This document shows, piece by piece, positions 1-64,000 of a stretch of 64,000 nucleotides of DNA. The notes under the pieces were generated by a model that was not told the origin of the DNA, did no database searches, and saw only the letters and a program-made list of their open reading frames with translations. Where the stretch lies: NCBI GenBank assembly GCA_016219005.1, contig JACRCN010000026.1, positions 1 through 64,000 of the forward strand. The letters are read 5' to 3'. Source of the stretch: Deltaproteobacteria bacterium (GTDB lineage: Bacteria > Desulfobacterota > Desulfobacteria > Desulfobacterales > SpSt-501). Positions within the stretch are counted from its first letter, which is position 1; every line of letters begins with the position of its first letter. The position numbers and the translations under genes were made by a program.

Positions 1-141
1 ATCCGCCCCGCACTCCTTGGCCACCTTGAACATTTCCATGCAGGTCTTCAGCTTGCCCTGGTGGTTGTGGCCGATTTCGGCGATTACAAAGCAATCCGAC
101 GAGTCGTCTATGGTTTTGCCGTCGATGACTAATCTGCGCAT
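1..141 (-). CDS. NeuB/SpsE-family nonulosonate synthase, N-terminal fragment cut by window edge
   Basis: The first 47 codons are visible and the rest lies outside the window. The translation contains FVIAEIGHNHQG followed by KECGAD, the opening strand and loop of the TIM barrel of N-acetylneuraminate/legionaminate/pseudaminate synthases. This family condenses phosphoenolpyruvate with an amino sugar to make a nine-carbon acid. Two in-frame ATGs are present, at 147 and 141. An AAGGAGG motif lies only 2 nt before the first but 8 nt before the second, so 141 is preferred. It is the most downstream visible gene of the minus-strand polysaccharide locus. The exact sugar product cannot be decided from this fragment. 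Confidence 0.8.
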   Translation of the reverse strand, partial: MRRLVIDGKTIDDSSDCFVIAEIGHNHQGKLKTCMEMFKVAKECGAD

Positions 142-181
142 GGACATTCCCTCCTTGAATGAATATTTGATGCGGAACAAT

Positions 182-1321
182 TCACTGAACGCACTTCAAG
201 GCTTCTCCATAGACAGCTATAGTTTCCTTGGCGGTTTTTTCCCAATTAAATTTGCTGGCCTGCTCGATGCCTTTAATAGACAACTTTTGTCGTAAAGAGG
301 GATTCTCCAACAAATCCTTTAGCGCGGCGGACAGTTGACACACGTTAAGAGGATCGACTAACAAGGCCGCATCACCAGCGACTTCAGGCATTGAGGATAC
401 ATTGCTTGTAATCGTGGGCACCCCAAGAGAAAGGGCCTCCAAGACCGGTATGCCGAAACCCTCATACAGCGATGGATACACGAAGACGGTCGCCCTTTGA
501 AGAAGGTTAAATTTTTCCCTATCATCGATAAATCCTGTAAAAATAACCTTTTTCTCAAGTCCCAGATTGGAGACAAGACGAAAGATGTCTTCATACCCCC
601 AACCCCTTCCTCCCACTACCATCAGAGGACCAATCGGTTTCTTCTGGTTCAGGCGGTGGTAGGCCAAGATCAAGGTTTTTAAATTCTTTCTCGGTTCCAA
701 AGTTCCAATGAACAGAATGTATTCCCCATTCAGATCGAATTTTGGATGCTTGGCAGCGAGGGTCTTATGGCTGTCTCCTTGGGTTTCCAGGTTCGGTTTT
801 CCGAGCGGTATCGCCACTACTTTTCTTTCCGCACCACGAAAGCGTTTGAGAAAATCCTGCCGCGTGCTTTCGGAAATAGCGATGATACGATTAGCCAGGA
901 TAGCCGCAAGCATAATGAAAATTCTGAAGTAATGCCGTTTGAAGGCGGTGTGGTTCATCGGCATCAAAAAAAAAGTCATATCCGCCAGCGTGACCGCTTT
1001 CTTCCTGCCGAAGGTGATCAATGGAAACGAGTAGTGCAAGGAATGAACCAAGTGGATGCGGTGAGTGAGCATAAAATAAGGAATAAAAAACTGTTCCAAC
1101 AGGAACCGGAAAAGCAGCTTTCGGAAAACGCGGCTTTTCACATAGATAATATGGAGCTTTTCATTCTTGATTTCGTCGAATGCGGCCTCATCGCTTTGAA
1201 CGAGCACGAAGTACGTGTTGACTTTGTCGTGCAGGGCAATTTCACGGACGAGGTTTACGGCATAGTTACCAACCCCGCTCTTGTTCTGCGGGATCTGGCT
1301 GCAATCGATCAGAATTCTCAT
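182..1321 (-). CDS. Glycosyltransferase family 4 (GT-B fold)
   Basis: The 379-residue protein has the usual GT4 layout. An N-terminal acceptor half starts MRILIDCSQIP and has the glycine-rich SGVGNYA loop. A C-terminal donor half contains GTLEPRKN, the family's nucleotide-sugar loop, and the E-x7-E region SLYEGFGIPVLEAL followed by PEVAGDAALLVDP. Such cytoplasmic enzymes add a sugar from a nucleotide donor to a lipid-linked oligosaccharide. Its ATG overlaps the stop codon of the preceding gene (ATGA), so translation is probably coupled. The sugar specificity cannot be read from sequence. Confidence 0.92.
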   Translation of the reverse strand: MRILIDCSQIPQNKSGVGNYAVNLVREIALHDKVNTYFVLVQSDEAAFDEIKNEKLHIIYVKSRVFRKLLFRFLLEQFFIPYFMLTHRIHLVHSLHYSFPLITFGRKKAVTLADMTFFLMPMNHTAFKRHYFRIFIMLAAILANRIIAISESTRQDFLKRFRGAERKVVAIPLGKPNLETQGDSHKTLAAKHPKFDLNGEYILFIGTLEPRKNLKTLILAYHRLNQKKPIGPLMVVGGRGWGYEDIFRLVSNLGLEKKVIFTGFIDDREKFNLLQRATVFVYPSLYEGFGIPVLEALSLGVPTITSNVSSMPEVAGDAALLVDPLNVCQLSAALKDLLENPSLRQKLSIKGIEQASKFNWEKTAKETIAVYGEALKCVQ

Positions 1322-3198
1322 TCCAGGGTGAGCCGCTCTTCCAGGGTCGGTTGGTCGAAAATAAAATCAGTGCCGTTTAGTATCCCATCGCAGATCAAAT
1401 CTAGCCCCCGGCTCCTTCCCGGCTTTAGTTCGTCAATACTTTTTAGGTTGATACGGAAAGGAGGGTTTCCCCCTGTGGGCTCCATGAACTCGAGGGGAAT
1501 CATGCGCCGGAAAAAGAAATGATAGGCATATTTCTTTGCCAGTAATATGTCGGACTCGTTCATTCGGTGAGGCAGCGGCAGGTGGTCTAAAATCCGAAAG
1601 TATTCCTCCGGGTTGGATACATCTTTCGAGAACCCCTTGTTTCGGATCCAGGCTTCACCCGCCACGATAACTGGAATGCCCATCGCGGCCAATTCGATAC
1701 CCGTCTTTGTGTTGTATATCGTTACCGCATTGCATTTCACCATCAGCGCATAGGTGCTGAGTTTGCTTTCGGGGGGAATGACGAAAACGTTTCTTGGGAT
1801 CCCGGTTGGAAAACGTTTGCGGATCTCGTCGAGTACATGCTGCTGAGACGGCAAGCCACCTTGGATTTCGGCCGGGTGAATCCGGATGATGAGCTGGAGT
1901 TCCGGGCGAGATTTAAAGTAGTCGATGGTTTCAAACACCCACTCCAGCATGTTGGCAAAGGCGTTTGACGGGTAATGCAACACCGCATCCCACATCACGC
2001 TGGTGAGCATGCCGATGCATGGCCGCGCGGGGTCAACGCCCAGGCGGGTCAAGGCCGCACCCACCCGGTGGAGCGGCTTCTCGTGGAACCAAATCCAATC
2101 ATTGTCTCCACTCCAGCGGCTCTTTAGGTATCCTGCCAAGACTCTTTCACGGTGCTCATCCCATGGGATGCTCATCCAGTTGTCGACCGGTTCGGAAATC
2201 ATGGTGTGATGATAGGTGTCGTGATGGCTGAAGATAAAGCAGTGCTTCCTGTATGCAGCGCTCCAGTTCACTACGGGAACCTTTTTTCTGCGGCATATTT
2301 CCCCGATGATCCCTTGCGGCACATAAATCCCATGGTTGAAAACGACACAGTTGAATTGTTCTGTCTGCAACAGCCGCGTCGTCGCATGGGTGGTAATCAC
2401 TGCGGCTTCCAGATACTGCCTCTGAACTTTTTCCGATAGTGGAGTCTCGTTAAGATCCCCTCGCGCATAAAACCTCAGAGCACCGGCAAACGCGTGTTCA
2501 CCGACTGCGACCCCGTGGTAGGTAAAGCGCTGCAACTGTGACAGCGGCAGATCACGGCTGACCTCTCGCGCGTTTTGATACTCTTCTTTTGTCAGGTATT
2601 CACTAAAACGATGAATTTTGACGCCAAGACGGTTCATGGCCTCGACGGCCGGCGGGAAACAAGAGCCGCAGAAAGCGCGGCTGAGCGGTAGCGAATTCTT
2701 TTCATTGATTCTGCCGAGATATCCAATCTCGCAAGCCATGCAGGCGGGCAATGCGGAATCACAAAGAAGAAATTCCGGCTCAGAGCCTCGCAGGCGCATG
2801 GCAACTGCCAATAAACTTTCGAGATGAGTGCTGCCGATCTGTGACCCGACGCTAGTCGGAATCAGAACCCTGCCTTTTGCGACGGCATCTCTTGGGTTCG
2901 AAAACATATGCGGAAAAGATTGCGGTAAAACCCGTCGCCAGTCGAAATATCGGGTTCTCGCATAATGCCAACGGGCAATTCTTCTTAGCAAAAACGATTT
3001 CTTAGCCCAGGATTTTATCAGTGAATACTTCATCAAGAAATCAGAAAAGAGAGCTGATTCATTCATGGACTGATCGGGAACGGTGCCGAAAATCTCATTG
3101 AAGTTTGAAATGACCCGGATGGCCTCGGACATGTCTTGGCTGATGTTGACGCCTGTCGGATCACGGTCAATGCGTAGCCGGCCGCACGAGCGACTCAC
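1318..3198 (-). CDS. Putative capsule/surface polysaccharide biosynthesis transferase
   Basis: This 626-residue frame resembles large GT-B-like proteins of capsule loci. It has IIRIHPAE (the His-Pro motif seen in polysaccharide transferases of the capsule-synthesis type) near residue 420 and YNTKTGIELAAMGIPVIV near residue 495, a typical donor-binding half. No signal peptide or membrane helix is evident. The longest start is a GTG at 3198 without a Shine-Dalgarno sequence. ATGs at 3132, 3066 and 3033 are equally weak, so the N-terminus is uncertain. The 3' end overlaps the GT4 gene by four bases. Family assignment is an inference from motifs. Confidence 0.7.
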   Translation of the reverse strand: MSRSCGRLRIDRDPTGVNISQDMSEAIRVISNFNEIFGTVPDQSMNESALFSDFLMKYSLIKSWAKKSFLLRRIARWHYARTRYFDWRRVLPQSFPHMFSNPRDAVAKGRVLIPTSVGSQIGSTHLESLLAVAMRLRGSEPEFLLCDSALPACMACEIGYLGRINEKNSLPLSRAFCGSCFPPAVEAMNRLGVKIHRFSEYLTKEEYQNAREVSRDLPLSQLQRFTYHGVAVGEHAFAGALRFYARGDLNETPLSEKVQRQYLEAAVITTHATTRLLQTEQFNCVVFNHGIYVPQGIIGEICRRKKVPVVNWSAAYRKHCFIFSHHDTYHHTMISEPVDNWMSIPWDEHRERVLAGYLKSRWSGDNDWIWFHEKPLHRVGAALTRLGVDPARPCIGMLTSVMWDAVLHYPSNAFANMLEWVFETIDYFKSRPELQLIIRIHPAEIQGGLPSQQHVLDEIRKRFPTGIPRNVFVIPPESKLSTYALMVKCNAVTIYNTKTGIELAAMGIPVIVAGEAWIRNKGFSKDVSNPEEYFRILDHLPLPHRMNESDILLAKKYAYHFFFRRMIPLEFMEPTGGNPPFRINLKSIDELKPGRSRGLDLICDGILNGTDFIFDQPTLEERLTLE

Positions 3199-3270
3199 AG
3201 ATTGACGGCAGGGTCTTCATCAACCAACATCGCCGATGGATTCTCGCCTTGTCGAAAAAGCGGCTGGCTA

Positions 3271-3420
3271 CCTGCTCAAACCATTACCCATGCCATCGAT
3301 GCAAATAAAAGAATCGACGTTACCGCGAGAAGATCGGAAAGCCCTGGACAATGCCATGCCATTGAATGGCTCACTGTCAACTAAGGTTCCGTTCATGTCG
3401 AAAGGCCAAGCCTGATGCAT
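3271..3420 (-). pseudogene. Possible remnant of a HAD-superfamily phosphatase N-terminus
   Basis: In the 274-base gap between two glycosyltransferase genes, a minus-strand frame reads from an ATG at 3420 and contains FDMNGTLVDSEP at about 3402-3367. This is almost exactly HAD motif I (DxDGTLVDSEP), with the second Asp replaced by Asn. The frame stops about 50 codons later without the rest of a HAD fold. It could be a decayed phosphatase gene, of the kind found in nucleotide-sugar pathways, or a chance match. The altered catalytic Asp and short length argue against function. Confidence 0.35.
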
Positions 3421-3472
3421 CACTGCGCTTTTCGATGACCGTTCGATTGAGTTGGTGTTGAACGAAAACAAC

Positions 3473-6283
3473 TTAGCGGAAGGAATATCGACCCAATGGC
3501 TCGGGCGCTGATTTTGCTGATATCCCGTGACCATGAATTGCATTTGCCAACCAACTCCAGAACTCCATATTTTCTACATTGATGAGATGAAATGAACCAC
3601 CAAGTGGTTTAAGTTTGCGCATTGCGAGCTCGGTATGAACCGACAAATTCAGTTCGGGCCGTGACTCGAAGCAGATTGCCGGCACCCCCAGAAGAGATGC
3701 CACGTAAGTCATGCCTCCATAGGTCCCGATATATAATTGTGCCCCTGCAATCACCTCCGTCTGAACCGCCAGATTGTTGCTCGGTTGAAGCCAATCCTCT
3801 ATCGTGTGAATTCTGTTCCCATCCCCCCGCATACCGCAATCCACATGATCGTCAACACAAATACCAGTGTCCAAGGAAACAACATCGATGTTCCTGGAAA
3901 TATTTTTTATGATGTTCGATATGAAAGTTCGATTAGGCTCACTATCCGGAAACGACTCCCTAAAATAGAACTTGGCAGCGACATAATTTGCAGGAAGTCT
4001 TTTTCTGATCTCTGATTCTGTACTATGAACCGCCGCTCTCATTGATTGAAACCGAGTGAATAGATCAATGAATTCGAAACCCAACTCCCCTTTCCAGTAC
4101 TTTGCAAAAAGCCTGAACATTACAGACGGGTGAAGAACCCGATAATTGACTATCCCCAACCGCTTTGCCGCCTCGGCATAAAGCTCATCTTCCATTTTGG
4201 TGTGTCGGCTTTGTTTTTGATGCCCGAGTGCCATAACTCTCTGCTCATTTAATTTCCTAAACTCGTCAGGACTCAGTATATCAAATACCTCAACATATCC
4301 ATCGGCTACCCCGGCATACCATTGCCGAGTCCCTCCTCTCGAGACAGCGATTAGCCGTTCAGGTCGTACCTGGTACTTTTCGCAAAACCAGCGCAAGAAG
4401 GGAATCCAGTAAAGAACTTCAAAGCCGATCTCCGTGATCCAAGGCCCTACGATGATCGACTCTTTGCCTTGAACCGCAGTTTTTAAATGGTTGCTGACAA
4501 AAGCCAAACGCCGTTGGTCTCGGGGGTCGGTGAGACTGAGTTGCAGAATATCCGTCTTGTGGCGGAGGAACTCATTCGACACCTTCATAACCTGCGGTAA
4601 AATTTGGGATTCGATTTTTTCCTTAAGGCCGAGATAGCCAGCTAATTGAATAAAAAACCTGAACCAGAAGAATATTTTTCCTTTACTTTTCCGTTTTTTT
4701 CTTGCCTTGCGGTTATTTGCTAAAAAGGCGTTGATTCGGTGAAAGAAGAGCGCAGCCCATAGCAGCGGTCGCCAGAAAAAAGCGTTGAACCTCCAATTGT
4801 ATCTGACAGGTGGACTCGCCGCAAGGGTCCTGGCCGCTTCAACGGCGATCTCCGTGCATGGTTGTTCGGAGCCGAACGGCCGCACAAAATCAACGACGCC
4901 CGACAATGGCATTCGGTGACCCGCGGCGGTAACCGATTCTAAAGCTTCGGCAATTGCCTTGAAATGGTTGTCGAAGCTTTGGTGGCATTCCACAATTCCT
5001 CGCTCAGTGAGGTAGTGGAAGTGTACAGTGCCATCCTGCGTACCAACGAATTCATCTGTACACAGTGTAAATGTCCGGGCACCAACGATGGCGGCTTCTA
5101 TCATGGCGCTTGTATTAATGCCTACCACTGCGCTGCAATAGAAGAGAGAATTGAAATAATCGTCGCGATCCGTCTCCTTGACGATCCAGCCTCCGAATTT
5201 TGGAAAAACCGCAACTCCAGGTTCATGGAAATCTCTCCAGGCGACGTGATTAAAAGGGTGCGGACGAACTATGACGTGGCAGTCCTTTAGTTGATTATGG
5301 TCGGAGTCTTTCAATGCGCCCCACCATCGCATGAAGAAGTCACGCTCACTTCGACCTGGGGCTATAGCAGGAGAGGAACAAACATATAAAATAAAGGAAC
5401 GATCGTCGGGAAGACTGATTTTATTAAGGAAAACCTTTCGAGACTCACTCGCTCTCCGAACAAACCAACGATCGAACAAAGGAGCCCCGGTAACAATCAC
5501 TCGTTCCTTCGGCACGCCGTGCAACCTCACTGCCTCTTGTGCCTGGTCGCTATTCCATACAAACACCCGGTCAGGTATGGCTTTGATGTCGCCTTTGTTG
5601 GTGAGATTGTCCCATGAATTGACGATGTAGCCCGTATGTATATTCAGGCGACGGCATGCCGTCACATAATCTGGCTGAGGTGAACGCGGCCAAACGAGAC
5701 CGGTGACGAGTACGAGGTCGGCGTCAACCTGACGGATAAACCGAAGAATATCCGGATCCGGAGGCAGGGCCGCTTCGATACGCCGCAGGATTGACATAAT
5801 CATCCGTACCGCCCAATGACTATGGTCTAAGCGCATTAGGCGCACAACCTTATACAGCGCGATGCCTGGTTGGCCAGCATGCTTTCGAGCTCGCCTCCGC
5901 AAAGTCTCGGAATTGTCGAAATCTCGGAATAGGTAGTGACAGTAGTCCATGCAGCCGCCGATAAGACCAGACAGGCGTGTCCATTTGTCCCCGCGTTGCG
6001 GAGCCCAACCAACCGAAACGTTGGGATATTTGCTGCAGAATTGGGTCAACAGGCCGTCATCGTCGACGATCGGCCAGTCTTGGATTCCTATATGCAGATG
6101 GACCCCTAACTCGCATAGTTTTTCGATTTGGGTCTGAATGTACCGCAGAAACCCGGGCTGCTTGATGACGAACGCAATCCGCCTGCATCGGCTCGGATGG
6201 ATATCCGCCGACTTGCACTCACGCCTCTTATGATTGCGGGTGGATTGCTGGTTTTCCATGATGAATATGTTCGCATCCTCCAT
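3473..6283 (-). CDS. Two-module polysaccharide glycosyltransferase fusion (936 aa)
   Basis: The N-terminal ~500 residues have the hallmarks of a GT-B-like transferase: SWDNLTNKG, VIVRPHPFNH, VVGINTSAMIEAA and VDFVRPFGS. They are clearly paralogous to the protein encoded at 14241-15851. A basic linker near residue 520-560 (NRKARKKRKSKGK) leads into a second module of ~380 residues with IVGPWITEIGFEVLYWIPFL at its start and IGTYGGMTYVASLLGVPAICF near its end, which looks like another sugar-nucleotide-binding half. Two activities on one chain would suit consecutive additions to a glycan. ATG 6283 and ATG 6259 are both possible starts and neither has a clear ribosome site. Functions are inferred. 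Confidence 0.75.
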   Translation of the reverse strand: MEDANIFIMENQQSTRNHKRRECKSADIHPSRCRRIAFVIKQPGFLRYIQTQIEKLCELGVHLHIGIQDWPIVDDDGLLTQFCSKYPNVSVGWAPQRGDKWTRLSGLIGGCMDYCHYLFRDFDNSETLRRRARKHAGQPGIALYKVVRLMRLDHSHWAVRMIMSILRRIEAALPPDPDILRFIRQVDADLVLVTGLVWPRSPQPDYVTACRRLNIHTGYIVNSWDNLTNKGDIKAIPDRVFVWNSDQAQEAVRLHGVPKERVIVTGAPLFDRWFVRRASESRKVFLNKISLPDDRSFILYVCSSPAIAPGRSERDFFMRWWGALKDSDHNQLKDCHVIVRPHPFNHVAWRDFHEPGVAVFPKFGGWIVKETDRDDYFNSLFYCSAVVGINTSAMIEAAIVGARTFTLCTDEFVGTQDGTVHFHYLTERGIVECHQSFDNHFKAIAEALESVTAAGHRMPLSGVVDFVRPFGSEQPCTEIAVEAARTLAASPPVRYNWRFNAFFWRPLLWAALFFHRINAFLANNRKARKKRKSKGKIFFWFRFFIQLAGYLGLKEKIESQILPQVMKVSNEFLRHKTDILQLSLTDPRDQRRLAFVSNHLKTAVQGKESIIVGPWITEIGFEVLYWIPFLRWFCEKYQVRPERLIAVSRGGTRQWYAGVADGYVEVFDILSPDEFRKLNEQRVMALGHQKQSRHTKMEDELYAEAAKRLGIVNYRVLHPSVMFRLFAKYWKGELGFEFIDLFTRFQSMRAAVHSTESEIRKRLPANYVAAKFYFRESFPDSEPNRTFISNIIKNISRNIDVVSLDTGICVDDHVDCGMRGDGNRIHTIEDWLQPSNNLAVQTEVIAGAQLYIGTYGGMTYVASLLGVPAICFESRPELNLSVHTELAMRKLKPLGGSFHLINVENMEFWSWLANAIHGHGISAKSAPEPLGRYSFR

Positions 6284-6321
6284 CTTGAGCGCAAGCCCGT
6301 GTTATCGAGCTCTGCAGCAGT

Positions 6322-7470
6322 TCATGTCTTCTCTGAAGGCTCCTCTGCCCATGCAAACCAGCAGCGTGCATTCGACATCTTCGCGAAAAGCCGATCCAAC
6401 ATGACGTCTTCATCACAAGCGTTGGAGCTCATCTCAACCATGTCGCGAACATGACGTCTGAGATGGAAGGCAAAAGGGCTTCCACGCCAAATGAAACATT
6501 CAGGTTTTAGCGATGCGAATTCGGGCAGTTCGAACCCATGAGCTCGTTTGCGTCTCACATAGCTACCGTATGCCGGCAAAAAACTCCAGCGAAGGGGAAG
6601 CAGCCGCTCCAGCCGAATCCCCCACCGGCTTTGAAGGTGTTTGGGTTTGGTCAGTTCGCTCGATAGATCCACGACTGGCAGTACGATGTCACCGCGAAAG
6701 TTGCCGGTGCTTCCGAATTCTGCCCACAACTTCCAACCGGTATCCCTTGATGAGAGGATTCGATGGCGGCTGAATACGAGCGGTGTGCGGCGATAAATGT
6801 AGCGCAACGCATTCCAGAAAAACCTTCTCGGCTTTATCACTGCTTCAGGATTGGTTTCCTGCTCCTTCGTTAGCTTGAGAGATTCGGATTGCTCCCTTGC
6901 CAGCAGTCGATCTCCTATTGCAGGGCGCTCTACAATTGCAGGCATAAAATCGAGACAAGATACGTCAACTTTCTGAAGGTCGATTAGGAGGAAGTGAACG
7001 GCGGGGTAATAACGGTATTTAGAATACCACCGAGGGTGCCATGGAGTCCCGAAAAAGCAAAGGTCATTTCGAACCATGTGGCCGATAGAGCTATTTACCC
7101 AATTCCAGTATATAATAAAAAGATCCGGATCAAGAATCAGCAGGAAGCGCGTTTTAACCTCTTTGACATATCGATTCAAGGCGGCCGCATGATGGTAGCT
7201 GCCACGGATGTTATCAGGTCTTGTGTGATCTAAGGGCACACCGCACACAACTTTACAACGAGGATCCGATAAGACAAAATCCGAGGGGCCGGTCGTGGAG
7301 TTGTCAACGATGATCATCTCCCATTCAGCATCGATGTTGAAACGTTCCAGTAATTCACATTGGTGATGAATGTATTTGAAATGTTTCTGAATGCAGACTG
7401 TGAGAATCGTGATCTTCTGCTTAAGTTCTGTCTGGGAAAAGTACCTATCAGCGGTTATCCCTTTATTCAT
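6322..7470 (-). CDS. Glycosyltransferase family 2-like protein
   Basis: The 382-residue protein has a GT-A core. ITILTVCIQKHFKYI opens the Rossmann fold, EMIIVDNSTTGP follows, and LLILDPDLFII carries the DxD metal/nucleotide-sugar site near residue 120. The region after about residue 200 is divergent and basic, which is common when acceptor specificity differs. The ATG lies inside the last codons of the upstream gene (8-base overlap), so the two are probably translated together. It is likely a cytoplasmic transferase of the polysaccharide locus; donor and acceptor are unknown. Confidence 0.8.
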   Translation of the reverse strand: MNKGITADRYFSQTELKQKITILTVCIQKHFKYIHHQCELLERFNIDAEWEMIIVDNSTTGPSDFVLSDPRCKVVCGVPLDHTRPDNIRGSYHHAAALNRYVKEVKTRFLLILDPDLFIIYWNWVNSSIGHMVRNDLCFFGTPWHPRWYSKYRYYPAVHFLLIDLQKVDVSCLDFMPAIVERPAIGDRLLAREQSESLKLTKEQETNPEAVIKPRRFFWNALRYIYRRTPLVFSRHRILSSRDTGWKLWAEFGSTGNFRGDIVLPVVDLSSELTKPKHLQSRWGIRLERLLPLRWSFLPAYGSYVRRKRAHGFELPEFASLKPECFIWRGSPFAFHLRRHVRDMVEMSSNACDEDVMLDRLFAKMSNARCWFAWAEEPSEKT

Positions 7471-8401
7471 GGCTGTTCCGGTTGATTTCTTCGATCAAAT
7501 TAGACCATCCCAAATTTCCAACTGCCTCCTTGGCATTTGTTGAAATCTGTTTCAGAACTTTCATGTCGCATGGCAGTTCGTCGGTCCGATTGATGTCAAA
7601 CATGTTTTCACCATGAATGAGAAAAGGCGGCGACCAATTGTCTGTATTGGTGATGACCACAGAACCGTTTTCCATCGCAGTGATAACACTTGAATTGTTC
7701 TCTCGGACCCCTTGCTCAAAAAAAGCTGAAAAATAATTACAGCTGCGAATATACTCCAAGACGGCGTCATCAGATAAAAAACCAAGAAACTTTAAAGAGT
7801 CTCCAAAAACTAAAAAGAGCTGCTCAAAAGTGATGTAGAAGGCCTCTTCAAAAGACGTACCTTCGTGTAAGGCAGTGGACAAAAAAATGGTATAAGTCCT
7901 GGCCGTCTGATCGAGAAGACGTTTTAGCTTCAGATAATGATGGGCGCGAAGTTTGTGCGCCATGCCGAAAGAAAAGACCTTGATTTCACCGACCTGATTT
8001 CCTGAGCCTACCGGCCTCAACGTACTCGGGCTCCAAAGCTTAACAAGAGGAAAGGAGGTCTGGTAGGTACGAAGGCGCTCATAGATCTCCTGGTTGGCAC
8101 AATAAACTGTCTTCGCCTGCTTTATCAAAGCATACTCCGTCATAGTATCGCTGAAGCCATGCAGGAAGAGCTGAATACATGTATCTGCAGGAAGATATCT
8201 CAAAAGGTCGTGCAGTCTGAATAAATCGTGATCTGGAAACTCAGATAGCTTTAGCGATAAAAATGGCATCCGAAATTTCAAGAGCGCAGGATCGAAAAGG
8301 CTGAGTAAGGGGACTTTCAGGCTTGCAGCCAAGATATGATTGAATTTGGCAACACCGCAAGTGATGGGGTTTTGATGATAAGTAACAACGCAGTCGATCA
8401 T
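7463..8401 (-). CDS. GT4-like glycosyltransferase
   Basis: The protein reads like a divergent GT-B transferase. The N-terminus MIDCVVTYHQNPITCGVAKFNH has the Gly-Val-Ala loop used by sugar transferases. The C-terminal half has KVFSFGMAHKLRAHHYLKL, a position similar to the donor loop, and ENNSSVITAMENGSVVITN in place of the usual E-x7-E stretch. The start at 8401 is chosen because GGAAGGAAGG sits six bases upstream. A longer frame to 8440 and an ATG at 8407 are possible. It is coupled to the GT2-like gene downstream. Family assignment is moderate and specificity unknown. Confidence 0.68.
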   Translation of the reverse strand: MIDCVVTYHQNPITCGVAKFNHILAASLKVPLLSLFDPALLKFRMPFLSLKLSEFPDHDLFRLHDLLRYLPADTCIQLFLHGFSDTMTEYALIKQAKTVYCANQEIYERLRTYQTSFPLVKLWSPSTLRPVGSGNQVGEIKVFSFGMAHKLRAHHYLKLKRLLDQTARTYTIFLSTALHEGTSFEEAFYITFEQLFLVFGDSLKFLGFLSDDAVLEYIRSCNYFSAFFEQGVRENNSSVITAMENGSVVITNTDNWSPPFLIHGENMFDINRTDELPCDMKVLKQISTNAKEAVGNLGWSNLIEEINRNSHE

Positions 8402-8449
8402 TTTCATCCTTCCTTCCAATGCATGCTCGCTGACTTCCAAAACCGACTA

Positions 8450-9565
8450 TCAATCTGTTCTTTGTTTTACTGCGATCGCACGCTCGTATACCAATACACG
8501 TCCTTTCTTAAGCCAGTCCATACGCACTTCGAGATCCTCTCGCCGCCTGAAACCGTTAAGAACAAACATCAGGCATAAAAGGTTCTTGTTCATCAGGGTG
8601 ATGTGGGTGGGATCGACGTCATGCTGGTTAGTAACATCCAGGAGAGTGGTGGGTGCGGGGTGAAACCTGGTGGTGACGTATACGAAATGTGAACTGATCC
8701 GGCACATGTTCTGCACCGCCAGATTGACATCAATAACTGGCAAATGCTCGAGCACCTCGCGACAGATGACCAGATCATAGGAGCAACTTGGAATTTTCAC
8801 ATCTACGATTGATGAGATGCGGATTCGCGGGCGAATCTCGTCGGTCGCCATTGCAAGAGATGACGGTGAGATGTCAAGGCCCTCCGCGTATACGCCGATT
8901 TCGTTCAGCAGGTGCATCAGATAGCCGGGACCGCATCCCATATCCATCACGCGTTGGGGGGAGAATACCTCTTTGATAACGTCAGGATGACGACCTTCTA
9001 TTTCTCTTCGACTTTCCAAGTCATAACGATCAACGGTTCTCCATGGACCCTGGAAATATTCTTGGTCGTATGCCGCTGCAGCCGGCATAGTTTGGGTTAA
9101 AACCAACTGCTCAAATGCGTTCAATGTTTCTTCCTCGGGGGGGTGAAATCTTCGGATCAGCGCGCTGGACGAATTCAACTTCGTGTCGACAAAGACCACC
9201 TCAATACCAAGTTTACGGCAAACCGAGAGTTCGTCCGGCGGTAACCTCCCCCCCCAGTCGTTTCCCTTCACAAATAGTCGCGGCCGAATGAGTCTTAAGG
9301 CTTCGACGGTCTTTTCTGTGTTAAGATAGGTGTAGGCGATTGGAGCCAGGGCATCGATTACCGCTGCGCGCTGGCGGTGAGTCAAGAGCAGCCGATGCTT
9401 TCGACTGATATATTCATCTCCATCGATGCAGCACAACACGGGAAAGCCGAATCCGGCCGCGGCCTTGAAATATGCGATATGCCCTTCATGGACAGGGTCA
9501 AATCCACCGGCAACCATGGCTGTCTTTCCGTGCAATTGCGGAAGTTGATGTGTTTCAATGATCAT
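8450..9565 (-). CDS. Cytidylyltransferase-like domain fused to a class I SAM methyltransferase
   Basis: Residues ~15-140 form a nucleotidyltransferase of the cytidylyltransferase/RfaE2 type: GGFDPVHEGHIAYFK holds the HxGH active site, and RPRLFVKGNDWGG is the second conserved loop. Residues ~165-350 form a methyltransferase: VMDMGCGPGYLMHLL is the SAM-binding glycine motif and VICREVLEHLP the following motif. The first domain would activate a phosphorylated sugar or alcohol with CMP or AMP, and the second would methylate a related substrate. Both are cytoplasmic. The fusion suggests a modified residue or chain terminator for the polysaccharide; this is inference. The gene sits just downstream of the exporter. 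Confidence 0.85.
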   Translation of the reverse strand: MIIETHQLPQLHGKTAMVAGGFDPVHEGHIAYFKAAAGFGFPVLCCIDGDEYISRKHRLLLTHRQRAAVIDALAPIAYTYLNTEKTVEALRLIRPRLFVKGNDWGGRLPPDELSVCRKLGIEVVFVDTKLNSSSALIRRFHPPEEETLNAFEQLVLTQTMPAAAAYDQEYFQGPWRTVDRYDLESRREIEGRHPDVIKEVFSPQRVMDMGCGPGYLMHLLNEIGVYAEGLDISPSSLAMATDEIRPRIRISSIVDVKIPSCSYDLVICREVLEHLPVIDVNLAVQNMCRISSHFVYVTTRFHPAPTTLLDVTNQHDVDPTHITLMNKNLLCLMFVLNGFRRREDLEVRMDWLKKGRVLVYERAIAVKQRTD

Positions 9566-9649
9566 ATACGCCTTGTGTTTTCAAGGTGCTTTGCACCGTG
9601 GATACTTTCTGTTCTGTGCGGTCTGCTCCTCGCTTCCTTTATCATCTAA

Positions 9650-10504
9650 TTATAGCGAGTCAACCGTTTCCGATTCAAACGTCATAAAGAACCATAGGCC
9701 CGATACAAATGCAATCGAAGCAAAAACAAATGGATAGACGAAGGCAAACCACTCCACTTGAATATGAGGAACAAAGGCCGCTCTAAAATTTTCCACTACA
9801 GGCGTCATAGGGTTTAATTGAATGAGGATTCGCCATTTTTCCGGTATGCGACTTACAGGATACATTACAGGAGTGAAAAACATCCATGCTTGCATGAAGT
9901 ATCGCAAAGAATAGCGCATGTCTCGCGATATGGCATCTAGAACGGAAGTCCAGAGGCTCATAGCCAGCGACATGTAAAAGGATAGAATGACGCCTACCGG
10001 AGCGGCGAGAAGCTCCCATCCAAGTGACAATACGGCTTGCCCTTTTATGAAATAGTAGTAAATCCAAACTATTGCCACATAAATCAACAGAACCGATAGA
10101 TCGATAATACCGGATGCCTGTCCGGCTATGGGAAGCATCAGTTTTGGAAAATATACTTTCTTGGTGATACCACGAACAGTTTCCATGCTTCGCGTGCTCC
10201 ATGTCAAGGCACGGTCAAAGGAAGTCCAGACGGATAGACCCAAAACGATAAACATGAGAAACGGCAATGGACCGCTATCGACCCCTAATACAGTACCAAA
10301 GAGCACGGTGTACATGAGAACCATCATGGCTGGCCGTATGACAAGCCACAGCCAACCCAACGTCGAACGCTGATATTGCTTTTCCAATATTTTGTTTGTC
10401 AAAAAGCCTAGGAGGCGTCGGTATGACCAAAGCTCCCGCATATAATTACAGATGCCGGTACTCTTCGATGTCACAATCCACTGCGCGTTGCGCTCTGTAT
10501 TCAT
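9650..10504 (-). CDS. wzm: Polysaccharide ABC transporter permease (Wzm-like)
   Basis: The 284-residue protein has about six hydrophobic helices and the ABC-2 type permease signature. FLTNKILEKQYQRSTLG is the amphipathic stretch before the first helix, and QLNPMTPVVENFRAAF is the family motif near the C-terminus. It should form the membrane channel that exports the finished undecaprenol-linked glycan across the inner membrane. Its ATG overlaps the stop of the ATPase gene by four bases, as expected for partners of one complex. The name rests on the ATPase partner with its carbohydrate-binding extension. Confidence 0.93.
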   Translation of the reverse strand: MNTERNAQWIVTSKSTGICNYMRELWSYRRLLGFLTNKILEKQYQRSTLGWLWLVIRPAMMVLMYTVLFGTVLGVDSGPLPFLMFIVLGLSVWTSFDRALTWSTRSMETVRGITKKVYFPKLMLPIAGQASGIIDLSVLLIYVAIVWIYYYFIKGQAVLSLGWELLAAPVGVILSFYMSLAMSLWTSVLDAISRDMRYSLRYFMQAWMFFTPVMYPVSRIPEKWRILIQLNPMTPVVENFRAAFVPHIQVEWFAFVYPFVFASIAFVSGLWFFMTFESETVDSL

Positions 10505-11796
10505 TGCAAGGTCTCTGAAGGGCCGTTCGTCTCGCCACTGAACTCGTATTCAACCTCAAACCGCGGGTCAGCCACCCAGTGCTTAGGCGCTGAAAGACCT
10601 TGTTCGCGAATCTTTTGAAAACGATCTTCAGGGTCAGAAACTGGAATGCTGATCGCGTTACCTAATTTTGCAACATGCCAGTGGCCATCGTCAAAACAAA
10701 AAACACTCACATTGGCGGTGTAAACATCATCTACCAGAAGACGAGCAGGAATCTTCACCCAGCAGAAATAAAGACCGGAACGTTCGGGTGTGAAAGGTTC
10801 CGGCCGTGAACCGAACACGACAATGCCGCGATGATAGACGTCCGCATTAACGGCGTATTTCAGACCGGCGCAGTTGACCTGAAAGGGAATTTTAAGCCAG
10901 AAATCTTCATTAAGGGAGACGATACCTTTTATCTCCCGCATAGATGAGGTTATCTCAGGGTCAAGAATCACGGTATATTCGTTACGTGACATGACTTCAT
11001 CGCGGGACAATCGGCGAACTCGGCTTTGTTGGGCAGCATATTGCTCATATGCGATTATCATTTCCTCGGGGTAGCCCTCGTCGATAAGGCGACCTTGAAC
11101 AATGAATAAGGCGCGCTGAGTGATGTTTCGAATAGCCTGCATATCATGAGAGACAAATAGCAGTGTGGTCCCCTGCTTTGATATCTCGGCAATTCGTTCC
11201 TCGCACCGGTTGCGAAATCTGAGGTCACCGACGGCCAGAATTTCATCTGCCAAGATTATGTTGGGTTCAAGGTTGACGGCTATCGAAAAGGATAACCGAA
11301 TAGCCATTCCACTTGAAAATTTACCCAATGGGAGATCTGCAAACCGCTCCAGTTCCGCCCATTCCAATATGGAATCCATCCTGCAATGAATCGCCGATAC
11401 AGAGATGCCAAACAGAGCACCGCTGAGATAGATGTTCTCTCTTGCAGTAAGATCTTTGTTGAAGGCCGCACCTGCTTCAAGCAGCGGAACCAGCCGCCCC
11501 TTGCCTCTTACCACTCCCCGTGTCGGGAAAGTTACTCTGGATAATATTTTAAGCAATGTTGACTTACCGGCACCATTGGGACCGATGATTCCAAGAGATT
11601 CTCCTGTGCGGACTTTGAATGATATGTTATCTAACGCCAGAATTTCTCGCACGGGTCGACGTTGTGCCGGTGCATGTCCCCGTAACCGCTTGACGGCATT
11701 TAGTGCGAACTGGGCAAGAAAATGGCCCTGTGGTTTGAAGACGCGGTAAAGCTTGGATATCGAATCAATTTCGAGTGAGTAATCGTTGGTGGTCAT
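10501..11796 (-). CDS. wzt: Polysaccharide ABC transporter ATPase with C-terminal carbohydrate-binding domain (Wzt-like)
   Basis: Residues 72-80 are the Walker A motif GPNGAGKST, FSSGMA at 160-165 is the ABC signature, ILADE at 181-185 is Walker B and H217 is the switch histidine. After about residue 250 the protein continues for ~180 residues as a beta-rich domain (Wzt_C type). In characterised O-antigen exporters this domain binds the modified end of the glycan. That points to export of a chain with a recognisable terminal modification and fits the methyltransferases nearby. The 136-base AT-rich leader upstream (11797-11932) may hold a promoter, but no convincing -35/-10 pair was seen. Confidence 0.95.
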   Translation of the reverse strand: MTTNDYSLEIDSISKLYRVFKPQGHFLAQFALNAVKRLRGHAPAQRRPVREILALDNISFKVRTGESLGIIGPNGAGKSTLLKILSRVTFPTRGVVRGKGRLVPLLEAGAAFNKDLTARENIYLSGALFGISVSAIHCRMDSILEWAELERFADLPLGKFSSGMAIRLSFSIAVNLEPNIILADEILAVGDLRFRNRCEERIAEISKQGTTLLFVSHDMQAIRNITQRALFIVQGRLIDEGYPEEMIIAYEQYAAQQSRVRRLSRDEVMSRNEYTVILDPEITSSMREIKGIVSLNEDFWLKIPFQVNCAGLKYAVNADVYHRGIVVFGSRPEPFTPERSGLYFCWVKIPARLLVDDVYTANVSVFCFDDGHWHVAKLGNAISIPVSDPEDRFQKIREQGLSAPKHWVADPRFEVEYEFSGETNGPSETLQ

Positions 11797-11932
11797 GAAA
11801 TTCGCTTTTGGTCTGGATTCATTCTTCAGTTGCTTAAAAAGAATGTGACTAATTCCTCATAAATTTGATGAATAGTCTATAGTGCGATATTCAAATGAAA
11901 CAGAATTAATTTTATTTATACTAGTTCTGTCT

Positions 11933-12934
11933 CTACACTCGGTCAAAGTAATTGTTGCGGGTTTTTGCGCGAGCAAGATCTTTTTTTTGTCGCTGAGCCA
12001 ACTTGAATCCATACTGCGATAAAGTGTTACAAATCAACGCTTCTTCATCAAGCGAAGAGGCTTCGAACATAAGCCCCTGTATACGGGGATCGGTTAAAGT
12101 TCGTTTCGCTCCGGTTATGATTTTTGTTTCAATGCCGTCAACGTCGACTTTTATGTGAGTCGGGAACGGCAATCCCAGAACGCGAATCAAATCATCAAGC
12201 GCAAACGCGGCTTGCTGCAAAATCGCCTTTGGCTTGAATGCCGCTCCCTTCACATCAATCGGCTCCCCGAATACGCTTTCTGCACTTCCGGTCATGAGTT
12301 TGCGATAGTTGAACAAGCCGATCATGGTCTTATCTGCAATTCCGCAGTTCAATGGGATAATTAATTCCCCCAACCGATTCGTTATGATGTTTTGTGCAAG
12401 CGCAACAAAATTATGATAGGCAGGTTCGATACTAACAATGTGTTTGATACGGCCATGCTGCGCTGCCGCGACAAGACTAAAGGCACCGATATTTGCGCCG
12501 ATGTCGTAGAATACACTGCCATCGGGCATTGCTTCGATCCAAGCGATTGTTTCTGGCTCCTTTCTACAGTAATGAAGCCCAACCAACAGTTCGTTTTGGC
12601 TACGGACGCCTATGCTGATCTTTTGATGGGCATAATCCAAGTCTCGGGTGCGGCGAAATATATCAGCGATGGCAACAAATTGTTCATCTGACAATCGATC
12701 AAGACTATGAACAATGATGTCACGCAGTATCTCTTGAGAGGGCTTGTCATGCGATAGCGCGTCTATGGCGGCTTGCGCTGCTTGGGCAAAAACTGCGGGG
12801 GGAGGCTGTTTTTCCCTTGCGCTATTGCTCTCAACAAAGGTGGCTTTCGCCTTGACATAGATTTTTTGGTACAGCATCTTTGCTGCAGACGCAATACTCG
12901 CTTGGCGACCGAATTTCATCTCATGTGTCCTCAT
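11933..12934 (-). CDS. FkbM-family SAM-dependent methyltransferase
   Basis: The C-terminal two thirds follow the FkbM pattern. DGSVFYDIGANIGAFSLVAA is the SAM-binding motif, HIVSIEPAYHNFVALAQNI follows, and HIKVDVDGIETKIITGAKR carries the typical KVDVDGxE motif. The first ~100 residues are a helical extension. Enzymes of this family methylate hydroxyl groups of sugars or polyketides in the cytoplasm. It lies just upstream of the exporter genes, so a methylated glycan residue is a reasonable inference. Confidence 0.88.
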   Translation of the reverse strand: MRTHEMKFGRQASIASAAKMLYQKIYVKAKATFVESNSAREKQPPPAVFAQAAQAAIDALSHDKPSQEILRDIIVHSLDRLSDEQFVAIADIFRRTRDLDYAHQKISIGVRSQNELLVGLHYCRKEPETIAWIEAMPDGSVFYDIGANIGAFSLVAAAQHGRIKHIVSIEPAYHNFVALAQNIITNRLGELIIPLNCGIADKTMIGLFNYRKLMTGSAESVFGEPIDVKGAAFKPKAILQQAAFALDDLIRVLGLPFPTHIKVDVDGIETKIITGAKRTLTDPRIQGLMFEASSLDEEALICNTLSQYGFKLAQRQKKDLARAKTRNNYFDRV

Positions 12935-13043
12935 GTCAAGTATTAGCAGTTTTCAAGGAAGCACGAATACCACTCTACCATTTCAGCATGAATAAACAGA
13001 TGAAGAAACCGTTGTGGTGAGCTTTTCTTTGTGTTCGCTCAGT

Positions 13044-14174
13044 TTAAGGCAGATGCACTATCTTTGGGTTGCTACCGATCAGATGCCTATATTCGTACAA
13101 AGAACCCCTTTTTGCCGGTCTTTCAGGAGGTCTCCTGCAAAAAAACATGGGTATCCGTCGAACAAGTGCGGGGATATTGATTGTTCGCGACAATAAAAGC
13201 CGTTGATTGGGAGGTGGAAAATTCAGACTGGTGTAAGGTATCGGCAATACGGTAATTTCCAGTAGTTTATAAAAACGTTTCATGAGCACTCCTACCGCTG
13301 ATAACTCCTTATTGTGTTTCGAGCGATCTCGATTGTGACTGTAAAATACCGGGCAGCCGAGTTCTGATAACCGCTGTAAATATGCTAACACCTGATCGGT
13401 CGTCATCTCTTGAAACGACACCATATTGATCCCCAAATCGATTTTCGCCAACTCCACATTGCGGAATTGATAATGCGGTAGCAGTACAAAATCGTATTTG
13501 AGAAGGTCCGTCTTCAAGATTGACAACGGCCCGTCTCCATATATAAAAAACCGAGCATCCGGAAAAGCTGTCTTGAGATAAGTCCCGGAAAAAAGAAAGG
13601 TTTGCGGCAGATCTATCACCACGTAGGTTAGATTAGGCATGATCTTTTTGAGCTGATAAGCAAAACCGCCCCATCCTGCACCAATTTCCACGGCAACGGA
13701 TCGTCCGGAACCTGGAGGATCCCGCAGGTAGTCGAGAAGTCCGCCTTGATCCATTGCAATCAGTGATTCATAGAACTTGAGTGTGTCGATATTGACCTTC
13801 ACTCCGTTGATATCGTGCCCAAACCCGCCGAGCAGAGAGGATTCCGGAACAAAAAGGTTCTTGTGGTCTAATCTGCGAAGGGCGTTCAATTTGTTCAAAA
13901 AAGCACCAGCCTGGTGCGAATGATGGCGACGGTACTCATAAGAGCGCAAGCCGGTAATGTGGTAGCAGTGCTCGCGCAGTTTTTGGATGATGATCGGTGA
14001 TGCATCGAGCATATAGTCAAAACCAGCCAATTCCTCGCTCCAGTACCGGCTGGGGAGGTGCTCTTGATTGCTGGCTTCCCTCATCATCGACAAGACTCGT
14101 TCACGAACGACGAGGTAGTTCTGGTAGGCGGCTTCGCTTCGGGCGGATTCGATGTAGGCGTTTATCTCTTCCAA
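13044..14174 (-). CDS. Putative sugar O-methyltransferase
   Basis: The 376-residue protein matches the layout of putative sugar O-methyltransferases of lipopolysaccharide loci. A helical N-terminal third includes PSRYWSEELAGFDYML. The SAM-binding motif VAVEIGAGWGGFAYQL is near residue 180, with YVVIDLPQTFLFSGTYL downstream. GINMVSFQEMTTDQV near residue 255 is where such proteins place their substrate loop. The C-terminus is basic. It is a separate gene from the FkbM and TylF enzymes, giving three methyltransferase genes plus one fused domain within 8 kb. The target hydroxyl is unknown. Confidence 0.8.
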   Translation of the reverse strand: MEEINAYIESARSEAAYQNYLVVRERVLSMMREASNQEHLPSRYWSEELAGFDYMLDASPIIIQKLREHCYHITGLRSYEYRRHHSHQAGAFLNKLNALRRLDHKNLFVPESSLLGGFGHDINGVKVNIDTLKFYESLIAMDQGGLLDYLRDPPGSGRSVAVEIGAGWGGFAYQLKKIMPNLTYVVIDLPQTFLFSGTYLKTAFPDARFFIYGDGPLSILKTDLLKYDFVLLPHYQFRNVELAKIDLGINMVSFQEMTTDQVLAYLQRLSELGCPVFYSHNRDRSKHNKELSAVGVLMKRFYKLLEITVLPIPYTSLNFPPPNQRLLLSRTINIPALVRRIPMFFCRRPPERPAKRGSLYEYRHLIGSNPKIVHLP

Positions 14175-14240
14175 GCGGCTTTTCCCTTACGATAAGAAGT
14201 TCAATGAAGATCACCATGCCTTTTGGGGGCGCTGGCGGAA

Positions 14241-15851
14241 TTATACAGCCTTGGGAATCGATTTATCTTCGGGTGAAGATATCATGTTGCTTCTCTTCAA
14301 TGCACCCCTTTTCGTGGGATGAAGGGGGGAGGCCTCGATCGATCGCCGGATCCTTTCAGGTATCCTGCTGGGTGATATTCCACTGGCAATGCCTTCGATC
14401 GCAATTGCGCCAGCATATCCGGCAGATACCTCACGGCCGAAGGGGCGTATAAAGTTATTTATAAATTTTTGTCGTGCCTCTTTTTTGGGATCCAACCGGT
14501 GCAGAATGAGCTTGCGTATGAGTTCCACAAGGTCTGACGGGCAATCACTCATGTAAACCGCGTCCGAATTAGTTAGGTACTGGAAATGCTCCGCGAGCCG
14601 TTGCGTTTTTCGATACTTCTCCGTCATCACAGTGAACACCGGCCGATCCGCGATGAGCGCATCCAACATGCCTGAGGTATTGATCCCGACGACGGCTTCG
14701 CAATGCGTGAGCGAACTGAAGAAATCGCGCTGAGCCTCTTCCGACTCGGGCAGCGCCCCGTGTTTGGGCCAGACAGAGATTCCTTCACTTTCAATTTGTT
14801 CATAAATCTTATAATTGGCGGGATGCGGTCGGATCAGCAGGCCGAGGGTGCGTATTGCAGCATCGCTGTGCGTCCGTATTTCTTTTGCGATTGCCCCTAC
14901 CAGCCAAGTCTCATCCTTAGCAATATTTCGGGAGGACCCTAGATACAGAATAAATCGCTTGTGGTTAGGTAATCCAACTCGCTCTATGAATGCTCCCTTA
15001 TTCAAAATCAAATTGTCGGGGTCGAACCATTTGTCAAAAAACGGAGATCCTATGATCAAGACTCGTCGATGGCGCGCTCCATGCACCCTGACAGCTTCTT
15101 TAGAGTGCGCATGGTTCCATGATAGAATCACGTCGGGAAGGACGTGAAATATGCCTTTTGTGGTTAAATTATCCCAACTGAGTACGGGGATAACGCTCGG
15201 TATTCCCATGCGCTTGGCTGCTTTAACATATTCGATTTCCTCTGAAAACCGCATGTTTCCGGGAGTGCCAACGATTACATCCGGCTTGCGTTCCCCTAAA
15301 TCCTTAGCGATGAAAGCGTCTGGCGGTACCAACCTTTCTAACCCGGCCAGCGAAACGCCTGTCAACCATAAGCCCAAAACCCATCTGAAAAACGGATTCT
15401 CTAACCATCTTCGAAAAGGCTCTGGCAGATAGCCTTGCCACCGTTTAATGTAAAAGTCGGACTGCTCCGGACGACGTAGATAACTCGAAACAGTCCGCAA
15501 TTCGCGCGATCCAAAAAGGATCTTCCGCCATTTGTCAGAGCGCCGCCTACTCCAATCAAATTGGAGCTCAGGTAAGTCACGCAATGCACACCTCAGAGCA
15601 TCATCGGACTGATTCTTGCTCCAGCCTTCATCAAATAGCACCGTGACGGCATGCCCTCTATCGATCAGCGCTCGTACAATGGATTCGAAATATGAAAAGT
15701 GGTAGACGGATCGTCCTGCAAACAGCACCCGCAGTGGGCGCGGCTTGTCCTCAATCGCTCTCTGTACGGCGGGAACACCAGCGGGTGAATACGTCGAATC
15801 TTTCAGGCTAGTATCAGTATGGGATGAAAAAGAATAGTCAGACACAGGCAT
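14241..15851 (-). CDS. GT-B-like surface polysaccharide transferase, paralogue of the 936-aa protein's N-module
   Basis: The 536-residue protein has an N-terminal Rossmann start (PLRVLFAGRSVYHFSYFES), the motif LSWDNLTTKG near residue 245, GLLIRPHPANY, VVGINTSGMLDALIA near residue 400 and NNFIRPFGREV near residue 475. The same ordered motifs occur in the N-terminal half of the protein encoded at 3473-6283, so both belong to one family. The ATG follows the TylF-type gene's TAG after a single base, so translation is likely coupled. It is probably a cytoplasmic transferase using a nucleotide sugar or CDP-polyol; the donor is unknown. Confidence 0.75.
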   Translation of the reverse strand: MPVSDYSFSSHTDTSLKDSTYSPAGVPAVQRAIEDKPRPLRVLFAGRSVYHFSYFESIVRALIDRGHAVTVLFDEGWSKNQSDDALRCALRDLPELQFDWSRRRSDKWRKILFGSRELRTVSSYLRRPEQSDFYIKRWQGYLPEPFRRWLENPFFRWVLGLWLTGVSLAGLERLVPPDAFIAKDLGERKPDVIVGTPGNMRFSEEIEYVKAAKRMGIPSVIPVLSWDNLTTKGIFHVLPDVILSWNHAHSKEAVRVHGARHRRVLIIGSPFFDKWFDPDNLILNKGAFIERVGLPNHKRFILYLGSSRNIAKDETWLVGAIAKEIRTHSDAAIRTLGLLIRPHPANYKIYEQIESEGISVWPKHGALPESEEAQRDFFSSLTHCEAVVGINTSGMLDALIADRPVFTVMTEKYRKTQRLAEHFQYLTNSDAVYMSDCPSDLVELIRKLILHRLDPKKEARQKFINNFIRPFGREVSAGYAGAIAIEGIASGISPSRIPERIRRSIEASPLHPTKRGALKRSNMISSPEDKSIPKAV

Positions 15852-15852
15852 C

Positions 15853-16671
15853 CTATCTTTTGATAATCAAAAGCTGCTCGGTTTGCATCTGCCACATTTG
15901 GTACGGCGCAAGCTTATCGAGAATTTCATTTACTCCTTTAGTTACGCCTGGACACTTCCCGGCACCAAAATCGTCTAATAGCAGGATTCCACTCGCCGCC
16001 AAACGTGGCATGAGCTGCAAAATACAACGCTTTGTCGTTAAGTAGGTATCGACGTCAACATGGCAGAAACTGATTTTGCCGTCAGGGAGCTTACCGATGT
16101 TTTCAAAAAATTCCCCCTTGTGAACAACAACTCCCTTGAAATCCAAAAGATAGTTGACAACGTCTTGGTAGCTCGTATCAGAAAACATTCCCTTTGCATG
16201 ATAGGGATCCTTCTTGTGATCAAGGACGGATAGAGGGTGACCTTCAAAGGTATCAAAAGCATGAAGCGGAATATCTTCTCCCGTAAAGTGCCGCATAGCT
16301 GCAGAAATAAAATATGCGCTTCCACCTCTGTAGCTTCCGACTTCCACCATGGGCAGCTTCAAGTGACGCACGTTATACAATGCCTGCCAAATAACAAATA
16401 AGCGCTGGAACCGGAGGAGTGTTCGATTCTCGCTGATCACTTTCTCGGAAAAACGCCGAAATACGTCTAGATCCAAAGCGAGTTTGGCTTCCACACACGG
16501 TAGGTCGGTGATACGCGATGGATCCACATACAGGTAGTCCTGCTTTTTCTCGGCTATAAAAAGTCCTGCTTTTTGAGCAAAGTCATGAGCCAAGTTAGCA
16601 TAACCGAGATACCTCGAAGCAAAGTAAACTATTCTTTGAAGTGTTGATTCTATCAAAAAATTCATTCTCAT
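15853..16671 (-). CDS. TylF/MycF-family sugar O-methyltransferase
   Basis: The 272-residue protein shows the TylF/MycF pattern. LPMVEVGSYRGGSAYFISAA is the SAM-binding motif, LHAFDTFEGHP follows with the conserved acidic residue, ISFCHVDVDTYLTTKRC holds the metal-binding Asp cluster, and GILLLDDFGAGKCPGV the later Asp pair. The family methylates sugar hydroxyls with Mg2+ and SAM. The gene abuts the downstream transferase (one base between stop and start). Its 5' end lies right beside a truncated transposase, so the original upstream region was probably replaced. Confidence 0.88.
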   Translation of the reverse strand: MRMNFLIESTLQRIVYFASRYLGYANLAHDFAQKAGLFIAEKKQDYLYVDPSRITDLPCVEAKLALDLDVFRRFSEKVISENRTLLRFQRLFVIWQALYNVRHLKLPMVEVGSYRGGSAYFISAAMRHFTGEDIPLHAFDTFEGHPLSVLDHKKDPYHAKGMFSDTSYQDVVNYLLDFKGVVVHKGEFFENIGKLPDGKISFCHVDVDTYLTTKRCILQLMPRLAASGILLLDDFGAGKCPGVTKGVNEILDKLAPYQMWQMQTEQLLIIKR

Positions 16672-16690
16672 TTTGAGACCTTCTGCTCCT

Positions 16691-16873
16691 CACTTCGCAT
16701 CCCGCATACCCGCAGATCGCCTGGATCCCAACCCCTGCAGCTTCCTTTAACGCCCCGCTTAGAATCTGAAACAGATACTTCGCTACCCATACAACATGAT
16801 ACTGACAATGCCACAGCGTGTGTGATAACTTACGAAACGTGCCATGATCAATCTTGATTCTCGTAGTGCGCCG
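16691..16873 (-). pseudogene. Truncated IS200/IS605-family TnpA transposase
   Basis: Reading the minus strand from 16873, an open frame gives SHTLWHCQYHVVWVAKY and then AICGYAGCEV. These are the N-terminal strands of the Y1 HUH transposase that mobilises IS200-type single-strand elements. The frame breaks off after CEV at about 16691 and runs into the leader of the TylF-type gene. The catalytic HUH motif and the tyrosine are therefore missing. An in-frame TGA at 16874 and the absence of an ATG at the 5' side show that it is dead. It marks a past insertion and deletion in the polysaccharide locus. Confidence 0.8.
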
Positions 16874-16913
16874 TCATTATAATACTTTAAAAACCGCACT
16901 GTCGAAGATCAGC

Positions 16914-18218
16914 CTAAGGTTCCGTGACGCGCCGTACGAATAAATCATCCACCGTGGCGGAGGTTGTGTTTGAAAAGCTGAAATAATCTTTTATGTCGAA
17001 ATATAAAGTACAAGTATCTCCTATGGAGCCTGTATGGCTGTAATAGCCATGAAAATAAAACCAATCAGTCATTCTGTTGCACCAATGCAATTCATCGAAA
17101 TATTCCTCAGCATTTTGGATAGAGACAAAAGGACGGATTTGATCCGGGGCAAAACTGAGCACCTCAGAACTGGCATTTGCGCGCAAGGTGACTTCAACAC
17201 GATCTATTGCCGCATACGAAGGAGATACTAATCTCATCCAGCCACCAAACTCATATAATCCCGGATTTGATAAGGTGAACGTTTGATAAAATACATTTCC
17301 ATTGCTGGCCACTGTATCAATAGTGCAATAATGCGGAACTCCAATCGGCAACCCATAAGCTCCACCATGTACTTTGTAGGGAGTAAATGACAAACTCGGG
17401 TCCATCCTGCTGTCAGGAATTGTCCGACATGAGGTCGCATCAGCGGTTACTGATTTCTGGCACTCAATCCATGGCTCAGAGTCTCCATTTTCAAAATCGG
17501 GATTGACAAGGAGGTTTGAAATTGACCTCGACTTCCACAGACGGATATCTTGTAGGACAGTGGCGATTTCAGGTCCTCCTGCATTGATTGTAATTGGCAC
17601 TATCCGCTGACTTGAGTAGGTGGGATTTGAAACAATAAGCGAGTATCCGCCGGCTGCGGTCCGGATTTCAGGTAGATCGACGAGGAAAGTCTGACCGTTG
17701 AGAACCTCGATGGATTTGAGCTCAATTACGATCGCCTGGTTGGAGCCATAAAAGAAGGGGCTTTCGGCATATTGAAATCTCAAGGTGGCAACACTGCTAT
17801 CACCGGCCCCCTCGATGATCACCCTGCCAGTGACATAGCCGATATTGGCGCTGTCTAAATCTATGTCAACGGTAAGCTCGTTACTAACTTCAACCTCTTT
17901 GAAATGAGGATGATATCCTGGAGCGTATGCAACGACATTGTAGGTTCCCGGATTGAGCGAGGTTGAATACTCGCCATTTGCATCAGTTAGGACTTGGACT
18001 ACTACATCAACTTGGGAACCGTCGGTTCCATAGAGGTCTAAGAGTTGAATACTGACACCGGCATTAGATATGGCAGTGCCGGAAACGTCAACAACCCGGC
18101 CTGTTACTATTGCATCATCAGATGAATCATCGGAAGAGCCTCTGGAACAGCAATAAGACATTAAGACTATCAGGAATGCGAACCCAAGTTTTGAAAAATG
18201 GAAAATTGTATGTTTCAT
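16914..18218 (-). CDS. Exported protein/lipoprotein with carboxypeptidase-regulatory-like domains
   Basis: Starting at ATG 18218, the protein begins MKHTIFHFSKLGFAFLIVLMSYCC, a signal sequence ending at a Cys pair. A Tyr at the -1 position makes the lipobox weak. A Ser/Asp-rich linker (SRGSSDDSSDD) follows. Then come two beta-sandwich stretches of the carboxypeptidase-regulatory type (VTGRVVDVSGTAISNAGVSI with DANGEYSTSLNPGTYNVV, and VTGRVIIEGAG). The C-terminal ~190 residues may be a carbohydrate-binding or adhesion module (LLVNPDFENGDSEPW is typical of such starts). It is probably surface-attached. A longer start at 18254 would bury the signal sequence and is not favoured. Confidence 0.72.
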   Translation of the reverse strand: MKHTIFHFSKLGFAFLIVLMSYCCSRGSSDDSSDDAIVTGRVVDVSGTAISNAGVSIQLLDLYGTDGSQVDVVVQVLTDANGEYSTSLNPGTYNVVAYAPGYHPHFKEVEVSNELTVDIDLDSANIGYVTGRVIIEGAGDSSVATLRFQYAESPFFYGSNQAIVIELKSIEVLNGQTFLVDLPEIRTAAGGYSLIVSNPTYSSQRIVPITINAGGPEIATVLQDIRLWKSRSISNLLVNPDFENGDSEPWIECQKSVTADATSCRTIPDSRMDPSLSFTPYKVHGGAYGLPIGVPHYCTIDTVASNGNVFYQTFTLSNPGLYEFGGWMRLVSPSYAAIDRVEVTLRANASSEVLSFAPDQIRPFVSIQNAEEYFDELHWCNRMTDWFYFHGYYSHTGSIGDTCTLYFDIKDYFSFSNTTSATVDDLFVRRVTEP

Positions 18219-18474
18219 TTCAGGCCCCCGTTTGAAGAGGAGAACCTCGCACAATCACCCGTCAGTTTGATTCGAACTAATTCTCTCCCTCAAAGCACTA
18301 CTGTCCCAACGCTGTTCTGCGCAGATCATGTAACCAGTCTAAACCAGATAATATTTTTTAGCGCTCTGGATATCTCATCCATTCTATCGCCGCAAGCAAC
18401 GGGGGTACAAGACTCGAACAGGATTCAATTTCAGATGACTAATTACCCGGATTCTATAGAGAAGACCGCCGACT
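18219..18474. other. Intergenic region with no recognised gene
   Basis: This AT-rich stretch lies between the lipoprotein gene and the duplicated glycosyltransferase fragment. No frame with coding character, RNA gene or clear promoter was recognised. It probably contains the leader and promoter of the lipoprotein gene. Confidence 0.5.
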
Positions 18475-18725
18475 CATCGAAACGTATATTTTGGTGAATT
18501 TATTCTTGTCGTTGAAGTCCCTTATCTCTTTATAGCCTTTATCGGCACGCAAATTGCCGCATTGGCAATCATAGGAAAATTCTTATCGTCAGGCTTCTGG
18601 TGCAATATCTTGTTTTCTTCGCAACAAAAACCCATTTCCATGTTGGCATGAAATTTCACTGAGGGGTCGTTGAAGATGATTTCCAAATTATTCAAGCCCG
18701 CGGGCTTTGCAATCCATTTAATCGT
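18475..18725 (-). pseudogene. Partial duplicate of the 3' end of the membrane glycosyltransferase gene
   Basis: The minus-strand translation contains KFHANMEMGFCCEENKILHQ. The intact gene at 19910-21493 encodes KFHAGMKMGFCCEENKRLHQ near its C-terminus. Nucleotide similarity also covers the last codons (the stretch encoding FNDKNKF in the intact gene). Between these blocks the copy has lost roughly 65 bases of the intact sequence and has no complete frame. The copy is in the same orientation, so the two similar stretches form direct repeats on either side of the GDP-L-fucose synthase gene. Confidence 0.85.
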
Positions 18726-18783
18726 CTTTCGGTTTTCAGCTGATGCCAAAGGAACCGGCTATTGCCGGTGCGTAGTTTATACT

Positions 18784-19854
18784 TCACCCAGCCTGTAGAG
18801 CACCTGTTTGGTACCACTCGTAAGTAAGCCTCACACCATCGCCGAGATCAATTTGCGGGCTCCAGCCAAGTCCGGATAGACGTGACAGGTCAAGCAGCTT
18901 TTGGGGCGTGCCGTCGGGCCGGGATGAGTCCCAGGCGACGTCCGCTTCGAACCCCACTACCTTTCTGATAATCGCAGCCAGCTCGCGGATCGTGTTGTCT
19001 TTGCCGCAGCCCACGTTGAGATGAGAGACCTCGCCGCCTCTGTCTGCGCACGCTTGGCCGTATTGGCTGTCGGAGACCTGCATCACAAACACGCAGGCGG
19101 CGGCCATGTCATCCACGTGGAGAAATTCGCGGCGTGCAACCCCGGTCCCCCACAGCCTCACGCCTGGTAGGGCCTCGCGCATATCCTTCGGCATGGGACC
19201 GAAGCACTCTTCGTCGCGCCGAATCCCCTCCCAATCCCCCTGCCCCGCCAGCTTCGCCAGGTGAAACTTGCGCAGCATGGCTGGAAGCACGTGGGAGTTC
19301 TCCAAGTCGAAACTGTCGTTTGGCCCGTAGAGGTTGGTGGGCATGACCGAGCGGTAGTGCGTGCCATGCTGCCGGTTATAGGACTCGCAGAGCTTGATTC
19401 CGGCGATCTTGGCGATCGCATACGGCTCGTTGGTGGGCTCCAGGTAGCCGCTCAGCAGATATTCCTCGCGCATCGGTTGCGGGCAGCTGCGCGGGTAGAT
19501 GCAGGAGCTTCCCAGGAAAAGAAGCCGGTCGACCCCGGACGTGAATGCCGCCTGGATGACGTTGCATTCAACCATCAGGTTCTCATAAATGAAATCGGCC
19601 CGATAGGTGTTGTTGGCGTGGATGCCGCCCACTCTGGCCGCGGCCATGAACACCGCATCGATCTTCTCGCTCCGGAAGAAATCCACCACTGCCTGCTGGT
19701 CGATCAGGTCCAGCTCCGCATGCGTGCGCGTGATGATGCGACTATAGCCTTCGGCCTGGAGCCTGCGCACGATGGACGAGCCGACCATGCCGCGGTGCCC
19801 GGCGACGTAGATGGAAGCGCTTTTGGAAAGCACGGGGGAATTGGATTGCGTCAT
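18784..19854 (-). CDS. fcl: GDP-L-fucose synthase
   Basis: The 356-residue short-chain dehydrogenase has the NADP-binding start IYVAGHRGMVGSSIVRRL, then VFMAAARVGGIHANN, FLGSSCIYPRSC, and the catalytic Tyr-x3-Lys in EPYAIAKIAG. PTNLYGPNDSFD follows. It epimerises and reduces GDP-4-keto-6-deoxy-mannose to GDP-L-fucose in the cytoplasm. The partner dehydratase (gmd) is not in this window. The gene is clearly more GC-rich than both neighbours and sits between direct repeats, which suggests separate acquisition. A few extra residues at the N-terminus compared with typical enzymes are harmless. Confidence 0.95.
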   Translation of the reverse strand: MTQSNSPVLSKSASIYVAGHRGMVGSSIVRRLQAEGYSRIITRTHAELDLIDQQAVVDFFRSEKIDAVFMAAARVGGIHANNTYRADFIYENLMVECNVIQAAFTSGVDRLLFLGSSCIYPRSCPQPMREEYLLSGYLEPTNEPYAIAKIAGIKLCESYNRQHGTHYRSVMPTNLYGPNDSFDLENSHVLPAMLRKFHLAKLAGQGDWEGIRRDEECFGPMPKDMREALPGVRLWGTGVARREFLHVDDMAAACVFVMQVSDSQYGQACADRGGEVSHLNVGCGKDNTIRELAAIIRKVVGFEADVAWDSSRPDGTPQKLLDLSRLSGLGWSPQIDLGDGVRLTYEWYQTGALQAG

Positions 19855-19909
19855 GACCGTTGAATCGCTCTTTGCTTGAAACCGATATTAGCAGCAGGCC
19901 AACCTTATC

Positions 19910-21493
19910 CTAAAAGAGAAGAGATGGCAGCCGGTCCACCGAAACGGATATTTTGATGAATTTATTCTTGTCGTTGAATTCTTTTATCTCTTTATAGCCT
20001 GCGAAATCAGCGATGTCTTTTCTCCTGTCGGTGCGCGAGTAGATAACGATCACATCGGTCTCTTTTTTAAGCGCCTCTTGGGCAATCTTCGAGAAATTTC
20101 TGTCGCTCGGGTCTTGGTGCAGCCTCTTGTTTTCTTCGCAGCAAAAACCCATTTTCATGCCGGCATGGAATTTCACCCCGGGATCGCTGAAGATGATTTT
20201 CAAATTCCTCAAGCCCTCGTGCTTTGCAATCCATGATCCGGCCCGTGATTTCAAGTCGTCCTTATGGGTGAAGTATTTATCGAACTTAAGAGCCGGCGCG
20301 GCAAAGACCAGCAGCAGAACGCATGCCACAATGACCTCTTTATGGGAGCACCCCTGGGCAAGAACCAGAATCCTATCTATACCGAAACCGACCCACGGGC
20401 ACAGCAATACCGCGGGCATGAACAGATATCTTGCAAGAACAAGATCATGCCAAATTAAAAAGCCATATGTAAGAACGAGAAAACAACAGGTCAAAAGGAG
20501 CACAAAAACATGCCGTCCTGTGTATCGGGCCCGGAACAACCCCCACAGCAACGGAATAATATTCACGGCCAAGATGACTTTGGAAAACATGTGCAACATG
20601 CCGAGGAGGTAAATAAGCTCCATGAACTGCATGGCGGTTTCGGCGAAATGTTGCCCGACAATGCTGTTCACAGATGCGTCTTGCATCTGCTGGAGCTGCG
20701 CGGAAACACGGTGGTAATTTTCCAGGAAGCTTAGATCCCGAAAGCCACGAAAAAAAAGCGCCCAATCGTCGAATCGGTTGATCATCTCACCGCGGGATTC
20801 CATGCCGATGTAAATTGCCGCGATGAGACAGGCAAAAAGCCCGCCCCAGGTGGCCATCAATCGGATATAATCTTTGCGTTGATCGCTTTTGGAGATGGCC
20901 AACACGAAAAGGAAACAGAAATAGGCCGGAAAAATGATCAGACCTTCGATTCTGAAAAGGGTTGAAACCCATGCGAACAGGGCCGAACCCACAAGTTGCA
21001 CGAGTCGTTTCGACTGGAGCGCCTTTTGAGAAAAATAAACCGCGCACATGGCAAATAGAAAGAAAGGCGGGTCGCGCATCACCGAGTTCGAGTGGAGCAG
21101 CGTCTCCGGCAAGAGGGCAAATGCAATGCAACCCCAGAACGCCGCACGGCGATTGAACAGATCCTTGCCAAGCAGGTACAATGGGATGACGGTCAAGGTC
21201 ATGGAGAAATATGAAATCAGTCTGCCGGCCAACACCCAATTTGGGATTATTTTATGAATCAACGAGATCAGATAAGGAAAGAGGGGCATCGGATAGATTG
21301 CCAAGCCTTCCCGATACATCCCCACCCCAAATTTCCTGGCAGCCGCGATGTAGATCTCTCCGTCAAAATTGAGATCCGCGTTCCACCTCACGATGAAAAG
21401 CGCCCCCATCAGAATGGCGGAAAACGTTAATAGCAGGGACAGCGCGCGACTGCTTTCAGGTATCTGGGTCAATTCCCGGCAGATACGATTCAT
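19910..21493 (-). CDS. Polytopic membrane glycosyltransferase (ArnT/PMT-like, GT39/GT83 class)
   Basis: The 527-residue protein has about ten hydrophobic helices. After the first helix comes RWNADLNFDGEIYIAAARKF, where the acidic residues fit the first periplasmic loop of the GT-C fold. FALLPETLLHSNSVMRDPPFF near residue 130 matches the second conserved loop. The C-terminal ~100 residues are soluble. Such enzymes move a sugar from a polyprenyl-phosphate donor to lipid A, protein or glycan on the periplasmic side. It is the first gene of the minus-strand polysaccharide locus. Part of its 3' end is duplicated at 18475-18725. Confidence 0.82.
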   Translation of the reverse strand: MNRICRELTQIPESSRALSLLLTFSAILMGALFIVRWNADLNFDGEIYIAAARKFGVGMYREGLAIYPMPLFPYLISLIHKIIPNWVLAGRLISYFSMTLTVIPLYLLGKDLFNRRAAFWGCIAFALLPETLLHSNSVMRDPPFFLFAMCAVYFSQKALQSKRLVQLVGSALFAWVSTLFRIEGLIIFPAYFCFLFVLAISKSDQRKDYIRLMATWGGLFACLIAAIYIGMESRGEMINRFDDWALFFRGFRDLSFLENYHRVSAQLQQMQDASVNSIVGQHFAETAMQFMELIYLLGMLHMFSKVILAVNIIPLLWGLFRARYTGRHVFVLLLTCCFLVLTYGFLIWHDLVLARYLFMPAVLLCPWVGFGIDRILVLAQGCSHKEVIVACVLLLVFAAPALKFDKYFTHKDDLKSRAGSWIAKHEGLRNLKIIFSDPGVKFHAGMKMGFCCEENKRLHQDPSDRNFSKIAQEALKKETDVIVIYSRTDRRKDIADFAGYKEIKEFNDKNKFIKISVSVDRLPSLLF

Positions 21494-21864
21494 TTCTCGG
21501 TCATCGCCTCAAAATAGAACTCCATTGCCCCATCCTCTCACTTGCGATATAGCTCCGCCCCGTGGGTTACGTAGCCAAACCCGGGAGGAAAAGCCTGGGA
21601 AACGGAATTCGATATCAGTTCTCAATCCACAACCCGTGAAATGAACCACAAATATGCTGAAATGTCAACACAACTAATTGATTTTTTTTGTTTTGGTTTC
21701 AATATATTGGCCTTGTGCAGGCGCATCCGGCAGGGGCTGTTCCGCACCCTGCACAAGGGGATCATCGCGGGGAAGATGTGGGCATAAGCGATTGGCTCCC
21801 TGCCGAAAGAGCGCAAGGGCTTCTGCCTTGAAACTCCCCCTAATTTGTGATCTAATTATAAAAG
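21494..21864. other. Intergenic region at the locus boundary
   Basis: No complete gene is recognised. An AT-rich tract (21650-21710) is followed by GC-rich sequence in which a plus-strand frame reads RRIRQGLFRTLHKGIIAGK and ends at a TAA near 21787. This could be the C-terminal tail of a lost gene. CCTTGTGCAGG at 21711 and CCTGCACAAGG at about 21748 form an inverted repeat inside that frame. No U-tract follows, so it is not a convincing terminator. The sequence composition changes here from the AT-richer polysaccharide locus to the GC-rich backbone. Confidence 0.4.
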
Positions 21865-21960
21865 AGTGTTGAAAAACGGCACAGCAGGCCGTGATCCGGC
21901 GTTGCGCGGCTATCGGGATGGTTCACATTTATAAGTGAGTCTGCTGCGCTTGAAGGCAAC
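21865..21960 (-). repeat. Dispersed inverted-repeat element, copy A (incomplete)
   Basis: The sequence begins GTGTTGAAAAA and contains GTGATCCGGCGTTG, CTCACAT-like and CTGCTGCGC blocks. These match the reverse complement of copy D (59444-59592) in the same order. The distal inverted terminus seen in copies B and D is absent, so this copy is truncated. It lies just upstream of the response regulator gene. Confidence 0.65.
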
Positions 21961-22010
21961 CGAGCCGGGCCCTCCCGGGTGATATCCGAGTCAAGGCGAG
22001 GTATCGACGC

Positions 22011-22400
22011 ATGGAAAGCATCTTGATCATCGATGATGAAGCCCAAATCCGGTCGATGATCCGTCTCATCCTGGAGCGGGAAGGATACGTGGTGACGGAA
22101 GCCCCTGACGGAACCGACGGAATTCGCCGGTTCCGCGAAAAGCCAACCGACCTCATCATTACCGACATCATCATGCCCAACAAGGACGGCATCGGGATGA
22201 TCATCGAACTCAAGAAAGAGTTCCCCGGCGTCAAGATCATCGCCATGTCCGGCGGCGGACTCAACCGGCCCGAAGGCTATTTGCGCGGGGCCAAGCAACT
22301 CGGCGCCGCCTGCACCCTGTCCAAACCGATCAACCGCCAGGAGCTGTTGCGCGCGGTCAAGGACACCCTCAAGGGCAAAGCCGCGTCCCCGCCGACATGA
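22011..22400 (+). CDS. Stand-alone receiver domain response regulator (CheY-like)
   Basis: The 129-residue protein is a single receiver domain. D8 and D9 form the acidic pocket, D52 (LIITDIIMP) is the phosphoacceptor, S80 (IIAMSGG) and K105 (LSKPI) complete the active site. There is no output domain, so it must act through protein contacts. No histidine kinase is encoded nearby. The last bases overlap an ATG (ATGA) of the following frame. It opens the plus-strand group that includes the repeat protein and the AAA-OmpA fusion, which makes it a candidate regulator of that envelope machinery; that link is inference. Confidence 0.93.
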   Translation: MESILIIDDEAQIRSMIRLILEREGYVVTEAPDGTDGIRRFREKPTDLIITDIIMPNKDGIGMIIELKKEFPGVKIIAMSGGGLNRPEGYLRGAKQLGAACTLSKPINRQELLRAVKDTLKGKAASPPT

Positions 22401-22570
22401 TCCGCCGATGTTCGGCTGCCCCGATAGCGATCCGGTTACGTATGGCCGCGCGGATTGATCCCATCTACATTTCGCCGCCCGCCGTTGATGTGCGGGGCAA
22501 TCGGGGCCGCGCCAGAAACTCTATGCCGGCCGCCGCATCCGAAACCATGCCATGTCAGTCCCTCCAAATA

Positions 22571-23383
22571 ATGAGTTCCCCGCGCTGGCGGACCGTTCGA
22601 TCGGCAGCGCTAATGCTCGCCGTCGCTTCGACCGCACTCCTCGGCGCCCAACGCGCCGGCGCCGATATCATTCATTTTAAAGACGGGATGAAAACCGTCT
22701 GCCAAGGAAAGGCCTGGGAAGAGAAGGACGAAGTGCGCTGTGAATATGGCGGGGGCGTGCTGATCTACCCGAAAACCGATGTGCAGGCGATCGAACGACT
22801 CCCGGCACCTGCGCCTGCCCCCACAGATCCGCCTGAAAACCAAACCGTGCGGGTCCCGCGACCAGCTTCCGAAACCCCCTCGGCCCCACCATCGGCTGGC
22901 ACGCTTGCGCTGCCCCAAGGGCGTCCGAACGCTTCGGTCGTGCTGTTCTACGACCCCCGGCGGCCAAAGAAATACTGGAGCAGCCCCGCCCGCCAGCACG
23001 ATTCCTACCGCGAGGCCGTTTCCGCCCTGGCGGCCGATTTCGACCGCCCGGTCGAGTGGGTGGAGCAGCACATGATCGACTCCAACGACCTCATGGAGAT
23101 CCGCCGGCATCTCGAGGACCGGCGTACCTCCGGCGATGAAACGCAATCCGCCAAGAGAGCCACCGCCGAGACAGCCGTTGAATTCTACAACCCCCGCCGG
23201 CCCGCCAAATACTGGACATCGGAAACCGCACATCACAATTCCCTGGCGGAGGCATTGCAGGCTCTCGCGAGCGAATTCTCGGAAACCCCCGAGTGGGTTG
23301 AATTGCACATGGCTGCCAGCAACGATCTCAACGTGATCCGCCAGAGCCTTATCCAGGCCCAAAACCCGGATGCGGCCCAATGA
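22571..23383 (+). CDS. Exported protein with two copies of an unrecognised ~57-residue repeat
   Basis: From ATG 22571 the protein starts with a signal peptide (positive SSPRWRTVR, hydrophobic SAALMLAVASTALLG, cleavage after AQRAGA). A ~45-residue module with IIHFKDGMKTVCQGKAW and two Cys follows, resembling small beta-domains of deltaproteobacterial envelope proteins. After a Pro-rich linker come two repeats, at about residues 125-182 and 204-261. Each has FYxPRRPxKYW, then a helical part ending EWVExHMxxSNDL. No known family was recognised. The frame is open back to an ATG at 22397 overlapping the receiver gene, but that extension has non-coding-like codon use. ATG 22547 is another option. 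Confidence 0.7.
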   Translation: MSSPRWRTVRSAALMLAVASTALLGAQRAGADIIHFKDGMKTVCQGKAWEEKDEVRCEYGGGVLIYPKTDVQAIERLPAPAPAPTDPPENQTVRVPRPASETPSAPPSAGTLALPQGRPNASVVLFYDPRRPKKYWSSPARQHDSYREAVSALAADFDRPVEWVEQHMIDSNDLMEIRRHLEDRRTSGDETQSAKRATAETAVEFYNPRRPAKYWTSETAHHNSLAEALQALASEFSETPEWVELHMAASNDLNVIRQSLIQAQNPDAAQ

Positions 23384-23500
23384 GATGTTGACATCCCCGG
23401 CGCAATTATGTCATGAATGACATTTATTGCTATGTGATATTGGGAAGTTAGAGTTGCGGCCAACCCGCCAAGCAACCCGCCGTGAAAGGATACCGGAATT
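23384..23500 (+). promoter_or_regulatory. Intergenic region with a perfect palindrome, possible operator
   Basis: ATGTCAT-GA-ATGACAT at 23408-23423 is a perfect 7-bp inverted repeat with a two-base centre, the size of a dimeric regulator site. TTGACA at 23388-23393 lies upstream, but no good -10 hexamer is found at the right distance. It may be an operator for the membrane protein gene downstream. The evidence is the symmetry alone. Confidence 0.3.
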
Positions 23501-24055
23501 ATGGCCGGTTTGAATCGGGATCTCGTTCTCGTCATAAAAGGGGTGGCCAGTTGCCTGACGGCCGCCTTCCTGGTTTTTTTCATCTCGGCCCTATCCGGCG
23601 AAGACCTGCCCAAGAACCACAGCACCATCAAGGACCTCGACCGGATCCTGGGAGAGATCTCGGCGGAGCTGAACGGCGGCATCGAGCGCCGGATCCGGCA
23701 ACTGGGCGAGGCCCCGAAGAAAAACCCCTATAAAAGGTTTTACTGCGCGGAACTGGCCAAGGAAGTCCACGAAGTCGCCTACCTGACCGAGAAGCAAAAA
23801 ATCATGTTCGATACTTACAGCGTCAGGGATTTCGAGGACAAGTCCAGGCGCCTGGTCGCCTATTCAGAGTCGGCCGATACAGAACGCCTTCTGGGCGAGC
23901 TGGACATCGTCAAGCGGGAGTTGAAAAACTCGGTCAACCTGATCGAGAGCCGCAAGGGAAAATTGATCCGGCAGCGCACCGCCTATTTGATCTTGTTCTT
24001 CATTCTGTGGATTGCCGTTTATTTCTATTACGGGCGGGGGTTCATCCGCTCCTGA
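23501..24055 (+). CDS. Small membrane protein with two terminal helices, unknown function
   Basis: The 184-residue protein has a hydrophobic helix at residues ~8-30 (VIKGVASCLTAAFLVFFISAL) and another near 162-180 (TAYLILFFILWIAVYFYYG). Between them are ~125 charged, mostly helical residues with heptad-like Leu/Glu/Lys spacing, probably a periplasmic or cytoplasmic coiled hairpin. AAAGGA about 12 bases upstream of the ATG may be the ribosome site. It lies 65 bases before the AAA-OmpA gene on the same strand. No family was recognised. A structural role in the same envelope complex as the neighbouring genes is inference. Confidence 0.75.
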   Translation: MAGLNRDLVLVIKGVASCLTAAFLVFFISALSGEDLPKNHSTIKDLDRILGEISAELNGGIERRIRQLGEAPKKNPYKRFYCAELAKEVHEVAYLTEKQKIMFDTYSVRDFEDKSRRLVAYSESADTERLLGELDIVKRELKNSVNLIESRKGKLIRQRTAYLILFFILWIAVYFYYGRGFIRS

Positions 24056-24120
24056 TCCGAACATGGCCATCGCCCGCCGCCGGCGGGCACGACGGTCGGC
24101 CGTGACGGCGTGAGGGCTGA

Positions 24121-25611
24121 ATGTATCTCAACTTCTACCGGTTAAACTCCAAGCCGTTTCAGATCACCACGGATACCCGGTTCCTGTGGCTTGGAGAGAA
24201 GCATTCCGAAGCCCTGGCGACGCTCAAGTATGGCATCCTCGAAGACAAGGGCTTCCTGCTGCTCACCGGAGACGTCGGCACCGGCAAGACCGCGCTCATC
24301 AAACTTCTGGTCAAGTCCATCGATATTTCGGCCATCGTGGCCACCATCCCTGACCCGAGTTTGGAAGCGGCCGATTTTTTCAACATCCTGGCCGAGGAGT
24401 TCAAAATGGACAGGCGGTTCGCCTCCAAGGGCGACTTCCTGATCTACTTCAAGCAATTCCTGCTCAAGGCGCATACAACCGATAAAAAAGTGCTGCTGAT
24501 CATCGACGAGGCCCAGCGCCTTCATCACGACCTGCTCGAACAAATCCGCCTGCTCTCCAACATCGAGCTTGAAAACCGCAAGCTGATCAACATTTTTTTC
24601 GTGGGCCAGACGGAGTTCAACCGCACGCTTCTCGAAGAGCGGAACAAGGCGGTGCGGCAGCGCATCACCGTGCACTATCACATCGAGCCGCTGGCCGAGC
24701 TCGAGACCCAGCAATACATCCGTCATCGCCTCGGTGTCGCCGGGTGCAAAACGGAAATTTTCACGATTGACGCGATGCGGCGAATCCATGCGTTCTCCGC
24801 CGGTTATCCGCGGCTGATCAACATCATCTGCGATCACGCCCTGCTGACCGGCTACGCCGGGGGTACGAAGGCGATCGACGTCAGCCTGATCCGGGATTGC
24901 GAGAAGGAGCTGCGCCTGCCCGAAGGTGTGCGACCTCAAGCCGCCGGGAGCGCGGACAAGTCGCCCCCCGCCCCTGTCGCGGAATCCCCGGCCCGCGCCT
25001 CCAGTCGCCGGACCCTCATGGTGCTGGTATTCCTGCTGCTGGCGACATTCGCCGGCCTGATGTTCTACCAGTACCGGTCGGAAAAACCCCAGCGGTGGGC
25101 CGTAGAAGACATTGCACCACAAACGTATAAAGGACTCGCCGGAGTGCCGCTCTTGGACGCCCAGAAGGACGAATCCACGGCAGCGCAATCTCCCGGACCG
25201 CCCGCGGCAAGCCCACCGCCAAAAGCCGCGGCGCCGGAGGCCGTCTCATCGGAGAGTCTCGCAAGGAACCCCTTCGCCCGGGGTAAGGTCATCATTTTCT
25301 TCCCCTACAACTCGAACGAACTGACCCCCGAGGGGCTCGCGGCCCTTGACCGAATAGCCGAGTTTCTGAAAGCCAACCCGAGTCTCAAGGCTGAGATCCG
25401 CGGGTACACGGATTCAGTGGGAGCAGTCAACTACAACGTGAGCGTCTCGGCCTTCCGGGCGAATTCGATCAAGAGTTACCTGACCGGCAAGGGGGTCAGC
25501 TCTTCCAACCTCATCGCGCAGGGACTGGGACCCAAAAACCCGATCGCCTCCAACGACACCCTTGAGGGGCGGGAGCAGAACCGCCGCGTGGAGATCGAGC
25601 CGGTGCTGTAA
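24121..25611 (+). CDS. ExeA/GspA-like AAA ATPase fused to an OmpA peptidoglycan-binding domain
   Basis: The first ~270 residues are an ExeA-type ATPase. MYLNFYRLNSKPFQITTD is the family's N-terminal signature, GDVGTGKT at 50-57 is Walker A, and LLIIDE at 125-130 is Walker B followed by AQRL. A membrane helix (TLMVLVFLLLATFAGLMFY) lies near residue 300-320, then a Pro/Ala-rich spacer. The last ~100 residues are an OmpA-like domain (FFPYNSNELTPEGLAALDRI, then EIRGYTDSVG and GREQNRRVEI). This places the ATPase in the cytoplasm and the OmpA domain on peptidoglycan. ExeA proteins help insert secretin machinery through the cell wall; most use a different peptidoglycan-binding module. Confidence 0.9.
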   Translation: MYLNFYRLNSKPFQITTDTRFLWLGEKHSEALATLKYGILEDKGFLLLTGDVGTGKTALIKLLVKSIDISAIVATIPDPSLEAADFFNILAEEFKMDRRFASKGDFLIYFKQFLLKAHTTDKKVLLIIDEAQRLHHDLLEQIRLLSNIELENRKLINIFFVGQTEFNRTLLEERNKAVRQRITVHYHIEPLAELETQQYIRHRLGVAGCKTEIFTIDAMRRIHAFSAGYPRLINIICDHALLTGYAGGTKAIDVSLIRDCEKELRLPEGVRPQAAGSADKSPPAPVAESPARASSRRTLMVLVFLLLATFAGLMFYQYRSEKPQRWAVEDIAPQTYKGLAGVPLLDAQKDESTAAQSPGPPAASPPPKAAAPEAVSSESLARNPFARGKVIIFFPYNSNELTPEGLAALDRIAEFLKANPSLKAEIRGYTDSVGAVNYNVSVSAFRANSIKSYLTGKGVSSSNLIAQGLGPKNPIASNDTLEGREQNRRVEIEPVL

Positions 25612-25624
25612 CCGATGCCTGCCC

Positions 25625-26074
25625 TCAAGCGCCGAAACCAAACCGCCGTTGGAGAAGGTCTCTGGTCTTCGCGTTGAGCGCCAACCCTTTCAAATCCTCC
25701 GCCGACACCCAGCGGGCATCGGCCGCGTCCCCGCCGGCAAGCGGGTATCCCTCCACGTAGTCGGCCAGCAGATCGACGACCACATAGTGAAAACGAACGC
25801 GGCCGTCCGTATCGGTCTGGATGACGTCGAAAATGAAACACGGCTCTCCGGCCTGAATGACGATCTGGGTTTCCTCGAGCAGTTCCCGCTGCGCCGCCTG
25901 CTGCAGCGTTTCCCCAATTTCGACGCTTCCGCCAGGGATGGCCCACTCGCCCTCGGCCGGTGGCTGCCCGCGCCGGACGAGCAATACGCGGCCGTCCTTG
26001 AAAACAATGGCACCAACCGCCAGACAGGGACGATCCGGATAGAGTTTCGAGTCTGCCGGGTTCATCGAGTCCAT
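25625..26074 (-). CDS. Nudix hydrolase
   Basis: The Nudix box is complete: GSVEIGETLQQAAQ followed by RELLEET fits Gx5Ex7REUxEE. CLAVGAIVFKDGRVLLVRRG precedes it and FHYVVVDLLADYVEG follows. These enzymes hydrolyse nucleoside diphosphates linked to another group, such as ADP-ribose or oxidised nucleotides. The substrate is not evident. The frame is open back to 26227, but the upstream part looks non-coding (simple-sequence duplication encoding DSMDSM). The start at 26074, or 26065, gives a normal family length. It is convergent with the AAA-OmpA gene. Confidence 0.88.
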   Translation of the reverse strand: MDSMNPADSKLYPDRPCLAVGAIVFKDGRVLLVRRGQPPAEGEWAIPGGSVEIGETLQQAAQRELLEETQIVIQAGEPCFIFDVIQTDTDGRVRFHYVVVDLLADYVEGYPLAGGDAADARWVSAEDLKGLALNAKTRDLLQRRFGFGA

Positions 26075-26253
26075 CGAGTCTATTTTGTCGGTCGCGTCAA
26101 CTTGACAGCCATGGCCTTTTCCCATATCTACGGAAAGCCGTTGCGGGCGGGGTGCGCTCCGTTCCTCATTGCCTTTTATCGCATCGAAAAAACGCGCATG
26201 GAAGACCCAATTTTTTTTAAAGCCCAATAACCAAAAACACCCGGATCCATGAC

Positions 26254-27408
26254 ATGAGCATCACATCGAAACTGCCGACCGTCGGGTTGACCATATTCAC
26301 CGAGATGACGGATATGGCGAACGCCTGCGGGGCCATCAACCTTTCCCAGGGCTTTCCCGAATTCGACCCCCACCCGGGGCTGAAGGATCTCGTGTCTAAA
26401 TACATCCGGGACGGCCACAACCAGTACGCCCCGATGCAGGGTGTGCTGGCCCTGCGCGAGCGGATCGCCGAAAAGGCCCGAAGGCTTTACGGGGTGGACT
26501 ATGACCCGGCAACGGAGATCACCGTCACCAGCGGCGCTACGGAGGCGCTGTTTGCAGCCGTTGCCGCCGTGGTTCACCCCGGCGACGAAGTCATCATCGT
26601 CGAGCCGGCCTACGACTGCTACATCCCCATGATCACCCTGAACGGCGGTCGGCCCGTATACACCCCTCTGACCTACCCATCTTACCGCATCGATTGGGAC
26701 GCCTTCCTCCGATGCATCACCCCACGGACGCGCCTGGCCATTTTGAACTTCCCGCACAACCCGAGCGGAGCGGTTCTCGACGCCCGGGATCTTGACGCCC
26801 TGGCGGAGATCCTACGGAATACCGGCGTTCTCATCCTCAGCGACGAGGTGTATGAACACATCATTTTTGACGGACTCACGCACCACAGCCTGGCCGGGCA
26901 TCCCGAGTTGCGGGAGCGCAGTTTCATAGTGAGCTCTTTTGCCAAGACCTATCACACCACCGGGTGGAAAGTCGGCTACTGTCTCGCCCCCCGGCGGCTC
27001 TCCGCCGAATTCCAGAAGGTTCACCAGTATCTCGTCTTTTCCGTCAACACGCCGATCCAGCATGCCTACGCCGAGTTCATGCAGGACCAGAGTCATTGGG
27101 CCGGTCTTGCGTCGTTCTACCAATCCCGGCGGGATTACTTCCTCAACCGGCTCGCAGGCTCGCGCTTCCGGCCGCTGCCCTGTCATGGGACCTTTTTCCA
27201 GATGCTGGACTACTCTGCGATCAGCGACGAGCCGGATGTGTCGTTCGCTCGGCGCCTGACGGCGGGGCATGGCGTGGCTGCCATCCCCCCTTCGGTCTTT
27301 TACCACGATGGAGAAGACAACCGGGTCCTGCGCTTTTGTTTCGCAAAAAAAGCGGCGACCCTCGCGGCGGCCGCCGAGCGTCTGTGCCGGATTGACCCCG
27401 GGGCCTGA
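26254..27408 (+). CDS. Class I/II pyridoxal-phosphate aminotransferase (YbdL/methionine aminotransferase-like)
   Basis: The 384-residue protein is a fold type I aminotransferase. AINLSQGFPEF and QYAPMQG are the N-terminal substrate motifs of the YbdL/kynurenine-glutamine transaminase branch. TVTSGATEALFAAV binds the cofactor phosphate, NFPHNPSGAVL holds the conserved Asn, SDEVYEHI the Asp, and SFAKTYHTTGWKVGY the Schiff-base Lys. It is cytoplasmic and could transaminate methionine or aromatic amino acids. The next gene begins nine bases downstream. A role in methionine salvage is possible but nothing in the context confirms it. Confidence 0.9.
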   Translation: MSITSKLPTVGLTIFTEMTDMANACGAINLSQGFPEFDPHPGLKDLVSKYIRDGHNQYAPMQGVLALRERIAEKARRLYGVDYDPATEITVTSGATEALFAAVAAVVHPGDEVIIVEPAYDCYIPMITLNGGRPVYTPLTYPSYRIDWDAFLRCITPRTRLAILNFPHNPSGAVLDARDLDALAEILRNTGVLILSDEVYEHIIFDGLTHHSLAGHPELRERSFIVSSFAKTYHTTGWKVGYCLAPRRLSAEFQKVHQYLVFSVNTPIQHAYAEFMQDQSHWAGLASFYQSRRDYFLNRLAGSRFRPLPCHGTFFQMLDYSAISDEPDVSFARRLTAGHGVAAIPPSVFYHDGEDNRVLRFCFAKKAATLAAAAERLCRIDPGA

Positions 27409-27416
27409 ATTTCACC

Positions 27417-28571
27417 ATGTCGGGACTCAAAAAGTTGCGGATGCCCTATGAGGGCGATGGCCCACCCCCTGATCCGACCGAACGCGAACGGAGCATCCTG
27501 CACGGCCTGGCCTGTGAATGGGAAGGCGCCCGGCGCCTGCTCGACCCGGATTACGGCCGGCACCTGAGAAGACCCCTCTTCGCGCTGACGGACGGCCGTT
27601 CGCGCTGGGGATACTGGTCGGCAGACAGGCGCGAGATCTGCCTGAGCCGGCACCTGGTTCTCAACCATGCGTGGGACGCCGTGCGCGAGGTGCTTTTCCA
27701 CGAAATGGCCCATCAACTGGCCGATGAGATCCTTGGCGCGGGCGGCGAGACGGCGCACGGGCCGCTCTTCCACCTGGCATGCGACCGGCTGGGCGCCAAC
27801 CCCCGCGCCTCCGGCAGTTTTCCGCTGCTGATCGAACGCTTGGATCGTGCGGCCGCGGCGACTCGCGACCGGCAGCTTGAGCGGATCCGCAAGCTATTGG
27901 CTTTAGCCGGCAGCGCCAACCGGCATGAGGCCGAGGCCGCCATGCTCAAGGCTCACGAATTGATCGCCCGCCACAACACCGGCCGGATTGCACGCGCAGA
28001 ACCTATTGAAACCATGAGTATTTTCGTCGGCCGGCCCGCGCTGCGACACCGCCGGGACCATTACCGCCTGGCGGCGCTGCTGAGCGAATTCTACTTCGTG
28101 CTTCCTATCTGGGTGCCCGCCTACGTCATGGAGCGTTCCCGCATGGGCCGGGTCCTGGAGATCAGCGGAACGCCGCGCAACATCCGCACCGCGGCATATG
28201 TGCACGCGTTTATGCAGCGGGTCATCGGAGAGGAGTGGCAAGGCTTCGCGCATGGCAAAGCCCGGCGGCGAGGCCGAGCGTCGGATTTCGGAGTCGGCGT
28301 CATCGAGGGATTCCGCGCCAGGCTCGAATCCGGCCGAGCGCAGCGGCTGCCGGCGGACGGCACTGAGGCCGCGCTGGTGCCGCTGAAAGATCCGGTGCTT
28401 GAATCCTATTTCAAGCGCCGTTATCCACACACCGTCCGCGTCACCCGCACCGCGGCCCGCGTGGACCGGCGCGCGCTCAACGCCGGCCGTGATGTCGGCC
28501 GCCGCCTCGTCCTGTCTCAACCGGTCGCCGAAATCGGCGCCAGCGGAGGTCTGCTACCGCCTGCCGAATAG
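27417..28571 (+). CDS. SprT-like zinc metallopeptidase domain with DUF2786 domain
   Basis: HEMAHQ at residues 95-100 and HGPLFHLACDRLG about 20 residues later are the zinc ligands of a SprT-like metallopeptidase. RIRKLLALAGSANRHEAEAA near residue 150 begins a DUF2786 module, and KAHELIARHN follows. The last ~150 residues (SERSGK-like basic stretches, GFRARLESGRAQRLP) are unassigned. SprT-like proteins act on DNA-bound or damaged proteins, but the role of the DUF2786 form is not established. There is no signal peptide. It is likely cotranscribed with the aminotransferase. Confidence 0.8.
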   Translation: MSGLKKLRMPYEGDGPPPDPTERERSILHGLACEWEGARRLLDPDYGRHLRRPLFALTDGRSRWGYWSADRREICLSRHLVLNHAWDAVREVLFHEMAHQLADEILGAGGETAHGPLFHLACDRLGANPRASGSFPLLIERLDRAAAATRDRQLERIRKLLALAGSANRHEAEAAMLKAHELIARHNTGRIARAEPIETMSIFVGRPALRHRRDHYRLAALLSEFYFVLPIWVPAYVMERSRMGRVLEISGTPRNIRTAAYVHAFMQRVIGEEWQGFAHGKARRRGRASDFGVGVIEGFRARLESGRAQRLPADGTEAALVPLKDPVLESYFKRRYPHTVRVTRTAARVDRRALNAGRDVGRRLVLSQPVAEIGASGGLLPPAE

Positions 28572-28579
28572 CCGGTCCT

Positions 28580-28760
28580 TGATTCCTGACGACTTCGCAG
28601 AAAGTCCAACTTCGGCCCTGCGCCTCATCGCGTTGTCACTGCGGCTTACGACACGTTCACCGCGGTGACTCGAGACGCGCGCGCCTTGGATGTTGGAGCT
28701 TTTCGCATAGCCGTCTGTAAATCGACTTTATACGAGCCCATCCACATTGAAGTCGCCGGC
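28580..28760. repeat. Intergenic inverted-repeat element, distinct from copies A-E
   Basis: Between convergent genes, CGCAGAAAGTCCAAC at 28596-28610 faces GTTGGAGCTTTTCGCA at 28692-28707, an imperfect inverted repeat enclosing ~80 GC-rich bases. CTGTAAATCGACTTTATACGAG follows the distal arm. The outside sequences contain no open frame. The layout suggests a small non-autonomous or REP-like repeat, perhaps serving as a transcription end for both genes. Copies elsewhere in the genome would be needed to prove that it is repetitive. Confidence 0.45.
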
Positions 28761-28777
28761 ACTTCAGAAGGCGCCGG

Positions 28778-30400
28778 CTATTTCAGCCAGTAGGGGTTGA
28801 TCAGATCGGCGAAGATGGTCATGGCGGCCTCGGATCCCTGCCCCGCGGCTGTCACGATCTGCTTGTAGCCGCCTTCCACATCGCCCGCGGAATAGATGCC
28901 CGGCAGGTTGGTGCGGTGTTTGCCATCGTGCCCGATGTAGCCGTCCGCGTTGATCTGAAGTCCTATTTTCTGTGCCAACTCGACCGCCGGCAGATATCCG
29001 ACGGCGATGAAAACCCCGTCGGTCTTGAGTGTCGTGGTTTCCCCGGTCTTGACGTTGGACAGGCTGATTTCCCGCACCCGGTCTTCGCCCCGGATCTCCT
29101 TGACCTCCGTGTTCCATATCACGGGAATGTGATTCTCAACGATCTGCCGCGTCAGAAAGTCCTGGGCCCGGAAGCTGTCCCGGCGGTGGATCAGCGTCAC
29201 CGTCACCCCCATGTGGTGCAGGTACAGGGCCTCGGTTACGGCGCTGTTACCGCCCCCCACCATGACGACGCTTTTGCCCTTGAACAGCGGACCGTCGCAG
29301 GTGCTGCAATAACTCACCCCGCGGCCCGCCAGCCGCGATTCGCCAGGCACGTCGAGGTGACGGTGGGTGGCACCGGTGGCCAGGAGGATGGCCTTGGTCA
29401 AGAACTTGCGGCGGCTCGTCTGCACGACCATCGGCTTGCCGGGCTGAATGTCCAGCACGCTCTCGCCCTGAAAAATCTGAACGTACTGCAGGGCGTGGCT
29501 CACCATAATGTCCACCAGGGTCTTGCCTCCCACCGAGGTGAATCCCGGGTAGTTTTCGACGATCGGCGTGGTGGCCACCTGCCCCCCAAGTGCTAGCCGC
29601 TCGACAATGGCGGTCCTAAGGCCGCTGCGGACGGCATAGATTCCGGCAGTCAAACCCGCAGGCCCTCCGCCCACGATCAGCAGATCGGCTTCCACTTGCG
29701 CCGCGTCGCTTTCGGGGATGAAGACCGTCTGCGGCTCGAGCTTTTGCAACGAAAGCATGAACACTTCCTCGGTCTGGGCGCCATGGCCGATGAGGATGTC
29801 GTTGGCAAACGCCTGGGGCACGCTTTGGGCGGAGTACTGGTTGGCCAGCTCGGTTTCACACTGGATGTCGATGATCTCAAGTGCGACATGTTCGGGGCGC
29901 TCGATGGCGGCCTTGACGGCGTTGACCGTCTGCTGCGGGCAGTAGGGACAGGTGGGGCTGACGAACACCTTGACCCGGCGGGCGGAGTCGATGCGGCCGA
30001 CCACTTTTCGGGACTGCTCGCTCAGATCGCTTTGCCCGCGCCCGACCAGGATCAGCGTCTCCAGAAAGCTCCGCGCCTCCTCACCCATCGGCGCTCCCAG
30101 CCAGCGGATGGCATACCTCTGCGGGACGATCAGAAGCGTTGGCGAGCTCGTCACGCCGTATTTGCGGGCAAGCTCATGGTCCAGTCCATATTCCTTCAGG
30201 GTGATGCGGGGGCTCAGCTCGCGAAAGGCACGGATCACCTGCCGGGTTGCCTGAGCAAACACATCGTCCAGGCTTTTTTCCGTGAAGAGCAGCAGCGGAA
30301 TGTCGTTGGGCAATTGCTCGAATGTCTGCTTCAGCTGCCGCAGAAAGGTCTCGCTGGCCATCTCCTTCTCGCGGTCGACTGGATTCATCGTGTCCGGCAT
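28778..30400 (-). CDS. Thioredoxin reductase with AhpF-like N-terminal glutaredoxin domains
   Basis: AAGGAG lies nine bases upstream of ATG 30400, so the 540-residue form is chosen; the frame itself extends to 30550. The first ~220 residues are two thioredoxin folds, the second with redox motif CPYC (FVSPTCPYCPQQ). The rest is a thioredoxin reductase: VGGGPAGLTAGIYA binds FAD, CSTCDG is the active disulfide, and VGGGNSAVTEAL binds NAD(P)H. The layout is that of AhpF, in which the N-domain relays electrons to a partner. No AhpC is encoded in the window. It is probably a cytoplasmic reductase of peroxiredoxins or other disulfides. Confidence 0.9.
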   Translation of the reverse strand: MPDTMNPVDREKEMASETFLRQLKQTFEQLPNDIPLLLFTEKSLDDVFAQATRQVIRAFRELSPRITLKEYGLDHELARKYGVTSSPTLLIVPQRYAIRWLGAPMGEEARSFLETLILVGRGQSDLSEQSRKVVGRIDSARRVKVFVSPTCPYCPQQTVNAVKAAIERPEHVALEIIDIQCETELANQYSAQSVPQAFANDILIGHGAQTEEVFMLSLQKLEPQTVFIPESDAAQVEADLLIVGGGPAGLTAGIYAVRSGLRTAIVERLALGGQVATTPIVENYPGFTSVGGKTLVDIMVSHALQYVQIFQGESVLDIQPGKPMVVQTSRRKFLTKAILLATGATHRHLDVPGESRLAGRGVSYCSTCDGPLFKGKSVVMVGGGNSAVTEALYLHHMGVTVTLIHRRDSFRAQDFLTRQIVENHIPVIWNTEVKEIRGEDRVREISLSNVKTGETTTLKTDGVFIAVGYLPAVELAQKIGLQINADGYIGHDGKHRTNLPGIYSAGDVEGGYKQIVTAAGQGSEAAMTIFADLINPYWLK

Positions 30401-30476
30401 GACAACTACTCCTTGTTCTGGCAATGGGCGTCGACGCCTTCGCCTGGATGCTGCATCATCACGCAGCCAGGCAAAC

Positions 30477-31217
30477 TTAAGAGTCCGGCTCGGCGGTGTC
30501 AACCGGTTTCGGCGGCGCGGCGCTTTTCCACAGGGCTTCGGCGATCGCAAGGTCTTCGGGGGTCGTGATCTTTATGTTGCGGCGGTGTCCTAATATGATG
30601 CGAACCTCCTGCCCCAACCGCTCGACGAGGCAGGCGTCATCCGTCCCAAGGTAGCCGGCCTGCCGGGCCTGTTCATGCGCGCTGCGAATGATCCCGGTGC
30701 GGAACACCTGGGGGGTCTGGGCCAGCCACACCCGCTCGCGCGGCAGGGTAGACTGGACGATCCCGGCGACACTGGCCTGCTTCAGGGTCTCCCAGGCAGG
30801 CACACCGGGAATGCAGGCTCCGTGAACCCGGGCCTCGTCCACGCAGGCCGCGATGGTCTCGGGGGCCACGAGCGGCCTCACCCCGTCGTGGATCGCCACG
30901 ATGGAGTCGTCCCGCTCGATGGCGGCAAGCCCGTTGTAAACCGAGTCCTGGCGCCGGTTGCCGCCGGCGACCACGTGGACACCTTTGTTCAAACCGGCGG
31001 GCAGAATGATGGCTTTCTGGCAGAAGGCAATATCGGCCGGCGGAACCACGAGGATGATGCGGTCGATCCGGTCGCACGCACCGAAGGCCTGCAGCGTGCG
31101 GGTCAAAATCGGCACTCCCGCCAGCACGAGATACTGTTTGGGCTGCGGGCTTTTCAGGCGGGCCCCTTTTCCTCCCGCCACAATCAAGGCATAGACTATC
31201 TTCGCGTCGCCTTCCAA
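30477..31217 (-). CDS. ispD: 2-C-methyl-D-erythritol 4-phosphate cytidylyltransferase
   Basis: The protein has ALIVAGGKGARLKSPQPKQY, the CTP-binding loop of IspD, VVAGGNRRQDSVYNGL near residue 85, IAIHDGVRPLV and a conserved TDDACLVE near the C-terminus. It makes CDP-methylerythritol in the non-mevalonate isoprenoid pathway in the cytoplasm. The only well-placed start in frame is TTG at 31217, with a weak GGTGA just upstream. A different gene start cannot be excluded. It is in line with the HPr-fusion gene upstream and the reductase gene downstream. Confidence 0.94.
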   Translation of the reverse strand: MEGDAKIVYALIVAGGKGARLKSPQPKQYLVLAGVPILTRTLQAFGACDRIDRIILVVPPADIAFCQKAIILPAGLNKGVHVVAGGNRRQDSVYNGLAAIERDDSIVAIHDGVRPLVAPETIAACVDEARVHGACIPGVPAWETLKQASVAGIVQSTLPRERVWLAQTPQVFRTGIIRSAHEQARQAGYLGTDDACLVERLGQEVRIILGHRRNIKITTPEDLAIAEALWKSAAPPKPVDTAEPDS

Positions 31218-31258
31218 ATTTCACCATCGGGAGATCGGAGGAAAACCCGTGCGCCTTT

Positions 31259-32593
31259 TCATTTCAGGTACTTCAGGTCCTTGGGCAGGGGAATGCCCTT
31301 GCCCATCATGTCTTCGCCGTAATTGACCCCGGCGAGAATTTCAATGTCCATCAGGGTACGGCTGTCGCCCTCAAAGGCAACCTCCTTTACATTCTCCTTC
31401 TGGATCTTGCCTCCCGCCCACTGAATGTCGAGCACGCTGCTGGCGTCGAACCGGTCCTCCCCGACAACCAGTTCCACCTGGCCCCCGTAGTGTTGAACGA
31501 TTTTGGCCACCAGCAGGCTGGGGCGGGCGTGAAAACCGAGCTTCTGGGGCACTCCCACCCGGATCGAGGAGCGCTCGATGTTTTCATTGAGGATCATGCG
31601 GGCGTGCTCTTTGCCCAAGGCCAGGAAGTGACAGACGTAGTAAAGGCCGTAGTTGATCGTGCAATCGAGGAGCTTGGCCGGGTCGATCAGGGATGCCAGC
31701 TGCTCCTGCACCTTCTTGTAGGTGTTCTTGTAGCCCGCCTCGTACAGGTGCCGCTCGTAGAAGTGCAGCAGCCGGCCAACCATCTGCAGCAGGTGGAACA
31801 CCACCGAAAAAAAACCCCGCAGCTGCTTGAGCTTGCGATTGCCGAAACGGAACCCGCCGTGGATGACGTAGGTGTCGAAGGCGGACTGGAGGTTGTGGAC
31901 CAGCATTTCAAACCGGCGGATCTCGACCTCGTTGATCTTGTCCGGCACGAGGCTGAGGATCTCCGGCAGGCTGTAGCGTTCGTAAAACTTGATCTGGTCG
32001 AAGTTTTTAAGGATGTTGAGAAACTCACTGGCGATCTTGACGATGTGCTGTTTCTGCTGGTCCCGGTTCTCGTCGTCGATGTCGTAATCAAGCTGTCCTG
32101 TGGTCTGCAGGCTCGGGAAATCGGAGACGCTGAAACGGTCCTCCGGCAGTCGGATGCCCAGACGCAAAGCTTCCTTCAACACAACCGGTGCCATTTGCCG
32201 CAGACAATGATTCAGGAAATCCAGGGCGGCCTCGCCGTCCTTCTGAAAGTCGGCACTGTCAGGCAATTCGTAATGAAGCAGGCGGTTGGCGATGTGTCTC
32301 TGAAAATTGGAGGCCAGCCCGATGTGGCGCACGGCGGCCGTCAGTTCTCTGAAATAATAGCAGTTCTTGTTGTTCTTCGCGCCATGGTAGTCCAGGAAAT
32401 CCTCGAGCAGCGTCGAGGCCGAAGCCAGAGTGGAATAGAATTTCTGGGTCAAATGCCTTTTCGGTCTTTCCAGCCCGACCACGAAGAGGTTGCACTTCAA
32501 ATAGTCGTGGGAAAAGATGCTCGCCTTTTCGGCGAAGGCCTCCCCGTTGGGGGGCGGAGCGATCTCGTTTGCGGATTTCAGGTCTTTCTGCAT
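31259..32593 (-). CDS. Large helical protein with a C-terminal HPr-like phosphocarrier domain
   Basis: The first ~340 residues are charged and helical and resemble no family I recognise. The last ~100 residues are an HPr domain: VPQKLGFHARPS carries the phosphorylatable His355 and Arg357, and DASSVLDIQWAGG occupies the second HPr site, where a regulatory Ser would be. HPr normally passes phosphate from enzyme I to sugar transporters. Here no PTS enzyme is encoded nearby, so a regulatory use is more likely. The protein is the first of a run with ispD. It is soluble, without signal peptide. Confidence 0.82.
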   Translation of the reverse strand: MQKDLKSANEIAPPPNGEAFAEKASIFSHDYLKCNLFVVGLERPKRHLTQKFYSTLASASTLLEDFLDYHGAKNNKNCYYFRELTAAVRHIGLASNFQRHIANRLLHYELPDSADFQKDGEAALDFLNHCLRQMAPVVLKEALRLGIRLPEDRFSVSDFPSLQTTGQLDYDIDDENRDQQKQHIVKIASEFLNILKNFDQIKFYERYSLPEILSLVPDKINEVEIRRFEMLVHNLQSAFDTYVIHGGFRFGNRKLKQLRGFFSVVFHLLQMVGRLLHFYERHLYEAGYKNTYKKVQEQLASLIDPAKLLDCTINYGLYYVCHFLALGKEHARMILNENIERSSIRVGVPQKLGFHARPSLLVAKIVQHYGGQVELVVGEDRFDASSVLDIQWAGGKIQKENVKEVAFEGDSRTLMDIEILAGVNYGEDMMGKGIPLPKDLKYLK

Positions 32594-32662
32594 GATGGGT
32601 TCATTTCAATCCGGCCTTCTTCGGGAACGGTCCGCCGGATGCCATATGGATTTCTTCGATCG

Positions 32663-33039
<377 letters not shown>

Positions 33040-33053
<14 letters not shown>

Positions 33054-33774
33054 CCTCCTCTTCCCAATATATGATCCTGTCGCAGTTGGGGCAATGCTTC
33101 AGGCGGTCATTCCGCTGCAGCTCGTTGTACATCTGAGGCGGGATGTTCACGTTGCATCCGCGGCACGTGGCGGCTTGCACCGCGACAATCCCCAGGTCGT
33201 CGGCCTTGGTGGCCTTCACCCGGCGGTACAGCACCAGCACGCCCGCGGCGACGGTTTCCACCACCTGCCGGGCCTCCGCCTCCACCCGTTCCAGGCGCAC
33301 CCGGGCCGCCTCAGCCTCTTTCAGAATGCACTCCTTGTCGCGGCGGATATCACCGGCTCGCGCCTCGAGCCGGGTCTGGTGCGCTTTCACCGTTGCGCTC
33401 CCCTGCTCGATCTGATCCAGGCCGGCGATCATCTCGTCTTCGATCTTGGACCCGATGACGCGCAGATCTTCGATCTCCTTGAGCCCAGCCTGATATTCTT
33501 TGTTGGTCTTGACGGCGCGCAGTTTCTCCTGGCTCTTATCGATGCGAGCCTGGATCGTCTGCAGTTCGGATTCGAGCGCACGGTATCTCTTGTTCAGTTC
33601 CTGCAGCAGGCCTTTGCCGGATTCGACGGCATCGGAGAACTCCTTGAGTTGGACATCCAGCCGGCTCGTGCGCTCCTCCACCTGGTTCAGCACCAGACGG
33701 ATGTTGCGGATCTCAGTCTCAAGGCTCTGCAGCCTGATCAGTTTGTGGATTTGATCGCGAACGTCATCTGCCAT
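33040..33774 (-). CDS. Coiled-coil protein with C4 zinc ribbon (DUF164-type)
   Basis: The ~190 N-terminal residues are a long coiled-coil hairpin rich in Glu, Arg, Leu and Gln. The C-terminus carries CRGC and CPNC, 22 residues apart, forming a C4 zinc ribbon. This is the layout of the widespread DUF164 (CT398-like) proteins, whose role is not firmly established. ATG 33774 is preferred because GAGGG lies upstream; the frame is open to 33837. It is followed at once by rnpB and preceded by the Nif3-like gene, an order common in deltaproteobacteria. Confidence 0.9.
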
Positions 33775-33882
33775 GGCCACACCCTCTTGACGCGGCAATA
33801 TGCCGGCTTGTTGGCGCTCACGCCGCGTGCCGGGCACCCGACGGTAAACGCAACTCGCGGGGCGCGGAGCCCCGGGCTGGTG

Positions 33883-34692
33883 TTAGAGAAACGTGAACGG
33901 ATCCTTTTCCAGCGGGCACGCGTCCACCCGGACGGACAAGCGTTTCCGGGCCAAAGCCCCGCCCAGCCGCTGCACTATGGAATTCTTCATGAATTGTTCG
34001 GAGTGAAAATGACCGACATCGAGCAACCCCCGGTGCGCGGCTTCGGCATCCCGGGCGTCGTGGTAGCGCAGATCACCGCTGATCAGCACCTGGGCGTCGG
34101 ATTGAAGAAAATGCGGCATCACGCCGCTGCCGCTTCCGGTCGACACGGCGACCCGCTGCACCCGCAGCTGCGGGTCGCCCGCGATGCGGACCCTCTCGAC
34201 CCCGAGTCGCCGCTTGACCGAAAGGGCCAGTTCCGAAAGCCGGCGCGGGCGCGACAGGAGCCCGACCCGGCCGATCCCGTGCCGGTTTCCGGCGACGGCC
34301 GGGTTGGCGATGAGCGGCCGCACCCGTTGGAGCTCCAACCGCTGCGCCAGGAGATCGTTCAACCCCTGCGGCACGGCATCCAGATTCGTGTGCAATGAAT
34401 AAACCGCCAAGCGGTGCTGGAGTGCCTGCCCGATCGTCGCGCCGATCGGGCTCTGCAAGTCAATGCGCGTGAGCGGCCGGAAAAACAAGGGGTGGTGCGT
34501 GACGAGCAGGTCGATCCGGCCGGCACACGCTGCGTCGATGACCGCCGGGCTCGGGTCGAGCGCGACCCAGACGGCCTTGACGTCGAGCCCGGGATCTCCG
34601 AGCTGCAGGCCGACATTATCCCAGGGCTCTGCCAGTGCCGGCGGGGCGATTGTGTCTAGAATCCGGACGATGTCTGTTAGAAATGCGCCCAT
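33883..34692 (-). CDS. Nif3-like dinuclear metal-centre protein (YbgI family)
   Basis: The protein starts at ATG 34692 with ILDTIAPPALAEPWDNVGLQ, the family signature. LLVTHHPLFF supplies metal-binding histidines, and LDVGHFHSEQFM near the C-terminus adds further ligands. The family forms a toroidal hexamer with two metals per subunit. YbgI-like proteins are often called GTP cyclohydrolase I type 2, but the activity is not proved here. The open frame continues upstream to 34803, but that part looks non-coding. It lies between the CAU tRNA and the zinc-ribbon gene. Confidence 0.9.
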   Translation of the reverse strand: MGAFLTDIVRILDTIAPPALAEPWDNVGLQLGDPGLDVKAVWVALDPSPAVIDAACAGRIDLLVTHHPLFFRPLTRIDLQSPIGATIGQALQHRLAVYSLHTNLDAVPQGLNDLLAQRLELQRVRPLIANPAVAGNRHGIGRVGLLSRPRRLSELALSVKRRLGVERVRIAGDPQLRVQRVAVSTGSGSGVMPHFLQSDAQVLISGDLRYHDARDAEAAHRGLLDVGHFHSEQFMKNSIVQRLGGALARKRLSVRVDACPLEKDPFTFL

Positions 34693-34832
34693 GCCGCAAG
34701 TCCCCAGCGATCGAAAAAAGGGCCGGAGCGCGCAGGCGGCGCCGGACGCGGAAAAAAAGCGCGGGCTCCAAGACCCACGCCTGTTCCCCGAAGCGGCTCG
34801 CACGATCCGTCATCTGTGATCAGTCGCCGCGA

Positions 34833-34905
34833 TGGGCCCACCTGGGATCGAACCAGGGACCTACCGGTTATGAGCCGGTGGCTCTACCAGCTGAGCTATG
34901 GGCCC
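34833..34905 (-). tRNA. tRNA with CAU anticodon (elongator Met or Ile2)
   Basis: The minus strand folds as a cloverleaf. GGGCCCA pairs with TGGGCCC in the acceptor stem, AGCTCAG-CTGGT-GAGC-like sequence forms the D arm, ACCGG-CTCATAA-CCGGT the anticodon arm with CAT at 34872-34870, and CCTGG-TTCGATC-CCAGG the T arm. The discriminator is A and CCA is not encoded. A CAU tRNA with a G1-C72 pair is not the initiator. Sequence alone does not separate elongator tRNA-Met from tRNA-Ile2, which is read as Ile after lysidine modification. Confidence 0.95.
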
Positions 34906-34921
34906 ATGTTTTTCGTGAGTA

Positions 34922-34950
34922 TCTCTATCGGTCGACAACGCGTTTGTCAA
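34922..34950 (-). promoter_or_regulatory. Sigma-70 promoter of the CAU tRNA
   Basis: On the minus strand TTGACA (34950-34945) is followed after exactly 17 bases by TAGAGA (34927-34922). The tRNA 5' end at 34905 lies about 17 bases downstream, as expected for a short leader. The -35 is perfect and the -10 weak. Confidence 0.65.
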
Positions 34951-35034
34951 GCGCGATGCCGGCGTGACGCATCGTCCTGCCCGCCCCTTCTTTCGCCGGC
35001 TATCTGAATGGAGCGGTTCCGTTCATCGCTCAAT

Positions 35035-36921
35035 TCAGGTTTCGATGAAATGCTTCAGCTTTCGGCTCCGGGTGGGGTGCCGCAGTTTTCGCAGCGCCTT
35101 GGCCTCGATCTGGCGAATGCGCTCGCGGGTGACGGCGAAGTCCTGGCCCACTTCCTCCAGGGTGTGGTCGGCCTTCTCGCCGATCCCGAACCGCATCCGC
35201 AACACCTTTTCCTCCCGCGGCGTCAGCGTCGCCAGGACCTTACGGGTCTGCTCGGCCAGGTTCATGCTGACGGCAGCCTCCGAGGGCAGCATGAACTTCT
35301 TGTCTTCGATGAAGTCCCCCAGATGGCTGTCTTCCTCTTCGCCGATGGGAGTCTCCAGCGAAATCGGCTCGCGGGCGATTTTGAGCACCTTGCGCACCTT
35401 CTCGAGCGGGATCTCCATCTTCTCGGCGATCTCCTCGGGAGAGGGTTCCCGGCCCTGTTCCTGCACCAGATAGCGGGAGGTGCGGATGAGTTTGTTGATC
35501 GTCTCGATCATGTGCACCGGAATGCGGATGGTGCGCGCCTGGTCCGCGATGGCCCGGGTGATCGCCTGTCGGATCCACCAGGTGGCGTATGTGCTGAACT
35601 TGTATCCCCGCCGGTACTCGAATTTGTCCACCGCCTTCATGAGGCCGATGTTGCCCTCCTGGATCAGGTCGAGGAACTGCAGCCCGCGGTTGGTGTATTT
35701 CTTGGCAATGCTGACCACCAGCCGCAGGTTGGCCCGGGTCAGTTCGCTCTTGGCAAGCTTGGCCATCAGGCGGCCTTCTTCCACGCTGGTCATGATGCGC
35801 TTTAGAGTTCGGATGTTAGCGCACAGCTCCGCCTCCCTGGCGACCACCCCCTCTATGGTGCCCTTGATATCGGCATAGGCCACCGCCAGCTCGTCCCGCG
35901 TCATGTCGCACCGGCTGGAAGCCCATTTCGTGAAGGCGGTCTTGGAATTGAGGTGATCTCGCAGGTCCTTGACCGTTGCACGGAGCTTGTCCGCGCTCTT
36001 GGGGATTTTCTTGGCCATCGTCTCGAACCACTGGATCTGCTCGAGAATCGCACCCTCGATGTCATCGATCACGTCGCCTTCCAGGCGCCAGTCCTTCAGC
36101 AGATTGAAAATATCGGAAATGCCCCGCTGCAGGCTCCGCTTGGCATTGCGCTGCTCTTCCGGGTTTTCGTCCAGCGCGAAGGCCTTTTCACGATGTGGGC
36201 GGGCCTGCTCGTGGATGGACTTGATCTGGCGGATGGTCTCCAGAAACTTTCCGGTTTGCGCCACCTCGTCGTTGTAAGTGTCGCCCTCGTCGATGTCACG
36301 GAGAACGTGCTTCGGCCGCAACGTTCCATTTTCGATTTTTTCGCCCAGGCGGACGATTTCCTCCACCCCCGCGGTGCTCTCCAACAGCGCCCGCAGCACT
36401 TCCTGCTCGCCGGCTTCGATCTTCTTCGCGATCTCCACCTCGCCCTCCCGGCTGAGCAGGGTGACCATGCCCATCTCGCGCAGGTACATCTTGACCGGGT
36501 CCGTGACCGCGCCGTAGTCGGTGGCATCGATGTCCTCACTCACCACCTTGCTTTCGGCGAGGGCTTTCACCGTCTTCACAAGCTTCTTGTTCTGCTTTTC
36601 GTCCACCACCTCGATGCCGTTGTCGTCAAACAGCATCAGGGTTTCGTCGATCTGATCCGGGGAGAGCATATCCTCGGGCAGCATCTCGTTGATCTCATCA
36701 TAGGTCAGGTACCCCTGCTTCTTGCCCTTGACCAGGAGTTCCGTGATGGCTTTCTGGTCGACTTTTTTCGCGGGTGGCTTTTTAGCGTCCGCCACCGGGG
36801 TGTGTGCCTCTCGCTGTTTGACGGTCTTGGTCGCGTTGACCGCATCGGCCTTCTTTTTCACGGGATGAGCCTTCTGGGCCTTCTTCGCTGGTTCCTTCTT
36901 CGCTGCAACTAGTTTGGCCAT
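35035..36921 (-). CDS. rpoD: RNA polymerase primary sigma factor (sigma-70)
   Basis: The 628-residue protein has region 1.1 ([20 protein letters not shown]), region 1.2 ([20 protein letters not shown]), a long non-conserved spacer, region 2 ([20 protein letters not shown], then [20 protein letters not shown] for -10 recognition), region 3 and region 4 ([20 protein letters not shown], the -35 helix-turn-helix). It directs housekeeping transcription. The first ~55 residues are an unusual Lys/Ala-rich extension ([18 protein letters not shown]) before region 1.1. It follows dnaG by 144 bases on the same strand, the classical macromolecular synthesis arrangement. Confidence 0.98.
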
Positions 36922-37065
36922 AACTGGATGCCTCCCCCAATCCTCCGTATTAAACGGGCCGGGACATGTCAGGAGATTTCCCCCCTGGTTTCATCCCCGC
37001 CCGTCCGATCGTGCCGATATACCGGTGTAGCCATCTGCACGGGCTGCGCGACTGCCCGGCGCCGG

Positions 37066-38922
37066 CTACCCTTCACGCTCACGCCGCGCGGCCATCTTCT
37101 GCTTTTCCCGGCGCACAGCCATTTTCTGCTTTTCGCCCAACAAACGCTTAATCTCAGAATCATTCTGAGCTTTTTCGGCGGCTTCGATGTCTTTCTGGAT
37201 TGCCATGCGACGAGCACCCTTCTTTTGATGCCCTTCAACAAAACGAGTCAGCAGGGTCCGGCAGCCCTTCAGGTTCCAGGACTCGTCCCCCATGGCTAGA
37301 AATGCCAACTGCTCCCGGATCGCGGCATCCTCCACGCGCTCCAAGAGCCCGGCCACACTCTCGGGAGACCCGCGCCAGAGGCTGACAATACTCTCGCCCA
37401 GGGTCTTCATCCGGTCATTCGTGAAATACCCCAGGATGCCGCGGTCCACCACCTCCGGCAGGATCTCCGGGAACTGCAGCATCATGGCGATGATGCGCTG
37501 TTCGAAGCGCTCATCTCCTGTCGCGCGAGTCACCGCACGGCCGGCTGCCCCGGCCGGCACACCGGCTGGTCGCTGCCCGCTACGGCCGGCATGTTCGTTC
37601 AGCCGCTCCAGAATGACCGCCTCGGCCAGTCCGACGCGCTCGGCCAGCTGCTTGGCATAGAGCGCCCGCGCCACGCTGTCGTTGACGGCTGTCAGGGGCG
37701 CCTGAAGATCGCTGACGACGCGGATCTTGCCCTCCGTGCTCAGCCCGTGCCGGGCGACGGCGCTGTCGATCATGAAGCTGATGATGCCCGGGGCGGATTG
37801 CGCCAGCCGCTTGAACGCCTCCGCACCGTAGCGGTTCATGAAAGAGTCCGGGTCGTGCCCTTCCGGCAGCACCAGGATGCGAGTATCCGCCTGGTCCTCC
37901 CGAAACACGTCTCCACGTCTGAAATCCACGTGTTCTTTCCAGAAAATGTCGATGCAGCGCTCCGCAGAACGAATTCCGGCCTCGTCGGAATCGTACACCA
38001 GGACCATCCGGCCGGCATACCGAGTCAGCAGCCGGACATGGTCGGGGGCAAGCGCAGTTCCCAGCGTGGCGACGGCATTCTCGATCCCGCCCTGGTGCAG
38101 CGCGATCAGATCGAGATAGCCCTCCACGATGAACACCGAGCCCGCCGACCGGCACGCCTCCTTGGCACGATTAAGACCGTACAGCACCTTGCGTTTGGTG
38201 TAGACGGGAGTTTCGGGGGAGTTCAAATACTTGGGAGTCGAATCGTCCATCACGCGCCCCCCGAATCCGACCACCCGGCCGCCCTCATCGAAAATGGGAA
38301 AAATAATGCGCTCCCGGAACCGGTCGTAGAACCCGGAGCCGTCCTTGCGACCGACCACCAATCCGGCCTTCTCGAGCAACGCGGGAGTGATTTTCTTCCG
38401 GGCCATGGACCCCAGGAGGTAATCCCAGCCTGGCGGGGCAAACCCTATCTGAAAAACCTCCAACGTCGCGCGGAGGAATCCCCGCCGCTCCAGGTAGGTG
38501 AGCGCCTGTTTGCCCTCCGAATGATGCCACAAGGCCTGCCGGTAGCACTCGAGGGCTTGCCGGTTGGCCTCGAAAAGCCGTTCGCGCTCGCTGACGCGGC
38601 GCTGCTCATCGGGCGACAGCGATCGTTCGGGGATGTCCACCCCGCAACGCCGGGCGAGCGTGCGTACGGCTTCGCCAAATGGCGTCCCGTCGCGCTTCAT
38701 GAGAAAACTGAACACATTCCCGCCGCTGCCGCAGCCGAAACAGTAATAGATCTGTTTATCGGGGCTTACGGTAAACGAAGGGGTTTTTTCCGCATGGAAC
38801 GGACACAGTCCGACGAAATTTTTCCCGGTCTTCTTCAGAAGCACCGTTTCTGAAACCACGTCCACGATATCGAGCGCATTGCGAATTTCAGAAAGCTTGT
38901 CTTCCGAGATGTAGTTTGCCAA
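37066..38922 (-). CDS. dnaG: DNA primase
   Basis: The N-terminal zinc-binding domain has CPFHAEKTPSFTV and YYCFGCGSGGN. The TOPRIM core follows with VFIVEGYLDLIALHQGG and MVLVYDSDEAG. The C-terminal helicase-binding region is present and ends in a basic tail with a repeated EKQKMA pattern. It makes RNA primers for replication. No ATG fits the N-terminus. GGAGG lies nine bases before a TTG at 38922 (then ANYISEDKLSEI), which is chosen. Another TTG at 38931 touches the GGAGG and is less likely. A run of seven T lies between. Confidence 0.96.
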   Translation of the reverse strand: MANYISEDKLSEIRNALDIVDVVSETVLLKKTGKNFVGLCPFHAEKTPSFTVSPDKQIYYCFGCGSGGNVFSFLMKRDGTPFGEAVRTLARRCGVDIPERSLSPDEQRRVSERERLFEANRQALECYRQALWHHSEGKQALTYLERRGFLRATLEVFQIGFAPPGWDYLLGSMARKKITPALLEKAGLVVGRKDGSGFYDRFRERIIFPIFDEGGRVVGFGGRVMDDSTPKYLNSPETPVYTKRKVLYGLNRAKEACRSAGSVFIVEGYLDLIALHQGGIENAVATLGTALAPDHVRLLTRYAGRMVLVYDSDEAGIRSAERCIDIFWKEHVDFRRGDVFREDQADTRILVLPEGHDPDSFMNRYGAEAFKRLAQSAPGIISFMIDSAVARHGLSTEGKIRVVSDLQAPLTAVNDSVARALYAKQLAERVGLAEAVILERLNEHAGRSGQRPAGVPAGAAGRAVTRATGDERFEQRIIAMMLQFPEILPEVVDRGILGYFTNDRMKTLGESIVSLWRGSPESVAGLLERVEDAAIREQLAFLAMGDESWNLKGCRTLLTRFVEGHQKKGARRMAIQKDIEAAEKAQNDSEIKRLLGEKQKMAVRREKQKMAARREREG

Positions 38923-39127
38923 AAAAAGCAACCTCCATCGTCCAAGAACGGGGAAAGTGGATTAATGGGCGGTGGGACTGGTTATGATATGACGGTACGC
39001 CTGATTATCGTTGAGTCGGTTTTCGTATGCCGGAACCATCCCTCAAGCTACCCTAAGCGTAAGTAATAAATATTTATTTTAATCTAACAGAATAGATTAT
39101 CCGGACGCAATTGTCAAGCCCGATAGC

Positions 39128-39886
39128 CTAATTGTTCGAAAAAGCGTCGCCCATCCGGCCGCTTTCCCGCGTCAGTGCCAGTGCCTCGGCGAACTGGATG
39201 GCCCCGCTGTAGAGGGCCTTGCCGGTGATGACGCCGATGACCCCCGCCTTCTCCAGCGGCAGCAGACCTCGGATGTGCTCCAGAGTGCCCACCCCTCCGG
39301 AGGCGATCAGCGGGATGCGGATGGACTCTGCCAGGCGGCGCGTTTCCTCGATGTTCGGTCCAGTCTGCATGCCGTCGCGGTGGATGTCGGTGAAAATGAT
39401 GGCGGCGATGCCGCAGTCCTGCAAACGCCGGGCGAGATCCACGGCTTCGATGTCCGTGGTCCGGGTCCAGCCGTGAGTCGCGACACGGCCGTTGCGGGCA
39501 TCGATGCTGACGGCGATCTGGCCGGGGTGCGCCCGGCACACCTCCCGCACCCATGCCGGGTTCCGGATAACCTCCGTGCCGATGACCACCCGATGCACCC
39601 CCTGCTCCAGGTAAGCCTGCACGGTTTGGCTGTCGCGCACGCCTCCGCCAATCTGTACGGGAATGCGGATCGATCCGAGGATCCGGGCGACGACCTCAGA
39701 GTTGCACGGCTTTCCGCTGACCGCACCGTCCAGATCCACGACGTGCAGCAGTTCGGCACCGGCATCGGCCCAGCGCCGAGCCATTGCCGCCGGGTCATCG
39801 CCATAAACGGTCTCGTCCTGAATGCGTCCCTGGAGCAGGCGCACGCACTTGCCGTTTTTAAGATCGATTGCAGGTATGATCAGCAT
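39128..39886 (-). CDS. hisA: Phosphoribosylformimino-5-aminoimidazole carboxamide ribotide isomerase
   Basis: From ATG 39886 the protein begins MLIIPAIDLKNGKCVRLLQG with the catalytic Asp, continues with VVDLDGAVSG, IQIGGGVRD-type VQIGGGVRDSQT (phosphate binding), VSIDARNGRVATHGW, and IFTDIHRDGMQTGPN with the second catalytic Asp. LIASGGVGT closes the barrel. It performs the fourth step of histidine synthesis. The frame is open to 39955, but the extension precedes the normal family start. It lies 81 bases downstream of hisB; other his genes are not in the window. Confidence 0.96.
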   Translation of the reverse strand: MLIIPAIDLKNGKCVRLLQGRIQDETVYGDDPAAMARRWADAGAELLHVVDLDGAVSGKPCNSEVVARILGSIRIPVQIGGGVRDSQTVQAYLEQGVHRVVIGTEVIRNPAWVREVCRAHPGQIAVSIDARNGRVATHGWTRTTDIEAVDLARRLQDCGIAAIIFTDIHRDGMQTGPNIEETRRLAESIRIPLIASGGVGTLEHIRGLLPLEKAGVIGVITGKALYSGAIQFAEALALTRESGRMGDAFSNN

Positions 39887-39967
39887 GGGTTGAATTCGAG
39901 CCGACCGCATCCGTGTCGTTGGCCGGGTTCGACTGCCGGCAGTGAATGGCGCCACCCTTTTTACCGG

Positions 39968-40555
39968 CTAAAGCGTCCCCTTGGAGGAGCGCACGCCGGT
40001 GATGCGTTCGTCTCGCCCGACGGCCTGGTTGAGCGCCCGTCCGAACGATTTGAACGCGGCTTCCAGGATGTGATGTTCATTTTCCCCGTAAGGCACGGTG
40101 ATGTGCAGGTTCATCCCGGCCCGGTTGGCCAGCGACTTGAAAAACTCCTTGGCCAGGCTGCGGTTGAAGGACCTTTCCACCGCTTCGCCGGCCGGCACCT
40201 GGAACACCAGGTAGGGACGCCGGGACAAGTCGATGACGACGGTGGCCAGCGCTTCATCCATGGGGGTCACGGCATATCCGTAACGCCGGATTCCCTTGCG
40301 GTCACCGAGGGCCTTCTCGACGGCATCGCCCAGCACCAGACCGACATCCTCCACCGTGTGGTGTGAATCCACCTCGATGTCCCCCTGGGCGTGCACGGCA
40401 AGGTCGAAGAACCCGTGCACGCTGAACAGCGACAGCATGTGATCGAAAAAGGGAATTCCGGTGTTCACGTCGGCGCGACCGCTTCCGTCCAGATCGATGC
40501 CGACCGTGACGGTGGTCTCATTCGTCCTGCGTTCCAACTCGGATCTCCGGTTCAT
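39968..40555 (-). CDS. hisB: Imidazoleglycerol-phosphate dehydratase
   Basis: The protein contains the two symmetric metal-binding motifs of the family: FFDHMLSLFSVHGFFDL with DSHHTVEDVGLVLGDA, and the C-terminal copy NEHHILEAAFKSFGRAL. The N-terminus has TNETTVTVGIDLDGSG. It is the short, monofunctional form without a phosphatase domain. It dehydrates imidazole glycerol phosphate in histidine synthesis. ATG 40555 or 40567 could start translation. It precedes hisA on the same strand and follows the tRNA-Ala transcription unit. Confidence 0.96.
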   Translation of the reverse strand: MNRRSELERRTNETTVTVGIDLDGSGRADVNTGIPFFDHMLSLFSVHGFFDLAVHAQGDIEVDSHHTVEDVGLVLGDAVEKALGDRKGIRRYGYAVTPMDEALATVVIDLSRRPYLVFQVPAGEAVERSFNRSLAKEFFKSLANRAGMNLHITVPYGENEHHILEAAFKSFGRALNQAVGRDERITGVRSSKGTL

Positions 40556-40621
40556 CGTGACTCGCATCCCTCTGTTGTGCCTGCCGCCTGGCCGAATTCG
40601 TTAGCGTACGCCCCACCGGTC

Positions 40622-40658
40622 AAAAAAATTGGGGAAGTTCCATGCGGAACCGCCCCAA
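40622..40658 (-). terminator. Rho-independent terminator downstream of tRNA-Ala
   Basis: On the minus strand TTGGGG-CG-GTTCC pairs with GGAAC-TT-CCCCAA across a GCAT loop (40658-40629), and seven T residues follow at 40628-40622. This is a complete intrinsic terminator between the tRNA gene and hisB. Confidence 0.85.
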
Positions 40659-40728
40659 CGCGATTCTGTTCTGGCGTCTTCACGGCATTCACACCAGGAT
40701 GTGCAGGCAGTTGCGGTGTTCCATTTTC

Positions 40729-40751
40729 CATAGCGGTGTGCTATGGAATTT
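40729..40751. other. Perfect hairpin immediately downstream of tRNA-Ala
   Basis: TTCCATAGC and GCTATGGAA form a perfect nine-base stem around a GGTGT loop, flanked by short A and T runs. It may stop or protect the tRNA precursor on its 3' side. No long U-tract follows on the minus strand, so the downstream terminator is the stronger stop. Confidence 0.45.
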
Positions 40752-40784
40752 TCATGCCAGAAACGTCGCTTCAACATGATGAGG

Positions 40785-40860
40785 TGGTGGAGATGAGGGG
40801 GATCGAACCCCTGGCCTCGGCGTTGCGAACGCCGCGCTCTCCCAGCTGAGCTACATCCCC
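40785..40860 (-). tRNA. tRNA-Ala (anticodon CGC)
   Basis: The minus strand gives a full cloverleaf. GGGGATG pairs with CATCTCC, the D arm has AGCTCAGCTGGGAGAGC, the anticodon arm is CGGCG-TTCGCAA-CGCCG with anticodon CGC, and the T arm is AGGGG-TTCGATC-CCCCT. The discriminator A and CCA are encoded. It reads the Ala codon GCG, which fits a GC-rich genome. Confidence 0.96.
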
Positions 40861-40872
40861 ACACAAAATTTC

Positions 40873-40901
40873 TTTTTAACAAAATATTCGCGGCCGGTCA
40901 A
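40873..40901 (-). promoter_or_regulatory. Sigma-70 promoter of tRNA-Ala
   Basis: TTGACC (40901-40896) is followed after 17 bases by TAAAAA (40878-40873) on the minus strand. The tRNA begins 12 bases past the -10. Spacing and sequence are good for a housekeeping promoter. Confidence 0.65.
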
Positions 40902-40943
40902 TCAGAAATTTTAGCCGGCGGCACATAGGAGGACCTGCGCGGC

Positions 40944-42677
40944 ATGGACAAGTTGATTCTGGAAGATGCTTATAAGCAGTTCACCCTGGACCAGGACAAG
41001 GTGCTGCCACCGGAGGACACCGTGGCGCGTTTCCGCGACACGCTCCGGCGCGTGCGCATGGATATTCTGAAAGACACCGTCCGAATCGACAACGGCCGGC
41101 TCGGCATTCCCGTCTACATCAGCCGCTGCGGCCGCGATGCCGCAGGGGTCATCGGCACCCGCAAGCAGATGGGCAAGGGCGCAACCCCCCAGCAAGCCGA
41201 GGCCAGCGCGGTCATGGAGTTGGCCGAGCGTTTCAGCTTTTTCAGCTTCGTCAAGCAGAACGACCGGTTCATTCGCGGCAGACAGGCCGACGTCCGCGAC
41301 CGCGCCATCCCTTTCGAGATGATCGCCCGGTCCGTCCACGACGAATCGGAGGATCTGCCCGCCAGCCGGAAAATTTTTGAATCGCTGCAGCTGAAGTGGA
41401 CCTGGGCGTACAACCTGACCCGGGGTATCGAGTGCCTCGTGCCCTTCGACTGGTTTTACGCCATCAACGAGTTCAACGGCCCATCCGCCGGCAACTGTAA
41501 AGAGGAGGCGATTCTGCAGGGTATTTGCGAAATCGTCGAACGCCATGTCTCGTCCATCATCAGCCACGAACGCCTCCGGGTTCCGTCAATCCGGCCGGGT
41601 TCGGCGGCGGACCCCATGACCCGCGACATGCTCGCGAAATACGCGCGGTGCGGCATCCATCTTTTCATTTCGGATTTCACCCTCGACATGGGGATCCCGT
41701 CGGTCGGTGTGCTGGCCTACGATCCGGCCACTTTCCCGCAGACGAGCGAAATCGTCTGGACCGCTGGCACCACCCCCAGCCCCGAAAAGGCCCTGAGCCG
41801 TGCGCTTACCGAGGTGGCCCAGTTGGCGGGAGATTTCAACACAGCCGCCAACTACGTCGCCAGCGGCCTGCCCAAGTTCCGCCGACTGACTGACGCCGCG
41901 CACGTCACCCATCCGGGTGCGGAAAGGGATCTGGCGGGCCTTCCGGATATTTCCCACGCGAACATCCGGGTCGAAATCGAGAACTGCGTTCAGGCGCTCT
42001 CCCGCCGGGGTCTCGAGGTGCTGCTTGTCGAGACCACGCACCCCGGGCTGGCGATCCCTGCGTTTTACACGATCATCCCCGGCGCGCATTTCCGCGAACG
42101 CTCGCGGGGAACCAGTGTCGGCCTGTTCGCCGTCAAACACATCGCCGAAAATATGCCGCCGCATGAGGCCACCGCGGAGCTCTCCGCGATCGATGCCTGG
42201 CTTCCGGGAAAGTATTACGTGCAGTTTCATCTGGGGCTGTGCCGCTTGAGGGCCGGCGAGCCGGAGACCGGGCTGGCGCATTTCCGGCGGGCGCTGGAGT
42301 TTCACCCCGACCCGGAGGAGGCGCCGACCGTCTACAGCTACATCGGTGTCGCGCTGAAAGAGCTGGGTCGTTACGGCGAGGCCATCGAGTCCCTGCGCCA
42401 GGGCGCGCAACTGGACCCCGAACGCGCGGACATCCTCAACCTGATGGGATTCTGCCACTTCAAACTCGGGGAGCATGAACAGGCGGTCGGGGCATTTCAG
42501 CGGGCCGTGGACCTGGATCCCTCATCGGCCATGGACTACGCCAACCTGGGTGTGAACTACCAAGCGCTGGGGGACACCGAGAAAGCGGTGCACTGTTACC
42601 GAATGGCGCTTTCCCTCGATGCGGGCATCGAGTTCGCCCGCACCCATCTGGCGCAGCTGGAAGGCGGGCAAAGCTGA
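40944..42677 (+). CDS. YcaO-domain protein with C-terminal TPR repeats
   Basis: Residues ~50-400 follow the YcaO pattern. GKGATPQQAEASAVMELAERFSFF and AGNCKEEAILQGICEIVERH carry the acidic residues that bind ATP and Mg2+ in this family, and TSVGLFAVKH lies toward its end. From ~430, four tetratricopeptide units are visible (AIESLRQGAQLDPERADI, AVGAFQRAVDLDPSSAMD and neighbours). YcaO enzymes activate backbone amides with ATP, making azolines or thioamides; the TPR form's substrate is unknown. AGGAGG lies 11 bases upstream of the ATG. No peptide precursor or TfuA partner was found next to it. Confidence 0.88.
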   Translation: MDKLILEDAYKQFTLDQDKVLPPEDTVARFRDTLRRVRMDILKDTVRIDNGRLGIPVYISRCGRDAAGVIGTRKQMGKGATPQQAEASAVMELAERFSFFSFVKQNDRFIRGRQADVRDRAIPFEMIARSVHDESEDLPASRKIFESLQLKWTWAYNLTRGIECLVPFDWFYAINEFNGPSAGNCKEEAILQGICEIVERHVSSIISHERLRVPSIRPGSAADPMTRDMLAKYARCGIHLFISDFTLDMGIPSVGVLAYDPATFPQTSEIVWTAGTTPSPEKALSRALTEVAQLAGDFNTAANYVASGLPKFRRLTDAAHVTHPGAERDLAGLPDISHANIRVEIENCVQALSRRGLEVLLVETTHPGLAIPAFYTIIPGAHFRERSRGTSVGLFAVKHIAENMPPHEATAELSAIDAWLPGKYYVQFHLGLCRLRAGEPETGLAHFRRALEFHPDPEEAPTVYSYIGVALKELGRYGEAIESLRQGAQLDPERADILNLMGFCHFKLGEHEQAVGAFQRAVDLDPSSAMDYANLGVNYQALGDTEKAVHCYRMALSLDAGIEFARTHLAQLEGGQS

Positions 42678-42690
42678 AAGCGCTCTTTAG

Positions 42691-42832
42691 CAGGGTGTTG
42701 AAATACAAGCATCCGGCCGTCCGCCCAGGCGTGCGGCGTATTGGAAAGCGCAGCTTCTTCAGCGATAGGTGCGCATTTACAAAAGCCGCACCACGCCGGT
42801 TCCCTGCCTCAGGCGCGGTTTTTCAACACCCT
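42691..42832 (+). repeat. Dispersed inverted-repeat element, copy B
   Basis: The element is bounded by a perfect 13-bp inverted repeat: CAGGGTGTTGAAA at 42691 and TTTCAACACCCTG ending at 42832. The interior shares ordered blocks with copy D (CAAGCATC, GGCCGTCCGCC, GGAAAGCGCAGC-like, GCGCATTT-CAAAAGCCGCAC, ACGCCGG). It lies between convergent genes and runs into the 3' end of the GTPase gene. Confidence 0.85.
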
Positions 42833-45083
42833 GTCCGGCAGGATCGACCGGCGGCGTGGACATGTCATGCTTCAGCCGGCTGATCTGCTCCCCCATCCGG
42901 CGGCAGCTCCGGGACATCTCCTCCAGGACGGCGGCGGCCCGTTCCTTGTCGCCCTGCTGGACGATCACGCGTTCGGACAGCGCTCCGAAGTCGGCCGAAT
43001 ACGCCTGAAGTTGCTGGGTGACCGCCTGGGAGAGCCGCTCCGCCGCCATCTCGATCATCTGGAAGAGGTATTTGAACTTGAGGTTTTCCTGGTAGTCCTT
43101 CAAATGAAACAGCAGCGAATTCTGCGTTTCCCGCCGGATCCGCGCCATCCCCTCCTTCAACGCCCGCAGGTCTTCCTCCCCCCGCCGGACAGGCTTTTTC
43201 AGGACCTTCTTAAAACCGGTCACCAGCCGGTAGAAGCCCAAGCGCAAAATGGCCTCCGTCCGGATTCGCGCGGTGTAGTTCATGGCGCTGGCCAGCGGTG
43301 GGTGCCTCAACCCCGAGCTGCGCAGAAGGCTTTCGACGCTGGGAACCCCGAGGGCCCCCGGCCCCCGGCAGTCGATCGAGATTCCGAGGCCGGCCATGAG
43401 GCTGCAGAACTCGGCGTAGGCGTCTTCGATCAGACTCTTGTAGGGCGCGGCGACGGACTCGAGCTGATCCCGGATCCGGGTCTCCTGGGAGGCGATGAAC
43501 CGGATAATCTCCGGGTTGACCTGCTCGGTGATGAACGTATCCAGCGCCTGCTTGAACTCCTGGAACACCTGGTACAGGGTCTGGGAAAAACCGGCGGCCT
43601 GCAAGGCCTCGGCGTAGGTCTCCGGGTCGAACCGCTGCCCGGCGATAAAGGCGTTGATGTCCTTCATCACGTTTCCTGAACCCGGGTCCAGGAAACGATT
43701 GGCCTCGGCCCCCACCTCCTGCTTGACCTTGGGGACGATGCCGGAAAGCGAGCTTTGCAGCGCCGTCAGGATCTGCGCAAACCGCTCCTGGTGGCGCCGG
43801 ATGCGCTCGGCGATCTGCCGCGCGCTGGTCGCGTCGCGCGACAGGATGTCCTGGTTCACCCCGGTCCAGTGGCTCATCCCGGCGCCGATCGCATTCAATC
43901 GCTCGATGTGGTTCTGAAACAGCAGCGCATTGCGTTTGCGGCTCAGGATCTCGTCGAAAGCGGACCGGAAGCGCTCGGTTTCACGGTCCGAAAAGTCCAC
44001 CATCTCCGCGTCGGACTTCCAGTGCTCGAAGCGTTGGCGGTCTTTCTCCGCCACGCGTCCGTCCTGCGAACGAAACAGGTTGAAGAGCGCCGAGAAGGCA
44101 AACACATCCGCGCCGGATTTCATCAGCGAAAGCTCCTCGGACACGCGCTCGACAAGGGGCTTCATATCCTCGAACGATTGGTGTTCGCTGAAGTCGCAGT
44201 TGAGCACGAAGAGGATGTTATCCAGGATTCCCATTTTCTTGATCATGGAGAGGAACTTGATGTCGGCCCGCCGCAGACCTGTGCGGCTGCTGACCACGTA
44301 GATCAGCAGATGGGCAAGACGCAGGTAATCCTGGATCATGGCCAGGTGCAGGGGATTGGACGAATCGCTGCCCTGGCAATCCGCGATTTCGATGTTGCTG
44401 CCCACGCTGCCGGAGTTGATGTCGAGCTGGATGTCGCGCAGATAGACCGCCAGCGCCTCGTTGCCGGAAAAATTCCAGTGCTCGATGAAGCGATCGTCTT
44501 CGTAGCGGCGGGTGGTCTGCTGGTCTGTCAGGAAGCGGCTGACCGTGGCGTACCCCTGCAGATAACAGGACAACAGCACCATGTTGCGGTTGCGCGCGTC
44601 ATCCGAAATGCGCTGGTCGGCGTTGAGGGTGCTCAGGGCGAGCTGCAACCCCGTGCGTTCCCTTTCGCGCCGGATGTCGAAGCGCTCCTCCGGCGAGCGC
44701 CAGCTCTGGTGGGGAAACAGCACGAGGGCCTGCTCCATGTCCTCGTTCACTTCCGACCAGGACTTGTAATAAAGCGTGGCCTTCAGACGCTCACCGGAGC
44801 GGACCCGTGTGACGATGGCGGTCACCACCCCGGCGCCACGCTTGAGAAAATCCCCCTTGAGGAGCGAGTTCAGAAAGGTGCTCTTGCCGGATTTGATCGG
44901 GCCGACCACCGCCACCCGGATCGTCTCCTCGGCCAGCTGCGCCGAGAGGCCGGCGCAGGTTTTCTCCCAATCACCGAAACTGTAATCGGCGAGCCCGGGG
45001 ATCGATCGCGCCGTGCGGAACAGCGCCAGCAGCCCTTCGTTGATCCCCTGGATCGCTTGCTTTTGAATCCCGTAACCGTCCAT
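42777..45083 (-). CDS. Dynamin-like GTPase
   Basis: From ATG 45083 the 768-residue protein has the P-loop GPIKSGKST at 61-69, AGVVTAIVTRV as switch I region, IEIADCQGSDSSNP as G3, and LFVLNCDFSEH as G4. A long helical part follows (residues ~400-760), as in bacterial dynamin-like proteins that bind membranes. There is a hydrophobic-poor C-terminus, so membrane contact would be peripheral. GGGTGA precedes the ATG; a frame extends to 45107. The last ~16 codons and the stop lie inside repeat copy B, so the tail is element-derived. The function is probably membrane remodelling or stress, by inference. Confidence 0.83.
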   Translation of the reverse strand: MDGYGIQKQAIQGINEGLLALFRTARSIPGLADYSFGDWEKTCAGLSAQLAEETIRVAVVGPIKSGKSTFLNSLLKGDFLKRGAGVVTAIVTRVRSGERLKATLYYKSWSEVNEDMEQALVLFPHQSWRSPEERFDIRRERERTGLQLALSTLNADQRISDDARNRNMVLLSCYLQGYATVSRFLTDQQTTRRYEDDRFIEHWNFSGNEALAVYLRDIQLDINSGSVGSNIEIADCQGSDSSNPLHLAMIQDYLRLAHLLIYVVSSRTGLRRADIKFLSMIKKMGILDNILFVLNCDFSEHQSFEDMKPLVERVSEELSLMKSGADVFAFSALFNLFRSQDGRVAEKDRQRFEHWKSDAEMVDFSDRETERFRSAFDEILSRKRNALLFQNHIERLNAIGAGMSHWTGVNQDILSRDATSARQIAERIRRHQERFAQILTALQSSLSGIVPKVKQEVGAEANRFLDPGSGNVMKDINAFIAGQRFDPETYAEALQAAGFSQTLYQVFQEFKQALDTFITEQVNPEIIRFIASQETRIRDQLESVAAPYKSLIEDAYAEFCSLMAGLGISIDCRGPGALGVPSVESLLRSSGLRHPPLASAMNYTARIRTEAILRLGFYRLVTGFKKVLKKPVRRGEEDLRALKEGMARIRRETQNSLLFHLKDYQENLKFKYLFQMIEMAAERLSQAVTQQLQAYSADFGALSERVIVQQGDKERAAAVLEEMSRSCRRMGEQISRLKHDMSTPPVDPAGQGVEKPRLRQGTGVVRLL

Positions 45084-45134
45084 CGTGTTCACCCATGCCG
45101 CTATCAACGGCCACCCGCCGAAAGTTGCATTGCA

Positions 45135-45170
45135 CGCGGCGCCGGGGGCAGGCCCCCGGGCGCCGCGTGG
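45135..45170. other. Strong GC-rich hairpin in a divergent intergenic region
   Basis: GCGGCGCC-GGGGG and CCCCC-G-GGCGCCGC form a very stable hairpin around a CAGG loop. It sits upstream of the minus-strand GTPase gene and upstream of the plus-strand cysteine-rich small gene. No U-tract is attached, so it is not a standard terminator. It could influence either leader RNA. Confidence 0.5.
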
Positions 45171-45310
45171 CTCCGCAATCGCCTTGTCACCGCAGCCGGT
45201 GTGTGCTATAAAGGCTATGGCCGCACTGTAAAAGGCAGAGGACGCCGCTCACGCCGCGTGGCGCTCCCGGTGCTTGGGTTGGCCATCGTTCGTGTAAGGA
45301 AACCCGCTGT

Positions 45311-45457
45311 ATGTCCGAAAAATACCCGGAATGCCCGCTGTACAATCCGCTCAACTGCAAGGAATATTACAACCCCAAGCTTTGCGCCTTTGTCCGCTGT
45401 GACAAGGCCTGCCTCAAAAAAAAGAAACTCAAGACCAAGGAAGATACCAAGGCCTGA
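45311..45457 (+). CDS. 48-residue cysteine-rich small protein
   Basis: The ATG at 45311 opens a 48-codon frame that starts MSEKYPECPLYNPLNC and has Cys at positions 8, 16, 25, 30 and 34, then a lysine-rich tail. AAGGA lies about 11 bases upstream. The Cys spacing suggests a small metal-binding or iron-sulfur fold, though five Cys is an odd number for a single site. It is transcribed opposite to the flanking GTPase and AlgH genes. I do not recognise the family with certainty. A run of eight A in the tail could cause slippage. Confidence 0.7.
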   Translation: MSEKYPECPLYNPLNCKEYYNPKLCAFVRCDKACLKKKKLKTKEDTKA

Positions 45458-45467
45458 GACCGGCCGC

Positions 45468-46037
45468 TCAGGCGTGACCGGCCGTATCCGACAAGCGCGT
45501 CGGGTTCACTCCCATTCGGCGCAGCGCCTCTTCCCAGCGCGCCTCAACCGGCCAGTCCAAAATGTTCTCCTCGAAAACCGGGTGCGTCAGCCACGCGTTG
45601 TCAAGGATTTCCGTCTCCAGCTGCCCGGCCCCCCACCCCGCGCACCCGAGGCTGATGATGAAGGACTTCGGCCCCCGATCCATCGCAATGGCTTCCAGGA
45701 TGTCGCGCGTGTTGCTCAATCCCAGCGCGGGCGTAACCTCCAGGCAGGCTTCCCACTTGAACGGCGCTCCATGCAGGATGAACAACTCGCCCGCGTGCAC
45801 CGGCCCCCCAATGTATATCGGAAGGGCGCCGGCCGCCGGGGTGCACGGCAGATTCAACTCCTCGAAGATCTCCCGGCCCCACAGCGCTTCGTGCCGTCGG
45901 TTGACGACGATACCCATGGCGCCGTGGGCGTTGTGTTCACAGATGCAGGTGACCGTCTGGAAAAAGTTGGGGTCGGACAGCCCGGGCATGGCCATCAGGA
46001 GATGCCCCTTGAGCGAATCAGGATACGCTGACTGCAT
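45468..46037 (-). CDS. YqgE/AlgH family protein
   Basis: The 189-residue protein begins with LKGHLLMAMPGLSDPNFFQTV, the family signature. NAHGAMGIVVNR, YIGGPVHAGELFILH and SLGCAGWGAGQLETEI are the other conserved blocks. The family has a known fold but no settled biochemical role; AlgH was once linked to alginate regulation. It is probably cytoplasmic. It ends 11 bases from the convergent cysteine-rich gene and starts just downstream of repeat copy C. Confidence 0.92.
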   Translation of the reverse strand: MQSAYPDSLKGHLLMAMPGLSDPNFFQTVTCICEHNAHGAMGIVVNRRHEALWGREIFEELNLPCTPAAGALPIYIGGPVHAGELFILHGAPFKWEACLEVTPALGLSNTRDILEAIAMDRGPKSFIISLGCAGWGAGQLETEILDNAWLTHPVFEENILDWPVEARWEEALRRMGVNPTRLSDTAGHA

Positions 46038-46055
46038 GCTTTCCTCTGTTTTCGC

Positions 46056-46196
46056 AGGCGGTCACAAGACAAGCCTCGGGCCGTCAGCCCCGGCGCACGG
46101 GGTTTGGAAAGTGCAGCCTATTGGCTGATCGGTGAGCATTTCCAAAGCCGCGCACCGCCGGATCTCGGCCTGAGGCGCCGTTTTTGAACCGCCAGC
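46056..46196 (+). repeat. Dispersed inverted-repeat element, copy C (diverged termini)
   Basis: The interior matches copies B and D in order (GCCTCGGGCCGTC, GGAAAGTGCAGC, GGTGAGCATTT, AAAGCCGCGCACCGCCGGATC). The termini have drifted to GGCGGTCACAA and TTTTTGAACCGCC, but they still face each other as an inverted repeat. It lies between the cyclase gene and algH, both on the minus strand. Confidence 0.7.
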
Positions 46197-46321
46197 TCGA
46201 GCGGGGTGGAGTTTCTCAAGAGCGATACCCTAAAGGCATCGGATCGGTTTGTCAAGCCGCATCCAACAAGCATCGGGGCGGAACTTACGGACGTGATCCG
46301 GGGTGATGTAACCCTTTCTCG

Positions 46322-48943
46322 TCAAGGGGTGCCGAGACGAATCGGCGTCTGGAAGGGATCGCCGGTGCCGGAAGCGGATCCGGCCGCGGCGGGGCGATCG
46401 CCCGCTTCCTGCAGCGCATATACCTTCAGCCGGCCGAACTCGCGCTCGAAATCCGGCGGGATCGGCATGGACCGGACCTTCAGACGGGAGCGCACCGCTC
46501 GCAGCGTGTTCTCCGAAATGAGAATCCCGTTGGGGACCGACTTGGCCAGGCCCTGCAGGCGGAAGACGGTGTTGACGGGATCCCCGATCACCGTGTAATC
46601 CATTTTCTTTTCGAAGCCGATGTTGCCGGCCACGACCTCGCCGGTGTGGATGCTGATTCCCATGTCCACCGTGTGCCCCAACTGGTCGGCCAGCATCCGG
46701 TTGAGGTCATTCAAGGACTGCTGCATCTCGACGGCGGCGGCGACGGCGTTATCGGCATCCGCAGCGCTGGAGGCGGGCGCGCCGAATATGGAAAGAAACC
46801 CGTCCCCCAGGTATTTGTCCACGATCCCGCGGTGTTTGAAGACGATGCCTCCCATGACCGTGAAGAATCGGTTCAAGAGCGCGACCGTCTTCTGGGGCCC
46901 GATGCGCCGGGCCAGGCTGGAAAAACCGCGGATGTCGATGTTCAGCAGGGTGATGGTCTTCAACTCCTCGATGACGGGTCGGCCATCCGCGTCACCGTGA
47001 ATGATCTGGTCGACGACCTCTTTCGGCACGAACTTCTGAAAAACGCGCCGCACATCGCGCTCGTGCTCGGCCGCGGCCACTGTCGCCTTGTAGAGCCGGG
47101 CGTTTTCCAGTGCGATGCATACGGAGGCGGCGATGGCCTGGAGCAGGTCCCGGTCGTTCGCGTCGAAGTGACCGTTCACCTTGTTCAGCGCTTCGATCAC
47201 CCCGATCACCCTGCCTTGCGAAATCATGGGAACGCACAGGGCGGAATGGGTGCGAAACCCTGCATCCTCGTCGATGGCGGGGAAAAAGTGCGGCGACGCG
47301 GCGGTGTCGTTGACAATGACCGCCTCGCCCCGCGCGGCGACGTAGCCGGCGATCCCCTGCCCCAGCTTCAGCCGGAACTTTTTGACCGACGGCAGGCGGC
47401 TGTTGAAGGCCACGGCAACTTCGAGCTCGCGCTCTTCCAGGAAGAGCAGTGTCCCGGCCTCCACGTCCATCACCTCGCGCAGCATGTCCATGGTGTAGCT
47501 CAGGACCTTGTTGATGTCGAAGGTGGAGGAGGCCAGCGCGTCGCCGACCTGGCGGATGGTCTCAATCTCCTTGTCGCGCTTGACTACGGCGGCCAGAAGG
47601 CGGTTGCGATCAATCGCCAGGGCGAGCCCGCTGGCGGCCCAGTTGACCAGGTCCCGGGCGTCATTGAACGGCTCACGCCGGGTCCCGGCCAGCGCCAGCA
47701 CTCCGAAAACGGCTCCCCCGGTTTTCAGCGGGGTCAGAAAGCAGTTGCCGCACCCCAGCTCGGCGATCCACTGGTCGTTCAACAGCGGCAGGATCGATGC
47801 GTCGCTGTCCAGGATCAGGGGGGATTCATGCTGGAACGCTTTTTCGACCAGGGTGTTCTCCACCGGGTAGCTTGCGTGCTTGAGCAGCCGGCAGGGTCTG
47901 GAACTGACCAGTTCCTTGACTTGGACGGCGGTGGGGGTGTTGGGGTCGCGGGCGCAGATAAGGGCCAGCTCGAAGGGCACGATGATGCGCAACTCCTGCA
48001 GCACGGCGTGCAGCAGTTCGCTGTCGCGGAAGCTGGAGTTCAGGATCTTGACCATTTTGTCGATCGCCCGCAGGTGCGTCCCGTCGCGTTCGTTTTCCCG
48101 CAGCAGCCGCAGGTTTTCATAGGTGAAGGCCGCGTTGCTAACCAGCGGGGTGAGGACCTCGACATCGTCCTGACGATAGACTCGCTGCGGATCGCGGCTG
48201 GACACCGTGAGCACGCCGATGATCTCCTTGCTGGTCTTGATCGGCATGCACACGAAGGACTTGGAGCCGTAGTGGGCATGGTTCGTCCGGCCGAAGCGCT
48301 TGTCCTTCTCGATGTTCTCCACCAGCACCGGCGATTTGTTGAGGACCGCGTACTTGGCGATGCTCGTCTCGAAATCGATGCGGTCCCCCGCGCTGACGGC
48401 TTTGCCCAGTCCGATGGTTGCCTTGACGCTGAACGCCCGGGGTTCGGCCCGCTCCAGGGTCAACACCGATCCGATGTCGGAGTTGCTGAGCAGCAGCGAG
48501 CGATCGAGGGCGATGTGCAGGATTTCTTCCGGGTCGAAGGTCACATAGCAGAGTTCGGAGAGGTCTTTGAGCACCGAGATCTCCGAGGTCTTCTTTTCCA
48601 GTTTCTGGAACGTGCTGCTGAACTGCGCCTTGATGGACTGAAAGGAGTCGGCGATGGCGTGCAGTTCGTCGACGGCCGATGGCGCCCCCCCCGCCTCCGG
48701 CTGCGTGACGGTTGCGGAGGCTACACTTTCGAAGATGGCGGCGATGCGGTTGAACAGGTTCTTCAGGATGGTGAACCCGATGAAGGAAAAGCTCAGCAGG
48801 CCTAAAAAGAAATATGGCACAAGCTCATCGCTCAGCAGCTCGTATTTGACGCTGAAGAAGATGAGCCCGGCCGTGGGGAACAGAAAAAAAAGGCTGAAGG
48901 CCAGGTTGAGTTTGCGCTGCAGATGGGTCTGGGGGCGGCTCAT
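46322..48943 (-). CDS. Membrane-anchored GAF-domain class III adenylate/guanylate cyclase
   Basis: The 873-residue protein has two N-terminal hydrophobic helices (LNLAFSLFFLFPTAGLIFF and YFFLGLLSFSFIGFTIL). A HAMP-like segment follows, then probably three GAF sensor domains (around residues 135-285, 300-455 and 465-630). The C-terminal cyclase domain begins ITLLNIDIRGFSSLARRIG, with metal-binding Asp, then YLGDGFLSIFG and ISIHTGEVVAGNIG. The product, cAMP or cGMP, is not certain. Input is likely a small ligand or redox signal bound by GAF. The catalytic domain is cytoplasmic. Confidence 0.92.
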   Translation of the reverse strand: MSRPQTHLQRKLNLAFSLFFLFPTAGLIFFSVKYELLSDELVPYFFLGLLSFSFIGFTILKNLFNRIAAIFESVASATVTQPEAGGAPSAVDELHAIADSFQSIKAQFSSTFQKLEKKTSEISVLKDLSELCYVTFDPEEILHIALDRSLLLSNSDIGSVLTLERAEPRAFSVKATIGLGKAVSAGDRIDFETSIAKYAVLNKSPVLVENIEKDKRFGRTNHAHYGSKSFVCMPIKTSKEIIGVLTVSSRDPQRVYRQDDVEVLTPLVSNAAFTYENLRLLRENERDGTHLRAIDKMVKILNSSFRDSELLHAVLQELRIIVPFELALICARDPNTPTAVQVKELVSSRPCRLLKHASYPVENTLVEKAFQHESPLILDSDASILPLLNDQWIAELGCGNCFLTPLKTGGAVFGVLALAGTRREPFNDARDLVNWAASGLALAIDRNRLLAAVVKRDKEIETIRQVGDALASSTFDINKVLSYTMDMLREVMDVEAGTLLFLEERELEVAVAFNSRLPSVKKFRLKLGQGIAGYVAARGEAVIVNDTAASPHFFPAIDEDAGFRTHSALCVPMISQGRVIGVIEALNKVNGHFDANDRDLLQAIAASVCIALENARLYKATVAAAEHERDVRRVFQKFVPKEVVDQIIHGDADGRPVIEELKTITLLNIDIRGFSSLARRIGPQKTVALLNRFFTVMGGIVFKHRGIVDKYLGDGFLSIFGAPASSAADADNAVAAAVEMQQSLNDLNRMLADQLGHTVDMGISIHTGEVVAGNIGFEKKMDYTVIGDPVNTVFRLQGLAKSVPNGILISENTLRAVRSRLKVRSMPIPPDFEREFGRLKVYALQEAGDRPAAAGSASGTGDPFQTPIRLGTP

Positions 48944-49113
48944 GGTGATATGTCCGTGTCTCCGGTCAAGCGGTTTTCATGCGCGCCTCGGTTCACAAAA
49001 AAAACCCGCCCGGGCGCAGCCGGTGAGGTCAGTTTCGATCGAATTGTCTTTATTTTATTCCAAAACGGGTTTTTCGGCAAGGAGGGCCGACCGTTCGGCT
49101 TCGTCCGGCGGCT

Positions 49114-49142
49114 TGACATTCTCCGGTGCGGCGCATATAGGA
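49114..49142 (+). promoter_or_regulatory. Sigma-70 promoter upstream of tex
   Basis: TTGACA at 49114-49119 and TATAGG at 49137-49142 are separated by exactly 17 bases. The tex start codon lies 64 bases downstream. The -35 is consensus and the -10 keeps the important T and A positions. Confidence 0.65.
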
Positions 49143-49206
49143 GCACCTCCCGGTGGCTCCGCGATTGAGGCGGAAGCCGCGACAATATGGGTGCCCAAGG
49201 AGGACC

Positions 49207-51459
<2,253 letters not shown>

Positions 51460-51499
51460 GGCGGCCTGTCGATCGCGGCGGCCCGGGCAGGAGACAACC

Positions 51500-51946
51500 A
51501 TGCGCGCGGTGGTTCAGAGAGTCAGTGAGAGTTCGGTGGTCGTCGGCCGGGAGGTGGTCGGACGCATTGGCCGGGGGCTCTTGGTGCTGCTCGGCGTGTC
51601 CAGGACGGACACCGAAAAGGAGTCCGCCGCCCTGGCGGAGAAAATCGTCCACCTGCGCGTCTTCGAGGACGAGGGCGGCAGGCTCAACCGGTCGCTGATA
51701 GAGGCGGACGGAGAAATGCTGGTCGTCTCCCAATTCACCCTGCTCGGCGACTGTCGCAAGGGCCGCCGCCCCTCGTTTACCGAGGCCGCCGAGCCGGAGT
51801 TGGCCAAACGTCTCTATGAGCACTTCGTTTGCCAGACGAGCAAGCTGGGAATCTCCGTGCAGACCGGCCGTTTCCAGGCCCTCATGGCGGTGTCTCTGGT
51901 GAACGACGGCCCGGTGACGCTCATTATCGACAGTGTACACCGTTAA
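51500..51946 (+). CDS. dtd: D-aminoacyl-tRNA deacylase
   Basis: The 148-residue protein starts [15 protein letters not shown], the family signature. [20 protein letters not shown] includes the conserved SQFTL motif, and [12 protein letters not shown] the NxGPVT motif; together they form the cross-subunit proofreading site. It frees tRNAs charged with D-amino acids. GGAG lies just upstream of the ATG. It follows tex by 40 bases in the same direction, probably cotranscribed. Confidence 0.96.
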
Positions 51947-52001
51947 CCAGAACCTGCTTTTTAACAAGGCGTCCGATAGGTTTTCGGCGCAACCGGAAAC
52001 A

Positions 52002-52778
52002 TCAGCCGGAAATCACATGCGCATAGGCGCTGTGGTTGTGGATGGACTCGAAGTTTTCGGCGCTGACCGAGAACCAGATGATGTTGTCGTCCGTCATCAG
52101 CCGCTGGGCCACGTCCCGGACGATATCCTCCACGAACTTCGGGTTTGAGTAGGCCCGCTCGGTCACGCATTTCTCATCCACCCGCTTTAGGACCGAATAC
52201 ACCTCGCTCGAGGCGGACGCCTCCACCAATTCGATTATGTCTTCCAGCCAGATGAATTTCTTGAATCGCAGGCCGAGCCGCACCTCCCCCCGCTGGTTGT
52301 GCGCCCCGAAGTCGCTGATCTCCTTCGAGCATGGGCAGACCGAGGTGATGGGGACCACCACTTCCAACATCAGGTCCACCTTGCCGGCCGCGTCACTCGA
52401 TCCCACGATGCGGCAGCAGTAGTCCATCAACCCTGTTGCCAAGCTGATGGGGGCCTTTTTCTCGATGAAGTAGGGGAAGCTCATCTCGAGATGGGCCGAG
52501 GCGGCGCTCAGGTATGTCTTCATGCTTTCGAGGATCAGCGCGAATTTCTTCAGGGATACTTCCGGCTTCAGAACGTGCAGCATTTCCACGAAGCGGCTCA
52601 TGTGGGTGCCCTTGTAATCATGGGGCAGGTCCACAAACATGTCGATGGTGGCTACCGTGTGCTGGTAGCCGTCCCGCCGGTCGCGGACGGTGATGGGATA
52701 GCGCAGATTCTTGATCCCAACCTTGTGGATCGGGATGTTGCGAAAATCCGGCTCGTTTTGGACGTCCCGCATGCTCAC
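52002..52778 (-). CDS. folE2: GTP cyclohydrolase FolE2 (type IB)
   Basis: The protein has the FolE2 signature. VGIKNLRYPITVRDR at the start, MSRFVEMLHVL, SAHLEMSFPYFIEKKAP, and VVVPITSVCPCSKEISDFGAHNQRG contain the metal and catalytic residues. It converts GTP to dihydroneopterin triphosphate, the first step toward folate or queuosine-type compounds, without needing zinc as FolE does. The start is GTG 52778 overlapping the preceding stop (GTGA), with an ATG two codons later. It is thus tightly coupled to the TtcA-like gene. Confidence 0.96.
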   Translation of the reverse strand: MSMRDVQNEPDFRNIPIHKVGIKNLRYPITVRDRRDGYQHTVATIDMFVDLPHDYKGTHMSRFVEMLHVLKPEVSLKKFALILESMKTYLSAASAHLEMSFPYFIEKKAPISLATGLMDYCCRIVGSSDAAGKVDLMLEVVVPITSVCPCSKEISDFGAHNQRGEVRLGLRFKKFIWLEDIIELVEASASSEVYSVLKRVDEKCVTERAYSNPKFVEDIVRDVAQRLMTDDNIIWFSVSAENFESIHNHSAYAHVISG

Positions 52779-53509
52779 TTCAACAGGTACTCGCTCTTTA
52801 CGTTGCGCATGGCGTGGAAAATATTGCCCCTGATCTTGCGGTTGCCGCGGTAAAGCTCCTGCAGCATCTGTTTGACCGACTGCCGCCGGGAGTGCTTCGA
52901 TGTCGGGCAGGGGTTCTCGGTCACCGGCAACTGCTGGTCCCGGGCGAAACGGTTGATGAACCCCTTGTCGGCATAGGCCATCGGCCTGATAATCGTAAAC
53001 CGCCCGTTGAACAATGGTTGCGCCGGCAGCATCGTGCTGATCTCCCCGGAGTAAAACATGTTCAGAAACATGGTTTCGATGATGTCGTCCTGATTATGCC
53101 CGAGCGCCAGGGTGCGGCAGCCGAGTTCGTCGGCGATTTCGAACAGGCGTTTGCGCCGCAGGCGCGCACACAGAAAGCACGGGTTTTCGCGGTTGGACGC
53201 ACTATGCCCCTGGATGCCGTAGTCCGTCAACTCCACCCGCAGCGGAACACCCAGGCGACTGCAGAACTCCCTCAGCGCGTCGCCGACGCCTTCCCCGCCG
53301 AAGCCGAGGTCGAGGTAGGCTGCCGCCAGATCGTAACGCACCGGCACACGGCGTCGGCGATCGGCAAGCATCCACAGCAGACTCAGGCTGTCGGCTCCCC
53401 CGGACAGACCCACCAGTATCCGGTCCCCGTCCCGGACCATCGCGTAGTCGTGAATGGCTTTGCCGATGGCCCGGTTCAACGATTTGGTTGCGCGCCCGGC
53501 CGCCGGCAC
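52775..53509 (-). CDS. TtcA-like tRNA 2-thiocytidine synthase / PP-loop ATPase
   Basis: The PP-loop SGGADS is at residues 36-41. CFLCARLRRKRL and TENPCPTSKHS supply Cys residues that in TtcA hold an iron-sulfur cluster. ALGHNQDDIIETMFLNMFYSG is the other conserved block. TtcA-type enzymes thiolate C32 of some tRNAs. The start is GTG at 53509, touching the rpoZ stop codon. Its stop overlaps the folE2 start, so the three are probably one transcript. The assignment to TtcA rather than a related PP-loop protein is likely but not proved. Confidence 0.86.
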   Translation of the reverse strand: MPAAGRATKSLNRAIGKAIHDYAMVRDGDRILVGLSGGADSLSLLWMLADRRRRVPVRYDLAAAYLDLGFGGEGVGDALREFCSRLGVPLRVELTDYGIQGHSASNRENPCFLCARLRRKRLFEIADELGCRTLALGHNQDDIIETMFLNMFYSGEISTMLPAQPLFNGRFTIIRPMAYADKGFINRFARDQQLPVTENPCPTSKHSRRQSVKQMLQELYRGNRKIRGNIFHAMRNVKSEYLLK

Positions 53510-53719
53510 TTAACTCTCGTCGGCGGGTTTTTCTTTTTTGAGGATGACACGGCTCGCGGCAACCTCCCGCAAGGAGATGACCACATCTTCGTTCTTGGGA
53601 GAGCTCACCAGGTAATCGGATCCTTCCCGGATCTGCCGCACCCGCCGCGCCACCATGTTGACCAGCGCAAAGCGGTTGGGGATTTTTTTCAAGCAATCTT
53701 CAACGGTGATTCGTGCCAC
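53510..53719 (-). CDS. rpoZ: RNA polymerase omega subunit
   Basis: The 69-residue protein begins MARITVEDCLKKIPNRFALV, continues MVARRVRQIREG and ends with a charged tail, matching omega in length and sequence. It helps assemble beta-prime into RNA polymerase. It lies 34 bases downstream of greA on the same strand and directly before the TtcA-like gene. Confidence 0.95.
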   Translation of the reverse strand: MARITVEDCLKKIPNRFALVNMVARRVRQIREGSDYLVSSPKNEDVVISLREVAASRVILKKEKPADES

Positions 53720-53753
53720 GCCGCACCTCCATTCAGGCTGTTTGTGACCTCAA

Positions 53754-54242
53754 TTACAGGATATCGACCAGTTCATATGTACGTTTGCCTCCGGGCACTT
53801 CGATTATCACCTCGGCGCCCGGCTTTTTGCCAAGGATGGCCCGGCCGAGGGGGGAGACAATCGAAATGCGCCCGTTTCCCACGTCGGATTCGTCAGGTCC
53901 CACGAGCTGATACTCCACGTTTTGGCCGGTCTCGAGGTTTTCCAGCAGCACCCGGCTGCCGAAGACCGCACGGTCCTTGGACAGGCGGGCGGGATCGATG
54001 ACCTCCAGGCTTGCCAACTTGTATGCCAGTTCGCCGATGCGACCCTCGAGATAACTCTGGCGGTCCTTCGCGGCGGCGTATTCGGCGTTTTCGCTCAGGT
54101 CGCCGTGGGCCCGCGCCTCTTCAATGGCACGGATGTTAGCCGGGCGCTCCACGCGTTTCAGTTTTTCAAGTTCCTTGCGGAGGGCTTCGTAACCCTCCGG
54201 CGTCACCGGGATTCGCTCCAATGTCTGACTCCTGTTCTGCAT
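53754..54242 (-). CDS. greA: Transcription elongation factor GreA
   Basis: From ATG 54242 the protein has the N-terminal coiled coil with HGDLSENAEYAAAKDRQSYL, the acidic tip motif of Gre factors. The C-terminal FKBP-like domain contains VEYQLVGPDESDVGNGRISI and SPLGRAILGKKPGAEV. GreA rescues backtracked RNA polymerase by stimulating transcript cleavage. The frame is open to 54293, but that would overlap asd. It is followed by rpoZ, a reasonable functional pair. Confidence 0.95.
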   Translation of the reverse strand: MQNRSQTLERIPVTPEGYEALRKELEKLKRVERPANIRAIEEARAHGDLSENAEYAAAKDRQSYLEGRIGELAYKLASLEVIDPARLSKDRAVFGSRVLLENLETGQNVEYQLVGPDESDVGNGRISIVSPLGRAILGKKPGAEVIIEVPGGKRTYELVDIL

Positions 54243-54276
54243 GCCAGCTGCGGCCAGGCGGCGCGCCGCTTCGACG

Positions 54277-55299
54277 CTACAAATAATGTTCACCGAGGAT
54301 CTGCGCGATCTGGACGGCGTTGGTGGCGGCCCCCTTGCGGATGTTGTCGGCCGCGATCCACATGTTGATCCCGTTCGGAATGGACTCGTCCTGCCGGATC
54401 CTTCCTACCAGCGTCAGGTCTTGCCCGGCGGCGTCGATCGCCAGCGGGTAGCGGTTGCACGCCGGGTCGTCCACCACCTTGATTCCGGGTGCCGAGGCCA
54501 ACAGCGCCCGCACCTCGTCCGCGGAGCAGGCATGGCGGGTCTCCACGTTGACGGCCTCGGAGTGTCCGAAAAACACCGGGACCCGCACGGTGGTGGCGGT
54601 AATGGCAATATCCGGGTCCTCCAGGATCTTGCGGGTCTCGTTGACCATCTTCATCTCTTCTTTGGTATAGCCGTTGTCGAGGAACTTGTCGATGTGTGGC
54701 AGACAGTTGAAGGCGATGCGATGCGGGTAGACCCGAGTTTCAGCCTCCAGGAAGTTGATCATCGCCCGGGTCTGGTTAAAGAGTTCCTCGATGGCCTTCT
54801 TGCCCGTGCCGGACACCGACTGGTAGGTGGACACCACGACGCGTCGGATGCCGTATTGGCGGTGGATCGGCTTGAGCGCCACCACCATCTGGATGGTGGA
54901 GCAGTTGGGGTTGGCGATGATCCCCTTTTGGGTGTACTGGGCGACGGCGTGCGGGTTCACCTCGGGCACCACCAGCGGGACCTGCGCGTCCATGCGCCAG
55001 GCGCTGGAGTTGTCAACGACCACGCAGCCGGCCTTGGCGGCAATGGGGGCGAACTGCTCACTAGTGCTCCCGCCCGCCGAAAACAAGGCGATGTCCATGC
55101 CCGTGAAGGATTTTTCGGTCAGCTGCTCGACATCCACCAGATCGCCCCGGAACCGCAACTTCCGCCCGATCGACCGCGCCGAGGCCAGCAGCCGGATGGA
55201 CTTGACCGGAAAATCCGCCTCCTCGAGGCAGGCGATCATTTGATTCCCGACGGCTCCCGTCGCCCCAGCCACCGCGACATTGAATGTCTTCTTGCTCAT
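54277..55299 (-). CDS. asd: Aspartate-semialdehyde dehydrogenase
   Basis: ATG 55299 follows AAGGAG at a good distance. The protein starts FNVAVAGATGAVGNQ, the NADP-binding loop. IANPNCSTIQMVVAL carries the catalytic Cys, and VFFGHSEAVNVET the later His. RIRQDESIPNGINMWIAADN is the C-terminal signature. It reduces aspartyl phosphate to the semialdehyde leading to lysine, threonine and methionine. It is upstream of greA and downstream of psd, all on the minus strand. Confidence 0.97.
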   Translation of the reverse strand: MSKKTFNVAVAGATGAVGNQMIACLEEADFPVKSIRLLASARSIGRKLRFRGDLVDVEQLTEKSFTGMDIALFSAGGSTSEQFAPIAAKAGCVVVDNSSAWRMDAQVPLVVPEVNPHAVAQYTQKGIIANPNCSTIQMVVALKPIHRQYGIRRVVVSTYQSVSGTGKKAIEELFNQTRAMINFLEAETRVYPHRIAFNCLPHIDKFLDNGYTKEEMKMVNETRKILEDPDIAITATTVRVPVFFGHSEAVNVETRHACSADEVRALLASAPGIKVVDDPACNRYPLAIDAAGQDLTLVGRIRQDESIPNGINMWIAADNIRKGAATNAVQIAQILGEHYL

Positions 55300-55396
55300 G
55301 TGCGCTGTCTCCTTCGTCATCCGTATCCGGCTCCGGGTGCGACCGGTTCCGGGAAATACTCGACCACCCGACAACCTGGCGGGAAAACCACGCGGC

Positions 55397-56086
55397 TTAC
55401 ATGCTACGGTCGTTGGTCGTGAAACACCCGAGGATGGAGGTGCCGGCCCTGACCTTGTCTCCGACGGACACCGTGAGGCTGATGTCGCTGGGCAGGTAGA
55501 CGTCCAGGCGCGAACCGAAACAGATCATGCCGAAGCGCTGGCCGCGCCGCACGCGGTCATCGGGCTGCACGTGGCAGATGATCCGGCGGGCGATCAGCCC
55601 GGCCACCTGGACGAAGCACAGTTTTTTACCGTAATCGGTTTCCACAAAAACCGCGTTGTGTTCATTGCGGTGGAAGGCGTCGCTGCGATCGGCCGCCACA
55701 AACTGTCCCGGCCGGTAGCTGACGCGAACTACCCGGCCTTCCGCGGGGATGCGGTTCACATGCACGTTGAAAACCGACATGAAGATGCTGACCCGCAGAC
55801 ATTCCCCTTGAGCAAATTCTCCGCCGTCCGCCACGCCCGCGAAGACCACCTTCCCGTCCGCCGGCGACACGACCGCACCGGGCCGCTTCGGGGTCACACG
55901 GTCCGGGTCCCGAAAGAAGGCGCAGAGGCAGAACGTGGCCAGCAGCCCGGCAACTGCCAGGACGCTCATCCCTAAAAGCGATAAGATCAGGGTCGCGAAA
56001 GCGGCCCCGGCGATCAGCGGCAACCCGGCCTTCGCAACGGGAACGGCCGTACGACTCGGTGTGTCCGACCAGACGAACTCGTCCAT
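55397..56086 (-). CDS. psd: Phosphatidylserine decarboxylase proenzyme (short form)
   Basis: The 229-residue protein has a hydrophobic hairpin near residues 20-55 (GLPLIAGAAFATLILSLLG and VLAVAGLLATFCLCAFF). VVSPADGKVVFAG and SVFNVHVNRIPAEG are conserved blocks, and FGSRLDVYLP gives the Gly-Ser bond that self-cleaves to form the pyruvoyl cofactor. It makes phosphatidylethanolamine at the inner membrane. The length fits the short class of the family. No pssA gene is present in the window next to it. Confidence 0.94.
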   Translation of the reverse strand: MDEFVWSDTPSRTAVPVAKAGLPLIAGAAFATLILSLLGMSVLAVAGLLATFCLCAFFRDPDRVTPKRPGAVVSPADGKVVFAGVADGGEFAQGECLRVSIFMSVFNVHVNRIPAEGRVVRVSYRPGQFVAADRSDAFHRNEHNAVFVETDYGKKLCFVQVAGLIARRIICHVQPDDRVRRGQRFGMICFGSRLDVYLPSDISLTVSVGDKVRAGTSILGCFTTNDRSM

Positions 56087-56137
56087 GCACCTCCTGTCGC
56101 CTGCGTAAGGCAGACATTTGCCTACAAACTTTTTTTA

Positions 56138-56896
56138 TTATGCGTGTTTACCCAATTTGTCAATGATAACTTTGGGATAACTTCGCGCCTGGCATTCAGA
56201 CGCGTTTTTCGCCGGCACGCCGATTTTGAGTTCGGCGTCGGACTGGCGAACATAGCGCGGCACCAGACGGTCGAGATCCTCGATCTCCTTCCGCGCGAAC
56301 TGCCGCTGTGCGAGGGCCGCCACGCTCGAAGCCCGGATGATGTCCTGGCCGGGATCCGGGAAAAGCGCCAGCGGCCCCAGCTTCGCGCCGATCGGGTCGC
56401 GGTACCTTGTGGCGCCGTCTCCCACGAACAGGCAGGCTTCGTGGATCCCGTCCAGGGCGTTCTCGATCGAAAGCACCGCCTCGCGGCCCTCCCGCTCCAC
56501 GCGCCCTTCGCGTGCACGGTAGCGCGCGGCATAGACCTCGCCTTTCCGGGCATCAAGCAGCGCGCAGATCAGGTGCGGCCAGAGCAGGTACGGTTGCGCC
56601 AGAGCCTGCAGGCTGGAAATCCCCGCCACGGGTTTGGCGGTTGCAAACGCCAGGCCCTTGACCGTGCTGACCCCGATGCGCAGCCCCGTGAACGAACCCG
56701 GGCCGACGCAGACCGCCAATCCATCCAGCCCAGGCAACTCCATTTCCGCCAGCGCCAGAGCCGTCCGGATCAGGCTCAAGAGGTGCGTGGAATGGGTGCC
56801 CGTCGGCCCGGTGGTGATCTCGCAGGCCAGTCGGTCCTGGTCCACCACGGCCACGCTGCAGGCCCGCGTGGAGGTGTCCACGGCGAGAAGTTTCAC
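56138..56896 (-). CDS. tsaB: tRNA threonylcarbamoyladenosine synthesis protein TsaB
   Basis: The protein begins LLAVDTSTRACSVAVVD, the ASKHA ATPase-type strand of the family, and continues with LAVCVGPGSFTGLRIGVSTVKGLA, the TsaB signature, then ALLDARKGEVYAARY. TsaB supports TsaD in adding threonylcarbamoyl to A37 of tRNAs reading ANN codons. Its start overlaps the lon stop by four bases, so the two are translationally linked. Confidence 0.95.
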   Translation of the reverse strand: MKLLAVDTSTRACSVAVVDQDRLACEITTGPTGTHSTHLLSLIRTALALAEMELPGLDGLAVCVGPGSFTGLRIGVSTVKGLAFATAKPVAGISSLQALAQPYLLWPHLICALLDARKGEVYAARYRAREGRVEREGREAVLSIENALDGIHEACLFVGDGATRYRDPIGAKLGPLALFPDPGQDIIRASSVAALAQRQFARKEIEDLDRLVPRYVRQSDAELKIGVPAKNASECQARSYPKVIIDKLGKHA

Positions 56897-59286
56897 CGGC
56901 GTTTGCCCCGCGGCCTGACCATGGCTTGCGCGAGAACCTCGTCCATGGATTTGACGGACACGAATTTAAGCTTGCGTTTCACCAAGTGAGGCATGTCCGC
57001 AAGATCCTTGACGTTTTTCTGCGGGATCAGGACGGTGTGAATGCCGGCCCGCAAGGCCCCCAGCGCCTTTTCCTTGAGGCCGCCGATCGGCAGCACTCGG
57101 CCTCGCAGCGTAACCTCGCCGGTCATGGCCACATCGTTGAGGATGGGCCGGCCGGTCATGGCGGAGACGAGCGCCGTGGCCATGGCAATCCCGGCGGACG
57201 GGCCGTCCTTGGGGATGGCGCCCGCCGGGACATGGATATGTACATCCGTGGTGTCGAAGTTCTGTCTCTTGCCTTTGGCATCGCGCACGTAGGCGCGCGC
57301 GTAAGTCACGGCGGCCCGAGCCGATTCCTGCATCACCTCGCCGAGCTGGCCGGTTACGATCAGATCGCCCTTGCCCCGGATGAGGGAGGCCTCCACGTAA
57401 AGGACCTCACCTCCCACCTGGGTCCAGGCGAGGCCGGTCGCAAGCCCGATCTGGTTCTCCTCCTGGTCCATCTCGGGGATGAACTTCGGCGCGCCCAGGT
57501 ACTTGGGCAACGTCTGCCGGCTCACGTGCGCCGGCTTGCGCCGTCCTTCGGCGATCCGGCGCGCGGCTTTCCGGCAGAGATTGCCGATCTCCCGCTCCAG
57601 GTTCCGCACCCCGGCCTCGGAGGTGTACTCGCCGATGATCTGGCGCAGGGCTCCGTCGCTGAAGGTAATCTGCTTGGGCTTGAGCCCGTTTTCCCGCACC
57701 TGTCGCGGGATCAGGTGCGTGCGTGCGATCTGCAGTTTTTCCTCCTCGGTGTAGCCCGAAAGATGAATCAGCTCCATGCGGTCGAGCAGCGCCATGGGAA
57801 TGGTGTCGGTGATGTTGGCCGTCAGGATGAACATCACCCGGGACAAATCGAAGGGCAAATTCAGGTAGTGGTCGCTGAACGCGGCATTCTGCTCCGGGTC
57901 GAGGGCCTCCAGCAGGGCCGAAGAGGGGTCGCCCCGGAAATCCGAGCCGAGCTTGTCGATTTCGTCCATCATGAAGACCGGGTTGTTGGCGCCGCTCTGT
58001 TTCATGCTCTGGAGGATGCGCCCTGGAAGGGAGCCGATGTAAGTGCGGCGGTGACCCCGGATCTCGGCCTCGTCGCGGATGCCCCCCAGGGAAATGCGTA
58101 CGAACTTGCGCCGCACGGCGGAGGCGATGGCCTTGCCCAGCGAGGTCTTGCCCACGCCGGGCGGTCCGACGAAGCACAGGATCGGGCCCTTCATCCTGGG
58201 GTTAAGCTTGCGCACGCTCAGGTACTCGAGAATGCGGTCCTTCACCGACGATAGCCCGTAGTGCTCGCGGTCGAGCAGCTCGCGCGCCTTGCGGATGTCG
58301 ATGACGTCCTGGGTGGATTTGCTCCAAGGCAGCTCCACCAGCCAGTCCAGGTAAGAACGGATCACCGTGGACTCGGCCGAGTCCGGGTGCATCTGATCGA
58401 GGCGTTTGAGCTGCTTCAATGCTTCGGTGTTCGCCTCCTTCGGCATCTTTGCCTTCTTAATTTTTTTCTCGTACTCTTCGATTTCGATGGAACGGTCATC
58501 GTGCTCCCCGAGCTCCTTATAGATGGCCCGCACCTGCTCGCGCAGATAGTAATCCCGCTGGCTCTTCGAAATCTCGTCCTTGACTTCGGACTGGATTTTT
58601 GCCTGCATCGCCGAAAGTTCGAGTTCGCGCGAGAGCACGTCGTTGACCCGCTTCAACCGCTCGACCGGGTCCAGGATTTCGAGCAGCGCCTGGGACTCGT
58701 CGATTTTCAGCCGGAGGTTGGAGGCGACCAGGTCACCAAGCTTTCCGGGATCGTCGACGTTCTGCAGAATGGAGGTCACGTCGTTGGTCAGCTCGCCGCG
58801 CAGGGCCAGAATCTTTTCGGACTGTTCGCGCACGTTGCGCATGAGGGCTTCGACCTCGAGCGTGACTTTCTCCTCCACGGGCGGCTCCGGCAACAGATCG
58901 ATCTTCACCCGGTATGGGGCCCGCTTGCGCATGAATTTCGATATGGTGCCCTTGGCAACCCCCTGCACCAGGACTTTCACGCGTCCGTCCGGGAGCTTGA
59001 GGATGCGCAGCACGCGTCCCACCGTGCCGGTGCGGTAGATTTCATCCGTGGATGGGTTCTCGATGGCCGCATCCTTCTGGGTCGCCAAAAACACGAAACC
59101 GGGGCCGCCCACGGCTTCCTCCACCGCACGCACGGACTTTTCACGTCCGACGAACAGCGGCAGGAGCATGTCCGTGAAAATGACCACGTCGCGCACCGGC
59201 AGAAGCGGGAGTGTCGTCGGAATTTCGGTGGTTTTGTCCTCTTCATCGATGATGCTGATGAGATCGTCGCGATCTGCTTCGGCCAT
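56893..59286 (-). CDS. lon: ATP-dependent protease Lon
   Basis: The 797-residue protein has the N-terminal substrate domain ([20 protein letters not shown]), a coiled-coil segment, the AAA module with Walker [10 protein letters not shown] and FMMDEIDK-type Walker B, and the protease domain with [13 protein letters not shown] (catalytic Ser) and [15 protein letters not shown] (catalytic Lys). It degrades damaged and regulatory proteins in the cytoplasm. AGGAG lies six bases before the ATG. Upstream, TTGTCA and TAGTAT with a 16-base gap may be a promoter, but the match is modest. Confidence 0.97.
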
Positions 59287-59443
59287 TTTATCTCCTGTCC
59301 GCTGCGCGCTGGGGTGTATTGCCTCAGAAGAACGTCACGCGGGAAATTTTGGTAGGCAACTGTGGGAAATCAACGTATAATACTAAGACATGTTTCGCCT
59401 TTGACAACGGAGCCGGTCTGGAACCCGAACGGTTGTCCGCATT

Positions 59444-59592
59444 TAACGGGATGTTGAAAAGCAAGCATCAGGCCGTCCGCCAAGGCGTGCGGTGACTTGG
59501 AAGGCGCAGCATATTCGAAAATATGTGAGCATTTGCAAAAGCCGCACAACGCCGGATCACGGACTCAGGCGTGATTTTTCAACACCCTGTTA
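59444..59592 (+). repeat. Dispersed inverted-repeat element, copy D
   Basis: TAACGGGATGTTGAAAA at the left end faces TTTTCAACACCCTGTTA at the right end, a near-perfect inverted repeat. The interior shares the blocks of copies A to C, including CAAGCATCAGGCCGTCCGCC, GGCGCAGC, GTGAGCATTTGC and CGCCGGATCAC. It lies between the divergent lon and prepilin peptidase genes. It is the best reference copy. Confidence 0.85.
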
Positions 59593-59671
59593 GGCCAAAA
59601 AGGCCGTGAGGTCAATGGGCGGCGGACCTTCGTCAGCCATTTTGGTTGCGATGGGGGTGGATGGGAGGCAT

Positions 59672-60433
59672 ATGGAGTGGGTAGGATTCGTCTTCGGCCT
59701 GTGTATCGGGAGTTTTCTAAACGTCTGTATCTACCGGCTGCCGCTGTCAAAATCTATCGTGCACCCGCGCTCCGCGTGCCCGAACTGCGGCCACCCGATC
59801 CGGGCCTGCGACAACATCCCCGTAGTGAGCTACCTGCTGCTGCGTGGGCATTGCCGTGACTGCGGGGTACGCATCCCGGTGCGCTACCCCCTGGTGGAAC
59901 TGCTGAGTGGCGCCTTTGCGGCCATGGCGGTGCTCAAGTTCGGCGTCGGTTGGCAGGGTCTGCTGATGTTCGGCCTGATTGCGGCGCTGCTCGTCATCAC
60001 CTTCATCGATATCGATCACCGCATCATTCCCGACCTCATCACCCTGCCCGGTATCCCCATCGGCGTTGCCGCGAGCTTCGGTCTCACGCACGTGAGCCCG
60101 TTGGATTCCCTGATCGGCGTCTTGTCCGGCGGCGGCAGCCTGTTGCTCGTGGCGTGGGGTTACCATCTCATCACCAAACGCGAGGGCATGGGCGGCGGTG
60201 ACATCAAGCTGCTCGCCATGATCGGTGCCTTCTTCGGCTGGCAGGGTGTGATGTTTACGGTCTTCGTCGCCTCGCTCAGCGGCACGCTGGCGGGAATGGC
60301 GCTGATCCTGCGCAGCCACGGGGACATGAAGCTGGCGGTGCCGTTCGGGCCATTCCTGGCGGTGGGCGCCCTCGGCTACCTGTTCATCGGGCCCGAGGTC
60401 ATTGCCTGGTACATCTACTGGATGAAGCATTAA
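59672..60433 (+). CDS. pilD: Prepilin peptidase (type IV leader peptidase, A24 family)
   Basis: From ATG 59672, after GGGAGG, the 253-residue protein has a first helix ending GSFLNVCIYRLP, the methylase-side signature. A zinc-binding loop has CPNCGHPIRACDNIP and CRDCGVRIP. The catalytic Asp motifs are IDIDHRIIPD and GMGGGDIK. About eight membrane helices are visible. It cleaves and N-methylates type IV pilins and pseudopilins. No pilin genes are adjacent. Repeat copies D and E flank it on both sides. Confidence 0.94.
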   Translation: MEWVGFVFGLCIGSFLNVCIYRLPLSKSIVHPRSACPNCGHPIRACDNIPVVSYLLLRGHCRDCGVRIPVRYPLVELLSGAFAAMAVLKFGVGWQGLLMFGLIAALLVITFIDIDHRIIPDLITLPGIPIGVAASFGLTHVSPLDSLIGVLSGGGSLLLVAWGYHLITKREGMGGGDIKLLAMIGAFFGWQGVMFTVFVASLSGTLAGMALILRSHGDMKLAVPFGPFLAVGALGYLFIGPEVIAWYIYWMKH

Positions 60434-60435
60434 AA

Positions 60436-60572
60436 GCTGTCTCAAAAATGCATCTAACAGTCGATGGCGGCGTTGCACGCCTCTGAAAAATGCTCACAAC
60501 CTGACGTGGTTGCTGCGCTTTTTCATCGGCGTGCCCTTGCCCTCGGCTGTGATTTGCTATTTTTGAGATGGC
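60436..60572 (-). repeat. Dispersed inverted-repeat element, copy E (variant termini)
   Basis: GCTGTCTCAAAAAT at the left end and ATTTTTGAGATGGC at the right end face each other. The core (GGCGTTGCACGCC, AAATGCTCACAA, GTTGCTGCGC) matches the reverse complement of copy D, while the termini differ. It lies between the prepilin peptidase and metallophosphoesterase genes. About 110 bases of unassigned sequence follow before the next gene. Confidence 0.65.
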
Positions 60573-60685
60573 TTCAAGAAGCGCTGGAAGCTCGCAGCGC
60601 AAATTTGAAAGGCCACCTTCATTGAACGTGAAATCCATCGCTTCCGGCTTTTGGGTGGCGCCCGGCGGCGGTATCGAGGCCGATC

Positions 60686-61414
60686 ATGAAAATCGCCGTG
60701 CTATCCGATATCCACGGTAACATGGACGCATTGGAGCAGGTGCTGGCCGACATCGACGGCCGGGGGGTCGCATCCGTCCTCAGCCTGGGCGACAATATCG
60801 GCTACGGTGCCGAGCCCGAGCGGGTGGTCCAGACCCTGAAGGCCCACGGGATACTATCGGTGCTGGGCAACCATGAGCTGGCCGCCAAAAATCCCGGCTT
60901 TCTCGGCTGGTTCAACCCCGCGGCCCGCAAGTCCCTGGCCATGACCTTCCGCATGCTGAGCGCGGATTCGATGGTGTTCATCGCCGGCCTGCCGGACTAC
61001 CGGGTGATGCATGGCTGCCGGTTGGTGCATGGTTTCCCGCCGGACTCTCCCACCCTTTATCTGTTTCAGGTGTTACCCGAGGACCGGCAGAAAGCGCTGC
61101 AAGACCTTCCGGAGCGCATCTGTTTCGTGGGCCACACCCACGTTCTGGACCTGATCCGTCACGATGGCCGCAAGCTTGCAAACGTCGCTTTCAACGAAGG
61201 CGCCAACCGTCTCGATCCGGCCTTGCAGTATCTGGTCAACATCGGCAGCGTGGGCCAACCCAGAGACGGGGACCCGCGGGCGAAATACGTGATATGGAAC
61301 CCTGTGGAAAGCACCCTGGACATCCGCTGCGTGCCCTATGACGCCCAAGCCGCCGCGGCCAAAATCATTGCGGCCGGCATGCCCGGGGAACATGCGCACC
61401 GGCTGTTGGGATGA
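60686..61414 (+). CDS. Calcineurin-like metallophosphoesterase
   Basis: The five metal-binding motifs are in order: LSDIHGN, GDNIGYG, GNHELA, HGCRLVHGFPP and GHTHV. The 242-residue protein lacks a signal peptide, so it is cytoplasmic. Members with this order act on phosphodiesters, nucleotides or phosphoproteins. The stop codon overlaps the start of the Ser/Thr kinase gene (ATGA). That coupling suggests that it may reverse the kinase reaction, but no direct evidence is present. Confidence 0.9.
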   Translation: MKIAVLSDIHGNMDALEQVLADIDGRGVASVLSLGDNIGYGAEPERVVQTLKAHGILSVLGNHELAAKNPGFLGWFNPAARKSLAMTFRMLSADSMVFIAGLPDYRVMHGCRLVHGFPPDSPTLYLFQVLPEDRQKALQDLPERICFVGHTHVLDLIRHDGRKLANVAFNEGANRLDPALQYLVNIGSVGQPRDGDPRAKYVIWNPVESTLDIRCVPYDAQAAAAKIIAAGMPGEHAHRLLG

Positions 61415-62763
61415 AGCGGCTCGGCAAATACATCGTACGCGGCCTTCTCGGCCGCGGCGGCATGAGCAAGGTGTTCAAAGTCGAGATCCCGCCGATCGGC
61501 AAGATTGTCGCCCTCAAACTCCTGGAGCCCCACCCGGTCCTGGTGGATGTCCTCGGGGCGGCCAGGATCCGCGATCTCTTCCTCTCGGAGGCCGTTACAT
61601 TGGCCCGCCTCCAACACCCCCACATCGTTGCCATCCGTGATTTCGACGAAAGCGGCGGCAAGCCCTTCTACATCATGGATTACTTCTTCGCCAACCTCGG
61701 CCTGATGATGGGCGAGAGCCGGCGCACCGAGGAGCCCTCGCGCCCGGTGCGCCTGGACCGGGCGATCGATCTGATCCGGCAGACGCTGTCGGGCTTGACC
61801 TGCCTCCACCACCACGGGATCATTCACCGCGACATCAAACCCTTCAACCTTCTGCTGAACGAGCAGGGGGTCGTCCAAATATGCGACTTCGGCCTCTCCC
61901 GGCTGCGTGGCGAAACGGTGGCCGCCCCGCACCATCTGAAAATCGGCTCGCCGTGGTACGCCGCCCCGGAACAGGAAGCCAACCCCGACGGGGTGGACGC
62001 CCGCGCCGACCTGTATTCCGTCGGCGTCACCTTATATCGGATGCTCACCGGAATGCTGCCGGCGCCCTATCCGCTCCCGGCGAGCACCTTCAACCCGGAC
62101 CTGGACGCGGCATGGGATGCCTTCCTGCAGCAGGCCCTGGCCAGGGATCCGGGTGAGCGCTTTTCTAGCGCGGTGGCGATGCGAGAATCCCTCGATCACC
62201 TCGAGCTGGCCTGGAGGGTCCAGCGTACCCGCATCTGCCAGCTGGTGCCGCCACCGGAGGCTGCGCGGCCTGGAATTCAACACCCCCTGCCGCTGCGCCG
62301 GGCTGCGTTAAAAATCGACCCCCGGCATGCGCGGGTGGATTTCGGGGTGGACGGACTCTGGCGCCCCGCGGCCTTCGTGCAGAACGATCTGCACTCGCCG
62401 GCCCCGGGGCTGCTCCGGGACGACGCCACCGGCCTGACCTGGCAGCAATCGGGCTCGCCGTACCCCCTCACCTGGCCGGAGGCGAGGGATTACGCGGCCG
62501 CCCTGAACCGCCGGCGGTTCGCCGCGCGCACCGGTTGGAGGCTTCCGACCGCACCGGAGCTGATGTCGCTGCTCTCGCAAACGCCGCACAGAGAGGACTT
62601 CTGCGTGGAACCGCTCTTCGATCCGGTTCAGAGCACGTTGTGGAGTGCTGACCGCCGATCGTATACAGCGGCCTGGTTTGTGAACGTCGAGATGGGGTTC
62701 GTCGCCGGGCAGGATTTCAGCGCGCGGTGCTATGTGCGGGCGGTGTGTGATGAAATCAGATAA
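61411..62763 (+). CDS. Ser/Thr protein kinase with C-terminal DUF1566/Lcl-like domain
   Basis: Residues ~1-275 are a Hanks-type kinase: LLGRGGMSKVF is the glycine loop, VALKLL holds the ATP-binding Lys, IIHRDIKPFNLLL the catalytic Asp and Asn, ICDFGLSR the DFG motif, and WYAAPEQ the APE-like segment. Residues ~325-450 form a DUF1566-type module (LLRDDATGLTWQQSG, AARTGWRLPTAPELMSLL, CYVRAVC). No membrane helix is seen, unusual for kinases carrying this sensor-like module. Translation is coupled to the phosphoesterase. Confidence 0.92.
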   Translation: MKRLGKYIVRGLLGRGGMSKVFKVEIPPIGKIVALKLLEPHPVLVDVLGAARIRDLFLSEAVTLARLQHPHIVAIRDFDESGGKPFYIMDYFFANLGLMMGESRRTEEPSRPVRLDRAIDLIRQTLSGLTCLHHHGIIHRDIKPFNLLLNEQGVVQICDFGLSRLRGETVAAPHHLKIGSPWYAAPEQEANPDGVDARADLYSVGVTLYRMLTGMLPAPYPLPASTFNPDLDAAWDAFLQQALARDPGERFSSAVAMRESLDHLELAWRVQRTRICQLVPPPEAARPGIQHPLPLRRAALKIDPRHARVDFGVDGLWRPAAFVQNDLHSPAPGLLRDDATGLTWQQSGSPYPLTWPEARDYAAALNRRRFAARTGWRLPTAPELMSLLSQTPHREDFCVEPLFDPVQSTLWSADRRSYTAAWFVNVEMGFVAGQDFSARCYVRAVCDEIR

Positions 62764-62773
62764 CGGTTTGAGA

Positions 62774-63319
62774 TTACGCCTTGGCCGCGTTTCCCATCTC
62801 GACACCCAGCTGCAGCGCCCTCTGGTTCATCTCCAGGAAATCCTTCGGAACGCGGCCCTCCAGCACCTTCATGATGGACTCGGGCCGGACGAGATCGGCC
62901 AGCGTGATGACGACGCCGAGCATGCAGATGTTGAACACGATGGGTTTTCCGACCTGCTCCACCACGGTACGATACATGGGCAGCTCCCGCTGCTGAGCGT
63001 CCACTTTGCGCTGGACCTTGACGTAACGCGTGTCGGTGATCAGCAGCCCTCCGGGTCGGACGATCGACGCGAAACGGTTGTAGGCCTCCTGCGTGAGGCA
63101 GACCAGGACGTTGGGTTGCAGAACCTTGGGGTAGTGAATTCTGCCGTCGGCGATGATGACATCCGAGCGCGTGGCACCGCCCCGGGCCTCCGCCCCGTAG
63201 GACTGGGACTGCACCGCGTTGAGCCCCTCGCACAGCACCGCGGCTTCGGCCAAAAGGATGGCGGCCGTGATCACCCCCTGTCCGCCCGAGCCCGAAAAAA
63301 CCAGCCGGCATCGTTCCAT
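62774..63319 (-). CDS. korC: 2-oxoacid:ferredoxin oxidoreductase, gamma subunit
   Basis: The 181-residue protein starts RCRLVFSGSGGQGVITAAIL, the gamma-subunit signature. QSQSYGAEARGGATRSDVII and NVLVCLTQEAYNRF follow. With KorA, KorB and a ferredoxin-like subunit it oxidises 2-oxoglutarate or a similar acid to the acyl-CoA, reducing ferredoxin. It begins on the last base of the korB stop (TAATG). It is convergent with the kinase gene, ten bases away. Confidence 0.93.
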   Translation of the reverse strand: MERCRLVFSGSGGQGVITAAILLAEAAVLCEGLNAVQSQSYGAEARGGATRSDVIIADGRIHYPKVLQPNVLVCLTQEAYNRFASIVRPGGLLITDTRYVKVQRKVDAQQRELPMYRTVVEQVGKPIVFNICMLGVVITLADLVRPESIMKVLEGRVPKDFLEMNQRALQLGVEMGNAAKA

Positions 63320-64000
63320 TACTTCCGCCCCTTCGTTGCGCGTTCGACGACTTTTTGATATTCTTCACAATATTCCGGCGCCGCGATCTGAACGAAGATC
63401 CCGCGTTCGATGAGCGCCGCATTTTCCTGTTTGGCCTTGGACCCGATGGGGGTGGTGTTGTCCTTGAACCACGTGATCATATCCGCCGCCCCGCCGATCT
63501 TGTTCTTGCGCCCGAAATAGGTCGGGCATTGCGTCAGGACCTCCACCACCGAGAACCCCTTGTGCGTTATGGCCTTCTGGATCGTCTCGGTCATCTGCTG
63601 CACGTGGTAGGTCGTGGAGCGGGCCACAAACGTGGCCCCTGCGGCCTTCGCCAACTCAACCACGTCGAAGCCCCGATCGATGGTGCGGTAAGGCGCGGTG
63701 GTGGCACTGATGTTCTCGCCCGAGAGCGGCGAGAACTGTCCGCCGGTCATGCCGTAAATGCGGTTGTTCATGACGATGGCGGTCATGTCCAGGTTACGCC
63801 GGGCGGCATGAATGAAATGGTTGCCGCCGATCGCCAGGGCGTCGCCGTCGCCCATGGGCACGATCAACTTCAACTCCGGCCGGGAGATCTTTACCCCGGT
63901 CGCGAACGCCAGGGCGCGGCCGTGGATGGTGTGCAGGGTGTGGAAATCCACGTAGCCGGAGATGCGCGACGAGCACCCGATTCCGGACACCATCACGATC
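63319..64000 (-). CDS. korB: 2-oxoacid:ferredoxin oxidoreductase, beta subunit, 5' part beyond window
   Basis: The visible 226 codons begin inside the gene. MVSGIGCSSRISGYVDFHT and the pyrophosphate motif GDGDALAIGGNHFIHA with MNNRIYGMTGGQ bind thiamine diphosphate. CPTYFGRKNK near residue 175 is typical of 2-oxoglutarate-type beta subunits. The N-terminal part with the first Cys ligands lies outside. The enzyme needs an anaerobic cytoplasm and ferredoxin, which supports an anaerobic organism. Confidence 0.93.
   Translation of the reverse strand, partial: IVMVSGIGCSSRISGYVDFHTLHTIHGRALAFATGVKISRPELKLIVPMGDGDALAIGGNHFIHAARRNLDMTAIVMNNRIYGMTGGQFSPLSGENISATTAPYRTIDRGFDVVELAKAAGATFVARSTTYHVQQMTETIQKAITHKGFSVVEVLTQCPTYFGRKNKIGGAADMITWFKDNTTPIGSKAKQENAALIERGIFVQIAAPEYCEEYQKVVERATKGRK

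Follow-up and report, generated by a model that had tools for sequence, protein, structure and literature searches.

The way in which large secretins and export portals come to span the peptidoglycan is incompletely understood, with GspA/GspB as one worked case. ExeA and ExeB are a peptidoglycan-binding ATPase and its scaffold partner, required for secretin assembly (excerpts of PMC4098917). GspA is portrayed as an AAA ATPase of the cytoplasm that has a membrane helix and a periplasmic peptidoglycan-binding domain and works with a dedicated membrane partner (PMC4098917 and PMC9239104). The periplasmic part of GspA/ExeA comprises a cysteine-peptidase-like domain and a peptidoglycan-binding domain that is not OmpA, GspB has one transmembrane segment and a periplasmic HR domain, and the pair is described for some gamma- and betaproteobacteria (excerpts of PMC9239104). 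A conserved module with the logic of GspA/GspB but other parts, in an anaerobic order, would offer a second solution for comparison. Here, we analyze such a candidate in a 64,000-nucleotide stretch (the window) from a Desulfobacterales bacterium, for which an earlier note had proposed a four-gene envelope system: a CheY-like receiver (RR), a secreted repeat protein (REP), a membrane protein (MEM) and an ATPase fused to an OmpA domain (AAA-OmpA), possibly serving a secretin or pilus. A conserved core of MEM, AAA-OmpA and REP bears that interpretation out in part; RR does not belong to a universal four-gene set, and the secretin or pilus target is not supported as proposed. No title or abstract opening in the literature searched matches this gene set, and it is on this basis that we call it undescribed.

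All four plus-strand ORFs are present where the earlier note had placed them, in the order RR, REP, MEM, AAA-OmpA (Table 1). The flanking cluster includes genes for a glycosyltransferase, an ABC exporter, methyltransferases, a GDP-fucose-synthase-like epimerase and PMT_2. With silent sites near saturation throughout, pN/pS is 0.07–0.21 for MEM (five pairs), 0.29–0.44 for REP (four pairs), 0.15–0.31 for AAA-OmpA (three pairs) and 0.11–0.23 for RR (two pairs); values below 1 in all tested pairs indicate that the four ORFs are true genes and not chance ORFs.

Table 1 Features of the module and its flank in the window
Feature	Position	Strand	Basis or remark
RR, CheY-like receiver	22011..22400	+	PF00072 (Response_reg), E 8.4e-25; apparently a peripheral member, single branch
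REP	22571..23383 (called ORF 22397-23383)	+	Homologue alignment, structure model, repeat tests
Barrel at the N terminus of REP (residues 30-81, counted from the start at 22571)	22658..22813	+	Fold match to 3fif_A (YgdR)
REP repeat unit 1	22934..23113	+	60-column ungapped alignment with unit 2; profile match
REP repeat unit 2	23171..23350	+	60-column ungapped alignment with unit 1; profile match
MEM	23501..24055	+	25-row alignment; structure model
AAA-OmpA	24121..25611	+	AAA_22 and OmpA domains; TIGR03015-like; predicted transmembrane segment
Surface-polysaccharide cluster	182..21493	-	Flanking context, outside the module

The ATPase combines an AAA_22 domain (E 8.3e-25) with an OmpA domain (PF00691, E 1.9e-21), separated by one predicted transmembrane (hydrophobic) segment at about residues 298–316; of the 28 Pfam families matched, the best 25 are listed, down to E 0.19, and among these OmpA alone exceeds its cut-off in the C-terminal part. 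All 27 module ATPases compared keep the Walker A/B residues K56, D129 and E130 as well as the OmpA-domain residues D431 and R446, the peptidoglycan-contact positions of the OmpA family, in agreement with the earlier suggestion of a domain suited to gripping the wall. The best NCBIfam match is TIGR03015 (residues 1–264, E 1.7e-75), at about 254–256 bits against a cut-off of 324.5, and no exosortase is named among the matches of the 15 scanned proteins left of the four genes. DamX and MshM were also considered as presumed relatives. On the ATPase tree the module members cluster (3 label changes versus 18.9 in shuffles); they never form a single clade in 200 bootstrap trees, a result still compatible with one common origin, and five ExeA-like ATPases of secretin regions lie on separate branches. 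AAA-OmpA fusions without MEM are widespread in Desulfobacterales: neither MEM nor REP was found at 20 paralogue loci (two of them without OmpA), five of which have another two-helix protein family adjoining the ATPase. A defense system was rejected as an identity: in PADLOC the ATPase matches ZorB/MotB by way of its OmpA domain (best E 2.8e-13) and, less strongly, P-loop models, and REP and MEM match nothing.

MEM has about 184 residues and was correctly recognized as a two-helix membrane protein: the structure model (mean pLDDT 82.1; helices 6–31, 36–68, 77–102, 108–123 and 127–182) and hydrophobicity both give two hydrophobic end helices, which flank the remaining ones. The 25-row alignment has a mean column identity of 70%. 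No Pfam or NCBIfam family lies above cut-off for the window protein, the 25 homologues share no Pfam family across more than seven members (scattered, unrelated matches; best E 0.0069 with 25 of 29 families listed), their best NCBIfam E is only 0.02, and no GspB family is among the Pfam and NCBIfam families listed for them. Going by these searches, MEM is a new protein family without a convincing Pfam or NCBIfam match. A profile search against PDB sequences gave only chance-level matches (best E 0.11), and Foldseek with VIA-align returned only generic helical structures (the best, a designed protein, at Z 8.9 and rmsd 3.9 over 120 aligned residues), so no fold is assigned. The 12 residues preceding the second hydrophobic helix average 6.1 K/R versus 1.1 D/E, from which the helical bundle may be cytoplasmic, the topology signals being contradictory. 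A lipoprotein reading based on Cys18 was dropped, given that this cysteine is replaced by glycine in three of 25 alignment rows.

For REP, the ORF called at 22397–23383 exists, but its first ATG, which overlaps the RR stop codon, is doubtful as the start, because the alignments of six among the seven full-range homologues begin no earlier than residue 58–87 of the called ORF and the match of the nearest homologue (G001), although it begins at residue 39, contains a stop codon. The true start is probably 22571, which opens a signal-peptide-like sequence; by eye, no lipobox cysteine is present in the signal region of the window protein. This start is followed by a segment that models as a small YgdR/DUF903-like barrel and by two copies of a 60-residue unit. 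The two copies align with a score of 166, whereas 500 shuffles reach at most 44, and no Pfam or NCBIfam family lies above cut-off, in line with the earlier description of a two-repeat protein of no recognized family. Among 18 homologues no Pfam family is common to more than five members (scattered, unrelated matches; best E 0.00017), neither DUF903 nor LysM or another peptidoglycan-binding repeat is found (all three statements refer to the 25 Pfam families listed out of 32), and the best NCBIfam E is only 0.002. The repeat is thus, as far as library comparison goes, a new unit; a kinship with LysM, suggested by likeness, was dropped, LysM being absent among the matches listed. In the model (mean pLDDT 81.8; 10-residue blocks within domains mostly 88–98) the barrel superposes on 3fif_A with Z 7.5 and rmsd 1.7 over 52 aligned residues, followed by Hfq-like barrels at Z 5.5–5.9, and such barrel matches take up the fold-match list. 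The REP profile finds only chance-level PDB sequences (best E 0.26).

MEM was found in 29 of 389 genomes of the order Desulfobacterales, the loci being 23 named ones together with the window, G022, G476, G509, G612 and G639, and in all 29 it is followed by AAA-OmpA. REP with its repeats is present in 24 of these 29 genomes versus one of the 360 others, counts that ignore shared ancestry and rest on the top candidates scored per genome (6–8). Its position varies (12 of the 24 genomes have it upstream of MEM and 10 downstream of the ATPase, and in two it is unlinked) and yet it is kept, so the association with MEM survives rearrangement; where REP lies downstream, the gap to the ATPase is 6–30 bp in seven of nine measured loci. 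The three genes occur together across several genus-level groups in differing gene orders. Two genomes, G509 and G639, show no REP at their MEM–ATPase locus and no repeat-reaching match elsewhere, and G447 (79% complete) has RR and REP, MEM not being found. Could the genes be neighbors through descent alone, without a common function? Within the window's genus the whole block is syntenic, including NUDIX, aminotransferase and thioredoxin-reductase-like genes, as such an account would expect, but the retention of a relocated REP and the persistence of MEM–AAA adjacency where flanking genes differ make it very unlikely. Conserved synteny, proposed earlier as a check, is therefore seen for MEM, AAA-OmpA and REP, but for RR with REP only, and orthologues of MEM and REP are neither scattered in unrelated contexts nor restricted to one strain. 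Beyond the order, the MEM profile (A1) found one of 395 genomes in a phylum sample, the window's own, and in a class sample 29 of 389, identical to those of the order sample and all from the window's own genome, its genus or its order. The named-contig scan gave 23 MEM loci, all in MAGs. The titles of these MAGs read Desulfobacterales, Desulfobacteraceae, Desulfosarcinaceae, Desulfosarcina, Desulfatibacillum, Desulfatitalea or Deltaproteobacteria.

RR is a stand-alone CheY-like receiver, as first described, with PF00072 at residues 4–117 of 129 as its sole Pfam family and no output domain. Its inclusion in a universal four-gene set fails: of 54 genomes searched, only 14 hold an orthologue of at least 70% identity, by coordinates always next to a REP match and sometimes away from MEM, which marks RR, from its distribution, as a side member of one branch only. 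At four of the 29 MEM loci (G022, G502, G470 and G449) the gene directly before MEM, in the same orientation, encodes a hybrid histidine kinase, confirmed by Pfam in two of the four; a phosphorelay neighbor is missing from most loci at which REP lies downstream. Two different phosphorelay proteins adjoining the module, the model layout of MEM and NarQ sensor fragments among weak Foldseek matches (6yue, probability 0.82, E 0.36) raise the idea of an envelope-condition sensor, in which MEM would be a helical sensor between membrane helices, REP would sense the periplasm and the receiver or hybrid kinase would relay. We consider this quite unlikely, given that the NarQ match is not significant, helical bundles match by chance, MEM lacks a signaling output domain and so many loci lack a phosphorelay neighbor.

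The earlier note had found no adjacent secretin, and indeed no secretin match exists on the window's contig, the three of this genome being on other contigs. A secretin turned up in every one of 43 genomes, 19 that have MEM and 24 in which MEM was not found, and its presence fails as a discriminator. The module could be an accessory of a T2SS or type IV pilus, an OmpA-bearing counterpart of GspA/GspB helping the secretin or pseudopilus through the wall. This view draws on G470, in which pseudopilin-like and further genes, gspD (E 1.3e-87 to T2SS protein D), gspE/pilB (E 9.6e-142), the hybrid kinase, MEM, AAA-OmpA and REP follow on one strand, on three pilin-like genes upstream of MEM in G456 (one with E 6.2e-10 to MshA, the others by motif), on one about 7.3 kb downstream of MEM in G034, which the boundary of the 8-kb count truncates, and on secretins on the MEM contig at 12 kb in G449, with pilus-type genes, and at 17–30 kb in G581, G533 and G612. 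But the G470 T2SS has its own ExeA-like ATPase, with a weak peptidoglycan-binding match (E 7e-4), and by eye its own GspB-like small gene, and G022 and G502, of the same genus, have nucleotide-sugar dehydrogenase genes in its place. T2SS or pilus genes lie within 8 kb of MEM at three of 29 loci versus none of 20 controls, which is not a clear difference. Together with the universal secretins and the separate branches of the secretin-region ATPases, this argues against the proposed secretin or pilus target, and the accessory role is rather unlikely.

The module might instead serve surface-polysaccharide export or anchoring, with the ATPase and MEM fixing a portal to the wall and REP as periplasmic partner of polysaccharide or portal. 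TIGR03015 ATPases sit in exopolysaccharide loci, although the module ATPase falls some 70 bits below that model's cut-off. Polysaccharide genes lie on the receiver side of nine of 11 receiver–REP loci of the window's branch (71 kb; six of eight that also hold MEM) and near two of four hybrid-kinase loci (25 kb), versus none of 10 in the remaining MEM branches (147 kb). Around other AAA-OmpA genes the count is four of 18 (272 kb), three of these by the ABC-ATPase query alone, and around other ExeA-like or REP-barrel genes it is one of 16 (233 kb); the comparison is biased by queries drawn from the receiver–REP and MEM loci themselves. Three of the 11 pairs (G001, G447 and G532) are away from MEM, other branches have no such neighbors, and the window's polysaccharide genes are on the strand opposite to the module. 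We hold this role to be likewise rather unlikely.

Our preferred reading, held with slightly better than even confidence, is that MEM, AAA-OmpA and REP are one cell-envelope device working in the manner of GspA/GspB. The AAA domain would be cytoplasmic, and the single membrane helix would carry the OmpA domain to the periplasm, there to grip peptidoglycan; MEM would be the inner-membrane partner of the ATPase in a physical complex and REP a secreted, periplasmic one. ATP hydrolysis, with the wall as a fixed point, could then assemble, open or position a trans-envelope structure, as with GspA/GspB, and a phosphorelay protein (the stand-alone receiver in one branch, the hybrid kinase in another) probably tunes the device. 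More speculatively, and with low probability, the module would belong to a new class of wall-anchored assembly motors, made of a wall-gripping ATPase and two new protein families, that serve T2SS, MSHA-type pili and polysaccharide export, are controlled by phosphorelay, move as a unit and are limited to Desulfobacterales within our search. The analysis also defines MEM and the REP repeat as protein families, neither of which has a name in the libraries searched.

Compared with known systems, the module ATPase resembles GspA/ExeA in its AAA domain with intact Walker motifs and one predicted membrane helix, and the pairing of a predicted wall-binding-type domain with a membrane partner gene follows GspA/GspB. 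The module differs from GspA in having OmpA in place of the peptidase-like and peptidoglycan-binding domains, from GspB in that MEM, for which no family match convinces, carries two hydrophobic helices instead of a single segment with an HR domain, and from the pair as a whole in the added secreted-type REP and the lack of a tie to a secretin. Unlike GspA/ExeA, the window's ATPase gene is not beside gspB or a secretin, although its relative in G470 has gspD and gspE nearby, and on the tree it lies off the secretin-region branches. TIGR03015, the XrtA/PEP-CTERM-associated ATPase, is closest by NCBIfam match but differs in the cut-off missed and the OmpA domain gained. YgdR/YgdI (DUF903) lipoproteins have a small barrel like the one modelled for REP; REP differs from them in its two further repeat units, both new, and, in the window, in a signal region that by eye lacks a lipobox cysteine. 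Other Desulfobacterales AAA-OmpA fusions have the identical domain pair in the same order, with the module ATPases among them on the tree; what sets the module ATPase apart is the company of MEM and mostly also of REP.

A membrane protein with two hydrophobic helices (MEM), an ExeA-like ATPase fused to an OmpA domain (AAA-OmpA) and a secreted repeat protein (REP) are most safely described as a conserved envelope module, in which MEM is the constant membrane partner of the ATPase and REP its secreted partner. These three plus-strand genes and the stand-alone CheY-like receiver of the earlier note are all present where it placed them. MEM occurs in 9 of 58 relatives (window genome counted) and in 29 of the 389 Desulfobacterales genomes searched, on 23 named contigs and in the window, G022, G476, G509, G612 and G639; in each of the 29, MEM is followed on the same strand by an AAA-OmpA gene, which reaches the contig end in G022 and G502. 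REP with its repeat sequence (a match ending past profile position 160) was found in 25 of the 389 genomes, namely 24 MEM-positive genomes and G447; both searches scored the top 6–8 candidates per genome, so that absences are not strict. The five remaining MEM-positive genomes are G022 and G502, with a contig edge there, G456, with the N-terminal part of REP and then masked bases, and G509 and G639, from which REP is apparently missing. Among the 24 MEM-positive genomes with REP, it precedes MEM in 12, one of them G567, where the MEM gene is a fragment and the contig appears to break, and it follows the ATPase in 10; in the other two it is apart from MEM, on another contig in G001 and about 2.2 Mb off in G532. 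Mean column identity is 70% in the MEM alignment (25 rows) and 29% in the gappy REP alignment.

Coordinates of the module, its receiver and other features
Feature	Sequence	Position	Strand
Receiver	window	22011-22400	+
REP, reading frame as first called	window	22397-23383	+
MEM	window	23501-24055	+
AAA-OmpA ATPase	window	24121-25611	+
Long polysaccharide-cluster ORFs, no Pfam match at 1e-5	window	1318-3198, 3473-6283, 14241-15851	
Single protein, YcaO domain then TPR repeats	window	40944-42677	
Guanylate/adenylate cyclase catalytic domain and three GAF matches	window	46322-48943	
Lcl C-terminal domain and protein kinase domain	window	61411-62763	
Second AAA-OmpA fusion of the window's genome (L101)	G000 contig C71	2231-3985	
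Second, partial REP match	G552 C1	5872247-5873204	

Pfam assigns the receiver to PF00072 and finds AAA_22 (residues 42–170) and OmpA (residues 393–488) in the ATPase, whose best NCBIfam model, the XrtA/PEP-CTERM-associated ATPase TIGR03015, scores 254 bits, below the cut-off of 324.5. The window's REP and MEM proteins have no Pfam or NCBIfam match over cut-off. Scans of the homologue sets, with family cut-offs given for the first member of each set only, returned only scattered unrelated families, with a best E against Pfam of 0.00017 for 18 REP homologues (best 25 of 32 families) and 0.0069 for 25 MEM homologues (best 25 of 29), and against NCBIfam of 0.002 and 0.02, respectively. Each of the 14 pairs tested gave a pN/pS below 1. 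The reading frame first called for REP exists, but 22397 probably lies upstream of the true start: among seven full-range homologues, six align no earlier than residues 58–87, and the nearest, although aligned from residue 39, has a stop codon inside that match; a signal-peptide-like start lies at 22571.

The REP model (mean pLDDT 81.8, pTM 0.35) predicts a small barrel, with strands within residues 33–75, and two copies of a new 60-residue unit that share one pattern of short strands and helices. By motif count 18 proteins have two repeat starts and two have one, and among ORFs of the loci examined the unit profile matched REP genes and nothing else. YgdR-type lipoproteins have a barrel similar to the predicted one (3fif_A, Z 7.5, rmsd 1.7, 52 aligned); since Hfq-like barrels also match (Z 5.5–5.9), the likeness is one of fold only. 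Nor is the barrel specific, given that 74 more genomes match earlier profile positions only (any REP match in 99/389). The MEM model (mean pLDDT 82.1, pTM 0.64) has five helices, of which the two terminal ones are hydrophobic, with no prominent match among solved structures, and its charge statistics are contradictory, so that the bundle is assigned to neither membrane side.

All 27 module ATPases compared, which probably bind peptidoglycan, keep both Walker motifs (A and B) and the D and R of the OmpA domain unchanged. A tree of 56 AAA domains places the module members among AAA-OmpA fusions, with 3 label changes versus 18.9 in shuffles; they form one side of a branch in 0 of 200 bootstrap trees, and a single origin is still conceivable. 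Five secretin-region ATPases (G000 C80, G056, G022 C104, G035 and G019) fall on other, well-supported branches. The window's genome has nine ExeA-like matches and three secretins, and the eight other ExeA-like matches and all three secretins are on contigs other than the window's. Its second AAA-OmpA fusion lies on a contig of which 12 kb were read, and these match neither MEM nor REP. A second type of AAA-OmpA locus (L105, L107, L109, L118, L120) has a neighbour of 377–392 residues with two hydrophobic segments, without a Pfam match in L109; L105, L118 and L120 also carry a gene of ~760 residues, with TPR by Pfam in L120 and a lipoprotein-like start by eye.

The receiver is not a constant member of the four-gene set first proposed: phosphorelay genes recur as neighbours, but this receiver belongs to one branch. 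Close orthologues (≥70% identity; next best 58%) occur in 14 of 54 chosen genomes, under a limit of 79 scored candidates per genome, and a different gene, a hybrid histidine kinase of 673–1062 residues with a receiver at its end, immediately precedes MEM in G022, G502, G470 and G449 (Pfam-checked in the last two). By coordinates all 14 orthologues adjoin a REP match, even where MEM is elsewhere or not found (G001, G532, G552, G447). G013 has an additional cut receiver at a contig edge, and in G552 the partial REP match adjoins the receiver, with the REP beside MEM far off.

The module may serve a secretin or pilus system or polysaccharide export, or it may act more generally in the envelope, and the choice among these is undecided. 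In the window the module adjoins a minus-strand surface-polysaccharide cluster. Such genes lie on the receiver side in 9 of 11 receiver-REP loci of the window's branch (6/8 with MEM) and in 2/4 hybrid-kinase loci, versus 0/10 other MEM loci, 4/18 loci of other AAA-OmpA genes and 1/16 of other ExeA-like or barrel genes, a pattern that is suggestive only, because the queries were chosen from the same loci. Genes of type II secretion (T2SS) or pilus type lie within 8 kb in only 3 of 29 loci (G470, G581, G456) versus 0 of 20 controls. G470 carries, on one strand, pseudopilin-like genes, gspD and gspE, then hybrid kinase, MEM, ATPase and REP; nucleotide-sugar dehydrogenase genes replace the T2SS-type genes in G022 and G502, of the same genus. 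G456 has three pilin-like genes upstream of MEM, G034 a pilin-like gene at the edge of the 8-kb range, and G449 a secretin and pilus-type genes 12 kb off. With neighbours changing in this way, a general envelope role may be meant.

In G470 (L150, L169) the T2SS-type genes, which have an ExeA-like ATPase and a small GspB-like gene close by, stop before the hybrid kinase and module. Although its proteins do not qualify as GspA or GspB, the logic of the module resembles that of the GspA/GspB pair (PMC4098917; PMC9239104).
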